Source of the DNA: Thalassia testudinum
Lineage: Eukaryota > Streptophyta > Magnoliopsida > Alismatales > Hydrocharitaceae
Direction: 5' to 3'
Assembly: GCA_037157565.1 (NCBI GenBank)
Contig: JAZHRO010000022.1
Coordinates: forward strand, 4,340,001-4,404,000
Length of the DNA stretch: 64,000 bases
Under the pieces are notes generated by a model that was not told the origin of the DNA, did no database searches, and worked only from the letters and a program-made list of their open reading frames with translations. A program made the translations under genes and the position numbers. Shown in pieces: positions 1 to 64,000 of the stretch (its first letter is position 1; each line of letters starts with the position of its first letter).

Positions 1-136
1 AAATACAGCATGGAACAGTATAGGGCCTTGCCCTTTCAGAACAGGGGTCTTGCCCCTTAGAACCAAATAGGGGTCTCGCCCCTCCACAGTCCGTGCACCC
101 TCGTCTGACTATCTTGATTTGCCCAGAGAGCCTAAA

Positions 137-355
137 AAGTTGGTGTAGGGTGGCTAGCTAAACCCCGAGCCCTGTGGGGTGGCTAGCTCCCTCCCTACAC
201 TGGTAGCTCACCTCAGTGCCACGTACACGAGGGCCAATAGGAGTCGGTGTAGAGTGGCCAATTCTAACCCCGGGTCTTAACCCAAGGGAGGCTAGCTCCG
301 CTCTACACAAAAGGGGACAGTTGCTCTCCTTGGTACCACGTACTCAAGGGCCGGT
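137..355. repeat. Imperfect tandem duplication (about 110-bp unit) in the TEK LTR
   Basis: Two copies (about 137-242 and 243-355) share the order GGTGTAGnGTGGC, CCCCGnGnC, GGCTAGCTCC, CTACAC, CTC.CCT.GGTnCCACGTAC and AGGGCC. The same two-copy arrangement is at 39775-39985 in TEK3, whereas TEK2 shows one copy at 10694-10810. The duplication therefore predates the split of TEK1 and TEK3. Confidence 0.6.
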
Positions 356-1020
356 ACACTTCTCATCTACATTCCAGATTTCCATCTATCCATAGCAGTT
401 CTACTCCTAATTCCCCGTAGGGTTCATGCTCATGTTCACCTCATTTATCCGATCCAAATTTCACCTTTCATAATTTATTTCTCATCCATATACAGGCAGC
501 TCGTGTTTCCATAATTCAATTCTCAATACATGCAATTGGTGATTTCACAGGTAATTGTTCATTAAATACAGGTAGTTCATATTATAACAGGCAACTCACA
601 ATTATATTACAGGCAATTGCTAGTAGTTTATCTCAATCATGCATGCAAGTACATCATACAGCACAAACGGTTCATTCATTTCTCTACCCTACAGTTCATG
701 CCACATCCTAGGGTTTCATTCATCTATTTCCACAATCACATTCTTATTTAAATATTATTAACGAAATTAAACCACTCTACCATGCAACATGCGAGTAATG
801 GGGGCTCAAACCGCAGACCCAGACATCTCTGAGACCCCCAAACGCACAGTAGGCTGAAACTCTATACCAGGGAATACATCATAAAAAGAGAGTTCAGAAT
901 AGTGTACAACAGACTCTTGTACATAGAGGAACTCGCGAGGAAAGTACAGGTATTTCATTTGCGTAAAACGGACCCAATCGGATCCTAAACAAGTAAAAAA
1001 TGTGCCTACTGTTCAAAATC

Positions 1021-1201
1021 AGACGTCTGGGAATAATCCCAGACATCTTAAAAGGCATCAGATCTTACGTTATGTTCCTGCGGTATCCTCAGACATCCAA
1101 ACCTTCTCTACGACCGTCTAAAGGCAGTTCCAGACGTCGGATAATACCTCCGGTCATCTGGACGCACCTCCGGACGTCTGGTGATGCAATCAGACATCCA
1201 A
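1021..1201. repeat. Array of degenerate AGACGTCT boxes at 20-bp offsets
   Basis: Boxes resembling AGACGTCTGG start at 1021, 1041, about 1060, 1091, about 1111, 1132, 1152, 1172 and 1192. Most offsets are exactly 20 bp, with one half-step between 1060 and 1091. The core AGACGTCT is a perfect palindrome; the other copies are AGACATCT, GGTCATCT, GGACGTCT and similar. The array lies in the part of the TEK LTR downstream of the minus-strand TATA box. A matching array is at 40628-40767. Confidence 0.75.
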
Positions 1202-1353
1202 AAATGCATGGAAAAGAGTTCCGCATGCTTTCCCAAGGGCCTTTACCTGCGTACAAATCCACAAGTCCAAAATTAGGCCCGACCAGCTTCTGCGGTGTGG
1301 CCTGCATGGCCGTAACCACGAAAAAGAACGTACCTTGCAATATAAGTGCTTTC

Positions 1354-1423
1354 AGACGTCTGGTCTCAGACCTGAATGTCTAGCTGCTACCACGGTCGTT
1401 TGGTCGACTCCCCAGATGTCTGA
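1354..1423. repeat. AGACGTCT boxes, 20/40-bp phase
   Basis: AGACGTCTGG starts at 1354, a diverged GAATGTCTAG at 1374 and AGATGTCTGA at 1414, all in one 20-bp register with a possible very degenerate copy near 1394. Confidence 0.55.
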
Positions 1424-1743
1424 TACTGGAAAAATCCTAGTATCAGCAACTCCCAGTAGCTCGCTCTACTGGCTCGCCTCGCATCGCAATAGCTCCAACT
1501 GCTATAGAGGGTCGAGAGGCCATCTCCCTGAGCCCTCTCCTCCTCCCGCACGCACCTGCCGGTGGCTATGCGAGCTCCGTCGAGATTCCATCGAAGCTCC
1601 TTCGACCTTAGGCCTCCTCCTCCTCCCGTGCTCTCCTCCTTCCTCCCTCTCGCTCTCCTTCGCTCGCCCCCTCTCGCCGCTCTAGCACAAGCACTGAAGG
1701 TGGTGGTGGCTAGTGTGTGGAGTGGAGAGGAGATAGGAGGGGG

Positions 1744-1751
1744 TTTATATA
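1744..1751 (-). promoter_or_regulatory. TATA box of the TEK1 LTR (minus strand)
   Basis: The minus strand reads TATATAAA here, about 200 bp inside the U3 end of the LTR, followed on the minus strand by a purine-rich leader. The homologous site in TEK3 near 42729-42737 is weaker. Confidence 0.5.
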
Positions 1752-1863
1752 ATACGGTGAGGGGTTTAGGGTTTGAGGAAGGTGAGGAAGAGAGAGAGAA
1801 ATGAGTGATTCTGCGTGCCACCCACGCGCAGAGCGCAGTGTGCAGAACAAAAATTTTACTTTC

Positions 1864-1925
1864 AAATGTCCGGGAATGGGTCCAGACGTCTGGACAGACG
1901 TTTGACTGAGACTCCAGACATCTTA
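1864..1925. repeat. Quartet of AGACGTCT boxes with 20-12-20 offsets in TEK1 U3
   Basis: Box starts are 1864 (AAATGTCCGG), 1884 (AGACGTCTGG), 1896 (AGACGTTTGA) and 1916 (AGACATCTTA). The same 20-12-20 quartet is at 42876/42896/42908/42928 in TEK3 U3 and at 40868/40888/40900/40920. It lies between the LTR end and the TATA box, where enhancer or repressor sites would be expected. Confidence 0.75.
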
Positions 1926-1953
1926 AAAGGCTAAAATGTAATGAGTCCTTACA

Positions 1954-4900
1954 TTGTTCCCCCACTTACCCGACATGATAGCCCTTCCACCCAGAGACCG
2001 AGAGTGCCCTTTCCAGAGCGCTTATCTGACTCTGGGCAGACTTTTGCTAGTTCATTTGGAACCAAAGATAGGATGGGCGAAATCATGGAGACTTTCAAAC
2101 AACTGCAAATTAACCTACCTTTGCTTGAAGCTATCAGGCAGAGTCCATCCTATGCTCTCTTTCTAAAGGACCTATGCACGAAAAAGCGACAATCGAGGGA
2201 ACAGGTCCAATCAAAAGTTGTCTTGACTAATTCTGTTAGCTTAATTATACAACACAGGACACCCCTGAAACTTGAGGACCCAAGAGCCCCATACATCTCA
2301 ATGGTCGTTGGTGACCTACATATAGATGAGGCTTTGCTTAATCTGGGTGTGGGGGTAAACATCCTTCGAAGCTATGTATATGAACAACTTGCAGGAGGCA
2401 ATCTGAAGCCTTCCCCTGTAATCCTCCAAGTTGCAGACCATTCTTTGACGACACCACGGGACCTGCTGGAAGATGTCCTCTTGAGAGTGGAGGATTTCTT
2501 CTTCCCCGTTGACTTTCTAGTACTGGACACTGACCCTACCAAAAAACCAACCAAGCCCTCAATCATCTTGGGCCACCCTCTTCTTGTGACTTCTAATGCC
2601 TCAATTAATTGTCACATTGGGGCATTAAAAATGGGCTTTGGGAACAGGAAAATTCGGCTAAATGTGTTTGATGCTTATAAACAAGCTGGATTTGAAGATT
2701 ATTCCCAAGTTGAGGTGGTAGATGATTTGATTGAAGAGACAACTCTTGCACTTTTATGTGATGACCCCCTTCAGCATGTCATGCTTAATGAGCATTCCCA
2801 TCTCTTGGAGGAATGCGAAGGGGATGTGCTAGAACTTGAGGAATTGCTTGGAGTTTCTACTGAGTCTCTCTCCCATCATGTTTGCCTAAGGTAGATCTGC
2901 TACCTGAGATGGGGACTTCTATTTTGAAACCCTCAACCATACAAGCCCCCAACCTTGAACTGAAACCCATCCCAGACTCTCTCAAGTTTGTATTCCTTGG
3001 GGCAAATGATACGCTCCCTATAATCATCTCATCTGCACTATCTGAAGTGCAAGAGGGAGCCTTGCTAGACTATTTATCAAGGCACAAGGAAGCCATAGCT
3101 TGGACAATTGCTGATATTAAGGGTATAGACTCTATGCTTTGCATGCGTCACATTTATACTAATGATTCCATCAAACCCTTTCGAGACATGCAGAGATGTC
3201 TTAACCCCAACATGAGGGAGGTGGTCAAAAAGGAGATTCTGAAGTGGTTAGATGTTGGGATCATTTATCCCATCGCAGATAGCAAATGGGTTAGTCCATT
3301 ACATGTGGTGCCAAAGAAGGTAGGCTTCACGGTAGAAACAAATGACCAGGGTGAACAAGTGGTGACTAGACCATCAACTGGTTGGAGGGTCAGCATTGAC
3401 TACTGCAAACTGAACACTGCTACCCAGAAGGATTACTTTTCCTTGTCCTTTATTGATCAAATCCTAGAGAGATTGGCAGGGAACAAGTATTTCTACTTTT
3501 TAGATGGATATTCTGGGTACAACTAGGTTGCAGTCTTCCCTGATGACCAGGATAAGACAACTTTCACTAGTCCTTATGGCACTTTTGCGTTCAGGTGTAT
3601 GCTATTTGGATTATGTAATGCACCAGCAACTTTCCAGCGGTGTATGATGTCCATTTTCTCGGACATGATTTATGACTTGTCTTTCAACCTATGTCTCCTG
3701 CACTTAGAGAAAGTGCTGAAAAGATGTAAGGAAACTGGTTTAGTCCTCAGCTGGGTGAAAAGCCACTTCATGGTACTGAAAGACATTGTACTTGGCATTT
3801 TGTGTCTAAAAGGGGCTTGGAAGTAGATAAGGCTAAAGTTGATTCTATTTCCAAACTCTCATTGCCCACGAATGTCAAACAAATTAGATCCTTTATGGGC
3901 CATGCAGGCTTTTATAGGCGATTCATTAAGAATTTCAGCAAAATTTCTAGGCCACTTTGCGACTTATTGGCAAAGGAATCTTCCTTTGATTTTGATTCAA
4001 AGTGTGCCATGGCTTTTTATACATTGAAGGAGGCCTTGACCTCTGCGCCTATTCTCTGAGCTCTTGATTGGACACTCCCATTTAAGTTGATGTGTGATGC
4101 TTCGGATTATGCAGTGGGAGTCGTTCTTGGACAGAGGGTTGAGGGAAGACCACATGTGCTGCACTATGCTAGAAAGACTTTAACTAAACCATAGCAAAAC
4201 TACATAGTCACTGAAAAGGAATTACTTATTGTAGTTTTTGCTCTGGAGAAGTTTAGGTCTTATCTTCTTAGATCCAAGATGGTCATTTTTTCTGATCATG
4301 CGGCAGTGAAACATTTCATTACCAAGAAAGACTCTAAGCCATGTTTATTTAGGTGGATTCTACTCCTTCAAGAGTTTGATTGGGAAATTCGTGAAAAGAA
4401 AGGAGTGGAAAATGTAGTGGCTGACCACCTATCTCGCCTTCCCCTTGATGATTCTCCATCTGGAGACATCCACAAGACATTTCCCGATGAAACCCTTATG
4501 GCAGTAACACCAACTTCACCATGGTATGTGGATACAGTTAATTACTTGGGCACTGGAGAAACCCCTGGCTCTTGGGATGTGCAAAAACGGAAGCGATTCA
4601 TTTCCCAAGCTAGATTCTTTCATTAGGAAGAGCCAAAATTATTTCATATTGGACAAGACCAAGTTTGGAGATGATGTGTGCCTGAAGAAGAGCAACAAAG
4701 TGTGTTGAGATTTTACCATGAGCTTCATTGTGGAGGACACTTTGGTGCTAAGAAAATAGCTTTTAAGGTTCTCTAGTCCGATTTTTGGTGGCCTTCTTTA
4801 TTTAAGGATTCCCATTACTTCGTTAAGACTTGTCTTAGATGTCAACGGACTGGAATGATTAGGAAGTGGAATGAGATGCACCAACACCCTATCCAACCTG

Positions 4901-5805
4901 TGGAAATTTTTGATGTTTAGGGGATAGACTTCATGGGTCCCTTCCCTTTGTCCCATTGATTTGAATATATCTTGGTGGCAGTGGATTACATCTCCAAGTG
5001 GATAGAGGCCATTCCTATGCACACAAATGACCACTCTGTGGTCTTGAAATTTATGAAGTCCAATATCATATCTCGCTTTGGCTACCCTAAGATGATTATA
5101 AGTGATGGGGTACCTCATTTCCAGAACCATCACTTCAATTGGCTACTCAGGAGTCTGGGAGTAACTCATAAGATTGCTACCCCTTATCATCCTTAGACAA
5201 GTGGACAAGTTGAAGTGTCAAATAGGGAGCTCAAGAACATTTTCAAAAAGACTGTTTGTCCAGATAGAAAGGACTGGTCCCAAAAGCTCGATGATGCTTT
5301 ATGGGCTTATCGAACGGCCTACAAAACCCCTTTGGGGATGTCTCCCTTCAGGATTGTCTATGGAAAAGCGTGCCACTTACCTGTTGAACTTCAACATAGG
5401 GCACTCTGGGCTATCCAAAGTGTCAACATGGATTTAGAGCAAGCAAGTAAGGCACGTTTACTGGAGTTGACTAAGCTTGAGGAGCTGAGGAATGATTCCT
5501 ATGGTACCTCCCAAGTTTATAAAGAGAGAACTAAGGTCTTGCATGTTAAGTACATCATTAGAAAGACCTTTGAACCCAACCAACAAGTCTGGCTTTTCAA
5601 TTCCAGACTTAAGTTGTTTCCAGGAAAATTGAAATCACATTGGGATGGCCTTATATTATCACCAAAGTATTTCGGCATGGGGCTATGGAAATCAAGAGCC
5701 CTTCTTCTTCAGCAGCACCCTTTACCATCAGTGGCCAACGATTAAAACCTTACGTTACTTTGGATGGCCATCTAGTTGACGAGGTCACTCTTGAGGAACC
5801 TTAGC
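1954..5805 (+). pseudogene. ATH1 gag-pol remnant: protease, RT, RNase H, integrase
   Basis: The order is end of gag (PFPERL near 2008), aspartic protease (about 2250-2660), reverse transcriptase (about 3000-4060), RNase H (about 4060-4440), H2C2 zinc finger (about 4715-4850) and integrase core (about 4910-5400) with its C-terminal part to about 5805. Matches include SKWVSPLHVVPKK and YFLDGYSGYN (RT), LGHAGFYRRF-like and VVADHLSRL (RT/RNase H), GIDFMGPF and SGQVEVSNRELK (integrase). This architecture is typical of Athila/Tat-type pol. Damage is heavy. There are frameshifts near 2890, 3800 and 5670, and in-frame stops at 3524, 4057, about 4192, 4624, about 4772, 4918, about 4958 and 5193. The protease catalytic Asp is Asn (LLNLGVG), and an in-frame deletion near 3670 removes the FMDD catalytic box. 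It is non-functional. The clade is known from family motifs; the exact family name is not claimed. Confidence 0.88.
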
Positions 5806-5854
5806 TCCTTTCTTTCCCGCCTCAGGTAACTTCTTCCCTTGGCCATTTTATTTT

Positions 5855-5891
5855 CAATGAGAACATTGTTTGAACCAAGCATGGGGGGATA
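5855..5891 (+). other. First PPT-like motif of ATH1
   Basis: CAATGAGAACATTG is followed by AAGCATGGGGGGATA just after the pol stop. It closely resembles the real PPT at 7089-7103. The pattern (G)AGGACATTG then AGGCATGGGGG recurs after the ORF in ATH2, NAE1, NAE2 and NAA. Confidence 0.6.
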
Positions 5892-6471
5892 GGACCTGAG
5901 GCATCTGTACATAGCATTTATACATAGTGCATTTATGCATTTAGTTAAAACATTCTGCATTGCATTTGCATTTTGCATTGTTAAAAAAAAAAACATTGTG
6001 CATTATTGAGCTTAACTGACTGGGCCATACATTCTTAGGCAAACCGGAACTTTAGGTTAGACTAAGTTGACTCTAGGGTTTGACTTGGAAGCTAAGTTGA
6101 GCGACTAGCTTTAGACCTTTAGGGTCCTTTGTGGACTTGAAACAACTCAAGTAGGAGTTAAGTTGCGGACCATTTCTCAAGTGGTTGAGGAAGGAAAGTT
6201 AGGGATTGAGTTAAAGGCTGGGTAGTACTTGATGTCTTTTTCTACCTTTTGGTTTATGGGTCCTTGTAACCTAAGCATCCACATTTCACACACAATTGAT
6301 CTTGTGTAAATAACGATAACCTTAATTCCTTTCTTGGAGAAAAAATTTGGTTCTCTTAGTTCTGACTTAGGAGAAGCTTGAAAATATAAGTTGATTGGAA
6401 GAGTTCCTGCCGCAGGAGAGGTGGAGTATATACTCACTTTGAGGATGCAATGATAACATGTCACTTTCTCG

Positions 6472-6517
6472 GCACTTGTCTCTTAGGATGTCCATCCTAC
6501 TGAGGGTATATAAGCGC
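6472..6517 (+). other. Conserved hairpin of the 3' module (ATH1 copy)
   Basis: The outer arms are GCACTT and AAGCGC (one G-U type pair), the inner arms TAGGATG and CATCCTA around a 2-nt loop. Counterparts are at 14146-14195, 32405-32454 and 63096-63145. The inner stem sequence differs from those copies, yet both arms change together. Confidence 0.65.
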
Positions 6518-6534
6518 ATTGCGCGGTTCAGGTA

Positions 6535-6681
6535 CCATGGGCGGCCCTATCTCGAAGTGCCGATTGCCACAGGCCTAAATTCACTTTAGAAATCCATGGG
6601 TGATACTATCTTGAAGTGTCTATTTCCAGGAGTTCTTAGGGTTGCTATGGGCGGTGCTATCTCGAAGCATCGAAAGCCAGG
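6535..6681 (+). repeat. Three spaced repeats CCATGGGCGGTGCTATC...GCCAGG (ATH1)
   Basis: The copies start at 6535, 6594 and 6645 (offsets 59 and 51). Each reads roughly CATGGGCGGTGCTATCTCGA then AGnATCGATTGCCAGG. The same three-copy layout with offsets of about 59 and 50 is in ATH2 and NAE2. Confidence 0.7.
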
Positions 6682-7088
6682 CACCCTTTGAGGTACGGTG
6701 ATGGGGACAATGAATCCGACACAGACCGTGTTGATAGCTGATCCAAGGTTAAACTTAGAGAAATCAAACAAAAAAAAATATTTATATATATATATAAAAT
6801 CCTCTTTCTAGGTTGGCAATCATACCAGCCTCAAATAAATCAAACAATTACACATGCACAGATGCTTTAATCTCTAGGACCAATAAATCCTAGGGTAGAG
6901 TTAAAAATCAGGGAAACCTACACCCGCAACACATCCTTAGCTGACCTAGTTTGTAACTTAGCAACTACTTGGGAAGCTTAGGTCTAGAGTTCAAACTTAA
7001 CATGTTTCTAAAGGAAGACCGATTGGGTTGGCTAGTCCACTTGAAGAGCTCAGTTATTGCTTGAATTTGCTAGAGACTAGCAAAAACT

Positions 7089-7103
7089 AGGCATGGGGGC
7101 AGT
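7089..7103 (+). other. Polypurine tract of ATH1
   Basis: TAGGCATGGGGGCAG lies immediately before the LTR start TGATGTGCCC. The other elements have TAGGCATGGGGGTA at the same place, so it is taken as the plus-strand primer site. Confidence 0.7.
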
Positions 7104-8864
7104 TGATGTGCCCATATTTGTTGGCTAATTAGTTACTTAAGTGCCTAGGCATTAGATTACTATTAGCATATACATAGCATGCATTAAGATATAAATAATT
7201 TAGTTTATATATATTTTCTTGTATGCATTCCATATTTAAATTATTTAGCATGCATTAGAATAACATGCATTAATCTTTAGGTTACATTATATGCATATAT
7301 TCGAATTAAGATTTTATTGAGGATTTATACATAAATAAACTAATATTTTCATTATTTATTTTTATTCACTTCTTCTTCTCTGCAGCAACGGCCTTCGAAC
7401 AATGAAGGAACGCCTTAATGGCCGAAGAAAGTGGATCTTGCACATCGTCATCGCTCCATCTTCTCCACGTTCCTGCAAACATAAAAGAAGGGCTCTTGCA
7501 TCCTTAGCACAGCAGGCCACCATTCCCGACCCACCACTATGTAGAGACCAAGTTCTCCTCCATTCCACCACCACCGGCCTCGACTGCGATAGTCTGTTGC
7601 ACCACCATAGGCGTGCATCGTGATGAGATGCTCCGCCAAATCGGAGGAGCTACATTACTGTGAGCACTTCAGTGTGCACCCCTCCACACTGCAACAACAG
7701 CGTGCAACATCACCCTCATTGCCATCACCAGCAACAACCTCCAGCTCCTCACCCCAGCGCCAGTTAAGACGTCCAGGGAATTTCCTAGACGTCTGACACA
7801 TCCCCTCACTGCATCTTCCCTACACCTCAGCACTGTTTTTCTTCCACCAACAAATCCAACACCTTCATATCAGCCATACCCCCACGGCACAACATGCCAC
7901 CACAAGCAAGCACCCATTTTTCCCCTCGCATGTATGCATTCTCTAGTAGTAGCTGTTGCATAGCCCGCGAGCCTATGCCAGCACACGCACACACAAGCCA
8001 TCACCCCATCATTGTGCCTCCGCATGCATAGAAGCAGCTTCCCCACGCATCTGTCTGGCCTGCAGCGTGCAGCAGCAGCAGCTGTGTACTCCACATGCGC
8101 CACCCTCACAGCCATGCACTGAGTATCCTCCGCGTGCGCACCACCCATGCAGGTCCCCTCCACGCGCGCCTTTCCTCCCCCAGCCCGCAACAGCAGCACC
8201 TATGGTCATGCTTAGTAGCTTCTATGTGCATCCACACGACCTACGAACGTCCTAGCCGACCCCCGCCCTCAGCTTCACAAGTGCCACACCAGCAACAACA
8301 GTAGAGTTGCAACCACCACCATCCATCATCGCTCTTCTCCTTGCCGCTGCCGCCTCCAGCCACCGTTGCCCACGAGATCACCACCACCAAGTAGCCCTCT
8401 ACCTACTCGACCTCTGGCTACAGCCTCACCGTTAGCCTTGGTCTCCTCCTTGCGCATGGATAAGGGGAATCCATTCCTTTATTTTGCTACAGTAGCATAG
8501 GTATTAGTTATTACATCCATTGCCATTGCCAATCCAACATTTTTCATTAAATGGAATAGATATATTGCATGATTTTATTCAAATAGCCTTCCACTTTCAC
8601 ACAAATGCAATTTCAGCATAACTTCTCATTGTTATCTTGATTTAAAAGCAGATTTGGCTTGATTGCTTGACAAAATCAATAGTGAGCTTTCATTTTTGAT
8701 ATTAACAAGTTTAATTAGGGAATTGCCTCTCTGTGGATACGACTCGCTCCTCATTGAGTGGTTACTTTAATTACTTTGATTAGTCGATTTTCCACCACTT
8801 TAAAATATGATAAATCATCTTAATCATCTTATTCGAAAGCAAAAATTGACTCATCATCTTTCCA
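7104..8864 (+). repeat. ATH1 3' LTR
   Basis: It starts with TGATGTGCCC after the PPT. An AT-rich head (to about 7370) is followed by a C-rich, low-G middle (7380-8460) and an AT-rich tail containing CCTCTCTGTGGATACGAC (8723), the U5 motif seen in the other OTA LTRs here. The end was set at TCTTTCCA by alignment with LTR-F, which ends TCTTTCA at 42577. Short open frames in the C-rich part are low-complexity and are not called as genes. The end is approximate. Confidence 0.6.
7767..7796. repeat. AGACGTCT box pair, 20-bp offset, in the ATH1 LTR
   Basis: AGACGTCCAG starts at 7767 and AGACGTCTGA at 7787, exactly 20 bp apart, as in the TEK and NAE LTRs although the surrounding sequence is unrelated. 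Confidence 0.65.
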
Positions 8865-9180
8865 TATAGGGTGTCCTAGAGGGTCCCACCCTTCTGGCTA
8901 GCTAAGTAATTCAACAATCAGGCTAATTTAATTAGGGCTAGTTGGGCCTAGATTAGGTCCAATAGGTACAACCGATAGGGGATAGACTTGTTTGCTTGTA
9001 CTGTCCACACACTTTTCCTCATATGTTCCCTTTGCATCTCCTTTATTTCTTTTGACAATGTATGCTTGGGAGGAGATCTCAAAAACCTTATTTGTTTGGA
9101 CCTTTCTAACCTAAATCCAAAATGAGGCTTGATTTTGGGAAACCTAGATCTAAATCTGACCTGAACCTATGGTTGACCAA
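8865..9180. other. Leader-like noncoding stretch between the ATH1 LTR and gag remnant
   Basis: It is AT-rich with no recognisable gene and no tRNA-complementary PBS. It is probably the decayed 5' leader of the gag-carrying copy. Confidence 0.4.
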
Positions 9181-9792
9181 GTTGGATCTGGACCATCTGG
9201 ATCAAACCCACCTGACCCTAATGCTAATCTGAGAAGACAATTAGAGCAGATGCAACATCTACAGGAGATGATTGTAGCTTAAATGGCCCAAGCTAATAAC
9301 CCTAAACTCTGTGATTTTTATGATCCTTCCAATCATCAAGCTAGGGATAGGGTTATGATTCCTGATGGAGACTATGAGATTAAGCCCCAAGTGCTGGGTC
9401 TTATTAAACACTTTTATCGAACCAACAATGAAAATCTGCTCTAGCACTTGGAGAATCTGACTACTTTAGCTGAGACCACCAAACCTAGGAATACCAATGT
9501 TGAAGATATGATGGTGAAGTTATTCCCCCATTCCTTCATCGATAAGGCTGCACAATATTACAAGACTATAGGAAGGCCTATTTATACTTGGGCGGAATTG
9601 AAGAGTGCCTTCCTCAAGAAATTTTTCCCAATCGATCAAACCAATGCAATCAGAAGGGCTATCACCACATTTTCTCAAAAATTTGGGGAGCAACTTCACG
9701 AATCCTAGGAGAGATGTACGGTGATATTAAGAAAGTGTCCACATTATGAGGTACCTAAATGGCAATTAGTCGAGATTTTCTATCATGGGCTA
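9181..9792 (+). pseudogene. OTA-lineage gag remnant, truncated by TEK2
   Basis: One reading frame from 9181 encodes a Ty3/gypsy Gag capsid region, with ELKPQVLGL-like (here EIKPQVLGL), VKLFPHSFIDKAAQYY, TWAELKSAFLKKFFP and LRKCPHYEVPKWQLVEIFYHGL. Gag forms the virus-like particle that packages element RNA. Three in-frame stops occur: TAA near 9280, TAG near 9442 and TAG at 9706. Each sits where a family member has Gln or Trp, consistent with C-to-T or G-to-A change. The frame ends abruptly at 9792, where a TEK LTR begins with TG. It is not functional. It may be part of a tandem ATH1 copy that shares the LTR at 7104-8864. Confidence 0.8.
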
Positions 9793-10976
9793 TGTTACGA
9801 CCTGAACCTGGCTCAACGTGGAACCTGGGGTCAGATCGCCTCAACTAACCCAAGATTCAGTCATCCAATGAGAAATATATCAAAGGAAATCATTCCACAC
9901 ATGCAACATATCTAGAAACATTAAATAAAAGACAGAAAGCTATAAGATAGATTGTAATTGTAACCAGTACCGCAAGAGAAAAGACAAGTTCTCAACACAA
10001 CCATCACAACCATAATGGAAAAATGGAAACAGAACCACTAGCTCCAAGCATGGATACTCACGACAATAGAAGGGAAGGTCAATCTAAAGTAGAAATGGAA
10101 AATAGGAACAAACTAAGGCTAGGCTCAGCTAAGCCCAGCCCCCTCTGCAGCCGGTGGAATGGGCTGCTCACCTCCCTATCCTGGTCACAAGTGGTAGGTG
10201 TCAGCAAAAAGCTGAGTAGAGTGGCAAGCATAAAATTAACTAAATGAATTTAACTAAAAAGTAGTAAACATTTCAGGAAGTTGTAAACATTCACACATTT
10301 TCATGTTTTATTTCTATCTCTATGTACTAGCTGTTTAGTGTTCTAGGTATTATAACAAAGGTTCCATTTTCTCTTGGTTCACATGTTCCCTAACAAAACG
10401 ATCTTGTTGCAGTTTTCCTTGTGATGCAGAATGTGCACGTAGTGCTCTCCTGGCTGAGAGAACACCTGGTGTTTGTCCTACACCTGATCTACCACCCTGG
10501 GGTCATGGTCGCGACGTAGCGGTGACTACGGCATGCACGATAAATGCACGGAGGGCTACCCCACATCGGTACGTAGTAAGTCATTTCCGCTAACGGGTAC
10601 CTCTAAGTCATACAACACATAACAGAATGGGGGCCGCACCCCTTACCACTCTACGTACCCTCGCCTAATTATCCTGGTTAACCCTGTGGGCCTAACAGAA
10701 ATTGGTGTAGGGAGGCCATTCCTACCCTCGGTCCCAACCCAATGGAAGGCTAGCTTTCTTCCTACAAATGGGGTGAGTAGCTCTCCTCAGTATGTGGTAC
10801 ACAAGGGCCAGCTTGCCCCCATACTAGAGCCCAAAAACTAGTCATGCCTTACATTAGGCAAAAACAGTCTGTCATTATCAGGGTTTGATACCATGACAGA
10901 TAAGTTATTTTCAAGTTGTTACTAAGAGCATTCATAATCCCTTAAATTTTGTTCAAGCATCAAAAATTTCATGCAT
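9793..10976 (-). mobile_element. TEK2: TEK LTR fragment inserted in gag
   Basis: It starts TGTTACGACC directly inside the gag frame (candidate left TSD GGCTA at 9788-9792). From about 10390 it matches the TEK3 LTR: the CGATCTTG..GCAGTTTTCC segment, CATTTCCGCTA.CGGGTAC, hairpin GGGGGCCGCACCCC and one copy of the 110-bp block (10694-10810). At 10977 it is interrupted by ATH2. The right part should resume at 25984 but is too diverged to align surely, and no matching TSD was found. Confidence 0.6.
10972..10976. other. Target site duplication of ATH2, left copy
   Basis: TGCAT here is repeated exactly at 25979-25983. Five-bp duplications flanking TG...CA ends are the norm for Ty3/gypsy elements. 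Confidence 0.85.
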
Positions 10977-13527
10977 TGTTAACATGCTGAATCAGTGTTT
11001 TAAAAGTAATACGCTATAGTGTAGCCAATAAATCGCGTAGAACACTTAAATTTACAACTCGAAAGAAATCTGAGGTCGAACACAGGGAGTAATATGGCAA
11101 TTTATCTCAAGATCACAATTTTAAGGAAGAATATAATAATGCAATAGTAATTTCAAGCACAAATGATATAAATGGAAGAGTTAGAGTTAATGTAGCAAAA
11201 AGATTAGGGTAAAATGGTGATTCAATATACTCAAATAATGCTAAGTATCAACCACACAATTTTCACGTTACCTTAAGTGTCTCAATAATGCAATAGTGAC
11301 TCAGAACCAGCAACAGAGGCAAAGGCCTCTCTTTTCCTTCAGGCCTCACGAAGTGGCACAAGCATAGCACAGCAACAATAGAGGTGAAGCCTTCTTCAAA
11401 TTTCGCTAACTGTAGAGAGAAATAGAGGGAAAAACCCCCCTTCCACTCTCTCTTTCTTTCTCTTCTTTCTCTCTCTATATCGGGTGAACTAGACTAGACC
11501 CAGGTAATTGGGTAAACAAACCAAGAACCAGACCCACGTGGCGTAAACCACATGCGAGGGCATGTGTGAGCGCGTGCCTGAACAGGACCTCACCCCATGT
11601 GCATGCTGAGGCAAACAGCTGAAAACACAAATTCAATTTGTATGTTGCACTCGCTTCTGTGTTCCACAATGTTGGACTATCCCACCCACCTTCGTCGTGT
11701 GCGTAGCAGCAACAAGTTTGGCTTTCAATTGAGGCAGAGGTAGAGGATGATGCTGGCGACCGCAATTGGATGCTTAGGGAGACTCCTGGAGATAACCCAC
11801 AGCACCTGGAGGTGATAGCATTGAAGAACCCAGCTAGAGTACTGCAGTGGAAGTCGAAGAAAAAGGTCACGGCGGCAGATGTTCGACAAACACCTAAAAA
11901 GGAAAGCACGACCTCTAGACCTTGTCAGAGAATCTTAGAAGGGTCACCGTGCGAAGACAAGTGCATCGATGGTGGTTGTGTGATGAATGCGTGCATGTGG
12001 AGGGCTGACGTAGTCGAAGAAGGTGTATGAAGGAGGTGGAGTTCGGTGGAGCGATTCGGTGGGTGGATCGGCAAAATACGAGAGGGGTTTTGGTCGTGGA
12101 GGAACGGCGAAGCTTTTGGGAGTTGTGGTGAGGTGGATGGTCAGTGGAGTGCAGGCGAACTCGCTGGAGTTCTGTCGAAGGATGAGAAGACAGAGGGGGA
12201 GATAAGTGATTGGCCATCGTGCGTGTTCTGTTAGTGTAGGAAAGAGAAGTAGAGGGAAAGAGAAAGATGTCGAGGGTCTTAGGTGAGGAGGAGATATGCG
12301 GAGGGCTCCGGTTGTGGCTGACCAGAGCTGTAGAAGATGGCAGGGATGGTGAAGCGGTGACAGTGATTGAGGCAGAGGAACACCCTCCCTTTGGCCGGAG
12401 AGGTGAGCAAGGAAAAAAGGATGACAGTGGCACCTCAAATTTGATGGTTGGAGGTGCGGAGGAGCAGGTCGAACAGAGGTCACCGGAGCAAATTGCGGAG
12501 GTGGCTGGAGAGGGAAGAGGGAAGGTTTTCTCTGGCCAAAATTTGCTAAGGAGCAAGGGTTCTTGCCCCTGATCCCTTTATAGGCCAAAAAAGAGGAGCT
12601 CTAAGCTTGGAAACAAGCTTGCGAAGCTCAAAAAGTTCACACAAACTTGATACCCACATATTTCATGCGTTCGCATGGAAGATTGGGATTGAATTAGGAT
12701 TCATGGTCGGGTTAAATTGGAAGGGAATTCCTCAAGGAATCTCCCTTTCAATTTTGGGAGAGTTTGATTAAGAATGAAGTGAGAAATCCTTGCTCGAATC
12801 TCGAAGGAGCTTGGCATGTTCACACCAGTGGAAGTAGGGACCCAAATGTGAAGATGATAAAAAAGTTAAGGACCTATTTATAAAGAATTCAAAAAGTTAA
12901 GGGCCATTGTGTGATAAGAAGAGTTTGTCTAGACTGGAATGCAAACTAGGTCAAGGTGATCTTTGATTGGGCTCAAATTTTAGTACAAACCTAATTTGGA
13001 CCCAAGAAATCTGATGGTAAAGTCAAATTTAGGTTTTGACCAAGTTTGACTAGGTAAATTGCATAGAAACCCAAATTAGGGTAACTATTTGTCTGAGACT
13101 TTGTTTTAAGTCAAAATGGGTTCAGATGGTCAAATCAAGGATGTCAAACCCTAGAGAATATTTCTATGATTTTTATAGGGTTTAGATGATTTTTATCTTG
13201 ACCATAACCTCAGTTTTTAAGCGGGTCTATTTTTAGGGTTTCAGATGTCCATTAATTCTTGAAATTCATGAAAACTCATTTCTATCTGTATGGACCCACT
13301 TATTAAACATTAATGACCAAATGACCTTTAATAAACCCCTAAAATACCCTGTGGTTATTCTGTATTTGTGGATTACTGGTATAATTACAAAAATAACCTT
13401 TTATTCTTCTTTTCTTCTCAAAGCAACTCAACCCGCCCAAGAGACCTTCTGACTGATATGTAGGAGCTTTTATTGACTTTATCAGACCAAATTAAGCTAG
13501 TTATGGCTCATTATGGTGTTCCCATCA
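10977..13527 (-). repeat. ATH2 3' LTR
   Basis: It spans TGTTAACATGCTG to TTCCCATCA and aligns end to end with 23409-25978. It contains the minus-strand U5 motif GTTCGACCTC (near 11070), a minus TATA box at 12575-12582 and a GA-rich transcribed stretch. Long open frames at 11915-12588 are LTR noise. The termini resemble the NAE LTR termini. Confidence 0.88.
12575..12582 (-). promoter_or_regulatory. TATA box, ATH2 3' LTR
   Basis: The minus strand reads TATAAAGG. The right LTR has TATAAAAGG at the matching place (25027-25035). Confidence 0.55.
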
Positions 13528-13542
13528 TACCCCCATGCCTAG
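13528..13542 (-). other. Polypurine tract of ATH2
   Basis: The minus strand reads TAGGCATGGGGGTA directly before the LTR start TGATGGGAACACC. Confidence 0.75.
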
Positions 13543-13764
13543 CTTTCGTTAATCACTTAGCAAAACTTTATGGATCAAACCAGTTATCTATGTCAGATGT
13601 AACCGTCAGGATGCCCTACTAAGCCACATCTTTAGAAATTAGATCTTAATACCAACAATAGGCCAAGAGGTACTCAAGTACCAGCCTAGATCCAGACCTG
13701 ACTAGCTTTTGCCTCAGTCTGCCGTGAAGGTTTCTAAGGCCCACAAGAACTAACCTAAGGTTCG

Positions 13765-13830
13765 TTGGACCCAGCGGTTAAAGCACCCGTGCTTGTAACA
13801 TGGTTAGTCCAGGTTCAGTTTGCCAGTGCA
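13765..13830 (+). other. tRNA-like stretch, antisense to ATH2
   Basis: TGGACCCAGCGGTTAAAGCA resembles a tRNA A box with D-loop, and AGGTTCAGTTTGCC at 13811 resembles a B box. Homologous sequences are at 32085-32150 and, on the minus strand, at 63442-63510, always antisense to the element. No closed cloverleaf was found, so it is not called as a tRNA gene. Confidence 0.35.
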
Positions 13831-13980
13831 TTTTCGTAAGAGATGGAAGAATTTTCATTTGTGGAGAGCTTTTCTCTCTCTTTTTATTTTGATTATATTT
13901 TTCCTTAGATCCATCCTCAGATTAGTCCTAAACACATTCTGTATCAGATTCCTGGTCCCCACCATCAATCCTCGCAGGGT

Positions 13981-14127
13981 CCCTGGCAATCGATGCTTCG
14001 AGATAGCACCGCCCATGGCAACCCCCAGAACCCTAGCTTTCGACACTTCGGGATAGTGCCACCCTTGGTGTTCTGAAGCTAAATCCTGACCCTGGCAATC
14101 GACATTTCGTGATAATGCCTCCCATGG
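13981..14127 (-). repeat. Three spaced repeats of the 3' module (ATH2)
   Basis: The copies are at 13981-14019, 14031-14068 and 14090-14127 (offsets 50 and 59 in plus coordinates). The plus strand reads CCCTGGCAATCGATGCTTCG then AGATAGCACCGCCCATGG. Confidence 0.7.
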
Positions 14128-14145
14128 CATCTGAACCAACACAAG

Positions 14146-14195
14146 GTGCTTACATGCCCCTTGTAGGATATTTGGATATCTTAGGAGGCAAGCAC
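14146..14195 (-). other. Conserved hairpin of the 3' module (ATH2 copy)
   Basis: The 50-nt unit has outer arms GTGCTT/AAGCAC and inner arms TAGGATAT..ATATCTTA, which form G-U pairs where the NAE copies have Watson-Crick pairs. Confidence 0.7.
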
Positions 14196-14804
14196 CAAGG
14201 AGACAGTATGTTATTGTGCATCTTCAAGGGGAATTTCCCATCTCTCCATGCTAGGAACTCATCCAAATCAACTTGTGCTTTCAAGCCACTCCTAATCTAG
14301 ATCTTAGGACCATTTTTAGAACAACATAAATGCTTTGGCATAATTTCATATTTAAGCACACTAAACTAAACTGTCATTTTTGGGTGCTTAAGTTGCCGAG
14401 TCCCGCAAACCAGAGGTCAGTTAACAGGGTCGAATACTACCTAAGCCTTAGACCTAATACACAAGCTTTGCATTTTCCCCAACCACTTGAGGACTAATTT
14501 GGATCTTGACATGTACGTGCATGTTTAAATCCAATCAGGTCAGTATTTGCCACTAATCCCTTAAGTTTTAGCCCTCCAGGTCTTAATTCATCATTCGATC
14601 CAACCTAGAAGTTAGGTAAGTTCCATATTGTTTTGAACAGACTCCATTTTTTCTTTATATTTTTACTCCTTTCTTTTCTTTTTAATTTTTCCTCCCTCCT
14701 TTTTCTCATTTTCCTCTCAAATGGACCTTCTCTTTCCTTAATCCTCCTTTTTTTTGTGTGAAATCCTTTTGTGAGAGTTGATTTTCACGGCATTTTGCAC
14801 TTTA

Positions 14805-14851
14805 ATACCCCCTCCATGCCTACGATTTGCAATGTCCTCATTGTAAATTAG
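14805..14851 (-). other. First PPT-like motif of ATH2
   Basis: The minus strand reads CAATGAGGACATTGC then TAGGCATGGAGGGGGTA. It is the upstream twin of the PPT at 13528. Confidence 0.6.
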
Positions 14852-15054
14852 GTGGGTTCGAGTTCAGCTTAGATTGTACATTAGAACAAGTTCAAAGGGT
14901 GGGTGGACGGGTCGGGGTGACTATTGCAGACGATTTCAAGCTCTGGTGCATGTACTAAAGGTGGAGTCGACTATTTTAATGGATGAACCCTAAAGTGCAA
15001 TATAATTTCAACAAAGAGATATGTCAAAAGGATTTTAGGTTTTCCAAAGAGATG

Positions 15055-15100
15055 ATGGGTTGCCTCCCGTTAAGCACTGAGTTTAACGCCATCAGTCGAG
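15055..15100 (-). other. Conserved post-pol motif holding the pol stop codon
   Basis: The minus strand reads CTCGACTGATGGCGTTAAAC, then GTGCTTAACGGGAGGCAACC. Similar motifs follow pol in OTA elements of many plants. In NAE1 (33375-33420) and NAE2 (54380-54430) the same motif contains the stop of the acidic ORF. Confidence 0.65.
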
Positions 15101-18100
15101 CGTAATAAGCTCAGGGAGAATGGAGATCAAAAGATACCTCAGCCAAGTTTGTATCAGTGAGTTCAATGAACAGCTTGAGTCACTGGCCATTCACAATAAA
15201 AGGTTTAGAATCAAGGCTGAGTTAATTGATTTCAATGGTTCCATTTCCAAAGATTTTTCTTACCAAGAAAGGTCCAATACACTTAGATCTGAGTTTGCAT
15301 GGGAAGAGTTTGAGCTTGGCATCAAAGAGTAAGACTTTCTGACTAGGGTGGAAAGATTTTCGCACAATGTGCCTATCATGGAAGGCTTTGACCTACTCTT
15401 TGTAGATACGCGAGTTCTCGTACGCATCCTTGCGTGGTTCCTAGATCTCTCTCATTTGCAAGTGGTGGTGTATTCCAGCCTTCATCTAGTCCAGATTGCA
15501 CTTCTGTACTGCCCAATAGGCCTTATGCTCCATCTCTATGGGAAGGTGACATGCCTTTCCTTACACTAATCTGAAGGGAGACATGCCTAATTGGGTCTTG
15601 TAGGCAGTCCTATAGGCCCACAAAGCTTCCTAAAGGCGAGTAGACCAATCCTTCCTATCAGGCCGAACAGTGACCTGAAGGATCTTCTTGATCTCTTGAT
15701 TCGACAGTTCAGCCAATCCATTAGTCTGGGGGTTGTAAGGAGTCGAGATACGATGCGACACCCCATACTTTTTCATCAAGGATTGGAAGTGTACATTGTT
15801 GAAAGGAGACCTGCCGTCGCTGATGATGGCCTTTGGAACCCTAAATCTGGAAAAGATGTTCTCCTAGATGAATCAAAGATAACTTTATGATCATAAGTTC
15901 TCGTGGGGACAACTTCGATCCATTTAGTGACATAATCAACAACAAGCTAGATGTATTCAAACCCGTTAGGTCTGGGAAAGGGTCCCATGAAATCAATTCC
16001 CCATATGTCAAAGATTTCACACAATTATCCGGTTCAAGGGCACCATATCCTGCAGGCCCATGTTGCCGAGGGTCTGACAACGAGCGCATGCCCTACAATA
16101 CATTTGTGCGTCTTTGAACATCGTGGACCAGAAGAACCCACACTAGAGGATTTTTACTGCAGTTTTACGCCAAGAGAAATGGCCACCGTAGGCCTGGTCG
16201 TGACAAAATGAGATCACGTCATTGATCTCGTCGTCAGGAATGCATCTCCGGATCACCTGATCATTGCCCATGTGGAAGAGATATGGATCCTCCCAAATAT
16301 AGTACTTGGCCTCGAAAATCAACTTGTCTCGCCTGGAAGTCACCTAATTTGGCAGGACTTTCCCCGTAACCAAGTAGTTTACTATATCAACAAACTAGGG
16401 GAGATCGTGAATGGCTAGTAAATGTTCGTCCGGAAAATGCTCGATGATTGGACCAGACGGGTCGATGACTGAAGAAGGAAGTCGGGACAAATGGTCAGCT
16501 ACCACATTCATTTTTCCCGCCTTGTCACGAATCTCGAGATCAAATTCCTGCAATAGTAAGATCCAACTGATTAATCAAGGTTTCGCATCCTTCTTCATGA
16601 GTAAGTGCCTCACAGCAGTGTGATCTGAGTAAATGATGACATGGGAACCCAGAAGATTAGATTTGAATTTCTCTAGGCCAAATACTACTACAACAGCTCT
16701 TTCTCAATAATCATGTAGTTACGCTGAGCCTCGTCCAGCGTCTTACTAGCGTAGTAGATGACCACAGGTTTTCCATCAACTTTCTGCCCAAGCACCGCCC
16801 CCACTGCATAGTCAAATGCATCACACATGATCTCAAAGGGTAGAGACCAGTTAGGGGATTGTAGGATTGGTGCCTGAGTAACTCGATCACATAGGCTCTC
16901 AAATGCGTGAGTGCACTCATCGGTGATCTCGAAAGGGACATCCTTTGAGTGAAGATTAGTCAAGGGGTGTGTGATTTTTGAGAAATCAGGAATGAAACGA
17001 CAGTAAAAGCCTACGTGCCCCAGGAACGATCAGATGTCCTTGACTGAGCTAGGCATGGGTTGTTTGGAAATCAAATTAACCTTGGCTCAATCAACCTGGA
17101 TGCCTTTTTCAGAGACGAGGTGACCCAAGACAATTCCCTCAGGTACCATGAAGTCGCACTTTTCCTAGGAAAGAACCAGATTCACGTCGATACAACACCA
17201 AAGGATTTGGACCAAGTGCAGGAAGCAATCATCAAAAGATTCCCCAAATACCAAGAAGTCATCCATGAAGACTTCAAGGTATTCACCTACCATATCAAAG
17301 AATATGGAAAGCATGCACTGCTGGAAGATAGTAGGTGCATTGCAGAGACCGAAAGGCATCTTACGGAATGCGTATGTCCCATAGGGGCAGGTGAAGGTGG
17401 TCTTTTCTTGGTCCTTAGGATGGATTGCCACTTGATTATAACTGGAGTACCCATCCAAAAAGCAAAAGAAATGATTTCCCACTAGTTTCTCGAGTATCTG
17501 ATCAATGAACGGAATTGGGAAATGATCCTTCTTTGTGGAGGCATTCAGTCATCTGTAATCAATGTAGACTATCCATGAGTTTGCTATACGGGTCAGTATG
17601 GTTTCTCTAATTTAAGTCCTGCTTTCTTAGGCATAACCTGGATTGGACTCACCCACCGACTATCAGAGATCATGTAGATCATCCCCGCATTTAACCACTT
17701 CATGATCTCCTTTTTCACAACCTCCTACAGATTAGGATTCATATGACTCTGCATTTCACGGGATGGTCATGCTCTCGCTTCGGTATAAATGCGGTGTGTG
17801 CATTATGAAGGGCTAATGCTAGTTAGATCATCGAGAGTCCAACCAATGGCTCTTCGATGTTGCTGGAGGATAGAAATCAAATGTGTTTCCTGATCAGAGG
17901 TGAGGTGGGAATTGATAATCATAGGAAATGTCTGATCAAAACCCAAAAAGATGTATTTTAGATGATCGGGAAGAGGCGTCAGCTCCATAACGGGGTTATC
18001 AACAGCAGCAGGTGGGTCGGGATGGGCCTCAGAAGAAAGGTGGGAGCTGCGGGTGGGTCTAGGTCAATGCTAGGCTCCTCTATTTGTGGGGTATGATCTG

Positions 18101-18760
18101 CTTGGGGTTGAGGGTCAGGGATAATCAAGTTATCCTCGAGAAATGTGTCCTCAACCATAGAACTGATGTCGCATACTTGTTCCACTTCCCCATAGTTAAT
18201 TCCTTTCTAGGCCATAAATATATCAATTTTTAGTATCTTGGACCTGAATTTCAATTCAATCTAGCCCTCCTCATAATTAATGTTCGCTCTAGTTGTCGCT
18301 AAGAACGATCTACCTAATATAATCAATGTATTCTTCAGATTCTCAGGAGTCTCCATATCCAACACAATGAAGTCCATAGGAAAGTAGAAATCGTGGATCC
18401 TAACCAGAACATCCTCAATAACTCCTCTAGGTGACTTAATTGATCGGTCTGCTAACTGTAAAGTCACCTCAGTCGATTTTAGCTTAGTCTCCTCGAAATG
18501 ATCTAATAGGGACGTAGGGATCAAATTGATGGAAGCTCCTATGTTTAAAAGGGCTTTGTTGAACTCTAAATCACCGATTTGGCATGAAATCAGAGGGGTA
18601 CCAAGGTCTTTTGCCTTAGGTGGGAGTCTGCTCAAAATTATGGAGCTGGTTGCTCCGATAGTATGATTGGATTCCTGCCTTTGGTTCACAGCTTACACTT
18701 AGGTGTACATACATCCTTCAGAAATCTCGCATAAGCCGGTACGTGGTGAATTACATCCAT
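15092..18760 (-). pseudogene. ATH2 pol remnant: protease, RT, RNase H, integrase
   Basis: On the minus strand the order is protease (18690-18260; catalytic motif LLNIGAS with Asn in place of Asp), RT (about 17960-16970; YAFRKMPFGLCNAP and an intact FMDDF box near 17260), RNase H (about 16960-16500; DYAVGAVLGQ and the primer-grip-like YYASKTL), H2C2 finger (about 16260-16060; CHDQAYGGHF and CARCQ) and integrase (about 16040-15100; GIDFMGPF, KWIEVVPT, an ISDG catalytic Asp and RKDWS). Pol copies element RNA into DNA and integrates it. Several frameshifts and in-frame stops, many of them TAG at expected Gln codons (for example EYI-stop-LVVDY), inactivate it. RT and RNase H are better kept than in ATH1, so ATH2 is the best candidate in the window for the class of helper used by NAE elements. 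Confidence 0.88.
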
Positions 18761-20454
18761 TAACAGGATGTTTATTTGGACCTACTTAAAGAGCTTAACC
18801 AGGTCCTCCTTGAGAACCATGGGTTTGGGTTTCATCTTTCCTTTGGTCAAGGCCTTTGGAAATGGAATCTCTACAGGTTACTCTAGAATTGGTCCAAGTT
18901 CTTGATCTAGGACAGGGGTATCCTGGATGCCCAAACTAGGGTTTGTTTTTGAACTACCAGGCTGATAGTGGCTCGGGTAAGGTGGGTCCTGAGTTGTTTT
19001 GCCACTATGGGTGGTAATAGAATTCAGTCATGCCTAGTTCCAGGTAGGGGTAGGCAAAAGAGATGGTTGCTGCTGATAACCCGCGTATGATGTCGAAGCC
19101 TCCATCCCATCGGGTGATGGAGCAGAAGGGGCCTGATAAACATAGTGAGCCTGGCCCTGAGTCGAGTTCATAATGTGCCTCTGGTTTAGCATGTTATTTG
19201 GATTGGGGAGAGGTTGCGAAGGGAGTGCACCAGGTTGGCGAGGATTTACCATCTGGGCAAGTTGATTACGAACCTCTGTGACCTCATCTTTGCACTATTT
19301 TTGCATAGCCGTATTCTTCTTCTAAATGTCAACCAGAGTATGAAGGATAATAGTCATTTGATCTTCTCGAGTTGGCTCGGTTTGGTAAGTTAGGTTGGGT
19401 CGAGGTTGAGGCGATTGATATGGACGAGAAACTTGTGGTTGGGGCTGATATTGAGGTCTCTGATTTTGATTGTTCCCTGACCATGTGAAATTAGGATGAT
19501 TATGCCATCCAAGGTTGTAGCTGTTTGAGAAAGGATCATTTTGGATGGCATTGAGGTCCTCGCAGGTCTGAGGAACCTGAAGAAATCAGAAGACGAGGGT
19601 TTAGAGTTCCCCCAACTCGAGTAAGCAGATCCGGAGCTTCCTCCGAACCCTAAATCAGATGGGTATGGATCCATTCCCTGAGAAGATCAATGGTAGATGT
19701 TGTGCACAGCCTCCCTCCCAGAGGGTTGTTGTGCAAATGGGTTTTGCGTAGAGGTGGCTCACTACAGATGTCGAGTCAGCTCATCCACCTTCTTCTCAAT
19801 GATCGAGACCTTGTCCAGGCGACTGGCCATTAACTCCAAGTCGATGGAAGAGGACAGGCCCTGCGTCACATGTGCTCCCTGTGGATTCGTCAATGCACGA
19901 GCAGTCTTCCAGTCGAACATGCCCATGGATTCATTATTGATGGAGTTCTCGCACATGTTCTCAAGAATCTCCCAAACGGTGTCTTCGTGTTGACCCATGA
20001 TGTTTCCCCCACAGGTCGCATTGATGAATAATTGAATATCCTCACGGAGTCCCTGGTAAAAAGACTGGACTTGTTCCCATTTAGGAACTCCGTGGTGGGG
20101 GCACTTTCTCATGAGATCCAGAAAGTGATCCCATGCCTCATGAAGTGGTTCTCCTACTTGCTGCATGAAATGTGTGATCTAGTGCCGCAGAGCATTTGTC
20201 CGACCAACAGGGAAGAACTTTTTTAGAGACTCAATTTGTAGTTCAGCCCATGTGTTGATTGGATGAGTTAGGGTTTGGTACCAGTGAGCGGCCTTGTCCA
20301 TGAGAGAGGAGAACATTTTCATGAGCAAGATATCCCAATTTTGAGCTTCTGAGCCAAAGGTTTGGGCCAGATTCTTGAGTTGCTTGATATGCTAGAAATG
20401 ATCTTCGGACTTAAGCCCATGAAATTTAGGAATGGCATGAATCATGTTGGGCTT
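18761..20454 (-). pseudogene. ATH2 gag remnant, C-terminal two thirds (interrupted by soloA1)
   Basis: The minus strand encodes the Gag capsid core from 20454 downward: KPNMIHAIPKFHGL, FFPVGRT, GEPLHEAWDHFLDLMRKC, PHHGVPKWEQVQSFYQGL and MENMCEN-like. A lysine-rich hinge with KVDELTRHL follows, then a Gln/Pro-rich tail (19700-19030). The part near 18840-18770 (VPAYARFLKDV) leads into protease. Stops and frameshifts are present. The frame is interrupted at 20460-22098 by a solo LTR; removing it and one copy of the 5-bp duplication restores an ELKP motif expected in this family. Confidence 0.82.
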
Positions 20455-20459
20455 GACTT
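20455..20459. other. Target site duplication of soloA1, left copy
   Basis: GACTT here pairs with GAGTT at 22099-22103 (one mismatch), flanking TG...CA. Confidence 0.6.
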
Positions 20460-21054
20460 TGATGTGCATACATCTAAATAGCCAAAAATGTCTATTATTG
20501 CATGTTCTTAGTACCATATTAGCATCATGCATTGTAAATGTTGCATAACATGCATAATCACACATTTAGGTCAAATTATATAAATTGTATAGTAATTGTC
20601 TGCTTTTATGGCCATGGACAGAGTGACTTTTAATCGAGGCTTCAGACAGAAGATCTAACCGTACAGATCTAATCAGGGCGACTACAGGAGTTCAACGACT
20701 CCAAAATCGCCCTGATCGGACATCCGTAGCACTAGATATAGTCCGAGGAAGCTCAGAGATCAAGGGCCAAGATGGTGTCAATCCGCACTTCATATAAAAA
20801 ATTTGATTGCACGGATGGATTCGGATTGACAATCGTAACCTAACAGTGCAAAAATCGATCCAATCCGACATCCGTGGCACCATCTACAACACAAAGAAGA
20901 TGGATGGTCAGGATGGTGCCACGTGGCACCATCCGCACCCGACTGCCCCCTCTGCTCAACTCCTGAATGATCGCCTGACATTATATCTTAGCCATTGGAT
21001 GAAGACCCAATGGCCAAGATTAACCGCATGCAAAAGTAGCGCCACGCCTCAAAT

Positions 21055-21115
21055 CGCTGCGTAGTGCAGCGGTTAAAGCACTATGCATGCGAAGCACGCA
21101 CACTCGAGCCGCCGT
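21055..21115 (+). other. tRNA-like stretch in soloA1
   Basis: GTAGTGCAGCGGTTAAAGCA (21061) resembles a tRNA A box; CACTCGAGCC at 21101 is a degenerate B box. The counterparts in NAA and soloA3 have better B boxes (GGTTCGAGCC, GGTTCGAACC). Confidence 0.45.
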
Positions 21116-21384
21116 GAAGCACCTCTTCTCACATGGACGCACGCAATCTCAATCGCGCGATTAGCTGCGAACGGCCCAGATCATCCAATCAGGCACACGT
21201 GCATTGGACGCCCCTACTCACGCCTGATCTCACGCGCGAGTGCACGAAGCTGAAGTGGCCGAGGAGCGATCTGAGTCATCCGATCTCACGATTGGGTGGC
21301 TGTGATTGCTTGGAAGTGCACTTACATTAGGCGCACAGGAGAGGAGGAGGTGCGTATAATGCGAGCACACATCGCCCATGACAT

Positions 21385-21418
21385 GTCTTTAGTGACAAAT
21401 AAATCCATCACTAAAGAC
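21385..21418. other. Hairpin upstream of the soloA1 TATA box
   Basis: Perfect 11-bp arms GTCTTTAGTGA / TCACTAAAGAC enclose a 12-nt loop. The TATA box TATAAAAG starts 56 bp downstream. Equivalent hairpins are at 55962-55991, 61961-61990 and 45894-45920. Confidence 0.6.
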
Positions 21419-21473
21419 TTCATTTTAATGTTTTTGAATATGGAATGACCAAATTGCCCCCAATCCTTGCTAC

Positions 21474-21481
21474 TATAAAAG
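21474..21481 (+). promoter_or_regulatory. TATA box of soloA1
   Basis: TATAAAAGGAGACCCC is identical to the site in both NAA LTRs. Confidence 0.65.
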
Positions 21482-22103
21482 GAGACCCCTACCCTATGAA
21501 ATTCTCATCCCTTCCTTCACCTCTCTCCCTCTCCAAAGCTCAAGAGAAGCTTGTCCCACACCCGGGATGCTCCTTTAGAGCCAAATCCAAAATTTTCTCT
21601 CCCCCATTCCAAAAGTAGATCCCATGATGACGACAATGCGCTGCCTCATTCCCGCTTCCTCCTGCTTCATCCTCCTTCTTCCAACTCCATCCTCCGCCTT
21701 CTAGGCATTGCTCTATCCGGTTCGTCCTCCAAGCAGTCGTCAAGGAGGATAACATCTCTCTCCTTTCTTTTTATCACTTTCTAGAATAGAATTTCTCGCT
21801 TTCTAGCTGTAATCATTTTCCGCTTTCTAGTTGTAAAAACAATATTATTATATCAAGTGATTGTCCTCTCTCTCTTATTGTTTATATCAATTCCATTGTA
21901 ATTATCTTGCCTTCAAACAAAAATACCAAGAAAATATAATCACGGATTTTAGATTGACGTAGCCTCCCTATGTTTGACCCGGAATTTCTTTACGAATTTT
22001 GGTAAAATTTTATCTGTTGACGGATTGCTTCGCAAATTGAATTACAATGATGAGTTTTTAAAATCCAATTCCGATCGCGTAGTTTTTTGCTACCAACAGA
22101 GTT

Positions 22104-22490
22104 CATTATCAAGACACTCAACTGAGATTTGGACTCGAGGTTCGATCGCCACCGCAGTGGGATTGTAATGATCTCTCATCATAGGACATTGCGGTGGATT
22201 CATAGAGGCTTGGAATAGATCATTGAGGCGCTGAAGCTGATTCTAGAGATTATTTTCTTCTTCTACTGGTTATTCCATGAGTATGGATGAAGGAGATCTA
22301 GGCTCAGATGAATCAGAAGATATGTCAATATGGTCGGGTGGTTGCACAAACAGGGAAGTCGAGGCTTGGCCTCTACGAGATTGAATAGCTGATGGAGTTC
22401 TCAAGGGTGGTCTTAGGGACCTCCTCCCAAACATGCACCGATGGAAAAGACGAGGGATAGAAGGTGTGATGGACCCAATCAAGACACCCA
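22104..22490 (-). pseudogene. ATH2 gag remnant, N-terminal part
   Basis: The minus-strand frame upstream of soloA1 has RRSLRPPLRTPSAIQSRRGQ, a Ser/Asp-rich segment (HIDISSDSSEP), then WNQLQRLNDLF leading to ECLDNE at the insertion point. It is basic then acidic, as in OTA Gag N-termini. One TAA interrupts it near 22275. The true start codon is not certain. Confidence 0.6.
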
Positions 22491-23387
22491 AATATCTTTG
22501 GATGACTATAGAGGTTCAGGGCGAATGATACCCCTAGATCAGAAAGTTACCCACCTAAGAATTACCAGGGTTGCTAGGAAGGGAGAGTCCCACAAAGACC
22601 CCTACACGGTAGAGCTTCCCCACGGATTACAGGGTTTCCCCCACCCAACCTTCCTTGTCACTGAGGGTCCAGGTAGACCAGAATGGATAACTTGACCTCT
22701 TAAGTCTACCAATTTTACATTTAAAGCATGGGTGCTTAGGATTTCACTTGAACTTTAAGATGTTTTTGTGAGTGGTGACCTGATTTGAAGATTGGTTAAC
22801 TCTGCAAGGTGGGTCAACTTCACCTAATTTGTCCTTGATTATTAGGTCCTGCTTTTAGGATTCAAGTGAGATTTCGAGCTTGATTCTTAGGGTTTGCTTA
22901 TTTAGGTAAGTTCAATCAAGGCTTAGGACACACATAGTTTGCGAAGATTGATTCTTGTTTTAAGCAACTGTGTCTCTAAAACCCTAGAATGGAAACCCTA
23001 ATTGGCTCTTAATTAGTCAATCAATTAATTCTAAATCTGGAACCTAGAGCTCAATCAAGATGGTGGTAGCCCGAGGTGTCTTAAATCCCTAAGTAGCTGT
23101 AAGAATTAGGTTTGGGATGTTTTCTAAAAAGAATGTATCAAATCAGGCAACTTATGATGATTAATCTAAGAATAGAATGCAAGTTAGCCTTAATTGATGT
23201 TTCTTCTTTTAGCTTTTTCAGAATCAGGGGCTTAGGAGAAAGTGGATAGAGTTGACCTGCCCCTGGAGTGTTTAGTGCGTGAATGACTCCCCTTGATTGG
23301 ATTCCCTTGCATAGATCACAACAAAATAGATAGAGTAAGTTAGTATCAAATTAGATATTGCAATCAAGAGATCAAATTGCGTGTTAC
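22491..23387 (-). other. ATH2 5' leader
   Basis: It is noncoding. The part nearest gag (22491-22710) is closely similar to the NAE1 leader (35170-35420) and the NAE2 leader (52080-52320), including the minus-strand words GGTCTACC, CAGTGACAAG and GGGTGGGGGAAACCCTG. A structured leader shared by coding and non-coding elements is a candidate packaging signal. Confidence 0.6.
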
Positions 23388-23408
23388 TCCCCGGCAATGG
23401 TGCCAAAA
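23388..23408 (-). other. Primer-binding site of ATH2 (tRNA-Asp type)
   Basis: The minus strand reads TGGCACCATTGCCGGGG immediately after the LTR. Plant tRNA-Asp(GUC) ends CCCCGGCAACGGCGCCA, so this is its complement with two changes. Confidence 0.75.
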
Positions 23409-25978
23409 TGTTAACACACTGAATCGGTGTTTTAAAAGTAATGCGCTATAGTATAGCTGATAAATCACATAGAACACTTAAATTTATAACTCAAAAGAAA
23501 TCCGAAGTCAAACACAGGGAGTAATATGGCAATTTATCTCAAGATCACAATTTTAATAAAAAATATAACAATGTAATAGTAATTTCAAGCACAAATGATA
23601 TAAATGGAAGAGTTAAGAGTCAATGTAGCAAAAATATTAGGGTAAAATGGTGATTTGAATCACCAATTTACCCTATTAACAATATACTCAAATAATGCTA
23701 CAGTATCAACCACAAAATTTCCATGTCATCTTAAGTGTCTCAATAATGCAACAGTGACTTAGAACCAGCAACAAAGGCAAAGGCGTCTCTTTTCCTTCAG
23801 GCCTTAGGGAGAGGCACAAGCATAGCACAGCACCAACAGAGGTGAAGGCCTCTTCAAATTTTGCTAAGTGTAGATAGCAGTAGAGGGCAAACCCCCCCTT
23901 CCTCTCTCTTTCTTTGTCTTCTTTCTCTCTCAATATCAGGCGAACTAGACCAGACCCAGGTAATCGGGTAAACAGACCAAGGCCCGGATCTGCATGGCGT
24001 GAACCGTGGGTGAGGGCGTGTGTTAGCATGTGCTTGAGTGGGACCTCACCCCGTTTGCATGCTGAGGCAAACAACTAGAAACACAAATTCAATTTGTATG
24101 TTGCGCTCACTTCTGTGTTCCACAATGTGGGACTATCACACCCACCTTCATCATGTGCGTAGCAGCAGCAGGTTTAGCTTTCAATTGAGGCAGAGGATGA
24201 CCTTGGTGACTGCAATTGGATGCCTGGGGAGACTCCTAGTGATAACCCACAACACCTCGAAGTGATAGCACTGAAGAACCCAGCTGGAGTACTGCAGTGG
24301 AAGTCGGAGAAAAAGGTTGTGGCGGCGGACATCTGATGAACACTTGAAAAGGAAAGCACAACCTCTTGAGCTTGTCAGAGAAGCTCAGAAGGGTCACCGT
24401 GCGAAGACAAGTGTGTCGGTGGTGGTTGTGTGATGAATGAGTGCATGTGGAGGGCTGACAGAGTCGGAGAAGGTGTGCGAAGGAGGTGGAGTTCGGTGGA
24501 GCAATTCAGTGGGTGGATCAGCGAAATAAGAGAGGGGTTTTCGTCTTGGTTGAACAGCGGAGCTTTTGGGAGTTGTGGCGAGGTGGATGGTGATCTGTGG
24601 AGTGCGGGCAAACTCGTTGGAGTTCTGCCGGAGGTCGAGAAGATGGAGGGGGAGATAAGTGATTGGCGGTCGTGCATGTGTTGTGAGTGTGGGAAAGAGA
24701 AGTAGAGGGAAAGAGAAAGATGTAGAGGGTCTTATTAGAGGAGGAGATAGGCAGAGGGCTCCGGTTGTGACTGACTAGAGCCGGAGAAGATGGTAGGGAC
24801 GGCGAAGCAACAACAGCGATTGAGGCAGAGGAATGCCCTCCCTTTGACCGGAGAGGTGCGCGAGGAAGAAAGGATGACAATGGCACCTCCAATTTAATGG
24901 TTGGAGGTGCGGAGGAGTAGGTCGTCGAGAGTTCACTAGAGCAAATTGCGGTGGTGGCTGGAGAGGGAAGAGAGAAGGTTTTCTCTGGTCAAAATTTGCT
25001 AAGGAGCAAGGGTTCTTGCCCCTGATCCTTTTATAAGCCAAAAAAGAGGATCTCCAAGCTTGGAAACAAGCTTCCGAACCTCAAAAAGTCCACGCAAACT
25101 TGATACCCACATCTTCCTTGTGCTCACATGGAAGATTGGGAATGAATCAGGATTCATGGCCCAGTTTAATTGAAAGGGAATTCCTCAAGGAATTTCCCTT
25201 TCAATTTTGGGAGAGTTTGATTGAGAATCAAGCGAGAAATCCTCGCTCGAATCTCGAAGGAGCTTGGTGTGTTCACACCAACGGTGGTAGGGACCTAAAT
25301 GTGAATATGATGAAAAATTTAGGGACCTATTTGTAAAGAATTCAAAAAGTTAAGGGCCATTGTTATAATAAGAGCATGTATGGACTGGAAAGCAAACTTG
25401 GTCAAGGTGATCTCTAATTGGGCCCAAATTTTGATACAAACCTAATTTGGACCCAAGGAATCTGATGGTGAGGTCGAATTTAGGTTTTCGCCAAGTTTGA
25501 TAGGGTAAATTGCATAGAAACCCAAATTAGGGCAACTGTCTGTCTAAATCTGTTTTAGGTCAAAATGGGTTCAGATGGTCAAATCAAGGATGCCAAACCC
25601 TAGAGAATATTTTTCCATGATTTTTAGAGGGCTTAGATGATTTTTATCTTGACCATAACCTCAGTTAATTAAGCGGTTCTATTTTTAGGATTTCAGATGT
25701 CCATTAATTCTTGAAATGCGTGAAAACCTATTTCTGTCTGCATGGATCCACTTATTAGACATTAATGATTGAATGACCTTTAATAAACCCCTGGGATACC
25801 CTGTGGTTATTCTGTATTTATGGATTACTAGTAAAATTGTAGAAATAACCTTTTATTCATCTTTTCTTTCAAAACAACTCAACCTGCCCAAGAGACCTTC
25901 TGACTGATATGTAGGAGCTTTTATTGACTTTATTAGACCAAATTGAGGTAGTTATGGCTCATGCTGGTGTTCCCATCA
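23409..25978 (-). repeat. ATH2 5' LTR
   Basis: It spans TGTTAACACACTG to TTCCCATCA, 2,570 bp, and is the partner of 10977-13527. The minus TATA box is at 25027-25035. No coding capacity is credible. Confidence 0.88.
25027..25035 (-). promoter_or_regulatory. TATA box, ATH2 5' LTR
   Basis: The minus strand reads TATAAAAGG, aligned with the site in the other LTR. Confidence 0.55.
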
Positions 25979-25983
25979 TGCAT
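25979..25983. other. Target site duplication of ATH2, right copy
   Basis: TGCAT is identical to 10972-10976. Confidence 0.85.
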
Positions 25984-26269
25984 CACCAATCATAATTAGC
26001 AATTAGCATGAGATAGAAATTAGTTGCATCATCATAAAACTTATTTCCAACCATTACGGTTAACATCCCTTCACGTTAAACATTAATCCATTGCACATGT
26101 AACTCAAGTGTAGAGTTTATCCTTTTAATCTTAAGGCATGCATGTATGTAAATATACTTGTAAGTCTAAGCAACCATCTATTTCACTAATTAGGCACATT
26201 CATAAAAATCCTAGTACTTCATTAAGTCACTACTTCTAACATGCATTTAATGAAAACTAAACACATCGG
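25984..26269. other. Flank interrupted by ATH2, probably the rest of TEK2
   Basis: This AT-rich sequence has no gene. By position it continues the sequence broken at 10976, but similarity to the TEK LTR is not clear by eye. Confidence 0.3.
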
Positions 26270-27163
26270 TGATGCAAAATTAAGCGTGATTTGTAATTAG
26301 GGTTTTTAGGATCATTGCAATACACGAAATCGCATGCGCTTTTTAATTTCTATTCCTAGATGGGGGAGTATTTAGGGTCGACCAAGCAGGCAATTTGTTT
26401 GCAAAAATGTCTCTTGCTTGGTAATGAAATTCACCTTTCTTTTTAGTCTTTTCAAATATATATTGTTTTAGGGTTTTGAAATAAAGGGAAACACGAGTTG
26501 TTGGTAGGAAAGTAGGTAACAACTACGATCACTAAGCTAACACCTAAGTGACAAATAATCCCTCTCCCTAAGCTCACTCTAGGCACGTGGAGGCCTAAAG
26601 TAATTAGGGAGAGGGAGTGAAGAGTGCTAGAATCACAGCAATTAAAATGCAACTAAAAAGAAATTTCAAAGAAGGCAACTTGATTAATGACAAATGTTGT
26701 ACAAAAACCCTAGTAGAGGAAAACTTCTACAACTAGAATTTTAAGTACAAAGTAAAGAAACGCTAATCCTCTAAAAAAAAATGATGAAGAGGTGATGCTC
26801 CTTGCTCCAAGCCTAGTAGCTCTCGAGCTTGAAAAGAAGTGCTCCAACTCTTTCTGCTTGAAAGCACCACCAAGTTGATGTCCTCCAAGGCAAACCCTAA
26901 TGTGGGAGTGCCTATGCTTCTCCTAAGGGTGGACGTGCACCACCCATCTCCTCCAATGCCTAGCCGTCCTCCTAGTGGGGGAGTGCTCCTCCTCCTTGGC
27001 ATGGCACAAGGGAGAAGAAAAAGGGGAAGAATGCACTAAGGGGGTAGGTAGGATGCCCCCTTAATCTTCTTCTCTTCTTCTTCTTCCTTGGTCGTGGATA
27101 TGGTGGTTGTAGGGTGGAATTATACTAAAGGGAGGATGAATTTTTTTGGTGGAATATGATAGG

Positions 27164-27171
27164 TATTTATA
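27164..27171 (-). promoter_or_regulatory. TATA box of LTR-H
   Basis: The minus strand reads TATAAATA within CCTCTATAAATACCT. Confidence 0.6.
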
Positions 27172-27429
27172 GAGGTGGAGGGGGGGTAGTAGGCGTGGGT
27201 TAGGTGGATGGCTAGGATGTGTTTAGGTGGTGGTTATGGGTAGTTAATTTGATCCTAGGGCTAGGGTTAGTTGTCGCCAACCAAGGGGGTGCCATGGGAG
27301 GTAGTTATGGTGGTGGTGTCCCTTGAAGTTGGCGCCAAAATAGGTCTTCTAGAAGGGGGTTAGGTGGCGCCATGTAAGGAAGGGCTGGGACGTATTTGGT
27401 GGATGGATGGATGGCCGTGATGGGGTCTT

Positions 27430-27480
27430 AAGTTGGTGCCAAAAGAGAGGCTTCTAGAAGGGAGATTTTGGCACCAACTT
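27430..27480. repeat. Perfect inverted repeat with inner palindrome in LTR-H U3
   Basis: The arms AAGTTGGTGCCAAAA (27430-27444) and TTTTGGCACCAACTT (27466-27480) match over 15 bp. The 21-bp loop holds the palindrome CTTCTAGAAG (27451-27460). A related imperfect copy lies just upstream near 27318-27375. Confidence 0.7.
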
Positions 27481-27627
27481 TAGGTGTCTTTTGGAGGAGG
27501 TTGAGGGGTGAAGGGATGGCTTGGGTTGGCACCAAAACAAGGGTGGACTAGGTAGAGCTTAGGTGGACTAGGTGGGCTTAGTTGGTGGAACTTGTTAGGG
27601 TTAAGTTGTAGGTGGTGGATGGGAAGG

Positions 27628-28303
27628 GAGCTGGGGCCTAGCTAAGCTAAGCTAATCTAAGCTAGCTTAGCTAGTAATGGAGTAGAGAAGGAGGCAATGG
27701 GAGCTAGGGTTTGAGGTGAGGAGCTGGACAGAGGAAGTCTGGAGTCGAACCGGAGCGAACAACTGGTGAAGAGGGTGGCATGGAGCTACTTTAGCTAGTT
27801 TAGCTTGCTAGTTCTTTGCTAGCTACTAAGCCAAGCTAAGGTAGGCTAGCTTCTACCGAAAGGAGTTGAGGTGAGCTGGGTCTGGTGCTCCCAGGGAGGA
27901 TTGAGCTGGTTGACGTAGCTAAGGTAGCTTAGCTCAATTGAGTTAAGCTAAGCTGAGTCCCTGGGAGCTAGACTTGAGCTTCCTGAGCTGAAATGAAATC
28001 ATCTTCAGCTGGATGGAGTTGAGTGGAACTAGATCAAGCTGGTCCTGAGTTGAGGTGAACTCTAGTCAACTCAGCTGAGCTAGCTAGAGCTCCCTGTGAA
28101 CTAAAGGGAGCTAAGATGAGCTAGACTCAGCTAAGTTGAGCTAGATCTGAGCTGACCTGAGCTAGGGTGAGCTAAGATGAGCTCTCTTGCTGCCATTCAA
28201 CTGAGATGAGCTGAATGGATCTAGGATGAGCTAACCTTAGTTCAGGTGAGCTAGATTCCAGCTATGGTGAGCTGGATTTCGCTGAGTTCCAGCTAGTTTG
28301 GGC
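27628..28303. repeat. AGCT-rich quasi-periodic array in LTR-H U3
   Basis: Dozens of AGCT tetramers occur, mostly as GAGCTnnG, AGCTAAG or TGAGCTAG spaced about 5 to 15 bp apart. About three would be expected by chance in this length. The array is upstream of the minus TATA box, so it occupies U3. Confidence 0.75.
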
Positions 28304-28526
28304 TTCTCCTTTACCAGTTGCCTTCCTGAGTGCTACGGTTCTAGGGATCTAGCAATCTGCTCATCTCTAACACTCACAAAAACATATCAAAAAGATAACA
28401 AAAAAGTAAAATAAATGCCTAACCTAATTGATGCCTAAATATAGCCCAAAAACCCATTTACGGAGCAAAATCCTAAGAGCTAGGTTTGTTTTATGCATAA
28501 GAATGATGATACACTGGCGTTTATCA

Positions 28527-29081
28527 CACCCCCATGCTTATCTTTTTATAGTCTCTTAGCAAAACTTTACTTTTTACAAAAAAAAACTTTTGAGAAATCT
28601 AATTTTTTCTTACTTTTGAGGAGAAAGAGATTACAGGACATAGGTTGATCCAATCACAGGACGTACGGGATTTGTTAAGGATAAACATCAGGATTTGTTT
28701 TTGGATCCAGAAATTAGATAAAAATGGGATCAATATCCTCCAAAAAATTCACAAATTAACCCCTTGTTAATTCAGATGACTTGAAATTTTTGTTTTTATG
28801 ATTTTTCTGGCTCTTGAATCTGATTCGCAACTTGCAATAACCTTTAAAACTTTGTTTCTGTGCTTGTGAAAAGTTAACATTTATAAGGGTGTGTTTTTAG
28901 AACTTTTTTTTTCTCTCCCCCATGATTATTTTTAGCTTAGTCTTACAACAAATGTGTCGGGATCATCATTCCCGTTACCAATCCTCGAGGGGGCTCTAGC
29001 ACCAGTACTTCGAGCTAGCACTATCCATGACACCACCCAGGAGCTCACAACCCCAAAACACAATGTGGTGTAAAGGGGCGT
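28527..29081 (-). other. 3' end of the LTR-H element, interrupted by NAE1
   Basis: It starts with the PPT (28527-28545, minus strand) and is AT-rich. Near 28980-29030 one diverged copy of the spaced repeat is seen (plus CAGTACTTCGAGCTAGCACT, then ATCCATGACACC). No gene is seen. Confidence 0.5.
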
Positions 29082-29314
29082 TGTTTTCACGGTTTTGTGC
29101 GGGTTTTAAAAGAGAATATGTCACGTTGTAGTATAGCCGACAAAGCGTTCAAACAAATAGAGAATTTTATTACTCGAAAATCAGAGTATCTGAGGTCGAA
29201 CACAGGGAGCAAATGGAATTTACTACTAATCAAAATGTAATTGAACACTCTAATTTACTCAAAACTGGAATTCAGAGGTATTTAAAAAAATAATTCAGGC
29301 AAAATAGTCAAATT

Positions 29315-29344
29315 GGACGTCTAATCCCAAGATCAGACGTCTTA
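29315..29344. repeat. AGACGTCT box pair, 20-bp offset (NAE1 3' LTR)
   Basis: GGACGTCTAA starts at 29315 and AGACGTCTTA at 29335. Confidence 0.7.
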
Positions 29345-29690
29345 AAAGTGTTTATTTTTCTTCTTCTGCAGACTCTTTTTCTTCTTTGTCTTCTTTCTTG
29401 GCTTCTCTTCTTTCTCTTCTCTCTTTCTGCTTTGCTTCTTTTCTTGCGAAGGCTTCTTCTTCCTACCTTTGTTTCTTGTTTCTTCTCCTGCCTTGCTCTT
29501 CCTTCTTTCTTCTTCTGATCTTTGCAGTCTTCTTCTGCCTTGCCTTCCTTCTTCTCCTGCGAAGGCTTCTTTCCTCCTACTTCTCTTCTCTGCCTTGCCT
29601 TCCTTCTCCTTTGGTCCTTCTGTTCTTCCTGCCTTTCCTTCTTCCTTCTCGCGGCCAAGTCTTTCTTCCTCAACGTTCAGCCTGTGCCTA
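29345..29690 (-). repeat. Polypurine tract of about 350 bp in the NAE1 leader (3' LTR)
   Basis: The minus strand is almost pure A/G with GAAGAAGAAGG words. It lies in the transcribed part of the LTR. Translated frames are Lys/Glu/Arg low-complexity and are not called. Copies are at 36500-36850 and 50560-50990. Confidence 0.65.
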
Positions 29691-30907
29691 CACAGAGCAA
29701 AACCTACCCCTTTTCCCTCTACCCGCGCATCTCTCTCTCTCAGCAATTCACTCAAGGACGCTCTCCCAGAGCCACATGGATAATCGGGTCGGATCGTACC
29801 CGGGACCAAGCACACCTGTAGGTGGTGTGATGCGCGAGGAGTGCTCAGGTTTAGGTCGAGTCGGATCCCGCCAGATCCGCGAGATGAAACCGCGGACGAG
29901 GCAGGCGTGAGGGCAAGTGAGGGACCTCACCCCTGTGCTTTTGGAGGCGTTAAGGCAATATCACAAATTCAATTTATGGCGTAGCGGCACCTCGTCTCTC
30001 CACGATGTGGGACTAAAGGTTCTGCCCTGATTTCGCATGCGCTCGCAGACTTGAGTGCCATCCCCACAGCTGCTGGCTTCTCAGCGCCCCTGGTTGGACT
30101 CAAAGCACTTCGCATCACTCGCGTGAACCTGCTGCGTCTGCAGCCTGGGAGCCCTGGCGCCTGGAGCTGCGTTGGAGCTTCTTCAAATGTCGTCCATGGC
30201 GGCAGGAGCGTCGACACTGTCAGACATAAACACGGCCTATTGGCCCAATCAGACTAGCTGGACACCTTCGCCGTGGCACGGCGAAGGCGGTGGACAGTGT
30301 TGCAGGCCGCAGGTCGGCCTAGGCATGCGTGCCTAGGTCAACCTGTGGCTGGAAGTGTGGGGTTGTCGGGGGACTATTGCGGAGGTGCGGAGTGGCAGTG
30401 GAGGGGTGGAATGTGTTCCTGGTGGTGAGGCGGAGCTTACGAGATGGTTGGCGAGCCGTGTGGAGGGGCGGAATGGTGTGGGCGGCTCGCCGGAGGTCAG
30501 TTGGAGATGTGGAAGATGAGGGTGGTCAGCGTCGGTAGAGGGTCGATTAGATGGGATAATAGGGGGAAAAGAGAGAGGGGACTATGGGGAATAGTTCTAA
30601 CCTAATTGTAGGGATGAAGGAGGACGGAGGGCGGAGGGCGGACAGTTGTACCTACTGTCGCCGGAGAAGACGCTACCCAGTGGGGGAGAACGGCGGCGAC
30701 GATGGGGCTGAGGCGGCGTGCGCAGGTACTGCGCGACGCGGAGGAGAGTCAGGAAGATAACTTTGCCACTCGTTTTGTGGCAGAGTGAAGAGGGAGGGGA
30801 GGGGGCTCGCCAGAGCTTGCTGGGAAATTTGGCCAGGCAGGGGGAGATGAATTGGAGGTGGAAACTCAGCCAAATCAAGCTGAAGATCTGCGACCGAGCT
30901 TAGAGGT

Positions 30908-30916
30908 TATTTTATA
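30908..30916 (-). promoter_or_regulatory. TATA box, NAE1 3' LTR
   Basis: The minus strand reads TATAAAATA. The paired site in the other LTR is at 38071-38079. Confidence 0.6.
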
Positions 30917-31853
30917 GGCACTGGGCCGTGCTGTCAGAGCGTGGAGGGCGCGCAATCGCTTGAGGTTGGTCGTCGGAGATGGAAAGAGGTTAAGATACCC
31001 AAATCTCTCATGCGTTCGCATGAGAGATTGGGTTCACACCAGAGATTGTGATTGGCTGTAGATGGAAGGGAATTCCTCAGAGAATCTCCCTTCCATTTCT
31101 GGGAGAGAATCTCTGAGGAATCAGAGAGTAATCCCTCTCTAAACCTCATCGGTGCTTGGTTCTGCCCTAACAATGGCAGCAGGACCTGATTGCAAAGGTG
31201 GCGAGGAACTTAGGGGGCTCTCTGCAAATATATTCAAAAGATAGGGACCAAATTATGATTTGGGTGTACTGAATTGCAAAGTAGGCCAAGATGACCTCCC
31301 CTTAGGTCCAAATTTTGGTAAAAACCTAATTTGGACCTAAGGAATCCAATGGTGAAGTTGGATTTTATGTTTGACCTCGTTTGATTGGACATTTTGTGCA
31401 AAAACCCAAATTAGGTTAATTGAATAGTTGGGACCCTAATCTATGTCAAAATGGGTTCCAAAGGCCAAATTAAATGTTCCAAACCCTAGAGGATGTTTTT
31501 CCATGATTTTTAGAGGGTTTACTTGATTTTTATCTTGACCGGAACCTTGTTAATTTAAGCGGGTCTGTTTTAGGGTTACCAAGTGTCATTAATTCCTAGA
31601 TTGCACATAAACCCATTTCTGATTGACTCAACCCACTTTTTATCTCATTTAGACCATTTGACCTATGTTTTGCCTCTGAGAAATCCTTTTTATGTACTGC
31701 AATGGTAAAATTGCAGTTTTAACCTTTATTTCATGTTTTCTTCTCAGAGCACTTGTTCCTTCAGTTAAGCCTTCTTCTAGGTTATGCAGGAGCTTTTATC
31801 TTATTTATTGGGTCAAAATGAGCTAGTTATGGCTTATGATGAGGCTCTCATCA

Positions 31854-31870
31854 TACCCCTATGCCTAGCT
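31854..31870 (-). other. Polypurine tract of NAE1
   Basis: The minus strand reads GCTAGGCATAGGGGTA directly before the LTR start TGATGAGAGCC. Confidence 0.7.
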
Positions 31871-32084
31871 TTTGCTAGTCCCTTAGCAAAATTTCAAGGT
31901 TTTAACTTCCGTTCTAGACCCAGAGTGTCCTCAGTTATGATAAGTGCTTCTTTTGTGATTAGGTCAGAATGCCAATAATAGGCCTAGAGGTACTCAAGTA
32001 CCAACCAAAATCTGGACCTGTTCCGCTTTAGCCTCAGTCCTCCGCAAAGGTTTCTACGGCCCACAGAAACTAACCTAGGGTTTG

Positions 32085-32150
32085 TTGGACTCCGCGGTTA
32101 AAGCACCCGTGCTTGAGACATTTTTAGCCTAAGTTCAGTTTGCAGTGCAT
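32085..32150 (+). other. tRNA-like stretch, antisense to NAE1
   Basis: TGGACTCCGCGGTTAAAGCA is followed by a degenerate B box AAGTTCAGTTTGC. It is homologous to 13765-13830. Confidence 0.35.
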
Positions 32151-32288
32151 TTTTTTTGTAAGAGAGAGAGATAGAGGATTTATTTGTTTGGAGAGCTTTT
32201 CTCTCTCTTTTCTTTTTATTTCTAGCTTCGGATTAGCTTCTCAACACGGTTTGTATCGGATTCCTCGTCCCCATCATCAATCCTCAAG

Positions 32289-32388
32289 GGTCCCTGGCTT
32301 TCGAGATTTCGAGATAATCCCACCCATGGCGTTCCGTGGTCGAATTCAGACCTTAGCGATTGACATTTCGTGATAATGCCGCCCATGG
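32289..32388 (-). repeat. Spaced repeats of the 3' module (NAE1, two copies)
   Basis: The copies at 32289-32329 and 32347-32388 correspond to copies 1 and 3 of ATH2; the middle copy is lost. Confidence 0.6.
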
Positions 32389-32404
32389 TATCTGAACCAG
32401 CAGA

Positions 32405-32454
32405 GTGCTTACATGGCCCCAGTAGGATATTTAAATATCCTAAGAGACAAGCAC
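32405..32454 (-). other. Conserved hairpin of the 3' module (NAE1 copy)
   Basis: The outer arms are GTGCTT/AAGCAC; the centre is the perfect palindrome TAGGATATTTAAATATCCTA. Confidence 0.75.
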
Positions 32455-33130
32455 CAAGGAGACGATGTGTTGTTACGCATCTTCAAGGGGAATTTCCTGC
32501 CTCTCCACGTCGGGAACTCGTCCAAATCAATTTGTGTTGATTGGCCGCTCCTAATCTAGGTGACTTTTTCAGAACATTAAACGCTTTTCGCGTGATTTGG
32601 ATGTTTATGCGCACTGAACCAGACTGTGTGTGAATTTGGGGTGCTTAGGTTACCGAATCCCGCAAACCGAAAGTTAGTTAACGAGGTTGAATACTTCCTA
32701 AGCTTTAGACCTAATACTTAAACTTCGCATTTTCCTCAACCTCTTGAGGATTATCCAGATTTTAGCGGATACGTGAATTTTTAAGCTAACAAATCTAGCC
32801 CAAGAGGCCTAAGACTAGCGTTCCCGCTAATCTCTTGTTGTGTCTCCTTAGCACTTTTTCTTTTATTTCTTTTCTTGATCTGGTCTAGAACTTCAGTTAA
32901 TTCCTTAGTCTTTTACTAATGACTATTTCTTTTTTCTTTCTCATTTTGTGCTCCTTTCTTCATTTTTGCTCTTTTTCTCCTCTTTATGAATATGTGGCTC
33001 ACAAAATTTCCTCCCTCCCCTTTTTTTTGTTCTTTTTCATAGTTTTTCAATTTTTTTGTGTTTTTGACATATGCGAATTTTTTGTAGGAATCCTTCTAAC
33101 TTTTTCTTGGTTCTGTATGTATGCACTTTA

Positions 33131-33168
33131 TCACCTCCCATGCCTAAGTTGTGCAATGTCCTCATTGT
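33131..33168 (-). other. First PPT-like motif of NAE1
   Basis: The minus strand reads CAATGAGGACATTGC then TTAGGCATGGGAGGTG, just downstream of the acidic ORF. Confidence 0.55.
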
Positions 33169-33374
33169 AAACATAGGGTGTGAACTAGTGTTGAGGTCAG
33201 TGGCTTAGAACAGGGTATATCGGGTGGGTGAATGGGTCGAAAATGACTGATGAGAATGATTTCAAGCTCTGATACGTGTACCAGAGGTGGGATCAACTGT
33301 CTAAGGCTGAACTCAAGGTGCAATAAACATGGAGTACAGACGGATAATCAAACGGGTCTCTATTTTTGGGATGG

Positions 33375-33420
33375 CGGGTTGCCTCCCGTTAAGTGCTAAA
33401 TTTAATGCCTTCAGTCGAGC
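33375..33420 (-). other. Post-ORF motif shared with ATH2 pol
   Basis: CTCGACTGAAGGCATTAAAT then AACGGGAGGCAACCC on the minus strand. Its TGA is the stop of the acidic ORF. Confidence 0.65.
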
Positions 33421-35039
33421 GGAAAATGGGGTGGAGAGGGAGTGGTCACATCAATGGAATTTTGGAAAACAAGCACCTTAATTAAGAGCCTGGTTGGTCC
33501 AACCAGGTGCTTGTTAATATCAGTAGGCTGATGATGCAGCCCAAACCCAATAAGTCTGGTGGGTTGATGGATGTAGATCAGCAGATGCAGAACCCACCAT
33601 ATGCAGTGAAGCTCTGATGGATATGGAAGTGAAAACTCGGGTTCAGGCTGAGTCGAATCAGCCTGGTCAAAGTAGGGTTCCGAAAAATTATCCATGTAAG
33701 GTGTGGAATCCCTACAGGGGTGATCAAGGGATGGAGGCTCCTGATTTGTGGTCTGATCAGTACCCGATACCCAATCTAGATATGGAGTTGAATCATCTGC
33801 AAACGGCTCAATGAGAGGTGAATCGGAATAGAAATTGAGTTCGGTTGCAGGTCGGGGTGGGGAACGGGTTTTGATTGGTTCTGTATATGTGGAGCAGGTG
33901 GCTTCAAAGAAGATTGACATGTTATAATCAGGAGGCAGATTTTCTCCGATGTTATGGTCAGATTCGAGATCGTCGGAGAGTTTGCGAAAATCAAAGTTTG
34001 AATGAGATTGCAGATCATGAGTTCCACCATAGAATAAATCATATGTTGTATATTCAGCAGCCTGACTAGGATCTAGCCTAAATATTAATTCTGAGCTTAA
34101 AAGGGTATCCTTATCTGGTAGAGGCTCAGATTCTAAGCTAGTAGGGCAGACCCAATTGAAACCCTGCTCGTACAACTCCTCAATTTCTGTGTTGTAGATT
34201 GGCATGACTTCCGAAAAATCGATTCGTTCCTCTGAGGATGTTGGCGAGGGATATTCATCAAATCGAGGCCCAAAATCATATTCTTCATTAAAAGATTGAT
34301 CTTCTTCATCTGGGGCCTTGAAATCTTCAAAATATGTTTCAGATCTAGGTTCTAGGCTTAGGATGTGGGTTGAATTACTAGAATCTAGGTCTGAATAACC
34401 TTCGAGGGTCACCTTATCAGAATAAGGGATGGAATTTATACCTTTGAGAGGTTCAGTTCTACTCTCATACTTGTAGGAGTTTTGGGATTCTAAAATGGGC
34501 TTAACATTGTATTTTCCTGCATTTGAAACTTCCCAACCTTCTTCAATATCAGGCACATTGTACTCTATCTGGGTTGGGAATCCACAACCATTTTGTGCCT
34601 CAAACCCGAGATCAGATTGATCCTCGATGTTGTCCCAAGATAGTTCCTCTTCTGTTGGTATACACGGGTATTTCTGATCAATAACTTGTTTTACTAATCT
34701 CATTATCTCTTCCCGTTTTTCAAGACTATGTTGGTGTTGCTTCCAAAGTCGAGGATTTGTCATACATTGAAGGTATTCACTATTGTGCAATTTTTCTATC
34801 TCAATGTATCCAGTAATGAGCAAGTCACGGGTTGATCCTTTGTTGGCTTCTGCTAATAGTACTTGGGCACAAGTTATGACAAAGGTTGTGGTTGTTGGGA
34901 CATCAACCTGAATGTTTCCTACTATTGTTGAGGTTTCTTCATTTTCATAGAATTTCATGGCATCCTCAATCATTTTATCTCTCATGGATCTCTGATATTC
35001 AGGTTTCTTGAATGGTAGTCCTAGGTGGTTTGGCTGCAT
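33411..35039 (-). CDS. Uncharacterised acidic protein of NAE1 (542 residues)
   Basis: I do not recognise this protein. The frame is fully open from ATG at 35039 to TGA at 33411. The N-terminal 110 residues start MQPNHLGLPFKKP, carry a basic patch (YQRSMRDKMIEDAMKFY) and a hydrophobic stretch with ITCAQVLLAE, and look helical. The remaining 430 residues are rich in Asp, Glu, Ser, Pro and Tyr (EEDQSFNEEYDFGP, ELYEQGFNWVCP) and look disordered. There is no transmembrane segment, zinc knuckle, DSG, FMDD or integrase motif. The frame occupies the place of gag-pol in ATH2 and ends in the same conserved motif. NAE2 (52438-54392) carries a diverged copy, about 80% identical over the first 110 residues, with about 100 extra residues in the middle, so NAE1 has an in-frame deletion. 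The start was chosen as the first ATG; an upstream in-frame TTG is ignored. The frame has survived while those around it decayed. The role is unknown; binding to helper Gag or RNA would be a guess. Confidence 0.7.
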   Translation of the reverse strand: MQPNHLGLPFKKPEYQRSMRDKMIEDAMKFYENEETSTIVGNIQVDVPTTTTFVITCAQVLLAEANKGSTRDLLITGYIEIEKLHNSEYLQCMTNPRLWKQHQHSLEKREEIMRLVKQVIDQKYPCIPTEEELSWDNIEDQSDLGFEAQNGCGFPTQIEYNVPDIEEGWEVSNAGKYNVKPILESQNSYKYESRTEPLKGINSIPYSDKVTLEGYSDLDSSNSTHILSLEPRSETYFEDFKAPDEEDQSFNEEYDFGPRFDEYPSPTSSEERIDFSEVMPIYNTEIEELYEQGFNWVCPTSLESEPLPDKDTLLSSELIFRLDPSQAAEYTTYDLFYGGTHDLQSHSNFDFRKLSDDLESDHNIGENLPPDYNMSIFFEATCSTYTEPIKTRSPPRPATELNFYSDSPLIEPFADDSTPYLDWVSGTDQTTNQEPPSLDHPCRDSTPYMDNFSEPYFDQADSTQPEPEFSLPYPSELHCIWWVLHLLIYIHQPTRLIGFGLHHQPTDINKHLVGPTRLLIKVLVFQNSIDVTTPSPPHFPLD

Positions 35040-36205
35040 ATTTGGATCAGGTGGTGGAGTCAAGATGTAGAATCAAGTTGGAATCAAGATGTGTTATGAA
35101 GCGATCAGATCTGAATAACGAGTCCCACTGAAAATGTGTGTGTGTGCTCTAAAGAGAAAAGATGAGGGACTGGAGATGTTTTTGACCCAATCAAGACACC
35201 CAAAGATGTTTGGATGACTATGGAGGTTCGAGGCAGATGGACCCTTGGATCAGAAAATCATCCACCTGAGAATTACCTGGGCAGCCAGAGAGGGAGAGTC
35301 CCGCAAAGACCCCTACATGGTAGAGCGTCCCTACGGGTTACAGAGTTTCCCCCACCCGACCTCTCTTGTCACTGAGATTCCAGGTAGACCAGAATGGGGA
35401 CCTTGACCTCTTAAGTCTACCACTTTTATTTCAAAGGTGCTTTAGGGTTCTCACTTGAACTTTAGATGTGTTTGGTATTGTGACCTAATTTAGAGGTTGG
35501 TTGACCCAAGGGGTCAACTTCACCTGACCTGTCTTATAGATGGCAGAATGATTCTAGGTTTGGAGCCTAGAGATCACCTTGATTCGACTCCCAGGTTATT
35601 AGGTCCAAAATTTTAAGGTTCAAGTGATTTTAGAGCTCAATTATAGGGTTTGTCTTATTTAGATCTCTTCAATCAAGGGCTTGGGTAGCACACTGATGCG
35701 GGAGGGTTTATTTCCTTTTATGCAGGCATGTGTGACTAACACTTCAAGACCCTAATGTGGAAACCCTAATTTGGTTCTATTTCCAATCCTCTTTTTCTTT
35801 TTGAAAAGGTTATCTTTGGACTTTACAAGCAAGAAATGTGTTGTCCGCCGAGATTATGCGTGTTTTCGATTAGGCACAAGAATTTGTGGGATGACTTCTA
35901 AAAAAAATCGCTCCTACTTCAAGAAGTTTTGAAAAATTTTCGCAAAATTAGGAAACGTTTGCCTTAAAATGGTGATTACTATATAAAGAAGGCAGTTGAT
36001 TCCTAAATTGATTTTCTTCCTTTTGTCTTTTCAGGATTAGGGGATAATTTAAGGAAGAAAAGAAATTACCTGCCCTAGAGTGGTTGCCTTGCAGGAGGAA
36101 TCTTCTCGTGAAATACCTGCAAGATCAAAACAAAGCAAAGTAGGGCAAGTTAGTGTTCAATATGATAAAAACGAATGTAGAGACTAGTGGTCAATTGCGC
36201 GTTGC
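35040..36205 (-). other. NAE1 5' leader
   Basis: It is noncoding. 35170-35420 is closely similar to the ATH2 (22491-22710) and NAE2 (52080-52320) leaders. The part near the PBS has no match in coding databases that I can recall. Confidence 0.6.
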
Positions 36206-36226
36206 TCCCTGGCAACGGTGCCAAAA
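36206..36226 (-). other. Primer-binding site of NAE1 (tRNA-Asp type)
   Basis: The minus strand reads TGGCACCGTTGCCAGGG next to the LTR end, complementary to the 3' end of plant tRNA-Asp with two changes. Confidence 0.72.
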
Positions 36227-36459
36227 TGTTTTCATGATTTTATGCTGGTTTTAAAAGAGAATATGTCACGTTGTAGTATAGCCGACAAAGCATTCAAACA
36301 AATAGAGAATTTTATTACTCAAAAATCGGAGTATCCAAGGTCGAACACAGGGAGCAAATGGAATTTACTACTAATCAAAATGTAATTGAACACTCTAATT
36401 TACTCAAAACTGGAATTCAGAGGTATTTAAAAAAATAATTCAGGCAAAAGAGTCAAATT

Positions 36460-36489
36460 GGACGTCTGATCCCAAGATCAGACGTCTTA
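36460..36489. repeat. AGACGTCT box pair, 20-bp offset (NAE1 5' LTR)
   Basis: GGACGTCTGA starts at 36460 and AGACGTCTTA at 36480. Confidence 0.7.
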
Positions 36490-36499
36490 AAAGTGTTTA

Positions 36500-36850
36500 T
36501 TCTTCTTCTTCTGATCTTGCTTTCTTTCTTCTTCTGCAGACTCTTTTTCTTCTTCGTCTTCTTTCTTGGCTTCTCTTCTTTCTCTTCTCTCTTTCTGCTT
36601 TGCTTCTTTTCTTGCGAAGGCTTCTTCTTCCTGCCTTTGTTTCTTGTTTCTTCTCCTGCCTTGCTCTTCCTTCTTTCTTCTTCTGATCTTTGCAGTCTTC
36701 TTCTGCCTTGCCTTCCTTCTTCTCCTGCAAAGGCTTCTTTCCTCCTGCTTCTCTTCTCTGCCTTGCCTTCCTTCTCCTTTGGTCCTTCTGTTCTTCCTGC
36801 CTTTCCTTCTTCCTTCTCGCGGCCAAGTCTTTCTTCCTCAACGTTCAGCC
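36500..36850 (-). repeat. Polypurine tract in the NAE1 5' LTR leader
   Basis: This is the partner of 29345-29690, with the same A/G strand bias on the element-sense strand. Confidence 0.65.
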
Positions 36851-38070
36851 TGTGCCTACACAGAGCAAAACCTACCCCTTTTCCCTCTACCCGCACGTCT
36901 CTCTCTCTCAACAATTCACTCAAGGATGCTCTCCCAGAGCCACACAGATAATCGGGTCGGATCGTACCTAGGACCAAGCGCACCTGCAGGTGGTGTGATG
37001 TGCGAGGAGTGCTCAGGTTTAGGTCAGGTCGGATCCCGCCAGATCCGCGAGATGAAACCGCGGACGAGGCGGGCGTAAGGGTAAGTGAGGGACCTCACCC
37101 CTGTGCTTTCTAAGGCGTGAAGGCAATATCACAAATTCAATTTATGGCGCAGCGGCGCCTCGTCTCTCCACAATGTGGGACTAAAGGTTCTGCCCTGATT
37201 TCTCGCATGCCCGCAAACTTGCGTGCCATCCCCACAGCTGCTGGCTTCTCAGCGCCCCTGGCTGGACTCGAAGCACTTCGCATCACTCGCGTGAACCTGC
37301 TGCGCCTGCAGCCTGGGAGCCCTGGCGCCTGGAGCTGCATTGGAGCTTCTTCAAATGTCGTCCATGGCGGCAGGAGCGTTGACACTGTCAGACATAAACA
37401 CGGCCTATTGGCCCAATCAGACTAGCTGGACACCTTCTCCGTGGCACGGCGAAGACGGTGGACGGTGCTGTAGGCCGCAGGTTGGCCTAGGCGTGCGTGC
37501 CTAGGTCAACCTGTGGCCGAAAGTGTGGGGTTGTTCGGGGGACTACTGCGGAGGTGCGGAGTGGCAGTGGAGGGGTGGAATGTGTTCTTGGTGGTGAGGC
37601 GAAGCTTACGAGATGGTTGGCGAGCCGTGTGGAGGGGCGGAATGGTGTGGGCGGCTCGCCGGAGGTCGGTTGGAGATGTGGAAGATGAGGGTGGTCAGCG
37701 TCGGTCGAGGGTCGATTAGATGGGATAACAGGGGGAAAAGAGAGAGGGGACTACGGGGACTAGTTCTAACCTAATTGTAGGGACGAAGGAGGACGGAGGG
37801 CGGACAGCTGTACCTGCTGTCGCCGGAGAAGACGCTACCCAGTGGGGGAGAACGGCGGCGACGACGGGGCTGAGGCAGCATGCGCGGGTACTACGCGACG
37901 CGGAGGAGAGTCAGGAAGATAACTTTGCCACTCGTTTTGTGGCAGAGCGAAGAGGGAGGGGATGGGGGCTTGCTAGAGCTTGCTGGGAAATTTGGCCGGG
38001 CAGGAGGAGATGAATTGGAGTTGGAAACTCGGCCAAATCAAGCTGAAGATCTGCGGCCGAGCTTAAAGGT

Positions 38071-38079
38071 TATTTTATA
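38071..38079 (-). promoter_or_regulatory. TATA box, NAE1 5' LTR
   Basis: The minus strand reads TATAAAATA and would start the NAE1 genomic RNA. Confidence 0.6.
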
Positions 38080-39017
38080 GGCACTGGGCCGTGCTGTCAG
38101 AGCGTGGAGGGCGCGCAATCGCCTGAGGTTGGTCGCCGGAGATGGAAAGAGGTTAAGATACCCAAATCTCTCATGCGTTCGCACGAGAGATTGGGTTCAC
38201 ACCAGAGATTGTGATTGGCCGTAGATGGAAGGGAATTCCTCAGAGAATCTCCCTTCCATTTCTGGGAGAGAATCTCTGAGGAATCAGAGAGTAATCCCTC
38301 TCTAAACCTTGCCGGAGCTTGGTTCTACCCTAACAATGGCAGCAGGACCTGATTGCAAAGGTGGCGAGGAACTTAGGGGGCTCTCTGCAAATATATTCAA
38401 AAGATAGGGACCAAATTGTGATTTGGGTGTACTAAATTGCAAAGTAGGCCAAGATGACCTCCCCTTAGGTCCAAATTTTGGTACAAACCTAATTTGGACC
38501 TAAGGAATCCAATGGTGAAGTTGGATTTTACGTTTGACCTCGTTTCATTGGACATTTTGTGCAAAAACCCAAATTAGGTTAATTGAATAACTAGGACCCT
38601 AATCTAGGTCAAACTGGGTTCCAAAGGCCAAATTAAATGTTCCAAACCCTAGAGGATGTTTTTCCATGGTTTTTAGAGGGTTTACTTGATTTTTATCCTG
38701 ATCGGAACCTTGTTAATTTAAGCAGATCTATTTTAGGGTTACCAAGTGTCATTTAATTCCTAGATTGCACATAAATCCATTTTTGATTGACTCAACCCAC
38801 TTTTTATCTCATTTAGACCATTTGACCTATGTTTTGCCTCTGAGAAATCCTGTTTATGTACTGCAATGGTAAAATTGCAGTTTTAACCTTTATTTCATGT
38901 TTTCTTCTCAGAGCACTTGTTCCTTCTGTTAAGCCTTCTTCTAGGTTATGCAGGAGCTTTTATCTTATTTATTGGGTCAAAATGAGCTAGTTATGGCTTA
39001 TGATGAGGCTCTCATCA

Positions 39018-39071
39018 GGAGCTCCAAGCAAACTCAAGCTCTTGCTCCGACACTATAAGTAGAGCACCATC
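39018..39071. other. Short spacer between NAE1 and TEK3
   Basis: These 54 bp have no recognisable feature. They are probably part of the sequence that both elements entered. CCATC at 39067-39071 is the candidate left TSD of TEK3. Confidence 0.4.
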
Positions 39072-39774
39072 TGTCATGACCCGAGCCTAGATCCCTATAG
39101 AACCCGAGACCGACTCACCTCAAGTAATCCTATGACCCTGTCGTCCAACGAGAAATAACCAAATAACATGCATCAATCCACAACTGCACAAGTACAGTAG
39201 CTAAGCAGAAAGAAATTGGCAACAAAAGGAGAAATAGAACAGTAATACTAGAATATTACATGCCTTCAGGAACAGGAATACTGCCATCACAATAAAACTA
39301 GTACAAATAGAGAACATAACGGAAAGTACTGAAAATATAACTAAAGGAACTCACTACAACTAGCAGTAGAAACTATAGCAGTAGAAACTATAGAGATCTC
39401 TAATCAGGATCCATTACATTACTTTAATCTTCCTATTCTCTAAAGGAATGATCTTGCTTGCAGTTTTCCTATGATGCAAGATGCACACATGGCACTCTCT
39501 TAGCCAGGAGAATCCCTCCATGGTAGTCCTACACCCGATCTACCACCTCAAGGTCACAGTCATGACGTAGTGATGACTACAGCACACGTGATAAGCGCAC
39601 GGGTAGCTGCCCAGCACTGGCACACGATCAGTCATTTCCGCTAGCGGGTACGGCTCAACGTATAGTGCAGAGCAGTATAGGACCTTACCCTCTCAAAACA
39701 AAACAGGGGTCTCGCCCCTCCTCAGTCTGTGTACTCTCGTCCGACTATCCCGATTTGCCCAATGGGCTAACAAG

Positions 39775-39985
39775 AGTCGATGTAGGGTGGCCATGCCTAA
39801 CCTCAGGCCCCCAAGGCCGCTAGCTCCCCTCTACACTAAGTAACTCACCTTGGTACCACGTACACGAGGGCCAGCAAGAGTCGATGTAGAGTGGCCAAAC
39901 CTACCCCGGGTCTCAACTTAAAGGTGGCAAGCTCCCCTCTACACTACAAGGGATGGTTGCTCTCTTCGGTACCATGTACATGAAG
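39775..39985. repeat. Tandem duplication in the TEK3 LTR
   Basis: Two copies of AGAGTCGATGTAG.GTGGCC...GGTACCA.GTACA.GA.GG.CAGC correspond to 137-355 in TEK1. Confidence 0.6.
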
Positions 39986-40627
39986 GTCAGCTCACTTTCC
40001 TTAACAGCCGCCTGTGGGCGGCAGTTCCAGAACCATTCGGTTCTCCGTGATGTGGTATTCTTGTCTTATTCTATATTCCCCATAGGGTTGGTTCATGACT
40101 TTCCCTTTATCCAGTTTAATATATATACAGAACAGGCAGCTCAATCATAGTGCAGGTTTGTTCGTAATGTAGTTCATTGTAGATAATACAGACAGCTCAT
40201 GATTTACTCAATTATTCACATGCACTTTTCTCTAGCCCTACTGTTCATATCACAACCAAGGGTTCAATTGGATAACTATATTCTAGAGCATACATTTATT
40301 TCTTCCTAGGATTCATCTCACATCCTAGGCTTTTAACTAATTGCATGCATTTTATTTAACTTGAAGAATTAGTTAGAACCACTCTACCAAGATAATCGGG
40401 TGGAATGGGGGCTCGTACAGCAGCTCCCGACATCTCTGTAGGTCCCGTACACTTGACGGATTGGAGACCTAAGACATGGATTGACAGGTCAAAAAGGGTT
40501 CAAGTGCTACTTATAAGGTACCATTACATGGAGTAGAACGTATGGGAAACAAGGACGTTTTGTTTATGGAAAATTGACATAGTTTGGGCCTTGTACGGGC
40601 CTAAAAACACGAGGTCTGACAAAAATC

Positions 40628-40767
40628 AGACGTCTGGGAGAGACCCCAGACATGTTAAACCAACTTGCAGGCATACCTCTCTCAGGGTGCCTCTATCGGA
40701 TGTCTGGAGCACATTGCCGACATCTGAGGGTTCCGTCAGACATCTGGAGATGCTCCCAGACGTCTGA
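40628..40767. repeat. AGACGTCT array, 20-bp offsets (TEK3)
   Basis: Starts are 40628, 40648, a degenerate copy near 40669, then 40698, 40718, 40738 and 40758. As in TEK1, two 20-bp runs are separated by a half-step of about 30. Confidence 0.75.
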
Positions 40768-40867
40768 AACTGCTTTGTGTCGTGCCCCACCGAGCCTCCC
40801 AACCTCTGACACATGCGTATGCATTGTCAAGACTCGGTAGACAAGAAGGAAAAAGTAAATCTCTACT

Positions 40868-40929
40868 AGACGTCTCATAATACCTTCGGACGTCCTCCCA
40901 GACATCTGGAGGTCACTCAGGACGTCTGA
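40868..40929. repeat. AGACGTCT quartet, 20-12-20 (TEK3 leader)
   Basis: Starts are 40868 (AGACGTCTCA), 40888 (GGACGTCCTC), 40900 (AGACATCTGG) and 40920 (GGACGTCTGA). Confidence 0.72.
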
Positions 40930-40950
40930 TTCCGTGGAACCGCTCTAGGA

Positions 40951-42577
40951 TGAGTCCATTAAAATGGACTAATATTAAGCCTAAGAATATTTAATCGTAT
41001 AGTTTAGGTATGTTAATAATGGCAATTAAGTTATAGAATAATTGTACACCTCATTATTTAAGTTATAACATTCTATAACTTAATGATTTTATTATTTTTA
41101 TATGCAGGTAATAAAATACACAAAGAGCAAGGGTGGGGGGATAATTTCCCCAAATAGCTGCAACTCTTTCCCCCTCCCCCGCTGGACATTTGGGTAATCT
41201 TCTCTTCCGCCGCCTTTCTCAACAACTGTGATTGAGGATTTGGGAAAATCCCTGAACTCACGCGCAAGGGAGGAGTTAAAGAGAGGAGGCGAGGAGAGAG
41301 AAGGATCTTTCCCCCTCGCGGGGAACTGCTTCACCGTGGAAAGGGTGAACCCTGTGACCCACCGGGTGCACTGTGCACCAAGCATCCATCCTCCAGCGCC
41401 CCCTACTGCAGGCGCTCACGCCACATCTGCCTGCAACCGTTCAGAACAAGTGCCCTCTCCGCAGACGTGCGCCCCCCCTTCCCGCGCCATCAACCCATCC
41501 ACCCTCCAGTGCATCCCTTCACCGCCAGCCTCCACCCCACAGGCGCACGTCCATCTGCAGGTTCTCCACTGCAGCGTTTCTCCTCTCTACAGACCACCAG
41601 CACCCACACCGTTTCTGCCTTTCCAGCACACCAAGCCCTCCAGCGCCCCCTGCTGCAGGCGTTCACGCCACCCAGCCCACGCGCCCACCTCCGTCCAACT
41701 ACAGGCGCCCGCAGATGCACAATCGCACCCAACCACTTCGCCCATCTGCAGGCCACAGCGCCTGCACGGCCATCAGCAGGCGCAGCACCACTCGCCTGCG
41801 CCCACAGGCACTAACTGTAGACCGCCGCACCCTCATGAGCAGACCCGCGCCACAGCCGCGGCCACTGCAGCAACCTTCGCCGGTCCTCATCTCCTCCGCC
41901 GGTCGGCAGCCTCCGGCCGTCGCCGTCGACACCGCTGCCACCATCGGAGAGCCCCCGTCCTCGCCGTCCTCCTGAGCATCGCAACTACCCCGCCGGTGCT
42001 CTCTCTCTTTCGCGAGGAGGAGAGAGAGCAAATGCTCTGTTTTCTCCACCATTAAAATTTACAGAAAATGCCATTATCAAGTTACTATTCATTTATTTTC
42101 TAAATTAATATATTGCTGCACAATTTACATGGACACCCCTTGCTTAATTCAAAATTACATATAATTGATTTCTCCTTCTGAATGACATACAATCTGAGAT
42201 ATTAATTATAGTATTATTAGTTAGGAGATTAACATTAACATTGTTTGTTATTACCAAGGTCATTATTTCGAATATTATATTATGGTAATTTTGCATATGC
42301 ACCCTCATCTTCTTGATTAATTATCTATATTGCAAATTTATGTGAGAAAAAGAAAAGCACGAAGTAGCATGCATATCTATTGAGTTTCCTGAATAAACGT
42401 GACACTATTTATTAAATTAAATGGGCTAATTCCTCCCTGTGGAGATGACCTAACTATTTGTTGTTAGATTCTGACAATTAAAATGTTTTTGAAAAGCGAT
42501 TATCTACCACGCGATTAAATACAATGATACATCATTTTATGATAAAGTTTTAAACGAAAACGGAGATCGCTCTTTCA
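40951..42577 (+). mobile_element. LTR-F: solo LTR inside the TEK3 LTR, same broad family as the ATH1 LTR
   Basis: It has the same build as 7104-8864: AT-rich head, C-rich middle (41230-42050), and AT-rich tail with CCTCCCTGTGGAGATGAC and GATTATCTACCAC, ending TCTTTCA. TEK LTR sequence continues on both sides. The start at TGAGTCC is the best guess and no clean TSD was found. The 275-residue Pro-rich frame at 41228-42055 is not called as a gene. Confidence 0.6.
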
Positions 42578-42875
42578 ACTCTCCTCACCACAGATGCTGC
42601 AGAGAGCAGCACGGCACCCTCAGCTCTCACATTCAGACTCGTGATCAGCTCTCCGCTCTTCGCTCTCCACTCGCTCTCTCCCTCTCTAGCTCAACGTGAG
42701 GGTGTGAGATGAAGTGGAGGAGGAGGACTTATAAAGGGAGAGAAGGTGAGGGGAAGGGCATGGGAGTCACAAGGAGTGGTGCGGGGTGCAGGTGATGGTT
42801 GTCGCAGGGTGAGGCATGAGGCATGGGCGAGGGAGTGGCGTGCGCATGGTACGTGCCGAAAAGAAAAAGCATCTC

Positions 42876-42937
42876 AAACATCTGGCTCTCTCTCCAGACG
42901 TCTGGACAGACATCTGGTGAACATCCCAGACGTCTTA
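42876..42937. repeat. AGACGTCT quartet, 20-12-20, in TEK3 U3
   Basis: Starts are 42876 (AAACATCTGG), 42896 (AGACGTCTGG), 42908 (AGACATCTGG) and 42928 (AGACGTCTTA), the same positions relative to the LTR end as in TEK1. Confidence 0.75.
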
Positions 42938-42965
42938 AAGGACTGAAAGGTGACAGGTCATTTCA

Positions 42966-43200
42966 ATATAACAAACTTAAAGGAAGTTTCATCCCCAAAA
43001 CTTGAGCTAACTAGGTGTGGAAAATTAACGTAGTAGCGTATAACAAACTTAAAGAGGACTGAAGTTGGTCCGAAGAGACATACCCTCAAAAAGCTCCGGG
43101 TATTGCTTTCATGGCTAAGGACATGGCTGGGATCAACGGTGCACTCCAGAGAACTGGGGAGGAAGGGCAAGTCGGTAAGCGATGGGTCCTACCTGTTCTA
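42966..43200 (-). other. TEK3 3' end with degenerate PPT region
   Basis: It lies between the end of pol and the LTR. The minus strand has a purine-rich GGAAGT..TTAAGTTTG stretch at the LTR edge. The chromodomain expected here is not recognisable beyond a DPSHVLSH fragment (about 43130). Confidence 0.4.
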
Positions 43201-45092
43201 AGACCTCAAAAGGCCCCACAAATCTCAGTGCAAGCTTCCCTCTCACCTTAAACTACTGTAAGCCCTTCATGGGCAAAACATGGATGGAAACGTGATCCCT
43301 AACCTTAAATTGTACCTCCATACGCTTCAGATCAACGTAGTTCTTCTGCCTACTCCGGACAGTACGTAGTTGTCGATGGATCTTCACGATCACCTCCTGA
43401 CTCTGGCGTATTAGTCGGGGACGAACCTCCCACTTGGTCCCCACCTCAACCCAACTTAAGGGAGCCGTACACTTCCTCCCATACAGAGCCTCATATGGTG
43501 CCATGCTGATGCTCGAGTGATAACTGTTCTTGTATGTGAACTCTACCAGGAGCAAATGCTACTCCCAGGAGCCTCTCCAGTCCAATACGCAAGTGCGTAG
43601 AAGGTCCTCAAGGGTATGAATGGTGCGTTCCAACTGTCCGTCTGTCTGGAGGTGATAAGTTGTACTGAATTTCAGACGAGTCCCTAAGGCCCTCTGAAAT
43701 TCTGCCCAAAATTGGGAAGTGAAATGAGTGTCTTTGTCTGAAATAATCTCGCAGGGGACCCCGTGAAGGCGTACCACGTCTCTGATGTATTGCTCTGCCA
43801 ATTGGGTGGGTCCGAAAGTGACTCGGATCAACAGAAACTGTGCCGTCTTTGTCAATCTATCTACAATCACCCAGACTACATCGTGTCCCTGCTGTGTCAC
43901 AGGTAATCCCACTACCAGGCCCATAGTGACACTCTCCCACTTCCATTCTGGCATGGGAAGTGGCTGCAATGGCCCTGTAGGCCTCTGGTGCTCGGTCTTC
44001 ACCTGCTGGCATATCAGACTCTGCTGAACGAAGTGACCAACATCTCGCTTCATGCCCCTCCAGTAGAAATCACATTGTAGATCGTGATACATCTTCGTGT
44101 TCTCAGGATGTATGGTAAATCTAGATCCGTGTGCCTCAGTCAGGAGCTCCCTCAACAGCTCCTCTTCTCTAAGAACGCACAAGCGTCCCCTCATGTGCAA
44201 GACTCTGTTAGTGAACGATAACTCTCTTGGGCTCCCTGCCAATACTCGGTCTCACTGTGCCTGTAGGTATGGGTCCGTCATCTGTTTAATCACGATGTGA
44301 TCCATCAGCTCTGATCGTGTCCGCCTCGCCACTATCACTGTCTCGTAGTACCCCTGTGACTCCTGGGGTCGCTAGCTACTTAACTCCTCCATGAGTCTCC
44401 AACTTTGTGCTCATAAGCAAGCCAAGTGGGCGGGAGCCTTTCGGCTCAAGGCATCAGCAACCACATTGGCCTTCCCCAGGTGGTAGGAGATGCTGCAATC
44501 GTTGTCCTTCAGGAGCTCCAACCAACGTCTCGGCCTCATGTTGAGCTCCTTTTCGTCAAACAGGCATCGAAGGCTCTTATGGTCAGTGAAAATCTCGAAC
44601 GTCTCTCCATACAAGTAGTGCCTCTAGGTCATCAGTGCGAGGACAACCGTTGCCAACTCTAAGTCATGGGTGGGGTAGTTATGCTCATGCAGCTTCAGTT
44701 GCCGCAAAGTGTATGCGACAACGTGACCCCACTACATGAGCACACCCCCCAATCCTTGCAACGAGGCATCTGTGTAGACGATGAATCTACCACTGCTATC
44801 AGGGATGGTCAGTACAGGAGCTGAGGTCAGCCTCTCTTTCAGCTCCTGAAAGCAAGACTCACACTCGTTTGTCCAAGCGAAGGGTACATCCTTTCAGGTC
44901 AACTGAGTCAGAGGATGTGCAATTTGCGAGAATCCTCGGATAAACCATCTATAGTAACCAGCCAGTCCCAGAAAACTACGAATCTCTGTCACCGTACGCG
45001 GTCTTTCCCACCTGAGCACTGCCTCCACTTTGGCTGGATCTGAGATTACATGGCCTAGGAAGGTGACCTGTCTCAACCAGAACTCGCACTTG

Positions 45093-45097
45093 CAGTA
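45093..45097. other. Target site duplication of soloA3, left copy
   Basis: CAGTA is repeated at 46492-46496, immediately outside TG...CA ends. Confidence 0.9.
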
Positions 45098-45522
45098 TGA
45101 TAACACTACACATGGGGGTGATAACTCAGTTGAATAGGGCCCATCTTAAGAATAAAAGGCACAACATAAGTAGAATGGAAGCATTGCATGCATCATATAC
45201 CAAGATTGCTTATAAAACTGTATTTATGGCCATTTATGTAAGCACTTGTCAAAGAAGGCCTTAGATGAGTGATCGAACCACACGGATGGATTCAGAACGA
45301 CGAACGGAGTCCAACAGACTCAAGATCGGCCATATCCGACATTCGAAGCTCCTACAATGGGCCCAAGAAGTTCTAACCATTGATCTGGTGATCAACGGCC
45401 CTCATTGCACCACGTCACCCCCGCTCCACCGCATGCCACTTCATCCATCAGCTGAAATCAAATCTCTGCCGTCGATCTTCAATTTGACGGCCGAGAATCG
45501 TGCAGTCGCCGCGACAAAGCAC

Positions 45523-45585
45523 GGGTGTGGTGTAGCAGTGAGCGTGCACACATGCACACACGCGTGCGGGTTCGAACCGCGCGAG
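45523..45585 (+). other. tRNA-like stretch in soloA3
   Basis: TGGTGTAGCAGTGAGCG (A-box-like) and GGTTCGAACC at 45569, a perfect Pol III B box. Confidence 0.5.
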
Positions 45586-45893
45586 GCGAAGGAAATCGAA
45601 GACGGAGAGGTGCGCGGCAAAATTAGGTCGCCCGATCAACAGCGGGCAATAGAGATCGCGCCACGCGGTGCGCCCTCAGACAGCGAGCGCCCACGCGCTT
45701 GCTCACACTGGACGACGACACCCGCGTGCACGCGCACCCAAGGCGCTATCCAAGCGCGCCCAAGGAAGGATCTCAGCCATCCAATCTTCGATCGAATGAC
45801 TCTCACGCAGCGGCCATGGATTGGGCGTGAAGAAGAACAGCACGGGTGGTTGACTGGCAGGCTGGAGGGCTTCACCGACGCTTTTGGAATGGT

Positions 45894-45920
45894 TTTAGCG
45901 ACGTCCCAGACATCGCTAAA
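45894..45920. other. Hairpin upstream of the soloA3 TATA box
   Basis: Arms TTTAGCGA / TCGCTAAA. Compared with TTTAGTGA / TCACTAAA in NAA, both arms change together (T-A to C-G). Confidence 0.55.
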
Positions 45921-46491
45921 GCCCCTTCTTCTTCTAGAAAGCCCTTAACCCTATTTATACCCCCTCCAACCACTCATTCAAGGCATTCACTTCCCTTGCA
46001 ACTACTCTACCCCTCTCCTAACTAGCTTTAGGCCCTCTTGTAATCGTCGGAGACGACGAGCCACCGATGGAGCCTCCTCCACCACCATGGCTGCCTCACC
46101 GCTCTCCCTCCTCTCTCTCTCGCTTCCTCTCTTTTAAGCTTTCCATTACTTTTGTTTGAGCATGTACTTAATGTTGTAAGCTATGAACTAAAAGTGCATG
46201 ATTAATGAAGTACTTTCTGTTCAATTATTTATTTTAATTCCTGTTTAAGTTGCATGATCAAGCAAGAACCAACTCTAACTGTAATCTCTCCCTCTCTCTC
46301 TCGCTTTTCAAAACCGCACCTTTCGCAAGCAAAACTCCACGCTTTCCGTGACGACAAGTGATAGCAAAATCCAATTTTCACGCCTCCCTAAGACAGACAC
46401 TCGAACTCACCTCCGTTTATTTACTTTAAAATCGGCATTGCAAGTGCAACTATAACGACACTTCTTAACACACACGCATGAGCGCACGCCA

Positions 46492-46496
46492 CAGTA
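46492..46496. other. Target site duplication of soloA3, right copy
   Basis: CAGTA, identical to 45093-45097. Confidence 0.9.
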
Positions 46497-47640
46497 CTTG
46501 GTGTACAGCTTGTGCCATCGCAAAGTATCCAAGACCATGTGAAGATGCTGCTCGTGCTATGCCTGATCTTGAGAGTAGATGAGTATGTCGTCAATGAATG
46601 CCACCATGAACTGATGCAGATACGGCCAGAAGATGCAGTTCATCAGGTCCATGAAAGCGGCAGGGGCGTTGGTTAGCCCAAAAGGCATTACCAAGAACTC
46701 GTAGTGGCCATGCCGCATGTGAAAGGCTGTCTTGGAGACGTCGGTCTCCCGATTCCTCAGCTGATGGTAGCCCAACCTCAGATCTATTTTGGAGAATACC
46801 GTGGCATCTCTCAGCTGGTCGAAGAGGTCATCTATGTGTGGCAATGGGTACTTGTTCTCGATGGTGACCCGGTTCAGCTGTTTGTAGTTGATGCAAGCCA
46901 AAGAGTACCATCCTTTTTAACAAACAGGACGGGGGCTCCCTACAGGGAGGCACTGGACCTCACGAAGCCCTTCTCTAGTAGTTCCTGTAGCTGTGGCTTG
47001 AGCTCTCGCAGCTCAAGCGGGGCCATCCGGTATGGTGTAGTAGAAATGGGGCCGGTCCCTAGTATCAGTGAGATCTCAAACTCGATCTCCCGCTTAGGTG
47101 GCAGTCCTAGCAGCTCCTCTGGAAAGACGTCGGGGTACTCACGAACCACTGGAATACTCTATAAGCTGACCACGGGGCCGGTCTCTGGTAGGACGTAAGC
47201 AAGGAAGTCCTTGCACCCCTGGCTCAGTAGCTTCACTGCCTGAAGCGCGGAGATGCATCTGAAACCTCCATCTAATGGCTAGTCGTGGAACTCAAAGGGA
47301 GGCAATCGTGGTATGGAGAAAATAATCTTTCTCCCGAAGCAGTCTACAACAGCATGGTAGGCGGCTAACCAATCCATCCCTAAGATCACACCAAAATTCT
47401 CCATTAGGATCATGATCAAGTCTATCGTAAGACTGTGTCCCCTTATCGTGACCTCACAGTCAGTGAAAACCTCCTCGACAACAAACTCTTGCCCACCTGG
47501 TCCTCTAATTAGGAAGGGCTCCTTTAAAAGTACACTGCTCAACCCCATGCTGACAGCAAAATCCACAGAAACAAACGAAAGTGTGGCACCGGAATCAAAA
47601 ATGTGTAAACGAGCCTGCCGAAAATAATAACCATACATAC

Positions 47641-48459
47641 CACTACAGAGCTTGAAGCTCTAGCATCTCCATGAGTTAGGGTGTTAACACGTCCCTCAGC
47701 CCTCGGTACAGAAGAGGCAGCCATGCTCTGGGTTGGGCGGGAGGCAGTGGGTTGATACCCTCCTTGCGACTGCTATCCTCCTCCTTGGGCCTGGTAACCA
47801 CAGTTGCCAGATCAACCTCCAGTGCTCGATGTTAGGAGCGTCAACTGTGCTTCGGCCCTAGATGAACAATTCCTTCGTATGTGGCCCTGTTGGCCACACT
47901 GATAGCAGAGGGGTATGCGACCTCCTCCCTCTGTCTGCTGTCCCTGCTGGTAACTGGGCGGGGGTCTACCACAGTCGGTTGGTCCCTATCGGGGACCCCC
48001 AAAGGTCCCTGGTGGACCCACAGATTGGGACAGCTCCCCTATTGGTGCCTGGTGCCTCCTCACCTGACAGCCCTGTGAGTGCTCCTACGGGTAGGGCCTC
48101 TTCTGTCCTCCTCCATTAATGTCTCTCATGAACGAGTTGGTCTCCTTGTAGGTCATGCCAGCCTCGACTATGCGGGAGAACGTAGGCAGCTTCAGGGGGT
48201 TTACATACCCCCAAATGGCAGGTCGGAGACCCTCGACGAATCTTCACAGGCGCTCCTCCTTTGTATTTACGGCTGTCGAGGCAAAGCATGACAGCTCCAG
48301 GAAACGCATACGATACGCGCTAACCATCATCGCCCCCTAGCGGAGAGTATGGAACTCCCACCTCCTCTGATCCTACCAAGTCTGTGGGAAGTACTGCTCA
48401 CAGAAAAGCACCACAAATTGGTCCTGCATCAGCTCTCCCTCCTCCTGTACTCTGACCAC
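47641..48459 (-). pseudogene. TEK3 gag remnant with CCHC zinc knuckle
   Basis: The minus strand encodes the end of a chromovirus Gag: capsid pieces (EQYFPQTW, FLELSCFA, RFVEGLRP, MTYKETNSF) and a Gln/Gly-rich linker. The nucleocapsid zinc knuckle CYQCGQQGHIRRNC at 47867-47908 fits CX2CX4HX4C. Gag packages the RNA. Stops interrupt the frame in several places, mostly TAG. The N-terminal part is cut off by NAE2 at 48460. Confidence 0.8.
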
Positions 48460-49376
48460 TGATGAGAGCCTCATCATGAGCCCTAACTAGCTCAGTTTGA
48501 CCTATGAAAGAGAATAAAAGCTCCTACATAACTTGGAGGACCTAATTCAAGGAATTAATGTTCTGAGAAGAAAATATGAAACAAAGGTTAAAACTGCAAT
48601 TTTACCATTGCAGTACATAAAAGGGACTTCTCAGAGGCAAAACATAGGTTAAATGGTCTGAATAAGATAAAGAGTGGGTTGATTCAGTCAGAAATTGGTT
48701 ATTGTGCAATCCAAGAATTAAATGATATTCTGTAAATCTAAAACAGACCTGTTTAATTCAACAAGGTTATGGTAAGGATAAAAATCAAATAAACACTCTA
48801 AAATTCATGGAAAAATATCCCCTAGGGTTTAGAACCTTCAATTAGGCCTTTGGAACCTCTTTTGACCTAGATTGGGGTCCTAGCTCATTAATTGGCCTAA
48901 TTTGGGTTTTTTATGTAAAATGTCCATTCAAACGTGCTCAAACCTAAAATCAAACTTCATCATTGGATTTCTTAGATCAAAATTAGGTTTGTACCAAAAT
49001 TTGGACCTAAGGGGAGGTCATCTGGACCTAGTTTGCAAAATAGTCCACCCAAGTACATTCTGGCCCCTATCTTTTGAAAACCCTTGCGTAGACCCCCCTA
49101 ACTTCAGGTCCCTCTGCCATTAATGGGAAGAAATCCTACTCCAACCAGGAATGAAGGGGGGAGTACTCCCTGATTCCTCAGAGATCTCCTCCCAGATTTG
49201 GAAGGGAGATTCTCTGAGGAATTCCCTTCCATCTGAGCGTGGTCCTAATCTCTGATTCGTACCCAATCTCTCGTGTGAACGTATGAGAGATTTGGGTCTC
49301 CAATGGTTTCCATCTCCAGCGAGGTCTCTTATGCTTTGAAACTTGTCTTCCAAGCATAAGAGCCCCTGCCATCGAC

Positions 49377-49384
49377 TATAAAAG
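49377..49384 (+). promoter_or_regulatory. TATA box, NAE2 5' LTR
   Basis: TATAAAAG within CGACTATAAAAGCACC. Confidence 0.65.
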
Positions 49385-50559
49385 CACCACCACCTTTGGC
49401 CGCATCTCTTAAGCTTGTCTTGGCCAGAGATTCACCCCAATTTCGTCTCCTCTCCTCCGGCCAAGGGTCCAGCGAGCTCCGGCAAGCCCTCCTCCTCCTT
49501 CTCGTTGCTCTACCACAATACCAGTGGCAGAGACATCTTCACCACCTTCCTCCGTGTCATGCAACACCTGCGCGTGCACCTCTAGACCCTTCATCGTCAT
49601 CTCTCTCCCTCCCTTGGACACCGTCTTCTCTGGCGACAGCAAGTACAGCCAATAGCCACCTCTCCCCCTTCGTCCACTTAGTTAGGTTAGAATTACTCCT
49701 CTCTATCCCCTCTTAAATTCCCCTCTCTCTATTTTCCCTTTTGTCCCCTCACTTCCACTGCCATCTTCTCCATCTCCAGCCGCCCACCGGCGAGGTGCCT
49801 CCACCTCTCCACACCTCCACACGCCTCGCCAGATACCTCACTACCTCTGCCATCATCCACTGATCACCTTCTACCCATCCATTGACCACCATCACCTCCC
49901 TAAATGCCCCCTGACCCAACCCATAAGTACGGCCACAGGGTGACCTAGGCATGCATGCCTAGGCTGCCCTGCGGCCTGCCACTTATCGTCCCACCTTCAC
50001 CTTGACACGGTGAAGCTTCCCATGCATTTTAATGGGGTCGCAAGGCCATGTTTGTGTGTGTCAGACCTGAGCACCTGCTACCATTGAAGCACACAGCATG
50101 AAGGTCACAAGGCTTCGCTCCAGGCCGCGCGCTCCAGGCGTCAGATTCCCTAGTGTGTGGGCTCCCTTCGTGAACCCCTCATGCCTAGCAATTGAAGTCC
50201 CAGCACTCTGCAGCATTAGCAATTGAGCGCGACACCCCTGCGGACACGAGCGCAGAAGCGGGTGGGACATTAGTCCCACCTTGTGAACGTACAAGCATAG
50301 AGCAAAGGATAAATTGATTTTGTGCTTTGAGTTAGTTGCCTCTAGTAACACAGGGGTGAGGTCCCTCGCCCTCTCATCCCTCATCCACGACCTTCCCCCG
50401 TGGACCTGGCACCTGACCTGTTTACCTAAACCTGGCACTCCTCGTGCACCACACCCACGTAGGTGCGCCTGGACCCAGGCACGCACTCGACCCGATTACA
50501 CTAATCTGGGAGAGCATACCGAAGAGAGAAATAGAGAGAGAGAGATGCGAGGGAGGGTA

Positions 50560-50990
50560 GGGGATAGGTTTTGCTTCTGTGTGTGCATGCGCAGGGAAGA
50601 AGCAGAGAAGAAGGAAGAGGAAGGCGTAGCTTAGGCAAGGTGAAGCTAAGACACTTATCCGCATAGAGGAAGAGGAAGGAAGGCCAAAGAGAAGAAGAGA
50701 AAGTCAAAGGAGAGCTAAGGCTGAAGAAAATCAAGGCAAAAGCCAAGGAAGGAATAGGAAGAAGAAGAAAGGCTAAAGCCAGGGGAAGGAGAAACACTAT
50801 AGCAGAGGTGCGGCTGAGGAAGAAAGAAGAAGACCACAGAAGAAGGAGAAATGCACTGTGCAAGAGAAGAAAGGAAGGAAAAGGAAGAAGGGCTGCAGAC
50901 GGCCAAAGTCAGAGAAGAATAGAAAAGGTGAGGAAAGCCAGAGATAAAGGAAGAAGAAGAAGAAGAGAAGGCAGAAAGAAGGGCCATCAT
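50560..50990 (+). repeat. Polypurine tract in the NAE2 leader
   Basis: About 430 bp almost without pyrimidines, GAAGAAGGAA words. It is downstream of the TATA box, so it would be transcribed. Confidence 0.65.
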
Positions 50991-50991
50991 T

Positions 50992-51021
50992 TAAGACGTC
51001 TGATCATAGAATCAGACGTCT
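50992..51021. repeat. AGACGTCT box pair, 20-bp offset (NAE2)
   Basis: AGACGTCTGA starts at 50992 and AGACGTCTAA at 51012. With flanks TTA..TGAT and ATCA..TAA the pair forms an inverted repeat. Confidence 0.72.
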
Positions 51022-51273
51022 AATTCTTCTATTTTTGCTATAATTTTAGTTCATAAACTCTTGCATTTATATTCTGAATTAGGTTTTGAGTAACTCTAAG
51101 TGTTCAATTACATTATTGAGATTAGTGAATAAATTTCATTTGCTCCCTGTGTTCGACCTCGGATACTTAGGTTTTTGATTAATAAATTCTTATTTGTTAT
51201 CAATGCTTGGTCACCTATACTACAACACAACTGACTTATACTCATCTAAAAAGTCCGACAAAGTGTTATAGCA

Positions 51274-51294
51274 TTTTGGCACCGTTGCTGGGGA
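51274..51294 (+). other. Primer-binding site of NAE2 (tRNA-Asp type)
   Basis: TGGCACCGTTGCTGGGG follows the LTR end TAGCA. It complements plant tRNA-Asp with two changes. Confidence 0.75.
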
Positions 51295-52437
51295 GCAACG
51301 TGCAATTTTTCACTAATCTCTACATTCTTTTTGACTATATTGAACACTAACTTGTCCTATTTATTTTATTGTGATCTTGCTAGGTGTTTCAAGAGAAGAA
51401 ATCTCCCGCGCAAGTCAACCTCTCCACGGCAGGTAACCTCTCTTCTTCTCTAAAATCCATCGCCTAACCCTTGAAAGGCAAAAGGAAGAAACCAACTTAG
51501 GAATCAATTGCCTTCTTTTTATATTAATTACCATATTTAAGGCAAAAGTTTCCTGATTTTGCAAAAATTTTTAAAACCTTATTGAAGTGGAAGAGATTTC
51601 ATAGAGATCCTATCCCACAAAATTCCTGTCCCTAATAGAAATCACGCTTAATCGTTGCAGACAACACACTTCTTGTTTTTGAGTCCAAAGAGAATTTTTG
51701 TGAAAAAGAGGATTGGAAATAGAACTAAATTAGGGTTTCAATAATAGGGAGTGCTAGTCACACATGCCTATATAAAAGAAAATGAACCCTCCCACATCAG
51801 TGTGCTACCCAAGCCCTTGATTGAAGAGATCTAAACAAGACAAACCCTAAAAATTGAGCTCTAAAATCACTTGAATCTTAAAATCTTGGACCTAATAAAC
51901 TGGGAGTCAAATCAGGGTGGTCTCTAGGTCTCAAGCCTAGAATCATTCTACCATCTTTAGGACAGGTCAGGTAAAGTTAACCCCTTGGGTCAACCAACCT
52001 CCAAATTAGGTTACAACATCAAAACATCTAAAGTTCAAGTGAAAACTATAAAGCACCTTTGAAATAAAAGTGGTAGACTTAAGAGGTCAAGGTCCCCATT
52101 CTGGTCTACCTGAAATCTCAGTGACAAGAGAGGTCGGGTGGGGGAAACCCTATAAGCTGTGGGGACGCTCTACCGTGTAGGGGTCTTTACAGTACTCTCC
52201 CTCTCTGGCTACCTAGGTAATTCTCAGGTGGACGACCTTCTGATCCAGGGGTATCATCAGCCCCGAACCTCCATAGTCATCCAAACGTCTTTGGGTGCCT
52301 TGCATGGGTAAAAACATCTCCAGTCCCTCATCTTTTCTCCTTAGAGCACACACATACATTTTCTGTGGGACTCTTTATTCAGATTTAATCGCTTCATAAC
52401 TTAATTCGACATCTTGATTCCACCACCTGATCCAAAT
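51295..52437 (+). other. NAE2 5' leader
   Basis: It is noncoding. 52080-52320 contains the block shared with ATH2 and NAE1 (GGTCTACC, CAGTGACAAG, GGTGGGGGAAACCCT). The ORF start region is AT-rich. Confidence 0.6.
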
Positions 52438-54392
52438 ATGCAGCCAAACCACTTAGGACTACCATTCAAGAAACCTAAATATCGGAGATCCATGAGAGAT
52501 AGGATGATTGAGGATGCCCTGAAATTCTATGAAAAAGAAGACAAAACCTCAACACCAACAGAAAACATTCAGGTTGATGTCCCAACAACCACAACCTTCA
52601 TCATAACTTGTGCCCAAGTGCTATTGGTAGAAACCACAAAAGGATCAACCCAAGACATGCTCATCAGAGGATACATTGAGATAGAAAAATTTCACAATCT
52701 TGAATACCTTCAATGCATGACAAATCCTATACTTTGGGAGCAACACTAAGATGATCTTGAAAAATGGGAAGAGATAATGAGATTATTAAAATAAATTATC
52801 GACCAGAAATACCCGCATATGCCACAAACAGAGGATGAACCATCTTGGGACAACATCGAGGATCAATTTGATCTCAGGTTTAAGGCACAAAATGGTTATG
52901 GATTCCCAACCCAGATGGAGTACAATGTGCCTGATATTGAAGAAGGTTGGGAAGTTCCAATTACAGGAGAACACAATGTTGAGCCAACTCTAGACCACAA
53001 ATCACCAGGCTTAGAATCCCAAAACTCCTACAATAATGAGAGTAGAACTGAACCTCTCAAGGGTGTAAATTCTGTCCCTTATTCTGATAAGGTGACCCTT
53101 GAAGGTTATTCAAACCTAGATTCTAGTGATTCAACCCACATCCTAGGCCCAGAATCTAGATCTGAAACCTATTGGGAAGATTTCGAGGCCCCATATGAGG
53201 AAGATCAATTTTTCAATGAAGAATATGATTTTGGGCCTCTATTTGATGAATATCCCTCGCCAACATCCTTAGAGAAATCAATCAATTTTTTGAAAGTCAT
53301 GCCAATTTACGATACAGAAATTGAGGAGTTGGAAGAGTGGGGTTTCAATTGGGTCTGTCCTACCAGCTTGGAACCTGAGCCTCTACCAGATAAGGACACC
53401 TTTTTAAGCTCGGAATTGACACCTAGGCTAGACACCAGTCAGGATGCTGAATCTACATCATATGATTTATTCTATGGTAGAACTCATGATCTTGAATCTC
53501 ATTCAGATTTTTATTTTCGCAAACTCTCCGACGATTTCGAATCTGACCATAGCATCGAAGAAATCTGCTTCCGGATTATAATAAACCAATCTACGACCTT
53601 AACTCACATGACTCATTCTCTAACTCCGATTCTAAGGTTTTGGTTCCCGAGATCACTGATTACAGTTCAGGTTCCAGTGACATGGAATCATTTCTTTTCT
53701 ATCCTTAGGAATCAGAACCAGCAAATGCCAAGAGTGATTGCGACCCAGAATACGAATCTTTTCTCGACTCTAATTTCCAGTATCCCATAGACACTCTCTA
53801 GGCATTCACTTTTGATTTTGAAAGTTACTATAAGGACTCTCTACATGTGACCACCTGTCATTCCTTTCTAGAAGAGCCCTCATACACAATTCTCATTGAA
53901 GCCACCTCTTCCACATGTACAGAACTGATCAAAACCCGTTCTCTACCCCGACCCGCAACCGAACTCAATTTCCATTCTGATTCACCTCTCACTGAGACGT
54001 TTGCAAATGATTCAACTCCACATCTATACCGGGCATCAGGTATCGATCATACTGAAAAACATGATCCATCATTCTCTGATCACCCCTGTAGGTTTTCCAC
54101 ACCATGCACTGATTCTTTTTTGGAACCCTACCCTAACTAGGCTAATTCGACTCAGCCTAAACCCGAGTTTTCACTTCCATATCCATCCGAGCCACATTGC
54201 ATATGGTGGGTTCCTCATCTGTTGATCTACATCTATCAACCCACCAAACTAATTGGGTTTAGGCTGCATCATCAACCTATTGATCTTAACAAGCACCTGG
54301 TTGGACCAACCAGGCTCTTAATCAAGGTGCTTGTTTTACAAAAATCCGCTAAGTTGACCACTCCCTCTCCACCCCTTCTTCCTCTTGGCTGA
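52438..54392 (+). pseudogene. Acidic protein of NAE2, broken copy
   Basis: It is homologous to the NAE1 protein: MQPNHLGLPFKKP at the start and EFSLPYPSEPHCIWWV near the end, with stop TGA at 54390 in the shared motif. In-frame TAA codons occur near 52747 and 52792 (both at Gln positions in NAE1). A frameshift near 53560 and TAG codons follow (for example 54138, Gln in NAE1). Between residues matching PPDYN and FEATC of NAE1 it has about 100 extra residues (53580-53880), which shows that the ancestral protein was about 640 residues. The function is unknown. Confidence 0.7.
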
Positions 54393-54430
54393 AGGCATTG
54401 AATGTAGCGCTTAATGGGAGGCAACCTATC
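54380..54430 (+). other. Post-ORF motif of NAE2
   Basis: CTTGGCTGAAGGCATTGAAT then AATGGGAGGCAACC, with the ORF stop inside, as in ATH2 and NAE1. Confidence 0.6.
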
Positions 54431-55043
54431 ATTCCAAAAATAGACACCCATCTGATTACCTGTCCGTACTCCACGTCCATTGCACCTTGAGTTCAACCTT
54501 AGACAGTTGATCCCACCTCTGGTACACGTACCAGAGCTTGAAATCATCCACATTAGTCATTTCCGACCCATTCACTCACCTGATGTATCCTGTTCTAAGT
54601 CCCTGACATCAACACTATTTCACACCCTCCGTTTACAATGAGGACATTGCAAAACTTAGGCATGGGGGAGTGGTAAAATGCATACATACAGAACCAAGAA
54701 AAAGTTAGAAGGATTCTCACAAAAAAATTTCACATATGTCAAAAACAGCAAAAAATTGAAAAATTATGAAAAAGAACAAAAATGGTGGGAGGAAATTTTG
54801 TGAGCCACATAATCTTAAGGAGGAGAAAAAGAGCAAAATGACAAAAAGGAGCATAAAATGAAAAAGCGATAGTCATTAGTAAAAGATTAAGGAATTAACC
54901 GAAGTTCTAAACCACATCAAGAAAAGAGAAAAATGAAAGAAAAGTGCTAAGGAGACACAAAAAGAGATTAGCAGGAACGCTGATCTTAAGCCTTCTGGGC
55001 TAGAATCTTAAGCTTAAAAATTCACGTACACACTAAGATCTGG
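54431..55043 (+). other. Proximal part of the NAE2 3' module
   Basis: It is noncoding and matches NAE1 32760-33370. It contains the first PPT-like motif (54636-54671) and an A-rich stretch (54710-54970). It is interrupted by NAA at 55049. Confidence 0.6.
54636..54671 (+). other. First PPT-like motif of NAE2
   Basis: CAATGAGGACATTGC then TTAGGCATGGGGGAGTGG. Confidence 0.6.
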
Positions 55044-55048
55044 ATAAT
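55044..55048. other. Target site duplication of NAA, left copy
   Basis: ATAAT, repeated at 62796-62800. Confidence 0.9.
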
Positions 55049-55644
55049 TGATGTAAACACATTTACACTACTTAAAATGTCTATTTATGCATGTTCTTAA
55101 GCATAGGATTGCATTTCATAATATAAATATTGCATAACATGCATCATCTTGCATTTAGAGTAGTTTGAATAAAATGGAGGTTAATTGTCTCCTTTTATGT
55201 GCTTGGACAGGGCAAACATTTAATCGGGGCCTCGGATCAAAGATCCAACCGTATGGATGTGATCATGGCGACGATTGGAGTTCAACAACTCCAAGATCGC
55301 CCTAATCAGGCATCCGTAGCATCAGATAGAGACCGGGGAACCCTAGAAGATCAAGGGCCAAGATGGTGTAAATCCGCACTTCAGATGGCAAATCTGACCA
55401 CACGGATGAATTCGGATCGACGATCGCAGCCCAACGACACAAAAATCGAGTCAATCCGACATCCGTGGCACCATCTACAACTTCCAGAAGATGGACGGCC
55501 AAGATGGCGCCACGTGGCGTCATCTCAGCCGCCCAATCGGCCGCATGCGTCTTGTGAAGACCGCGCACCGTCTCCTCTCCACCGTTGGATCTCGATCCAA
55601 CGGCTGCGGTCGCTCGCGCTTTAAAGCGTCCGCGCGACCATTTC

Positions 55645-55715
55645 GCCCGCGTAGCGCAGCGGCGACGCAGCTGCGGGCGAAGCGGAGGTCGCGGGTTCGA
55701 GCCGCGGTGAGGGGG
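55645..55715 (+). other. tRNA-like stretch in the NAA 5' LTR
   Basis: GTAGCGCAGCGG at 55651 (A box) and GGTTCGAGCC at 55694 (B box) are 31 bp apart, the normal tRNA spacing. It is repeated at 61626-61696. No full cloverleaf is evident. Confidence 0.5.
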
Positions 55716-55961
55716 TGGAAGGCGCGGGCGAGCGGGCGTGCACGAGCGTCAGATGAAGATCCAACGGCTGCACGCGCTCAATCAGGACGACGCACGATTG
55801 CACGCCGGGCGTAACGCGCGATTGCACGCGGGCGGGCGCGCTACGCAGCGGGCGCGGATGTGATCTAAGCCGTCCGATCTCACGATCGAACGGCTGAAAA
55901 TCAAGCGACGTGCATAGGCGTTATGCGCGGGCAGCTGAGCCGCGCCCACGCGCGCTGGGGG

Positions 55962-55991
55962 CTTTAGTGACGGTTTCATCCGTCACTAAAG
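55962..55991. other. Hairpin upstream of the NAA TATA box (5' LTR)
   Basis: Perfect 12-bp arms CTTTAGTGACGG / CCGTCACTAAAG with a 6-nt loop, ending 57 bp before the TATA box. Confidence 0.7.
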
Positions 55992-56048
55992 ACCCCTCAT
56001 TTATTGTTTTGAAAGTGTAATGTCCATTTTGCCCCCACTCCTTGCAAC

Positions 56049-56056
56049 TATAAAAG
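56049..56056 (+). promoter_or_regulatory. TATA box, NAA 5' LTR
   Basis: TATAAAAG in ACTATAAAAGGAGACCCCC. Confidence 0.75.
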
Positions 56057-56796
56057 GAGACCCCCTCCATATGAAATTCTCATCCCTTCCTTCTCCTCTC
56101 TACCTCTCCAAAGCTCAAGAGAAGCTTGTCCCACACCCGGGATGCTTCTCGCGAGATAAAGTCCAAATTTTCGTCCCCCTTCGGAAGTGGATCCCGCGAC
56201 GACGACGGCGTGCTGCTTCGTTCCCGTTCTTCTGCTTCGTCCTCCTTCGTCCCGCTTCGTTCTCCTTCGTCCAGGCTTCGTCCCGTCCGGCTCGTCCTCC
56301 AAGCGACCGTCGAGGAGGATTCTCTCTCCCTATTCTTTTTACTGCTTTCTAGTATAGATTTACTGCTTTCTAGAGTAGTCTATTCGTCCTCCGAGCGATC
56401 GTCGAGGAGGACATTTCTCCCTCCATTCTTTTAATGCTTTCTAGAGTAATTGTTTTATGTTTTCTAGTTGTAACGAAAGAACTCTTTTATGATAAATTCC
56501 TTGTCTATTCTATATCTCATTTTGATTTCCATGTATAGTATTCCTTCTCTCTCTCTTACTCCCTCTCTCTCTTTTATTTGTTGTAGATACTTAGATAGTT
56601 TAAATTGAATTTCTTTGTGACAAAATAAAAAGAAACGCAAAGTTTTTAAATCAAACGTTCGCCTCCCTGTGTTCGACCCGGAATTTTAATTTCGGTATAA
56701 ATTTTATTTGTTGAACACGAATCCTTCGCTTTCGAACTACAACGATGGGTTTTCCAAAACCAAACACGTTAGCGTAGGTTCGTAACACATTCAACA

Positions 56797-56817
56797 TTTT
56801 GGCGCCGTTGCCGGGGA
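56797..56817 (+). other. Primer-binding site of NAA (tRNA-Asp)
   Basis: TGGCGCCGTTGCCGGGG is a perfect complement of the 3' end of plant tRNA-Asp(GUC), two or three bases after the LTR. Confidence 0.9.
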
Positions 56818-57983
56818 GGCAACGATCTTTGATTTCTCTTCGTATTTTGTAACTTACAAATCATTTACCTCACTTTTTTTTTCCTTTCTTATTGTAATTG
56901 CAGGTACTCTTTTGAGACAGGCAAAAGCGGTAGATCGGAGTAAAGTGCTGTGGAAGGTTTTGTAAGTTATCCCCCACCTCCCACCCATTAGATTTCATTT
57001 CATCACATAATAATTCAAACATCAATCAACCTAGGTGTTCTTATAAACTCTAAGGTTAGATTGTTTGTTGTTTGACATCCATACTCACTCCAACCCCCAC
57101 ATTAAAAAAAAGAAAAAAATAAAAAAAAATCTCACAGAGGTACACAACCTCATCTGATTTTCTAACTCAACCGGTAAACCAATCTTAGGAGCCGGTACAC
57201 ACATCCAACCACATAATCGAGTAGAAATCAGATTGGGTAATCATTTGTGTGCCTAATTAGGTGGTGCATCAGGCCAGTTGTTTGAGTTGTTTGGGCCGCA
57301 CCACTTCAAATAAAATCAACTCATCAAGTAGCTGCCAATTAGGTTCAACTCTTAGGGATCTACCAGGCACTCCACATTCTTTTTAAACTTTAAAGGAAAA
57401 TATCTTCACCTGTGCTTGCAAAACCTGGTGTGCCAATGAAACTTGATTGAAAACACCTAAAGATGAATCCTAAAAGCTACTAAGCAAGATTTGAACCTTA
57501 AAATTCACCACATCAAAAATAATCTTGCTTGAAAACCACTGGTTGTGCACGCACACACAAAGCAATCAATCATTAAGGGCACAACCCATTTAAAGGGCCC
57601 ATCACATTCCAAAGCACATTCAAACCTAGCCCTAAATAAAACAGAGTAGACGTTGGCCTTAAGGATTGGACTCGCTCTTCAGAACTCAGAACGAGATTAT
57701 TTTCGATTAGTCTGTTTCTACTGTTCAATCTGATGTCTAGCTAGGGGAGCAGAGTCAAATGATCGCGGCTGGGGGGTACACTAGGAACCGGAGGCGCAAG
57801 CCGAAGGAAGAACCTTCTCCCCAGTCCCTCCTTCTAACTGGTTGGATTGAATAGACAGAAGTAGATCAAATCGTTCCTTTATCTCAAGACGGGTTTTGGG
57901 AGTCTGTAGGTCTGTAGGCTAACCCATTTAAGGACAGGTTTGATTATTTGTATTGCAGGGCACCTTTCTTCCTCCTGTGTCTC
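56818..57983 (+). other. NAA 5' leader
   Basis: It is noncoding, with A-rich stretches (57100-57130). TTATTGTAATTGCAG at about 56903 and TATTTGTATTGCAG ending at 57958 look like plant 3' splice sites; the second lies 25 bp before the ORF start. Unlike NAE and ATH2 it lacks the GGTGGGGGAAACCC block. Confidence 0.5.
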
Positions 57984-59447
57984 ATGAATCCTTCCACATA
58001 TTTCACGCATTCCCGCTCTTTCACTCCTGTCATGAATTATCCGCAACATGACAATTATCCCAACTCGTATTGTAATCGACCATCAGTTAGTTGGGATAAT
58101 TCGGATTGGGGATACAATTCCGGACCCCCGTGTTTAGGGTCTAACCCTGAACACTTTGATTCTCAATTCTATCCTTCTCAGAGTTGCATCGATTATAGAT
58201 CGTCCTCCTTCCATGAACAACCTAATGCGATCTACAATCAAGAAGGATACACTGATCCTTACCCATCCTCTGATTTCACTGCCTTTAGGTCATCTCCATC
58301 TTTTGAACAATCTGAAATGACCTATTATCAGGATGGGTATAACGAATCTCAATTCGTTAATTCCTCTACATTGATGTCAAACCCGCCCAACCCTGAACCA
58401 ACTGATTTGGTTTAGGTTAATCAGGTTCAAGATAAGGTTCTGGCTAACTTGAGGAATATCATTCAATCTTTAGAAGTTCAGCCAATACCTTGCATTGAGA
58501 GATTGGAGCCCCTGATTGAAATGATTGATGATTTAAATAAGTCTTTGTTGGATTGGCTCCAGGATGTTAAGGATAAGAACCCGGGTGAGTTTCTACTTGG
58601 GAAATTAGAGAAATTGAGGATGAGATTCGTGGTTGCTTTGATTCAATCTTGGAATAATTCCTAGGATGAACTCTCTTCAGGAAAGCCAATGACAGAACCC
58701 GCTCAGGCACCTGTTGGGGGGGACACGTGTTACGAAGCTGACCAGATTGAATTAAAACAACCAATTAAGGATGATTTGATTTCTTCACCTGAAATCCCTG
58801 AGCCGGGTTACGAGGAAACGTATGTCTCCTTGGAACGCAAAGTGACAAATGATTTTGGGACATACATTGATACGGATCCTGATGGTGAAGATTCAAGTTG
58901 CGAAGTCTCACACGAGTTTTCAGATCACGATTTTTGTGAGACGATTGGGCCTGAGGAATTTGATAGATCATTTGATAGCCCAATAACTGAGGAAACTGAT
59001 CTTATTAGGGCACACGATACGGATCCAGAATCGCATTTTCTGGAGGAATTAATTCAATGCCCTGATTATCAGTTACACCCTGTTGAGCTTATTGATGATT
59101 CTAATTCTGAGATAATTAGACCCAAGTCAATTTTGATTTTGCCACATCATCTAGACTTGGAGATTTCAGACGGGGTGATGAATATACAAGAGGTCATGGA
59201 ATTTGATATGCCGAATGAGGAGGATAGGAGCTGGGAAATTCTGATTTGGGAAGTCAATTTTGGAGGAAATGGAAGATTGAGTCGAAGGGTTCCTTTTAAG
59301 CTGAAACCATCAAATCAGAACCCTTACAACATTTGTTTTGAGGATGTCAAACTCAAGCACACATTTAACGATTATCCTTTTGAGCTTCAATTCTCTGTAA
59401 CCCGACATTTTGGCCTTGGGTTGCATCCTCACAAATCGCAGGCCTGA
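57984..59447 (+). pseudogene. Uncharacterised protein of NAA with two in-frame TAG codons
   Basis: A single frame runs from ATG (57984) to TGA (59445-59447), about 487 codons, interrupted only by TAG at 58413 and 58662. I do not recognise the product. The N-terminal 140 residues are rich in Tyr, Ser, Pro and Asn, with two related units (SFHEQPNAIYNQEGY and SFEQSEMTYYQDGY). The middle (about residues 155-225) is predicted helical (KVLANLRNIIQSLEV, LEKLRMRFVVALIQSW). The C-terminal half is acidic (EDSSCEVSHEFSDHDF, EEFDRSFDSPITEETD). No gag, protease or polymerase motif is present. No clear sequence relation to the NAE protein is seen, only a similar composition. The frame is otherwise intact, so either the stops are recent or they are read through. 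Confidence 0.6.
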
Positions 59448-59769
59448 CCCCGCTTGCATTCTGATTTTAGGTTTTGGGTAATTTTTATCCAGAACCTAAG
59501 ATATTCTCGATTATGGGGTGTGGGTCTGCACCACAATCTGGTCCACATCTGTGGACCTCTGCTGACAGGTCGGAGGATTCTTCTGTTCATTCTAATTCTG
59601 ACCTGCACATGTGAATTCTTCATTTCTTTTCTTTGTATAGTGTGCCTAGCTGAAGGCACTAAACTCAGCACATATACAGTTCTTTTTCATTTTCATCTCG
59701 GAGCGGACCCGATATCCACGCAATTCAGGTGCTTTCTATGCTTTTCCACTCTGTTTTATGTCTTTTTAA

Positions 59770-59807
59770 TACAATGAGGACATTGCATTAGATAGGCATG
59801 GGGGGAT
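59770..59807 (+). other. First PPT-like motif of NAA
   Basis: CAATGAGGACATTGC then ATAGGCATGGGGGGATGG, 1.2 kb before the true PPT. Confidence 0.6.
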
Positions 59808-60200
59808 GGATATTTATCTTTGAATTCATTCGTCAGCTCCGTAGATTTGTTTTATTTTATATATAAAAAAAAATCAAAATTAGGAAAGAGAATTTGGGTT
59901 TAAGAAAATTTTCAATCTTAAGAAATACTATATTATGTTCTGAACACAAAGACCCTTCAGGTCTTTGGACTTAATCAGCCCGTATATCCACTAAAATGTG
60001 GATTTGTTTTTCGAGTTCTCGCCAACTTGAATTTTATTTTAATTGGAGTAAATAAGTTTGGGTGATAAGTACACGACTTATCAACCCGCCCTCTGATGTG
60101 AGGGAATTTTGAGTCTTAAGCATCTACATACTTTCTTTGCACTGACTCGTTATTTGGCGATTTTAATGGAAATTGGGTAGCTAATGAACCTTCTAGGGTG

Positions 60201-60442
60201 ATATGGCTGGCAAGTTATCGTGGGTAACAGCCCATAGGTAGGTTGTCCAGAGCCCAGTCACTGACCTTTCTCTTTTTGCTGCCTTTAGGTAAATCTTAGA
60301 CCAGGGAAGCCACCTACTTAAAAAAAAAAAAAAAAATCAAAAAGGAGAAAAGAACAAAAAGAAATAAGCCACACTTCGCCGCACGAGTATGGCTGGCAAG
60401 TTGTCGGTGGTAACAGCTCATCGACCGGTTGTCCAGAACCCA
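60201..60442 (+). repeat. Spaced direct repeat of about 57 bp in NAA
   Basis: The units at 60201-60257 and 60387-60442 share TATGGCTGGCAAGTT, GGTAACAGC and GGTTGTCCAGA.CCCAG, about 186 bp apart. Confidence 0.7.
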
Positions 60443-61015
60443 GCTCAGAAAATGCACTAAAAATTCCCAAAACACTTAGGAAGAAGCGAAGAAGTAGAAT
60501 AAACCAGGGAGATATACACTGGATTCACCCTTGTGTTGACCCCGTTAAAAAAAAAAAAATAAAAAAAATAAAAGTAGGGAGAAAGCTACCGGTTGTAAAG
60601 ATACACCTTTAGGCAGAATTCTTTTTGAGGTCACCTAGAGGCGTAGAAATCCGAAGTCCGTTTTAATTGCCGGTCAAAGAGTCTATCACAATCACAATAA
60701 GAAGCTTAAAACTTAGGGTTCTCATCAAATCTTGGGTGAGTTGAATGGCCGTAGAAAGCCACTCTTAAACCCTAAAATTTGAAAATCCAAAAAAAAAAAA
60801 AAAAGAGAGTAAAAACAGAAAAAGAAATTTTTCTTTGAATAAGGCGAGGCTTGAGGCGGTCTGCATTTTGGCTGATACCCGGGCACTGTTGTGTCTTTGA
60901 AAGTTCAGTTCTTAAGTAGACAATTTCTTAATGATTGAAAATAACTCAGGTCCAAATAATCTAACCTAATTCTTTTATAAATAGCATATAGTTTTTGCTA
61001 GGGACTAGCAAAAGA

Positions 61016-61029
61016 TAGGCATGGGGGTA
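61016..61029 (+). other. Polypurine tract of NAA
   Basis: TAGGCATGGGGGTA directly before the 3' LTR. Confidence 0.8.
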
Positions 61030-61960
61030 TGATGTAAACACATTTACACTACTTAAAATGTCTATTTATGCATGTTCTTAAGCATAGGATTGCATTTCAT
61101 AATATAAATATTGCATAACATGCATCATCTTGCATTTAGAGTAGTTTGAATAAAATGGAGGTTAATTGTCTCCTTTTATGTGCTTGGACAGGGCAAACAT
61201 TTAATCGGGGCCTCGGATCAAAGATCCAACCATATGGATGTGATCATGGCGACGATTGGAGTTCAACGACTCCAAGATCGCCCTAATCAGGCATCCGTAG
61301 CATCAGATAGAGACCGGGGAACCCTAGAAGATCAAGGGCCAGGATGGTGTAAATCCGCACTTCAGATGGCAAATCTGACCACACGGATGAATTCGGATCG
61401 ACGATCGCAGCCCAACGACACAAAAATCGAGTCAATCCGACATCCGTGGCACCATCTACAACTTCCAGAAGATGGACGGCCAAGATGGCGCCACGTGGCG
61501 CCATCTCAGCCGCCCAATCGGCCGCATGCGTCTTGTGAAGACCACGCACCGTCTCCTCTCCGCCGTTGGATCTCGATCCAACGGCTGCGGTCGCTCGCGC
61601 TTTAAAGCGTCCGCGCGACCATTTCGCCCGCGTAGCGCAGCGGCGACGCAGCTGCGGGCGAAGCGGAGGTCGCGGGTTCGAGCCGCGGTGAGGGGGTGGA
61701 AGGCGCAGGCGAGCGGGCGCGCACGAGCGTCAGATGAAGATCCAACAGCTGCGCGCGCTCAATCAGGACGACGCGCGATTGCATGCCGAGCGTAACGCGC
61801 GATCGCACGCGGGCGGGCGCGCTACGTAGCGGGCGCGGACGCGATCTAAGCCGTCCGATCTCGCGATCGGACGGCTGAAAATCAAGCGACATGCGTAGGC
61901 GTTATGCGCGGGCAGCTGAGCGGGCGCGTGTGGGCGCGGAAGCGACGCGCGCGCTGGGGG

Positions 61961-61990
61961 CTTCAGCGACGGTTTCATCCGTCACTAAAG
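61961..61990. other. Hairpin upstream of the TATA box, NAA 3' LTR
   Basis: CTTCAGCGACGG / CCGTCACTAAAG: the left arm has two T-to-C changes relative to the 5' LTR, which weaken the stem. Confidence 0.6.
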
Positions 61991-62047
61991 ACCCCTCATT
62001 TATTGTTTTGAAAGTGTAATGTCCATTTTGCCCCCACTCCTTGCAAC

Positions 62048-62055
62048 TATAAAAG
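62048..62055 (+). promoter_or_regulatory. TATA box, NAA 3' LTR
   Basis: TATAAAAG, identical to the 5' LTR site. Confidence 0.7.
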
Positions 62056-62795
62056 GAGACCCCCTCCATACGAAATTCTCATCCCTTCCTTCTCCTCTCT
62101 ACCTCTCCAAAGCTCAAGAGAAGCTTGTCCCACACCCGGGATGCTTCTCGCGAGATAAAGTCCAAATTTTCGTCCCCCTTCGGAAGTGGATCCCGCGACG
62201 ACGACGGCGTGCTGCTTCGTTCCCGTTCTTCTGCTTCGTCCTCCTTCGTCCCGCTTCGTTCTCCTTCGTCCAGGCGTCGTCCCGTCCGGCTCGTCCTCCA
62301 AGCGACCGTCGAGGAGGATTCTCTCTCCCTATTCTTTTTACTGCTTTCTAGTATAGATTTACTGCTTTCTAGAGTAGTCTATTCGTCCTCCGAGCGATCG
62401 TCGAGGAGGACATTTCTCCCTCCATTCTTTTAATGCTTTCTAGAGTAATTGTTTTATGTTTTCTAGTTGTAACGAAAGAACTCTTTTATGATAAATTCCT
62501 TGTCTATTCTACATCTCATTTTGATTTCCATGTATAGTATTCCTTCTCTCTCTCTTACTCACTCTCTCTCTTTTATTTGTTGTAGATACTTAGATAGTTT
62601 AAATTGAATTTCTTTGTGACAAAATAAAAAGAAACGCGAAGTTTTTAAATCAAACGTTCGCCTCCCTGTGTTCGACCCGGAATTTTAATTTCGGTATAAA
62701 TTTTATTTGTTGAACACGAATCCTTCGCTTTCGAACTACAACGACGGGTTTTCCAAAACCAAACACGTTAGCGTAGGTTTGTAACACGTTCAACA

Positions 62796-62800
62796 ATAAT
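62796..62800. other. Target site duplication of NAA, right copy
   Basis: ATAAT, identical to 55044-55048. Confidence 0.9.
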
Positions 62801-63095
62801 CCTCAAGTGGTTGGGGAAAATGAGAAGCTTAAGTATTAGGTCTAAGGCATAGGGAGCATTCGACCTCATTAACTAACCTTCGATTTGCGGGGCTCAGTAA
62901 CCTAAGCATCCCAATCCACACACAGTCTGGTTCAGTGCGCATAACTATCAAAATCGTCCAAAAATCATTTTAATGCTCTGAAAAAGTTGCCTAGATTAGC
63001 AGCGACCGATCAACACAAGTTGATTTGGACAAGTTCCCGGTGTGGAGAGGCGGGAAATTCCCCTCGAAGATGCGTAACAACATATCGTCTCCTCG

Positions 63096-63145
63096 GTGCT
63101 TGTCTCTTACGATATTTAAATATCCTACCGAGGGCATGTAAGCAC
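63096..63145 (+). other. Conserved hairpin of the 3' module (NAE2 copy)
   Basis: Outer arms GTGCTT/AAGCAC; centre TACGATATTTAAATATCCTA. It is 50 nt, the same length as in NAE1 and ATH2. Confidence 0.72.
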
Positions 63146-63161
63146 TCTGCTGGTTTAAATA

Positions 63162-63307
63162 TCATGGGTGGCATTATCACGAAATGTCGATTGCCAAGGT
63201 CTAGATTCAGCACGGAATGCCATGGGCGTGATTATCTTGAAATCTTGAAAGCCAGGGTTCTGGGGGTTGCCATGGGCGGTGCTACCATGAAGCATCGATT
63301 GCCAGGG
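63162..63307 (+). repeat. Three spaced repeats of the 3' module (NAE2)
   Basis: The copies start at 63162, 63220 and 63270 (offsets 58 and 50). The third reads CCATGGGCGGTGCTACCATG then AAGCATCGATTGCCAGGG. Confidence 0.7.
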
Positions 63308-63441
63308 ACCTTTGAGGATTGATGATGGCGACGAAGAATCTGATACAGATCGTGTTGAGAAGCCAATCCGAAGCTAGAAATAAAAAGAAAAGAGAGAGAA
63401 AACTCTCCAAACAAATAAATCTTCTGTCTCACTCTTACAAA

Positions 63442-63510
63442 AATGCACTTCAAACTGAACCAAGGCTAAAAATGTCTCAAGCACGGGTGCTTTAGCCATT
63501 GAGTCCAACA
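63442..63510 (-). other. tRNA-like stretch, antisense to NAE2
   Basis: The minus strand has TTGGACTCAATGGCTAAAGC then CCTTGGTTCAGTTTG. Confidence 0.35.
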
Positions 63511-63737
63511 AACCCTAGGATAGTTTCTGAAGGCCTTAAAAACCTTCGCGAAGGACTGAGGTTAAAGCGGGTCAAGTCTAGATTTTGGTTGGTACTTGAG
63601 TACCTCTAGGCCTATTGTCGACATTCTAACCTAATCATAAAAGAAAAATAAAAGCACATATCATAACTGGTGACAGAAACTCAAGGTCTAGAACAGAAGT
63701 TAAAACCTTGAAATTTTACTAAGGGACTAGCAAAAGC

Positions 63738-63751
63738 TAGGCATGGGGGTA
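63738..63751 (+). other. Polypurine tract of NAE2
   Basis: TAGGCATGGGGGTA before the LTR start TGATGAGAGCC. Confidence 0.75.
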
Positions 63752-64000
63752 TGATGAGAGCCTCATCATGAGCCCTAACTAACTCAGTTTGACTTATGAA
63801 AGAAAATAAGAGCTCCTACATAACCTAGAGAAGGACCTAATTCAAGGAATTAATGTTCTGAGAAGAAAACATGAAACAAAGGTTAAAATTACAATTTTAC
63901 CATTGTAGTACATAAATGGAATTTCTCATAGGAAAAACATAGGTCAAATGATCTGAATAAGATAAAGAGTAGGTTATTTCAGTTAGAAATGGGTTATTGT
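63752..64000 (+). repeat. NAE2 3' LTR, first 249 bp
   Basis: It is colinear with 48460-48705 and is cut by the window end. Confidence 0.85.

What the first reader, a model, noticed from the sequence alone, without database searches (positions are those of the whole stretch)
1021..1925. AGACGTCT palindromes locked to a 20-bp register in the TEK LTR, with a 20-12-20 quartet
In TEK1 the starts 1021/1041, 1132/1152/1172/1192, 1354/1374/1414 and 1864/1884 fall at multiples of exactly 20 bp. Four boxes near the LTR end have offsets 20-12-20 (1864, 1884, 1896, 1916). TEK3 repeats the quartet at 42876-42928 and again at 40868-40920, though the sequence between the boxes differs. Spacing is kept better than sequence, which suggests paired binding of a protein on one face of DNA (20 bp is near two helical turns). 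The GACGTC core is the plant bZIP C-box core (established). A role as enhancer, silencer or insulator is inference.
Basis: partly seen in the sequence, partly recalled or inferred. Interest (0 to 1): 0.82.

Follow-up and report, generated by a model that had tools for sequence, protein, structure and literature searches.

The report
Phased palindrome arrays in retrotransposon LTRs
In this plant genome, unrelated families of jumping genes carry the same eight-letter palindrome in their control regions, repeated at a few fixed distances, which suggests that they are read by the same DNA-binding regulator.

Summary
The window lies in a 4.26-Gb plant genome. There exact AGACGTCT pairs occur 212,299 times at offset 20, 54,917 at 12 and 43,822 at 22, but only 896 at 21 and 55 at 16. 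In the two window LTRs (59% identical outside the clusters), three quartets and one pair keep their internal spacing, except one change of exactly 8 bp (20 to 12), while all distances between clusters differ. The same pair, often with TTAA at one end, also sits in Athila-type Ty3/gypsy LTRs of the window and in a Ty1/copia LTR elsewhere; spacers are near random between families. Most likely these are arrays of sites for a dimeric, palindrome-reading protein, probably a host ACGT-core (bZIP-like) factor. Steps of 12, 20 and 22 bp fit one helix face, but 21 fits best and is rare, so descent also shapes the spectrum. Protein and effect are untested. Some arrays grew by in-register tandem duplication and Tekay-type copies show no box constraint, so a partly neutral origin stays open. 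Solitary pairs also form hairpins.

The parts
1..1955 (-). TEK1 LTR (Tekay-type, lineage name recalled); 5' terminus near 1955, left end beyond the window
   Evidence: homologous to the TEK3 LTR; its 5' end abuts a + strand gag-pol-like frame
1864..1923 (.). Q1 quartet, spacing 20-12-20, LTR positions 33-92
1741..1751 (-). TATA-like box at LTR position 205, about 113 bp downstream of Q1
   Evidence: pattern match only; the same pattern found none in TEK3
1354..1421 (.). Q2 quartet, 20-20-20 (boxes 1354, 1374, 1394, 1414; two of them weak)
1132..1199 (.). Q3 quartet, 20-20-20
1021..1048 (.). P pair, offset 20, inverted repeat with 12-bp arms and 4-nt centre; preceded by TTTTAA in LTR sense
39400..42967 (-). 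TEK3 3' LTR (5' end near 42967; longer than TEK1 between Q1 and Q2 by about 1.5 kb; left end not fixed)
42876..42935 (.). Q1 quartet of TEK3, 20-12-20, LTR positions 33-92
40868..40927 (.). Q2 quartet of TEK3, 20-12-20 (8 bp shorter than in TEK1)
40698..40765 (.). Q3 quartet of TEK3, 20-20-20
40628..40655 (.). P pair of TEK3
43559..44251 (-). integrase fragment of the TEK3 element
   Evidence: PF17921 49.2 bits (cut-off 25.5), rve 20.9 bits (below its cut-off 32.6); 4273 of 4705 candidates at E<=0.001, best 6e-87
29315..29342 (.). box pair in LTR 29082-31853 of family C (Athila-type, name recalled), LTR position 2512 of 2772
36460..36487 (.). box pair in LTR 36227-39017 of family C (possibly the other LTR of the same element)
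50994..51021 (.). box pair in the C2 LTR starting at 48460 (+ strand)
7767..7794 (.). box pair in the 3' LTR of element G (LTR start about 7106, + strand)
61849..61876 (.). 28-bp inverted repeat in an E-family LTR: same frame (TAAG, 12-bp arms, 4-nt centre) but arms not self-palindromic; a relative at 55868-55895

Best explanation
The arrays are cis-regulatory binding platforms in LTRs. Each RGAYRTCY box (best form CCAGACGTCTGG) is the site of one symmetric protein dimer. Boxes are held 12, 20 or 22 bp apart, distances that put successive dimers on about the same face of the helix, where they can touch each other or a shared partner. In the TEK1 LTR one array lies about 113 bp upstream of a TATA-like box; others lie further down, probably in the transcribed part. 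The GACGTC core points to an ACGT-binding bZIP-type protein. Shown: boxes, spacings, conservation of spacing, sharing between families, copy number. Inferred: protein binding, its identity, and an effect on LTR transcription (activation guessed, because the carrier families are so abundant).
For: Exact pairs in the genome: offset 20 = 212,299; 12 = 54,917; 22 = 43,822; 21 = 896; 16 = 55; reversed-pattern controls 6, 1, 2, 3, 23. Fifteen fetched 10-kb stretches: 54 exact boxes against 0.8 expected, next palindromic 8-mer 23; exact nearest neighbours within 34 bp are at 12 (6), 20 (17), 22 (4) and 32 (2) only. TEK1 against TEK3: 9 of 10 intra-cluster intervals equal, the tenth differs by exactly 8 bp; identity boxes 87/112, spacers 49/104, outside 731/1243; gap openings 30 in 1243 outside columns, 1 in the clusters. 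Between families boxes match in 13-15 of 16 places and spacers in 0-7 of 12 (14 comparisons). Copia-type H: non-CpG box positions differ in 4/306, spacers 51/398, outside 413/3865 (three comparisons sharing copies). H lies beside a frame with Retrotran_gag_2 over its cut-off, and one of three copies is a 1721-bp TG..CA unit with a 5-bp flanking repeat. TTAAGAYRTC: 8 in the window against 0.52 expected, 7 of 8 begin a pair, those 7 all in LTR sense; in the 150-kb sample 13 of 15 that can be judged begin a pair at 12-22 bp (a sixteenth lies at a stretch end). bZIP_1 has 32 matches in the genome (150 of 1923 candidates scored), so no sign of a bZIP amplified with the elements.
Against: No occupancy or expression data. 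Offset 21 is exactly two helical turns yet rare (896), so phase alone does not set the spectrum; counts come from a few very numerous families and are not independent events. In three comparisons of Tekay-type copies (two of them with the same copy, L006 and L008 being one place) boxes diverge like the rest: 16/294 against 238/4246 outside and 22/300 in spacers. CpGs in boxes change like other CpGs in both families. In-register tandem duplications exist. With up to 2 mismatches off-phase neighbours (16, 26, 27, 28 bp; 2-3 each of about 100) appear in the 100-kb sample, and offset 8 recurs (3 at up to 1 mismatch). Position 1 of the box is A or G, not the T of TGACGTCA.
Confidence: 0.5

Rival explanations
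1. Neutral, palindrome-driven growth: a palindromic seed was duplicated in register by slippage or unequal exchange inside LTRs, spread by retrotransposition and moved between families by recombination. The register is inherited, not selected.
For: 32-bp duplication in the U3 array of L009 and 52-bp duplication in the H copy L003; no box constraint among the Tekay-type copies compared; rarity of offset 21 fits descent from a few founders; shared TTAA flank could mean a transferred piece.
Against: Spacers within arrays no more alike than between arrays (31% of 12 comparisons, 29% of 37); TEK1/TEK3 Q1 inner spacers 4 of 16 identical with all boxes in place; indels between clusters but only one of 8 bp inside (Poisson P 0.03); box constraint in H.
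Confidence: 0.25
2. The boxes are targets of a factor encoded by a transposable element (VANC-like anti-silencing or a retrotransposon accessory protein), acting in trans on several LTR families.
For: VANDAL elements carry dense short motif arrays in non-coding parts that bind a TE-encoded anti-silencing protein and evolve by tandem repeat formation (PMC5735166, passages seen); in-register duplications here.
Against: The VANC21 motif is largely confined to its own TE family, while this pair is shared by gypsy and copia LTRs; no DNA-binding regulator domain among the ORFs scanned, but only part of the element interiors was read; bZIP_1 not amplified, other DNA-binding families not searched.
Confidence: 0.12
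3. The functional unit is a hairpin or cruciform (28-bp inverted repeat, 12-bp arms, 4-nt loop) in LTR RNA or DNA; the palindromic boxes are a by-product.
For: Solitary pairs fold better than spacer shuffles: fraction of 1000 shuffles as good TEK1 0.000, TEK3 0.008, C1b 0.010, C2 0.026, G 0.017; the TEK3 Q1 pair 0.045. In 6 aligned modules 93.1% of cells pair and the covariation score exceeds 500 of 500 shuffles. E-family LTRs keep the frame with non-palindromic arms. Short inverted repeats are enriched: 33 against a mean of 1.9, 25 of them in bases I assigned to LTRs.
Against: Two self-palindromic boxes give 8 pairs for free. The number of pairs changed on both sides (4) is reached by 71 of 500 shuffles, and the six rows are related. 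Over all 21 window pairs spacer complementarity is borderline (P 0.05) and at chance for inner positions (P 0.37); the TEK1 Q1 pair does not fold better (0.445). Spacers listed show some symmetry (44 distinct, P 0.0004; 11 clusters, P 0.02; only the first places of one contig are listed). Quartets and the 12- and 22-bp steps are not explained.
Confidence: 0.1
4. Chance or assembly artefact.
For: None found.
Against: Counts and controls.
Confidence: 0.01

Closest known systems
as-1/ocs elements (TGA bZIP sites)
   Same: two adjacent 8-bp palindromes separated by 4 bp, 12 bp between centres (PMC4677692 and PMC3354754, passages seen); same 12-bp offset here
   Different: half-sites are TGAC/GTCA, not AGAC/GTCT; no 20- or 22-bp steps or quartets in the passages seen
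Plant bZIP C-box (GACGTC)
   Same: identical 6-bp core (PMC7468500, passages seen)
   Different: arrays with fixed spacing in LTRs, flanks A and T
VANC-binding motif arrays of VANDAL transposons
   Same: dense short motifs in non-coding TE DNA, growth by tandem duplication (PMC5735166, passages seen)
   Different: motif in one orientation and largely one TE family each; the word 'spacing' does not occur in that text
HTLV-1 21-bp repeats with CREB-type sites (recalled)
   Same: bZIP-class sites repeated in a retroviral U3 at about two helical turns (recalled)
   Different: animal retrovirus with Tax; the review looked at (PMC12846392, passages) names Tax and CREB but has no match for '21-bp'

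Membership tests
as-1/ocs element | two palindromes 12 bp apart centre to centre | tested here: met
   3 pairs in the window, 54,917 exact in the genome
as-1/ocs element | TGACG half-sites | tested here: not met
   position 1 of 36 listed boxes: A 27, G 8, C 1, T 0 (1091 included, 1394 not)
as-1/ocs element | bound by TGA factors, salicylate response | not testable with these tools
   no binding or expression data
bZIP C-box site | GACGTC core | tested here: met
   met by the exact boxes; over 36 listed boxes the centre is CG 21, CA 11, TG 4, so 15 of 36 have lost the CG
bZIP C-box site | bound by a bZIP protein | not testable with these tools
   none
VANC-type target array | motif confined to one TE family | tested here: not met
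   same pair in Tekay-type, C, G and H LTRs
VANC-type target array | TE-encoded VANC protein | not tested
   only some ORFs scanned with Pfam
Tekay (Del) chromovirus LTR | Ty3/gypsy PR, RT and INT next to the LTR | tested here: met
   RVP_2, RVT_1, Integrase_H2C2 beside TEK3; RVP_2, RVT_1, INT and SH3_Tf2-1 beside a homologous LTR in L011
Tekay (Del) chromovirus LTR | lineage placement of RT/INT and chromodomain | not tested
   lineage name recalled; no tree made; no chromodomain among the matches of the ORFs scanned

The most novel reading that the evidence does not exclude
Unrelated LTR retrotransposons (Ty1/copia and two Ty3/gypsy lineages) of one plant genome have converged on, or exchanged, the same site grammar (AGACGTCT in 12/20/22-bp steps, often entered by TTTTAA). 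Several hundred thousand site pairs would thus be wired to a single host DNA-binding regulator, a genome-wide transposon regulon.
Probability: 0.38. Interest if true: 0.85.

Novelty: new variant of a known kind. Interest (0 to 1): 0.74.

Why it matters
If the arrays bind one host protein, retrotransposons of different superfamilies use the same regulatory code, and the sharp spacing spectrum (20 against 21 and 16) makes the geometry of binding directly testable. It would also mean a vast pool of sites for that protein in one genome. Ten searches of an open-licence PubMed Central library showed no paper, by listed title or abstract start, on this motif in plant LTRs; several listings were capped (30 of 249 for AGACGTCT itself), so this is no proof of absence.

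Tried and rejected
Chance: rejected. One global 20-bp register: rejected, only clusters are locked. One recent tandem duplication as the origin of everything: not supported by the spacer comparison, but kept for some copy-number changes. Viral or plasmid origin: blastn of window 1000-2000 against plasmids gave nothing; the exact 28-bp pattern in viral contigs gave one contig of 62% G+C, taken as chance; the integrase query in viral contigs had 3 pattern matches and no confirmed relative. Purifying selection on boxes in Tekay-type copies: looked for, not seen. Better preservation of box CpGs than of other CpGs: not seen. The 553-aa frame 33411-35072: 5970 candidates, no homologue. Sense-over-antisense hairpin bias: judged absent by eye, no call. 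A bZIP amplified with the elements: not supported. The species was not identified. The offset-19 count (N11) and the N0-30 spectrum did not complete. On checking the draft I lowered the best explanation from 0.55 to 0.5 and the novel case from 0.4 to 0.38 and raised the neutral rival from 0.2 to 0.25, because offset 21 is in phase yet rare.

Full report
WHAT IS THERE. The boxes exist as described. The TEK1 array lies in an LTR on the minus strand whose 5' end is near 1955; TEK3 is a homologous 3' LTR on the minus strand with its 5' end near 42967, beside PR, RT and INT domains. Outside the clusters the aligned parts are 59% identical (731 of 1243 columns). In LTR sense each holds four clusters: Q1 (20-12-20, LTR positions 33-92 in both), Q2 (20-20-20 in TEK1, 20-12-20 in TEK3), Q3 (20-20-20 in both) and P (one pair, 20). 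All three distances between clusters differ. Identity is 87/112 in boxes, 49/104 in spacers (Fisher P 5e-6) and 731/1243 outside (P 7e-5 against boxes); gap openings are 30 outside and 1 inside (Poisson P 0.03). Boxes were chosen by likeness to the motif and register, which favours box identity; four boxes with 3 mismatches were kept. Weak boxes outside the register also exist (1091; 40673 and 40610 at 2 mismatches).

THE BOX. In 36 listed window boxes (1091 included, 1394 not) the pattern is RGAYRTCY: position 6 is T in 36, position 3 A in 35, position 7 C in 34; the centre is CG 21, CA 11, TG 4 and nothing else, which I read as decay of methylated CpG. The commonest neighbours are C before (28 of 36) and G after (22 of 36). 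Inner spacer identity is near chance: 4 of 16 between TEK1 and TEK3 in Q1; 31% within arrays and 29% between arrays.

NOT ONLY TEKAY. The same 28-bp pair occurs in the window in three LTRs of family C and in the 3' LTR of element G, called Athila-type from recalled features. TTAAGAYRTC has 8 matches against 0.52 expected; 7 of 8 begin a pair, those 7 all in LTR sense. In 14 between-family comparisons boxes match in 13-15 of 16 places and spacers in 0-7 of 12; in the 4 pairings tested the 60-bp flanks match in 13-22 of 60.

GENOME. The window is G000:C13:4340001-4404000 of a genome of 4,261,771,670 bases. Exact pairs: offset 20, 212,299; 12, 54,917; 22, 43,822; 21, 896; 16, 55. Controls with the pattern read backwards give 6, 1, 2, 3 and 23. 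Offset 19 did not complete. The counts come from a few very numerous families and are not independent events. In 15 fetched 10-kb stretches (10 of 20 asked, 5 of 5) there are 54 exact boxes against 0.8 expected; 8 of 15 stretches have none and one (L011) holds 20 of the 54. Exact nearest neighbours up to 34 bp: 12 (6), 20 (17), 22 (4), 32 (2); with up to 1 mismatch 7 (1), 8 (3), 12 (11), 20 (39), 21 (2), 22 (7), 32 (1). With up to 2 mismatches a scatter of other spacings appears in the first 100 kb (11, 16, 26, 27, 28 and others, 1-3 each, against 20 at 47 and 12 at 18). At 10.5 bp per turn 12, 20, 22, 32, 42, 52 and 62 lie within about 0.15 of a whole turn and 16 is half a turn off; but 21, exactly two turns, is rare, so phase is not the whole rule.

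A COPIA LTR TOO. Family H (L003, L015, L017; 85-90% alike over about 1.72 kb) carries 20-22-20, 20-12-20, 20, 20-12 and 20-22-20 clusters in L015 and L017, with variants in L003. Beside the L015 copy lies a gag frame with Retrotran_gag_2 (copia-type) at 33.9 bits, cut-off 27. The L017 copy is a 1721-bp TG..CA unit flanked by ATTTC on both sides; no such repeat was found for the other two copies, and with about 1100 places tried one match has a chance of about 7% on its own, though the edge agrees with the alignment edge. Over three H comparisons, which share copies, non-CpG box positions differ in 4/306, spacers in 51/398 and the rest in 413/3865. Three comparisons of Tekay-type copies (L006 and L008 are one place, so two of them use the same copy) show 16/294, 22/300 and 238/4246: no box constraint, as expected if most differences arose after insertion, but also as a neutral model predicts. 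CpGs in boxes change like other CpGs in both families.

HOW ARRAYS GROW. The U3 array of L009 has one more 32-bp unit than those of L008 and L011, and L003 has a 52-bp in-register duplication lacking in L017 (the L015 map agrees with L017). So copy number changes by whole steps of the register.

MECHANISM. I favour protein dimers on about one helix face. The 12-bp step equals the as-1 geometry (two 8-bp palindromes 4 bp apart; PMC4677692 and PMC3354754, passages), and GACGTC is the C-box core, said to be bound mostly by plant bZIPs of groups C and S (PMC7468500, passages). But position 1 is T in none of the 36 boxes, so these are not TGACG sites. bZIP_1 gives 32 matches in the genome with 150 of 1923 candidates scored: no sign of an amplified, transposon-borne bZIP. 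Whether binding raises or lowers LTR transcription is inference.

HAIRPIN RIVAL. The solitary pairs are also near-perfect inverted repeats with 12-bp arms. In TEK1, TEK3, C and G they fold better than versions with shuffled spacers. In six aligned modules 93.1% of cells pair and the covariation score exceeds all 500 shuffles, but the number of pairs changed on both sides (4) is reached by 71 of 500, and rows are few and related. E-family LTRs hold a 28-bp repeat in the same frame whose arms are not palindromic (27.3 and 19.4 bits). Over all 21 pairs of the window spacer symmetry is borderline (P 0.05) and inner symmetry at chance (P 0.37); spacers listed show an excess (44 distinct, P 0.0004; 11 clusters, P 0.02). 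The hairpin does not explain quartets or the 12- and 22-bp steps.

LIMITS. Lineage names (Tekay, Athila) are recalled, not tested by trees. The species is unknown. No binding, methylation or expression data were available. The literature check covers an open-licence PubMed Central library only (ten answered searches), judged from listings except where passages are cited; no paper was read whole.

Noticed in passing
55868-55895 and 61849-61876: E-family LTRs (55049-56796 and 61030-62795, 97% alike) hold a 28-bp inverted repeat in the same frame as the P module but with non-palindromic arms; a relative near 21290 seems to keep the pairing with G-U pairs (read by eye).
   Followed up: partly
whole window: 33 short inverted repeats (12-nt arms, at least 11 pairs, loop 0-14) against a mean of 1.9 in simulations (largest 6); 25 of 33 lie in the 28,167 bases I assigned to LTRs.
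   Followed up: partly
55579-55606 and 61560-61587: Inverted pairs of ATCCAACGG in the E LTRs; likeness to the MSA/MYB3R site is recalled. The search listed two papers, neither on this by title.
   Followed up: no
G000, offset-21 list: Among the listed offset-21 pairs (first places only) the spacer GATTCTGTGAATC or its complement recurs, which looks like a further family with a 21-bp dyad (L010 has a relative).
   Followed up: no
about 1955: The TEK1 LTR 5' end abuts a + strand gag-pol-like frame (1935-3526), as if inserted into or next to another Ty3/gypsy element; the target duplication cannot be seen because the left end is outside the window.
   Followed up: no
20087-20193: Plant snoRNA snoR71 match just at its gathering score (40.2 against 40 bits).
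   Followed up: no
29082-39017 and 48460-64000: Family C elements with about 2.8-kb LTRs and a 553-aa internal frame (33411-35072) without Pfam match or homologue; perhaps non-autonomous.
   Followed up: no
L011 and L009 arrays: An 8-bp step (AGACGTCC followed 8 bp later by AGAAGTCT) recurs at the edge of the Tekay-type Q3 array.
   Followed up: no
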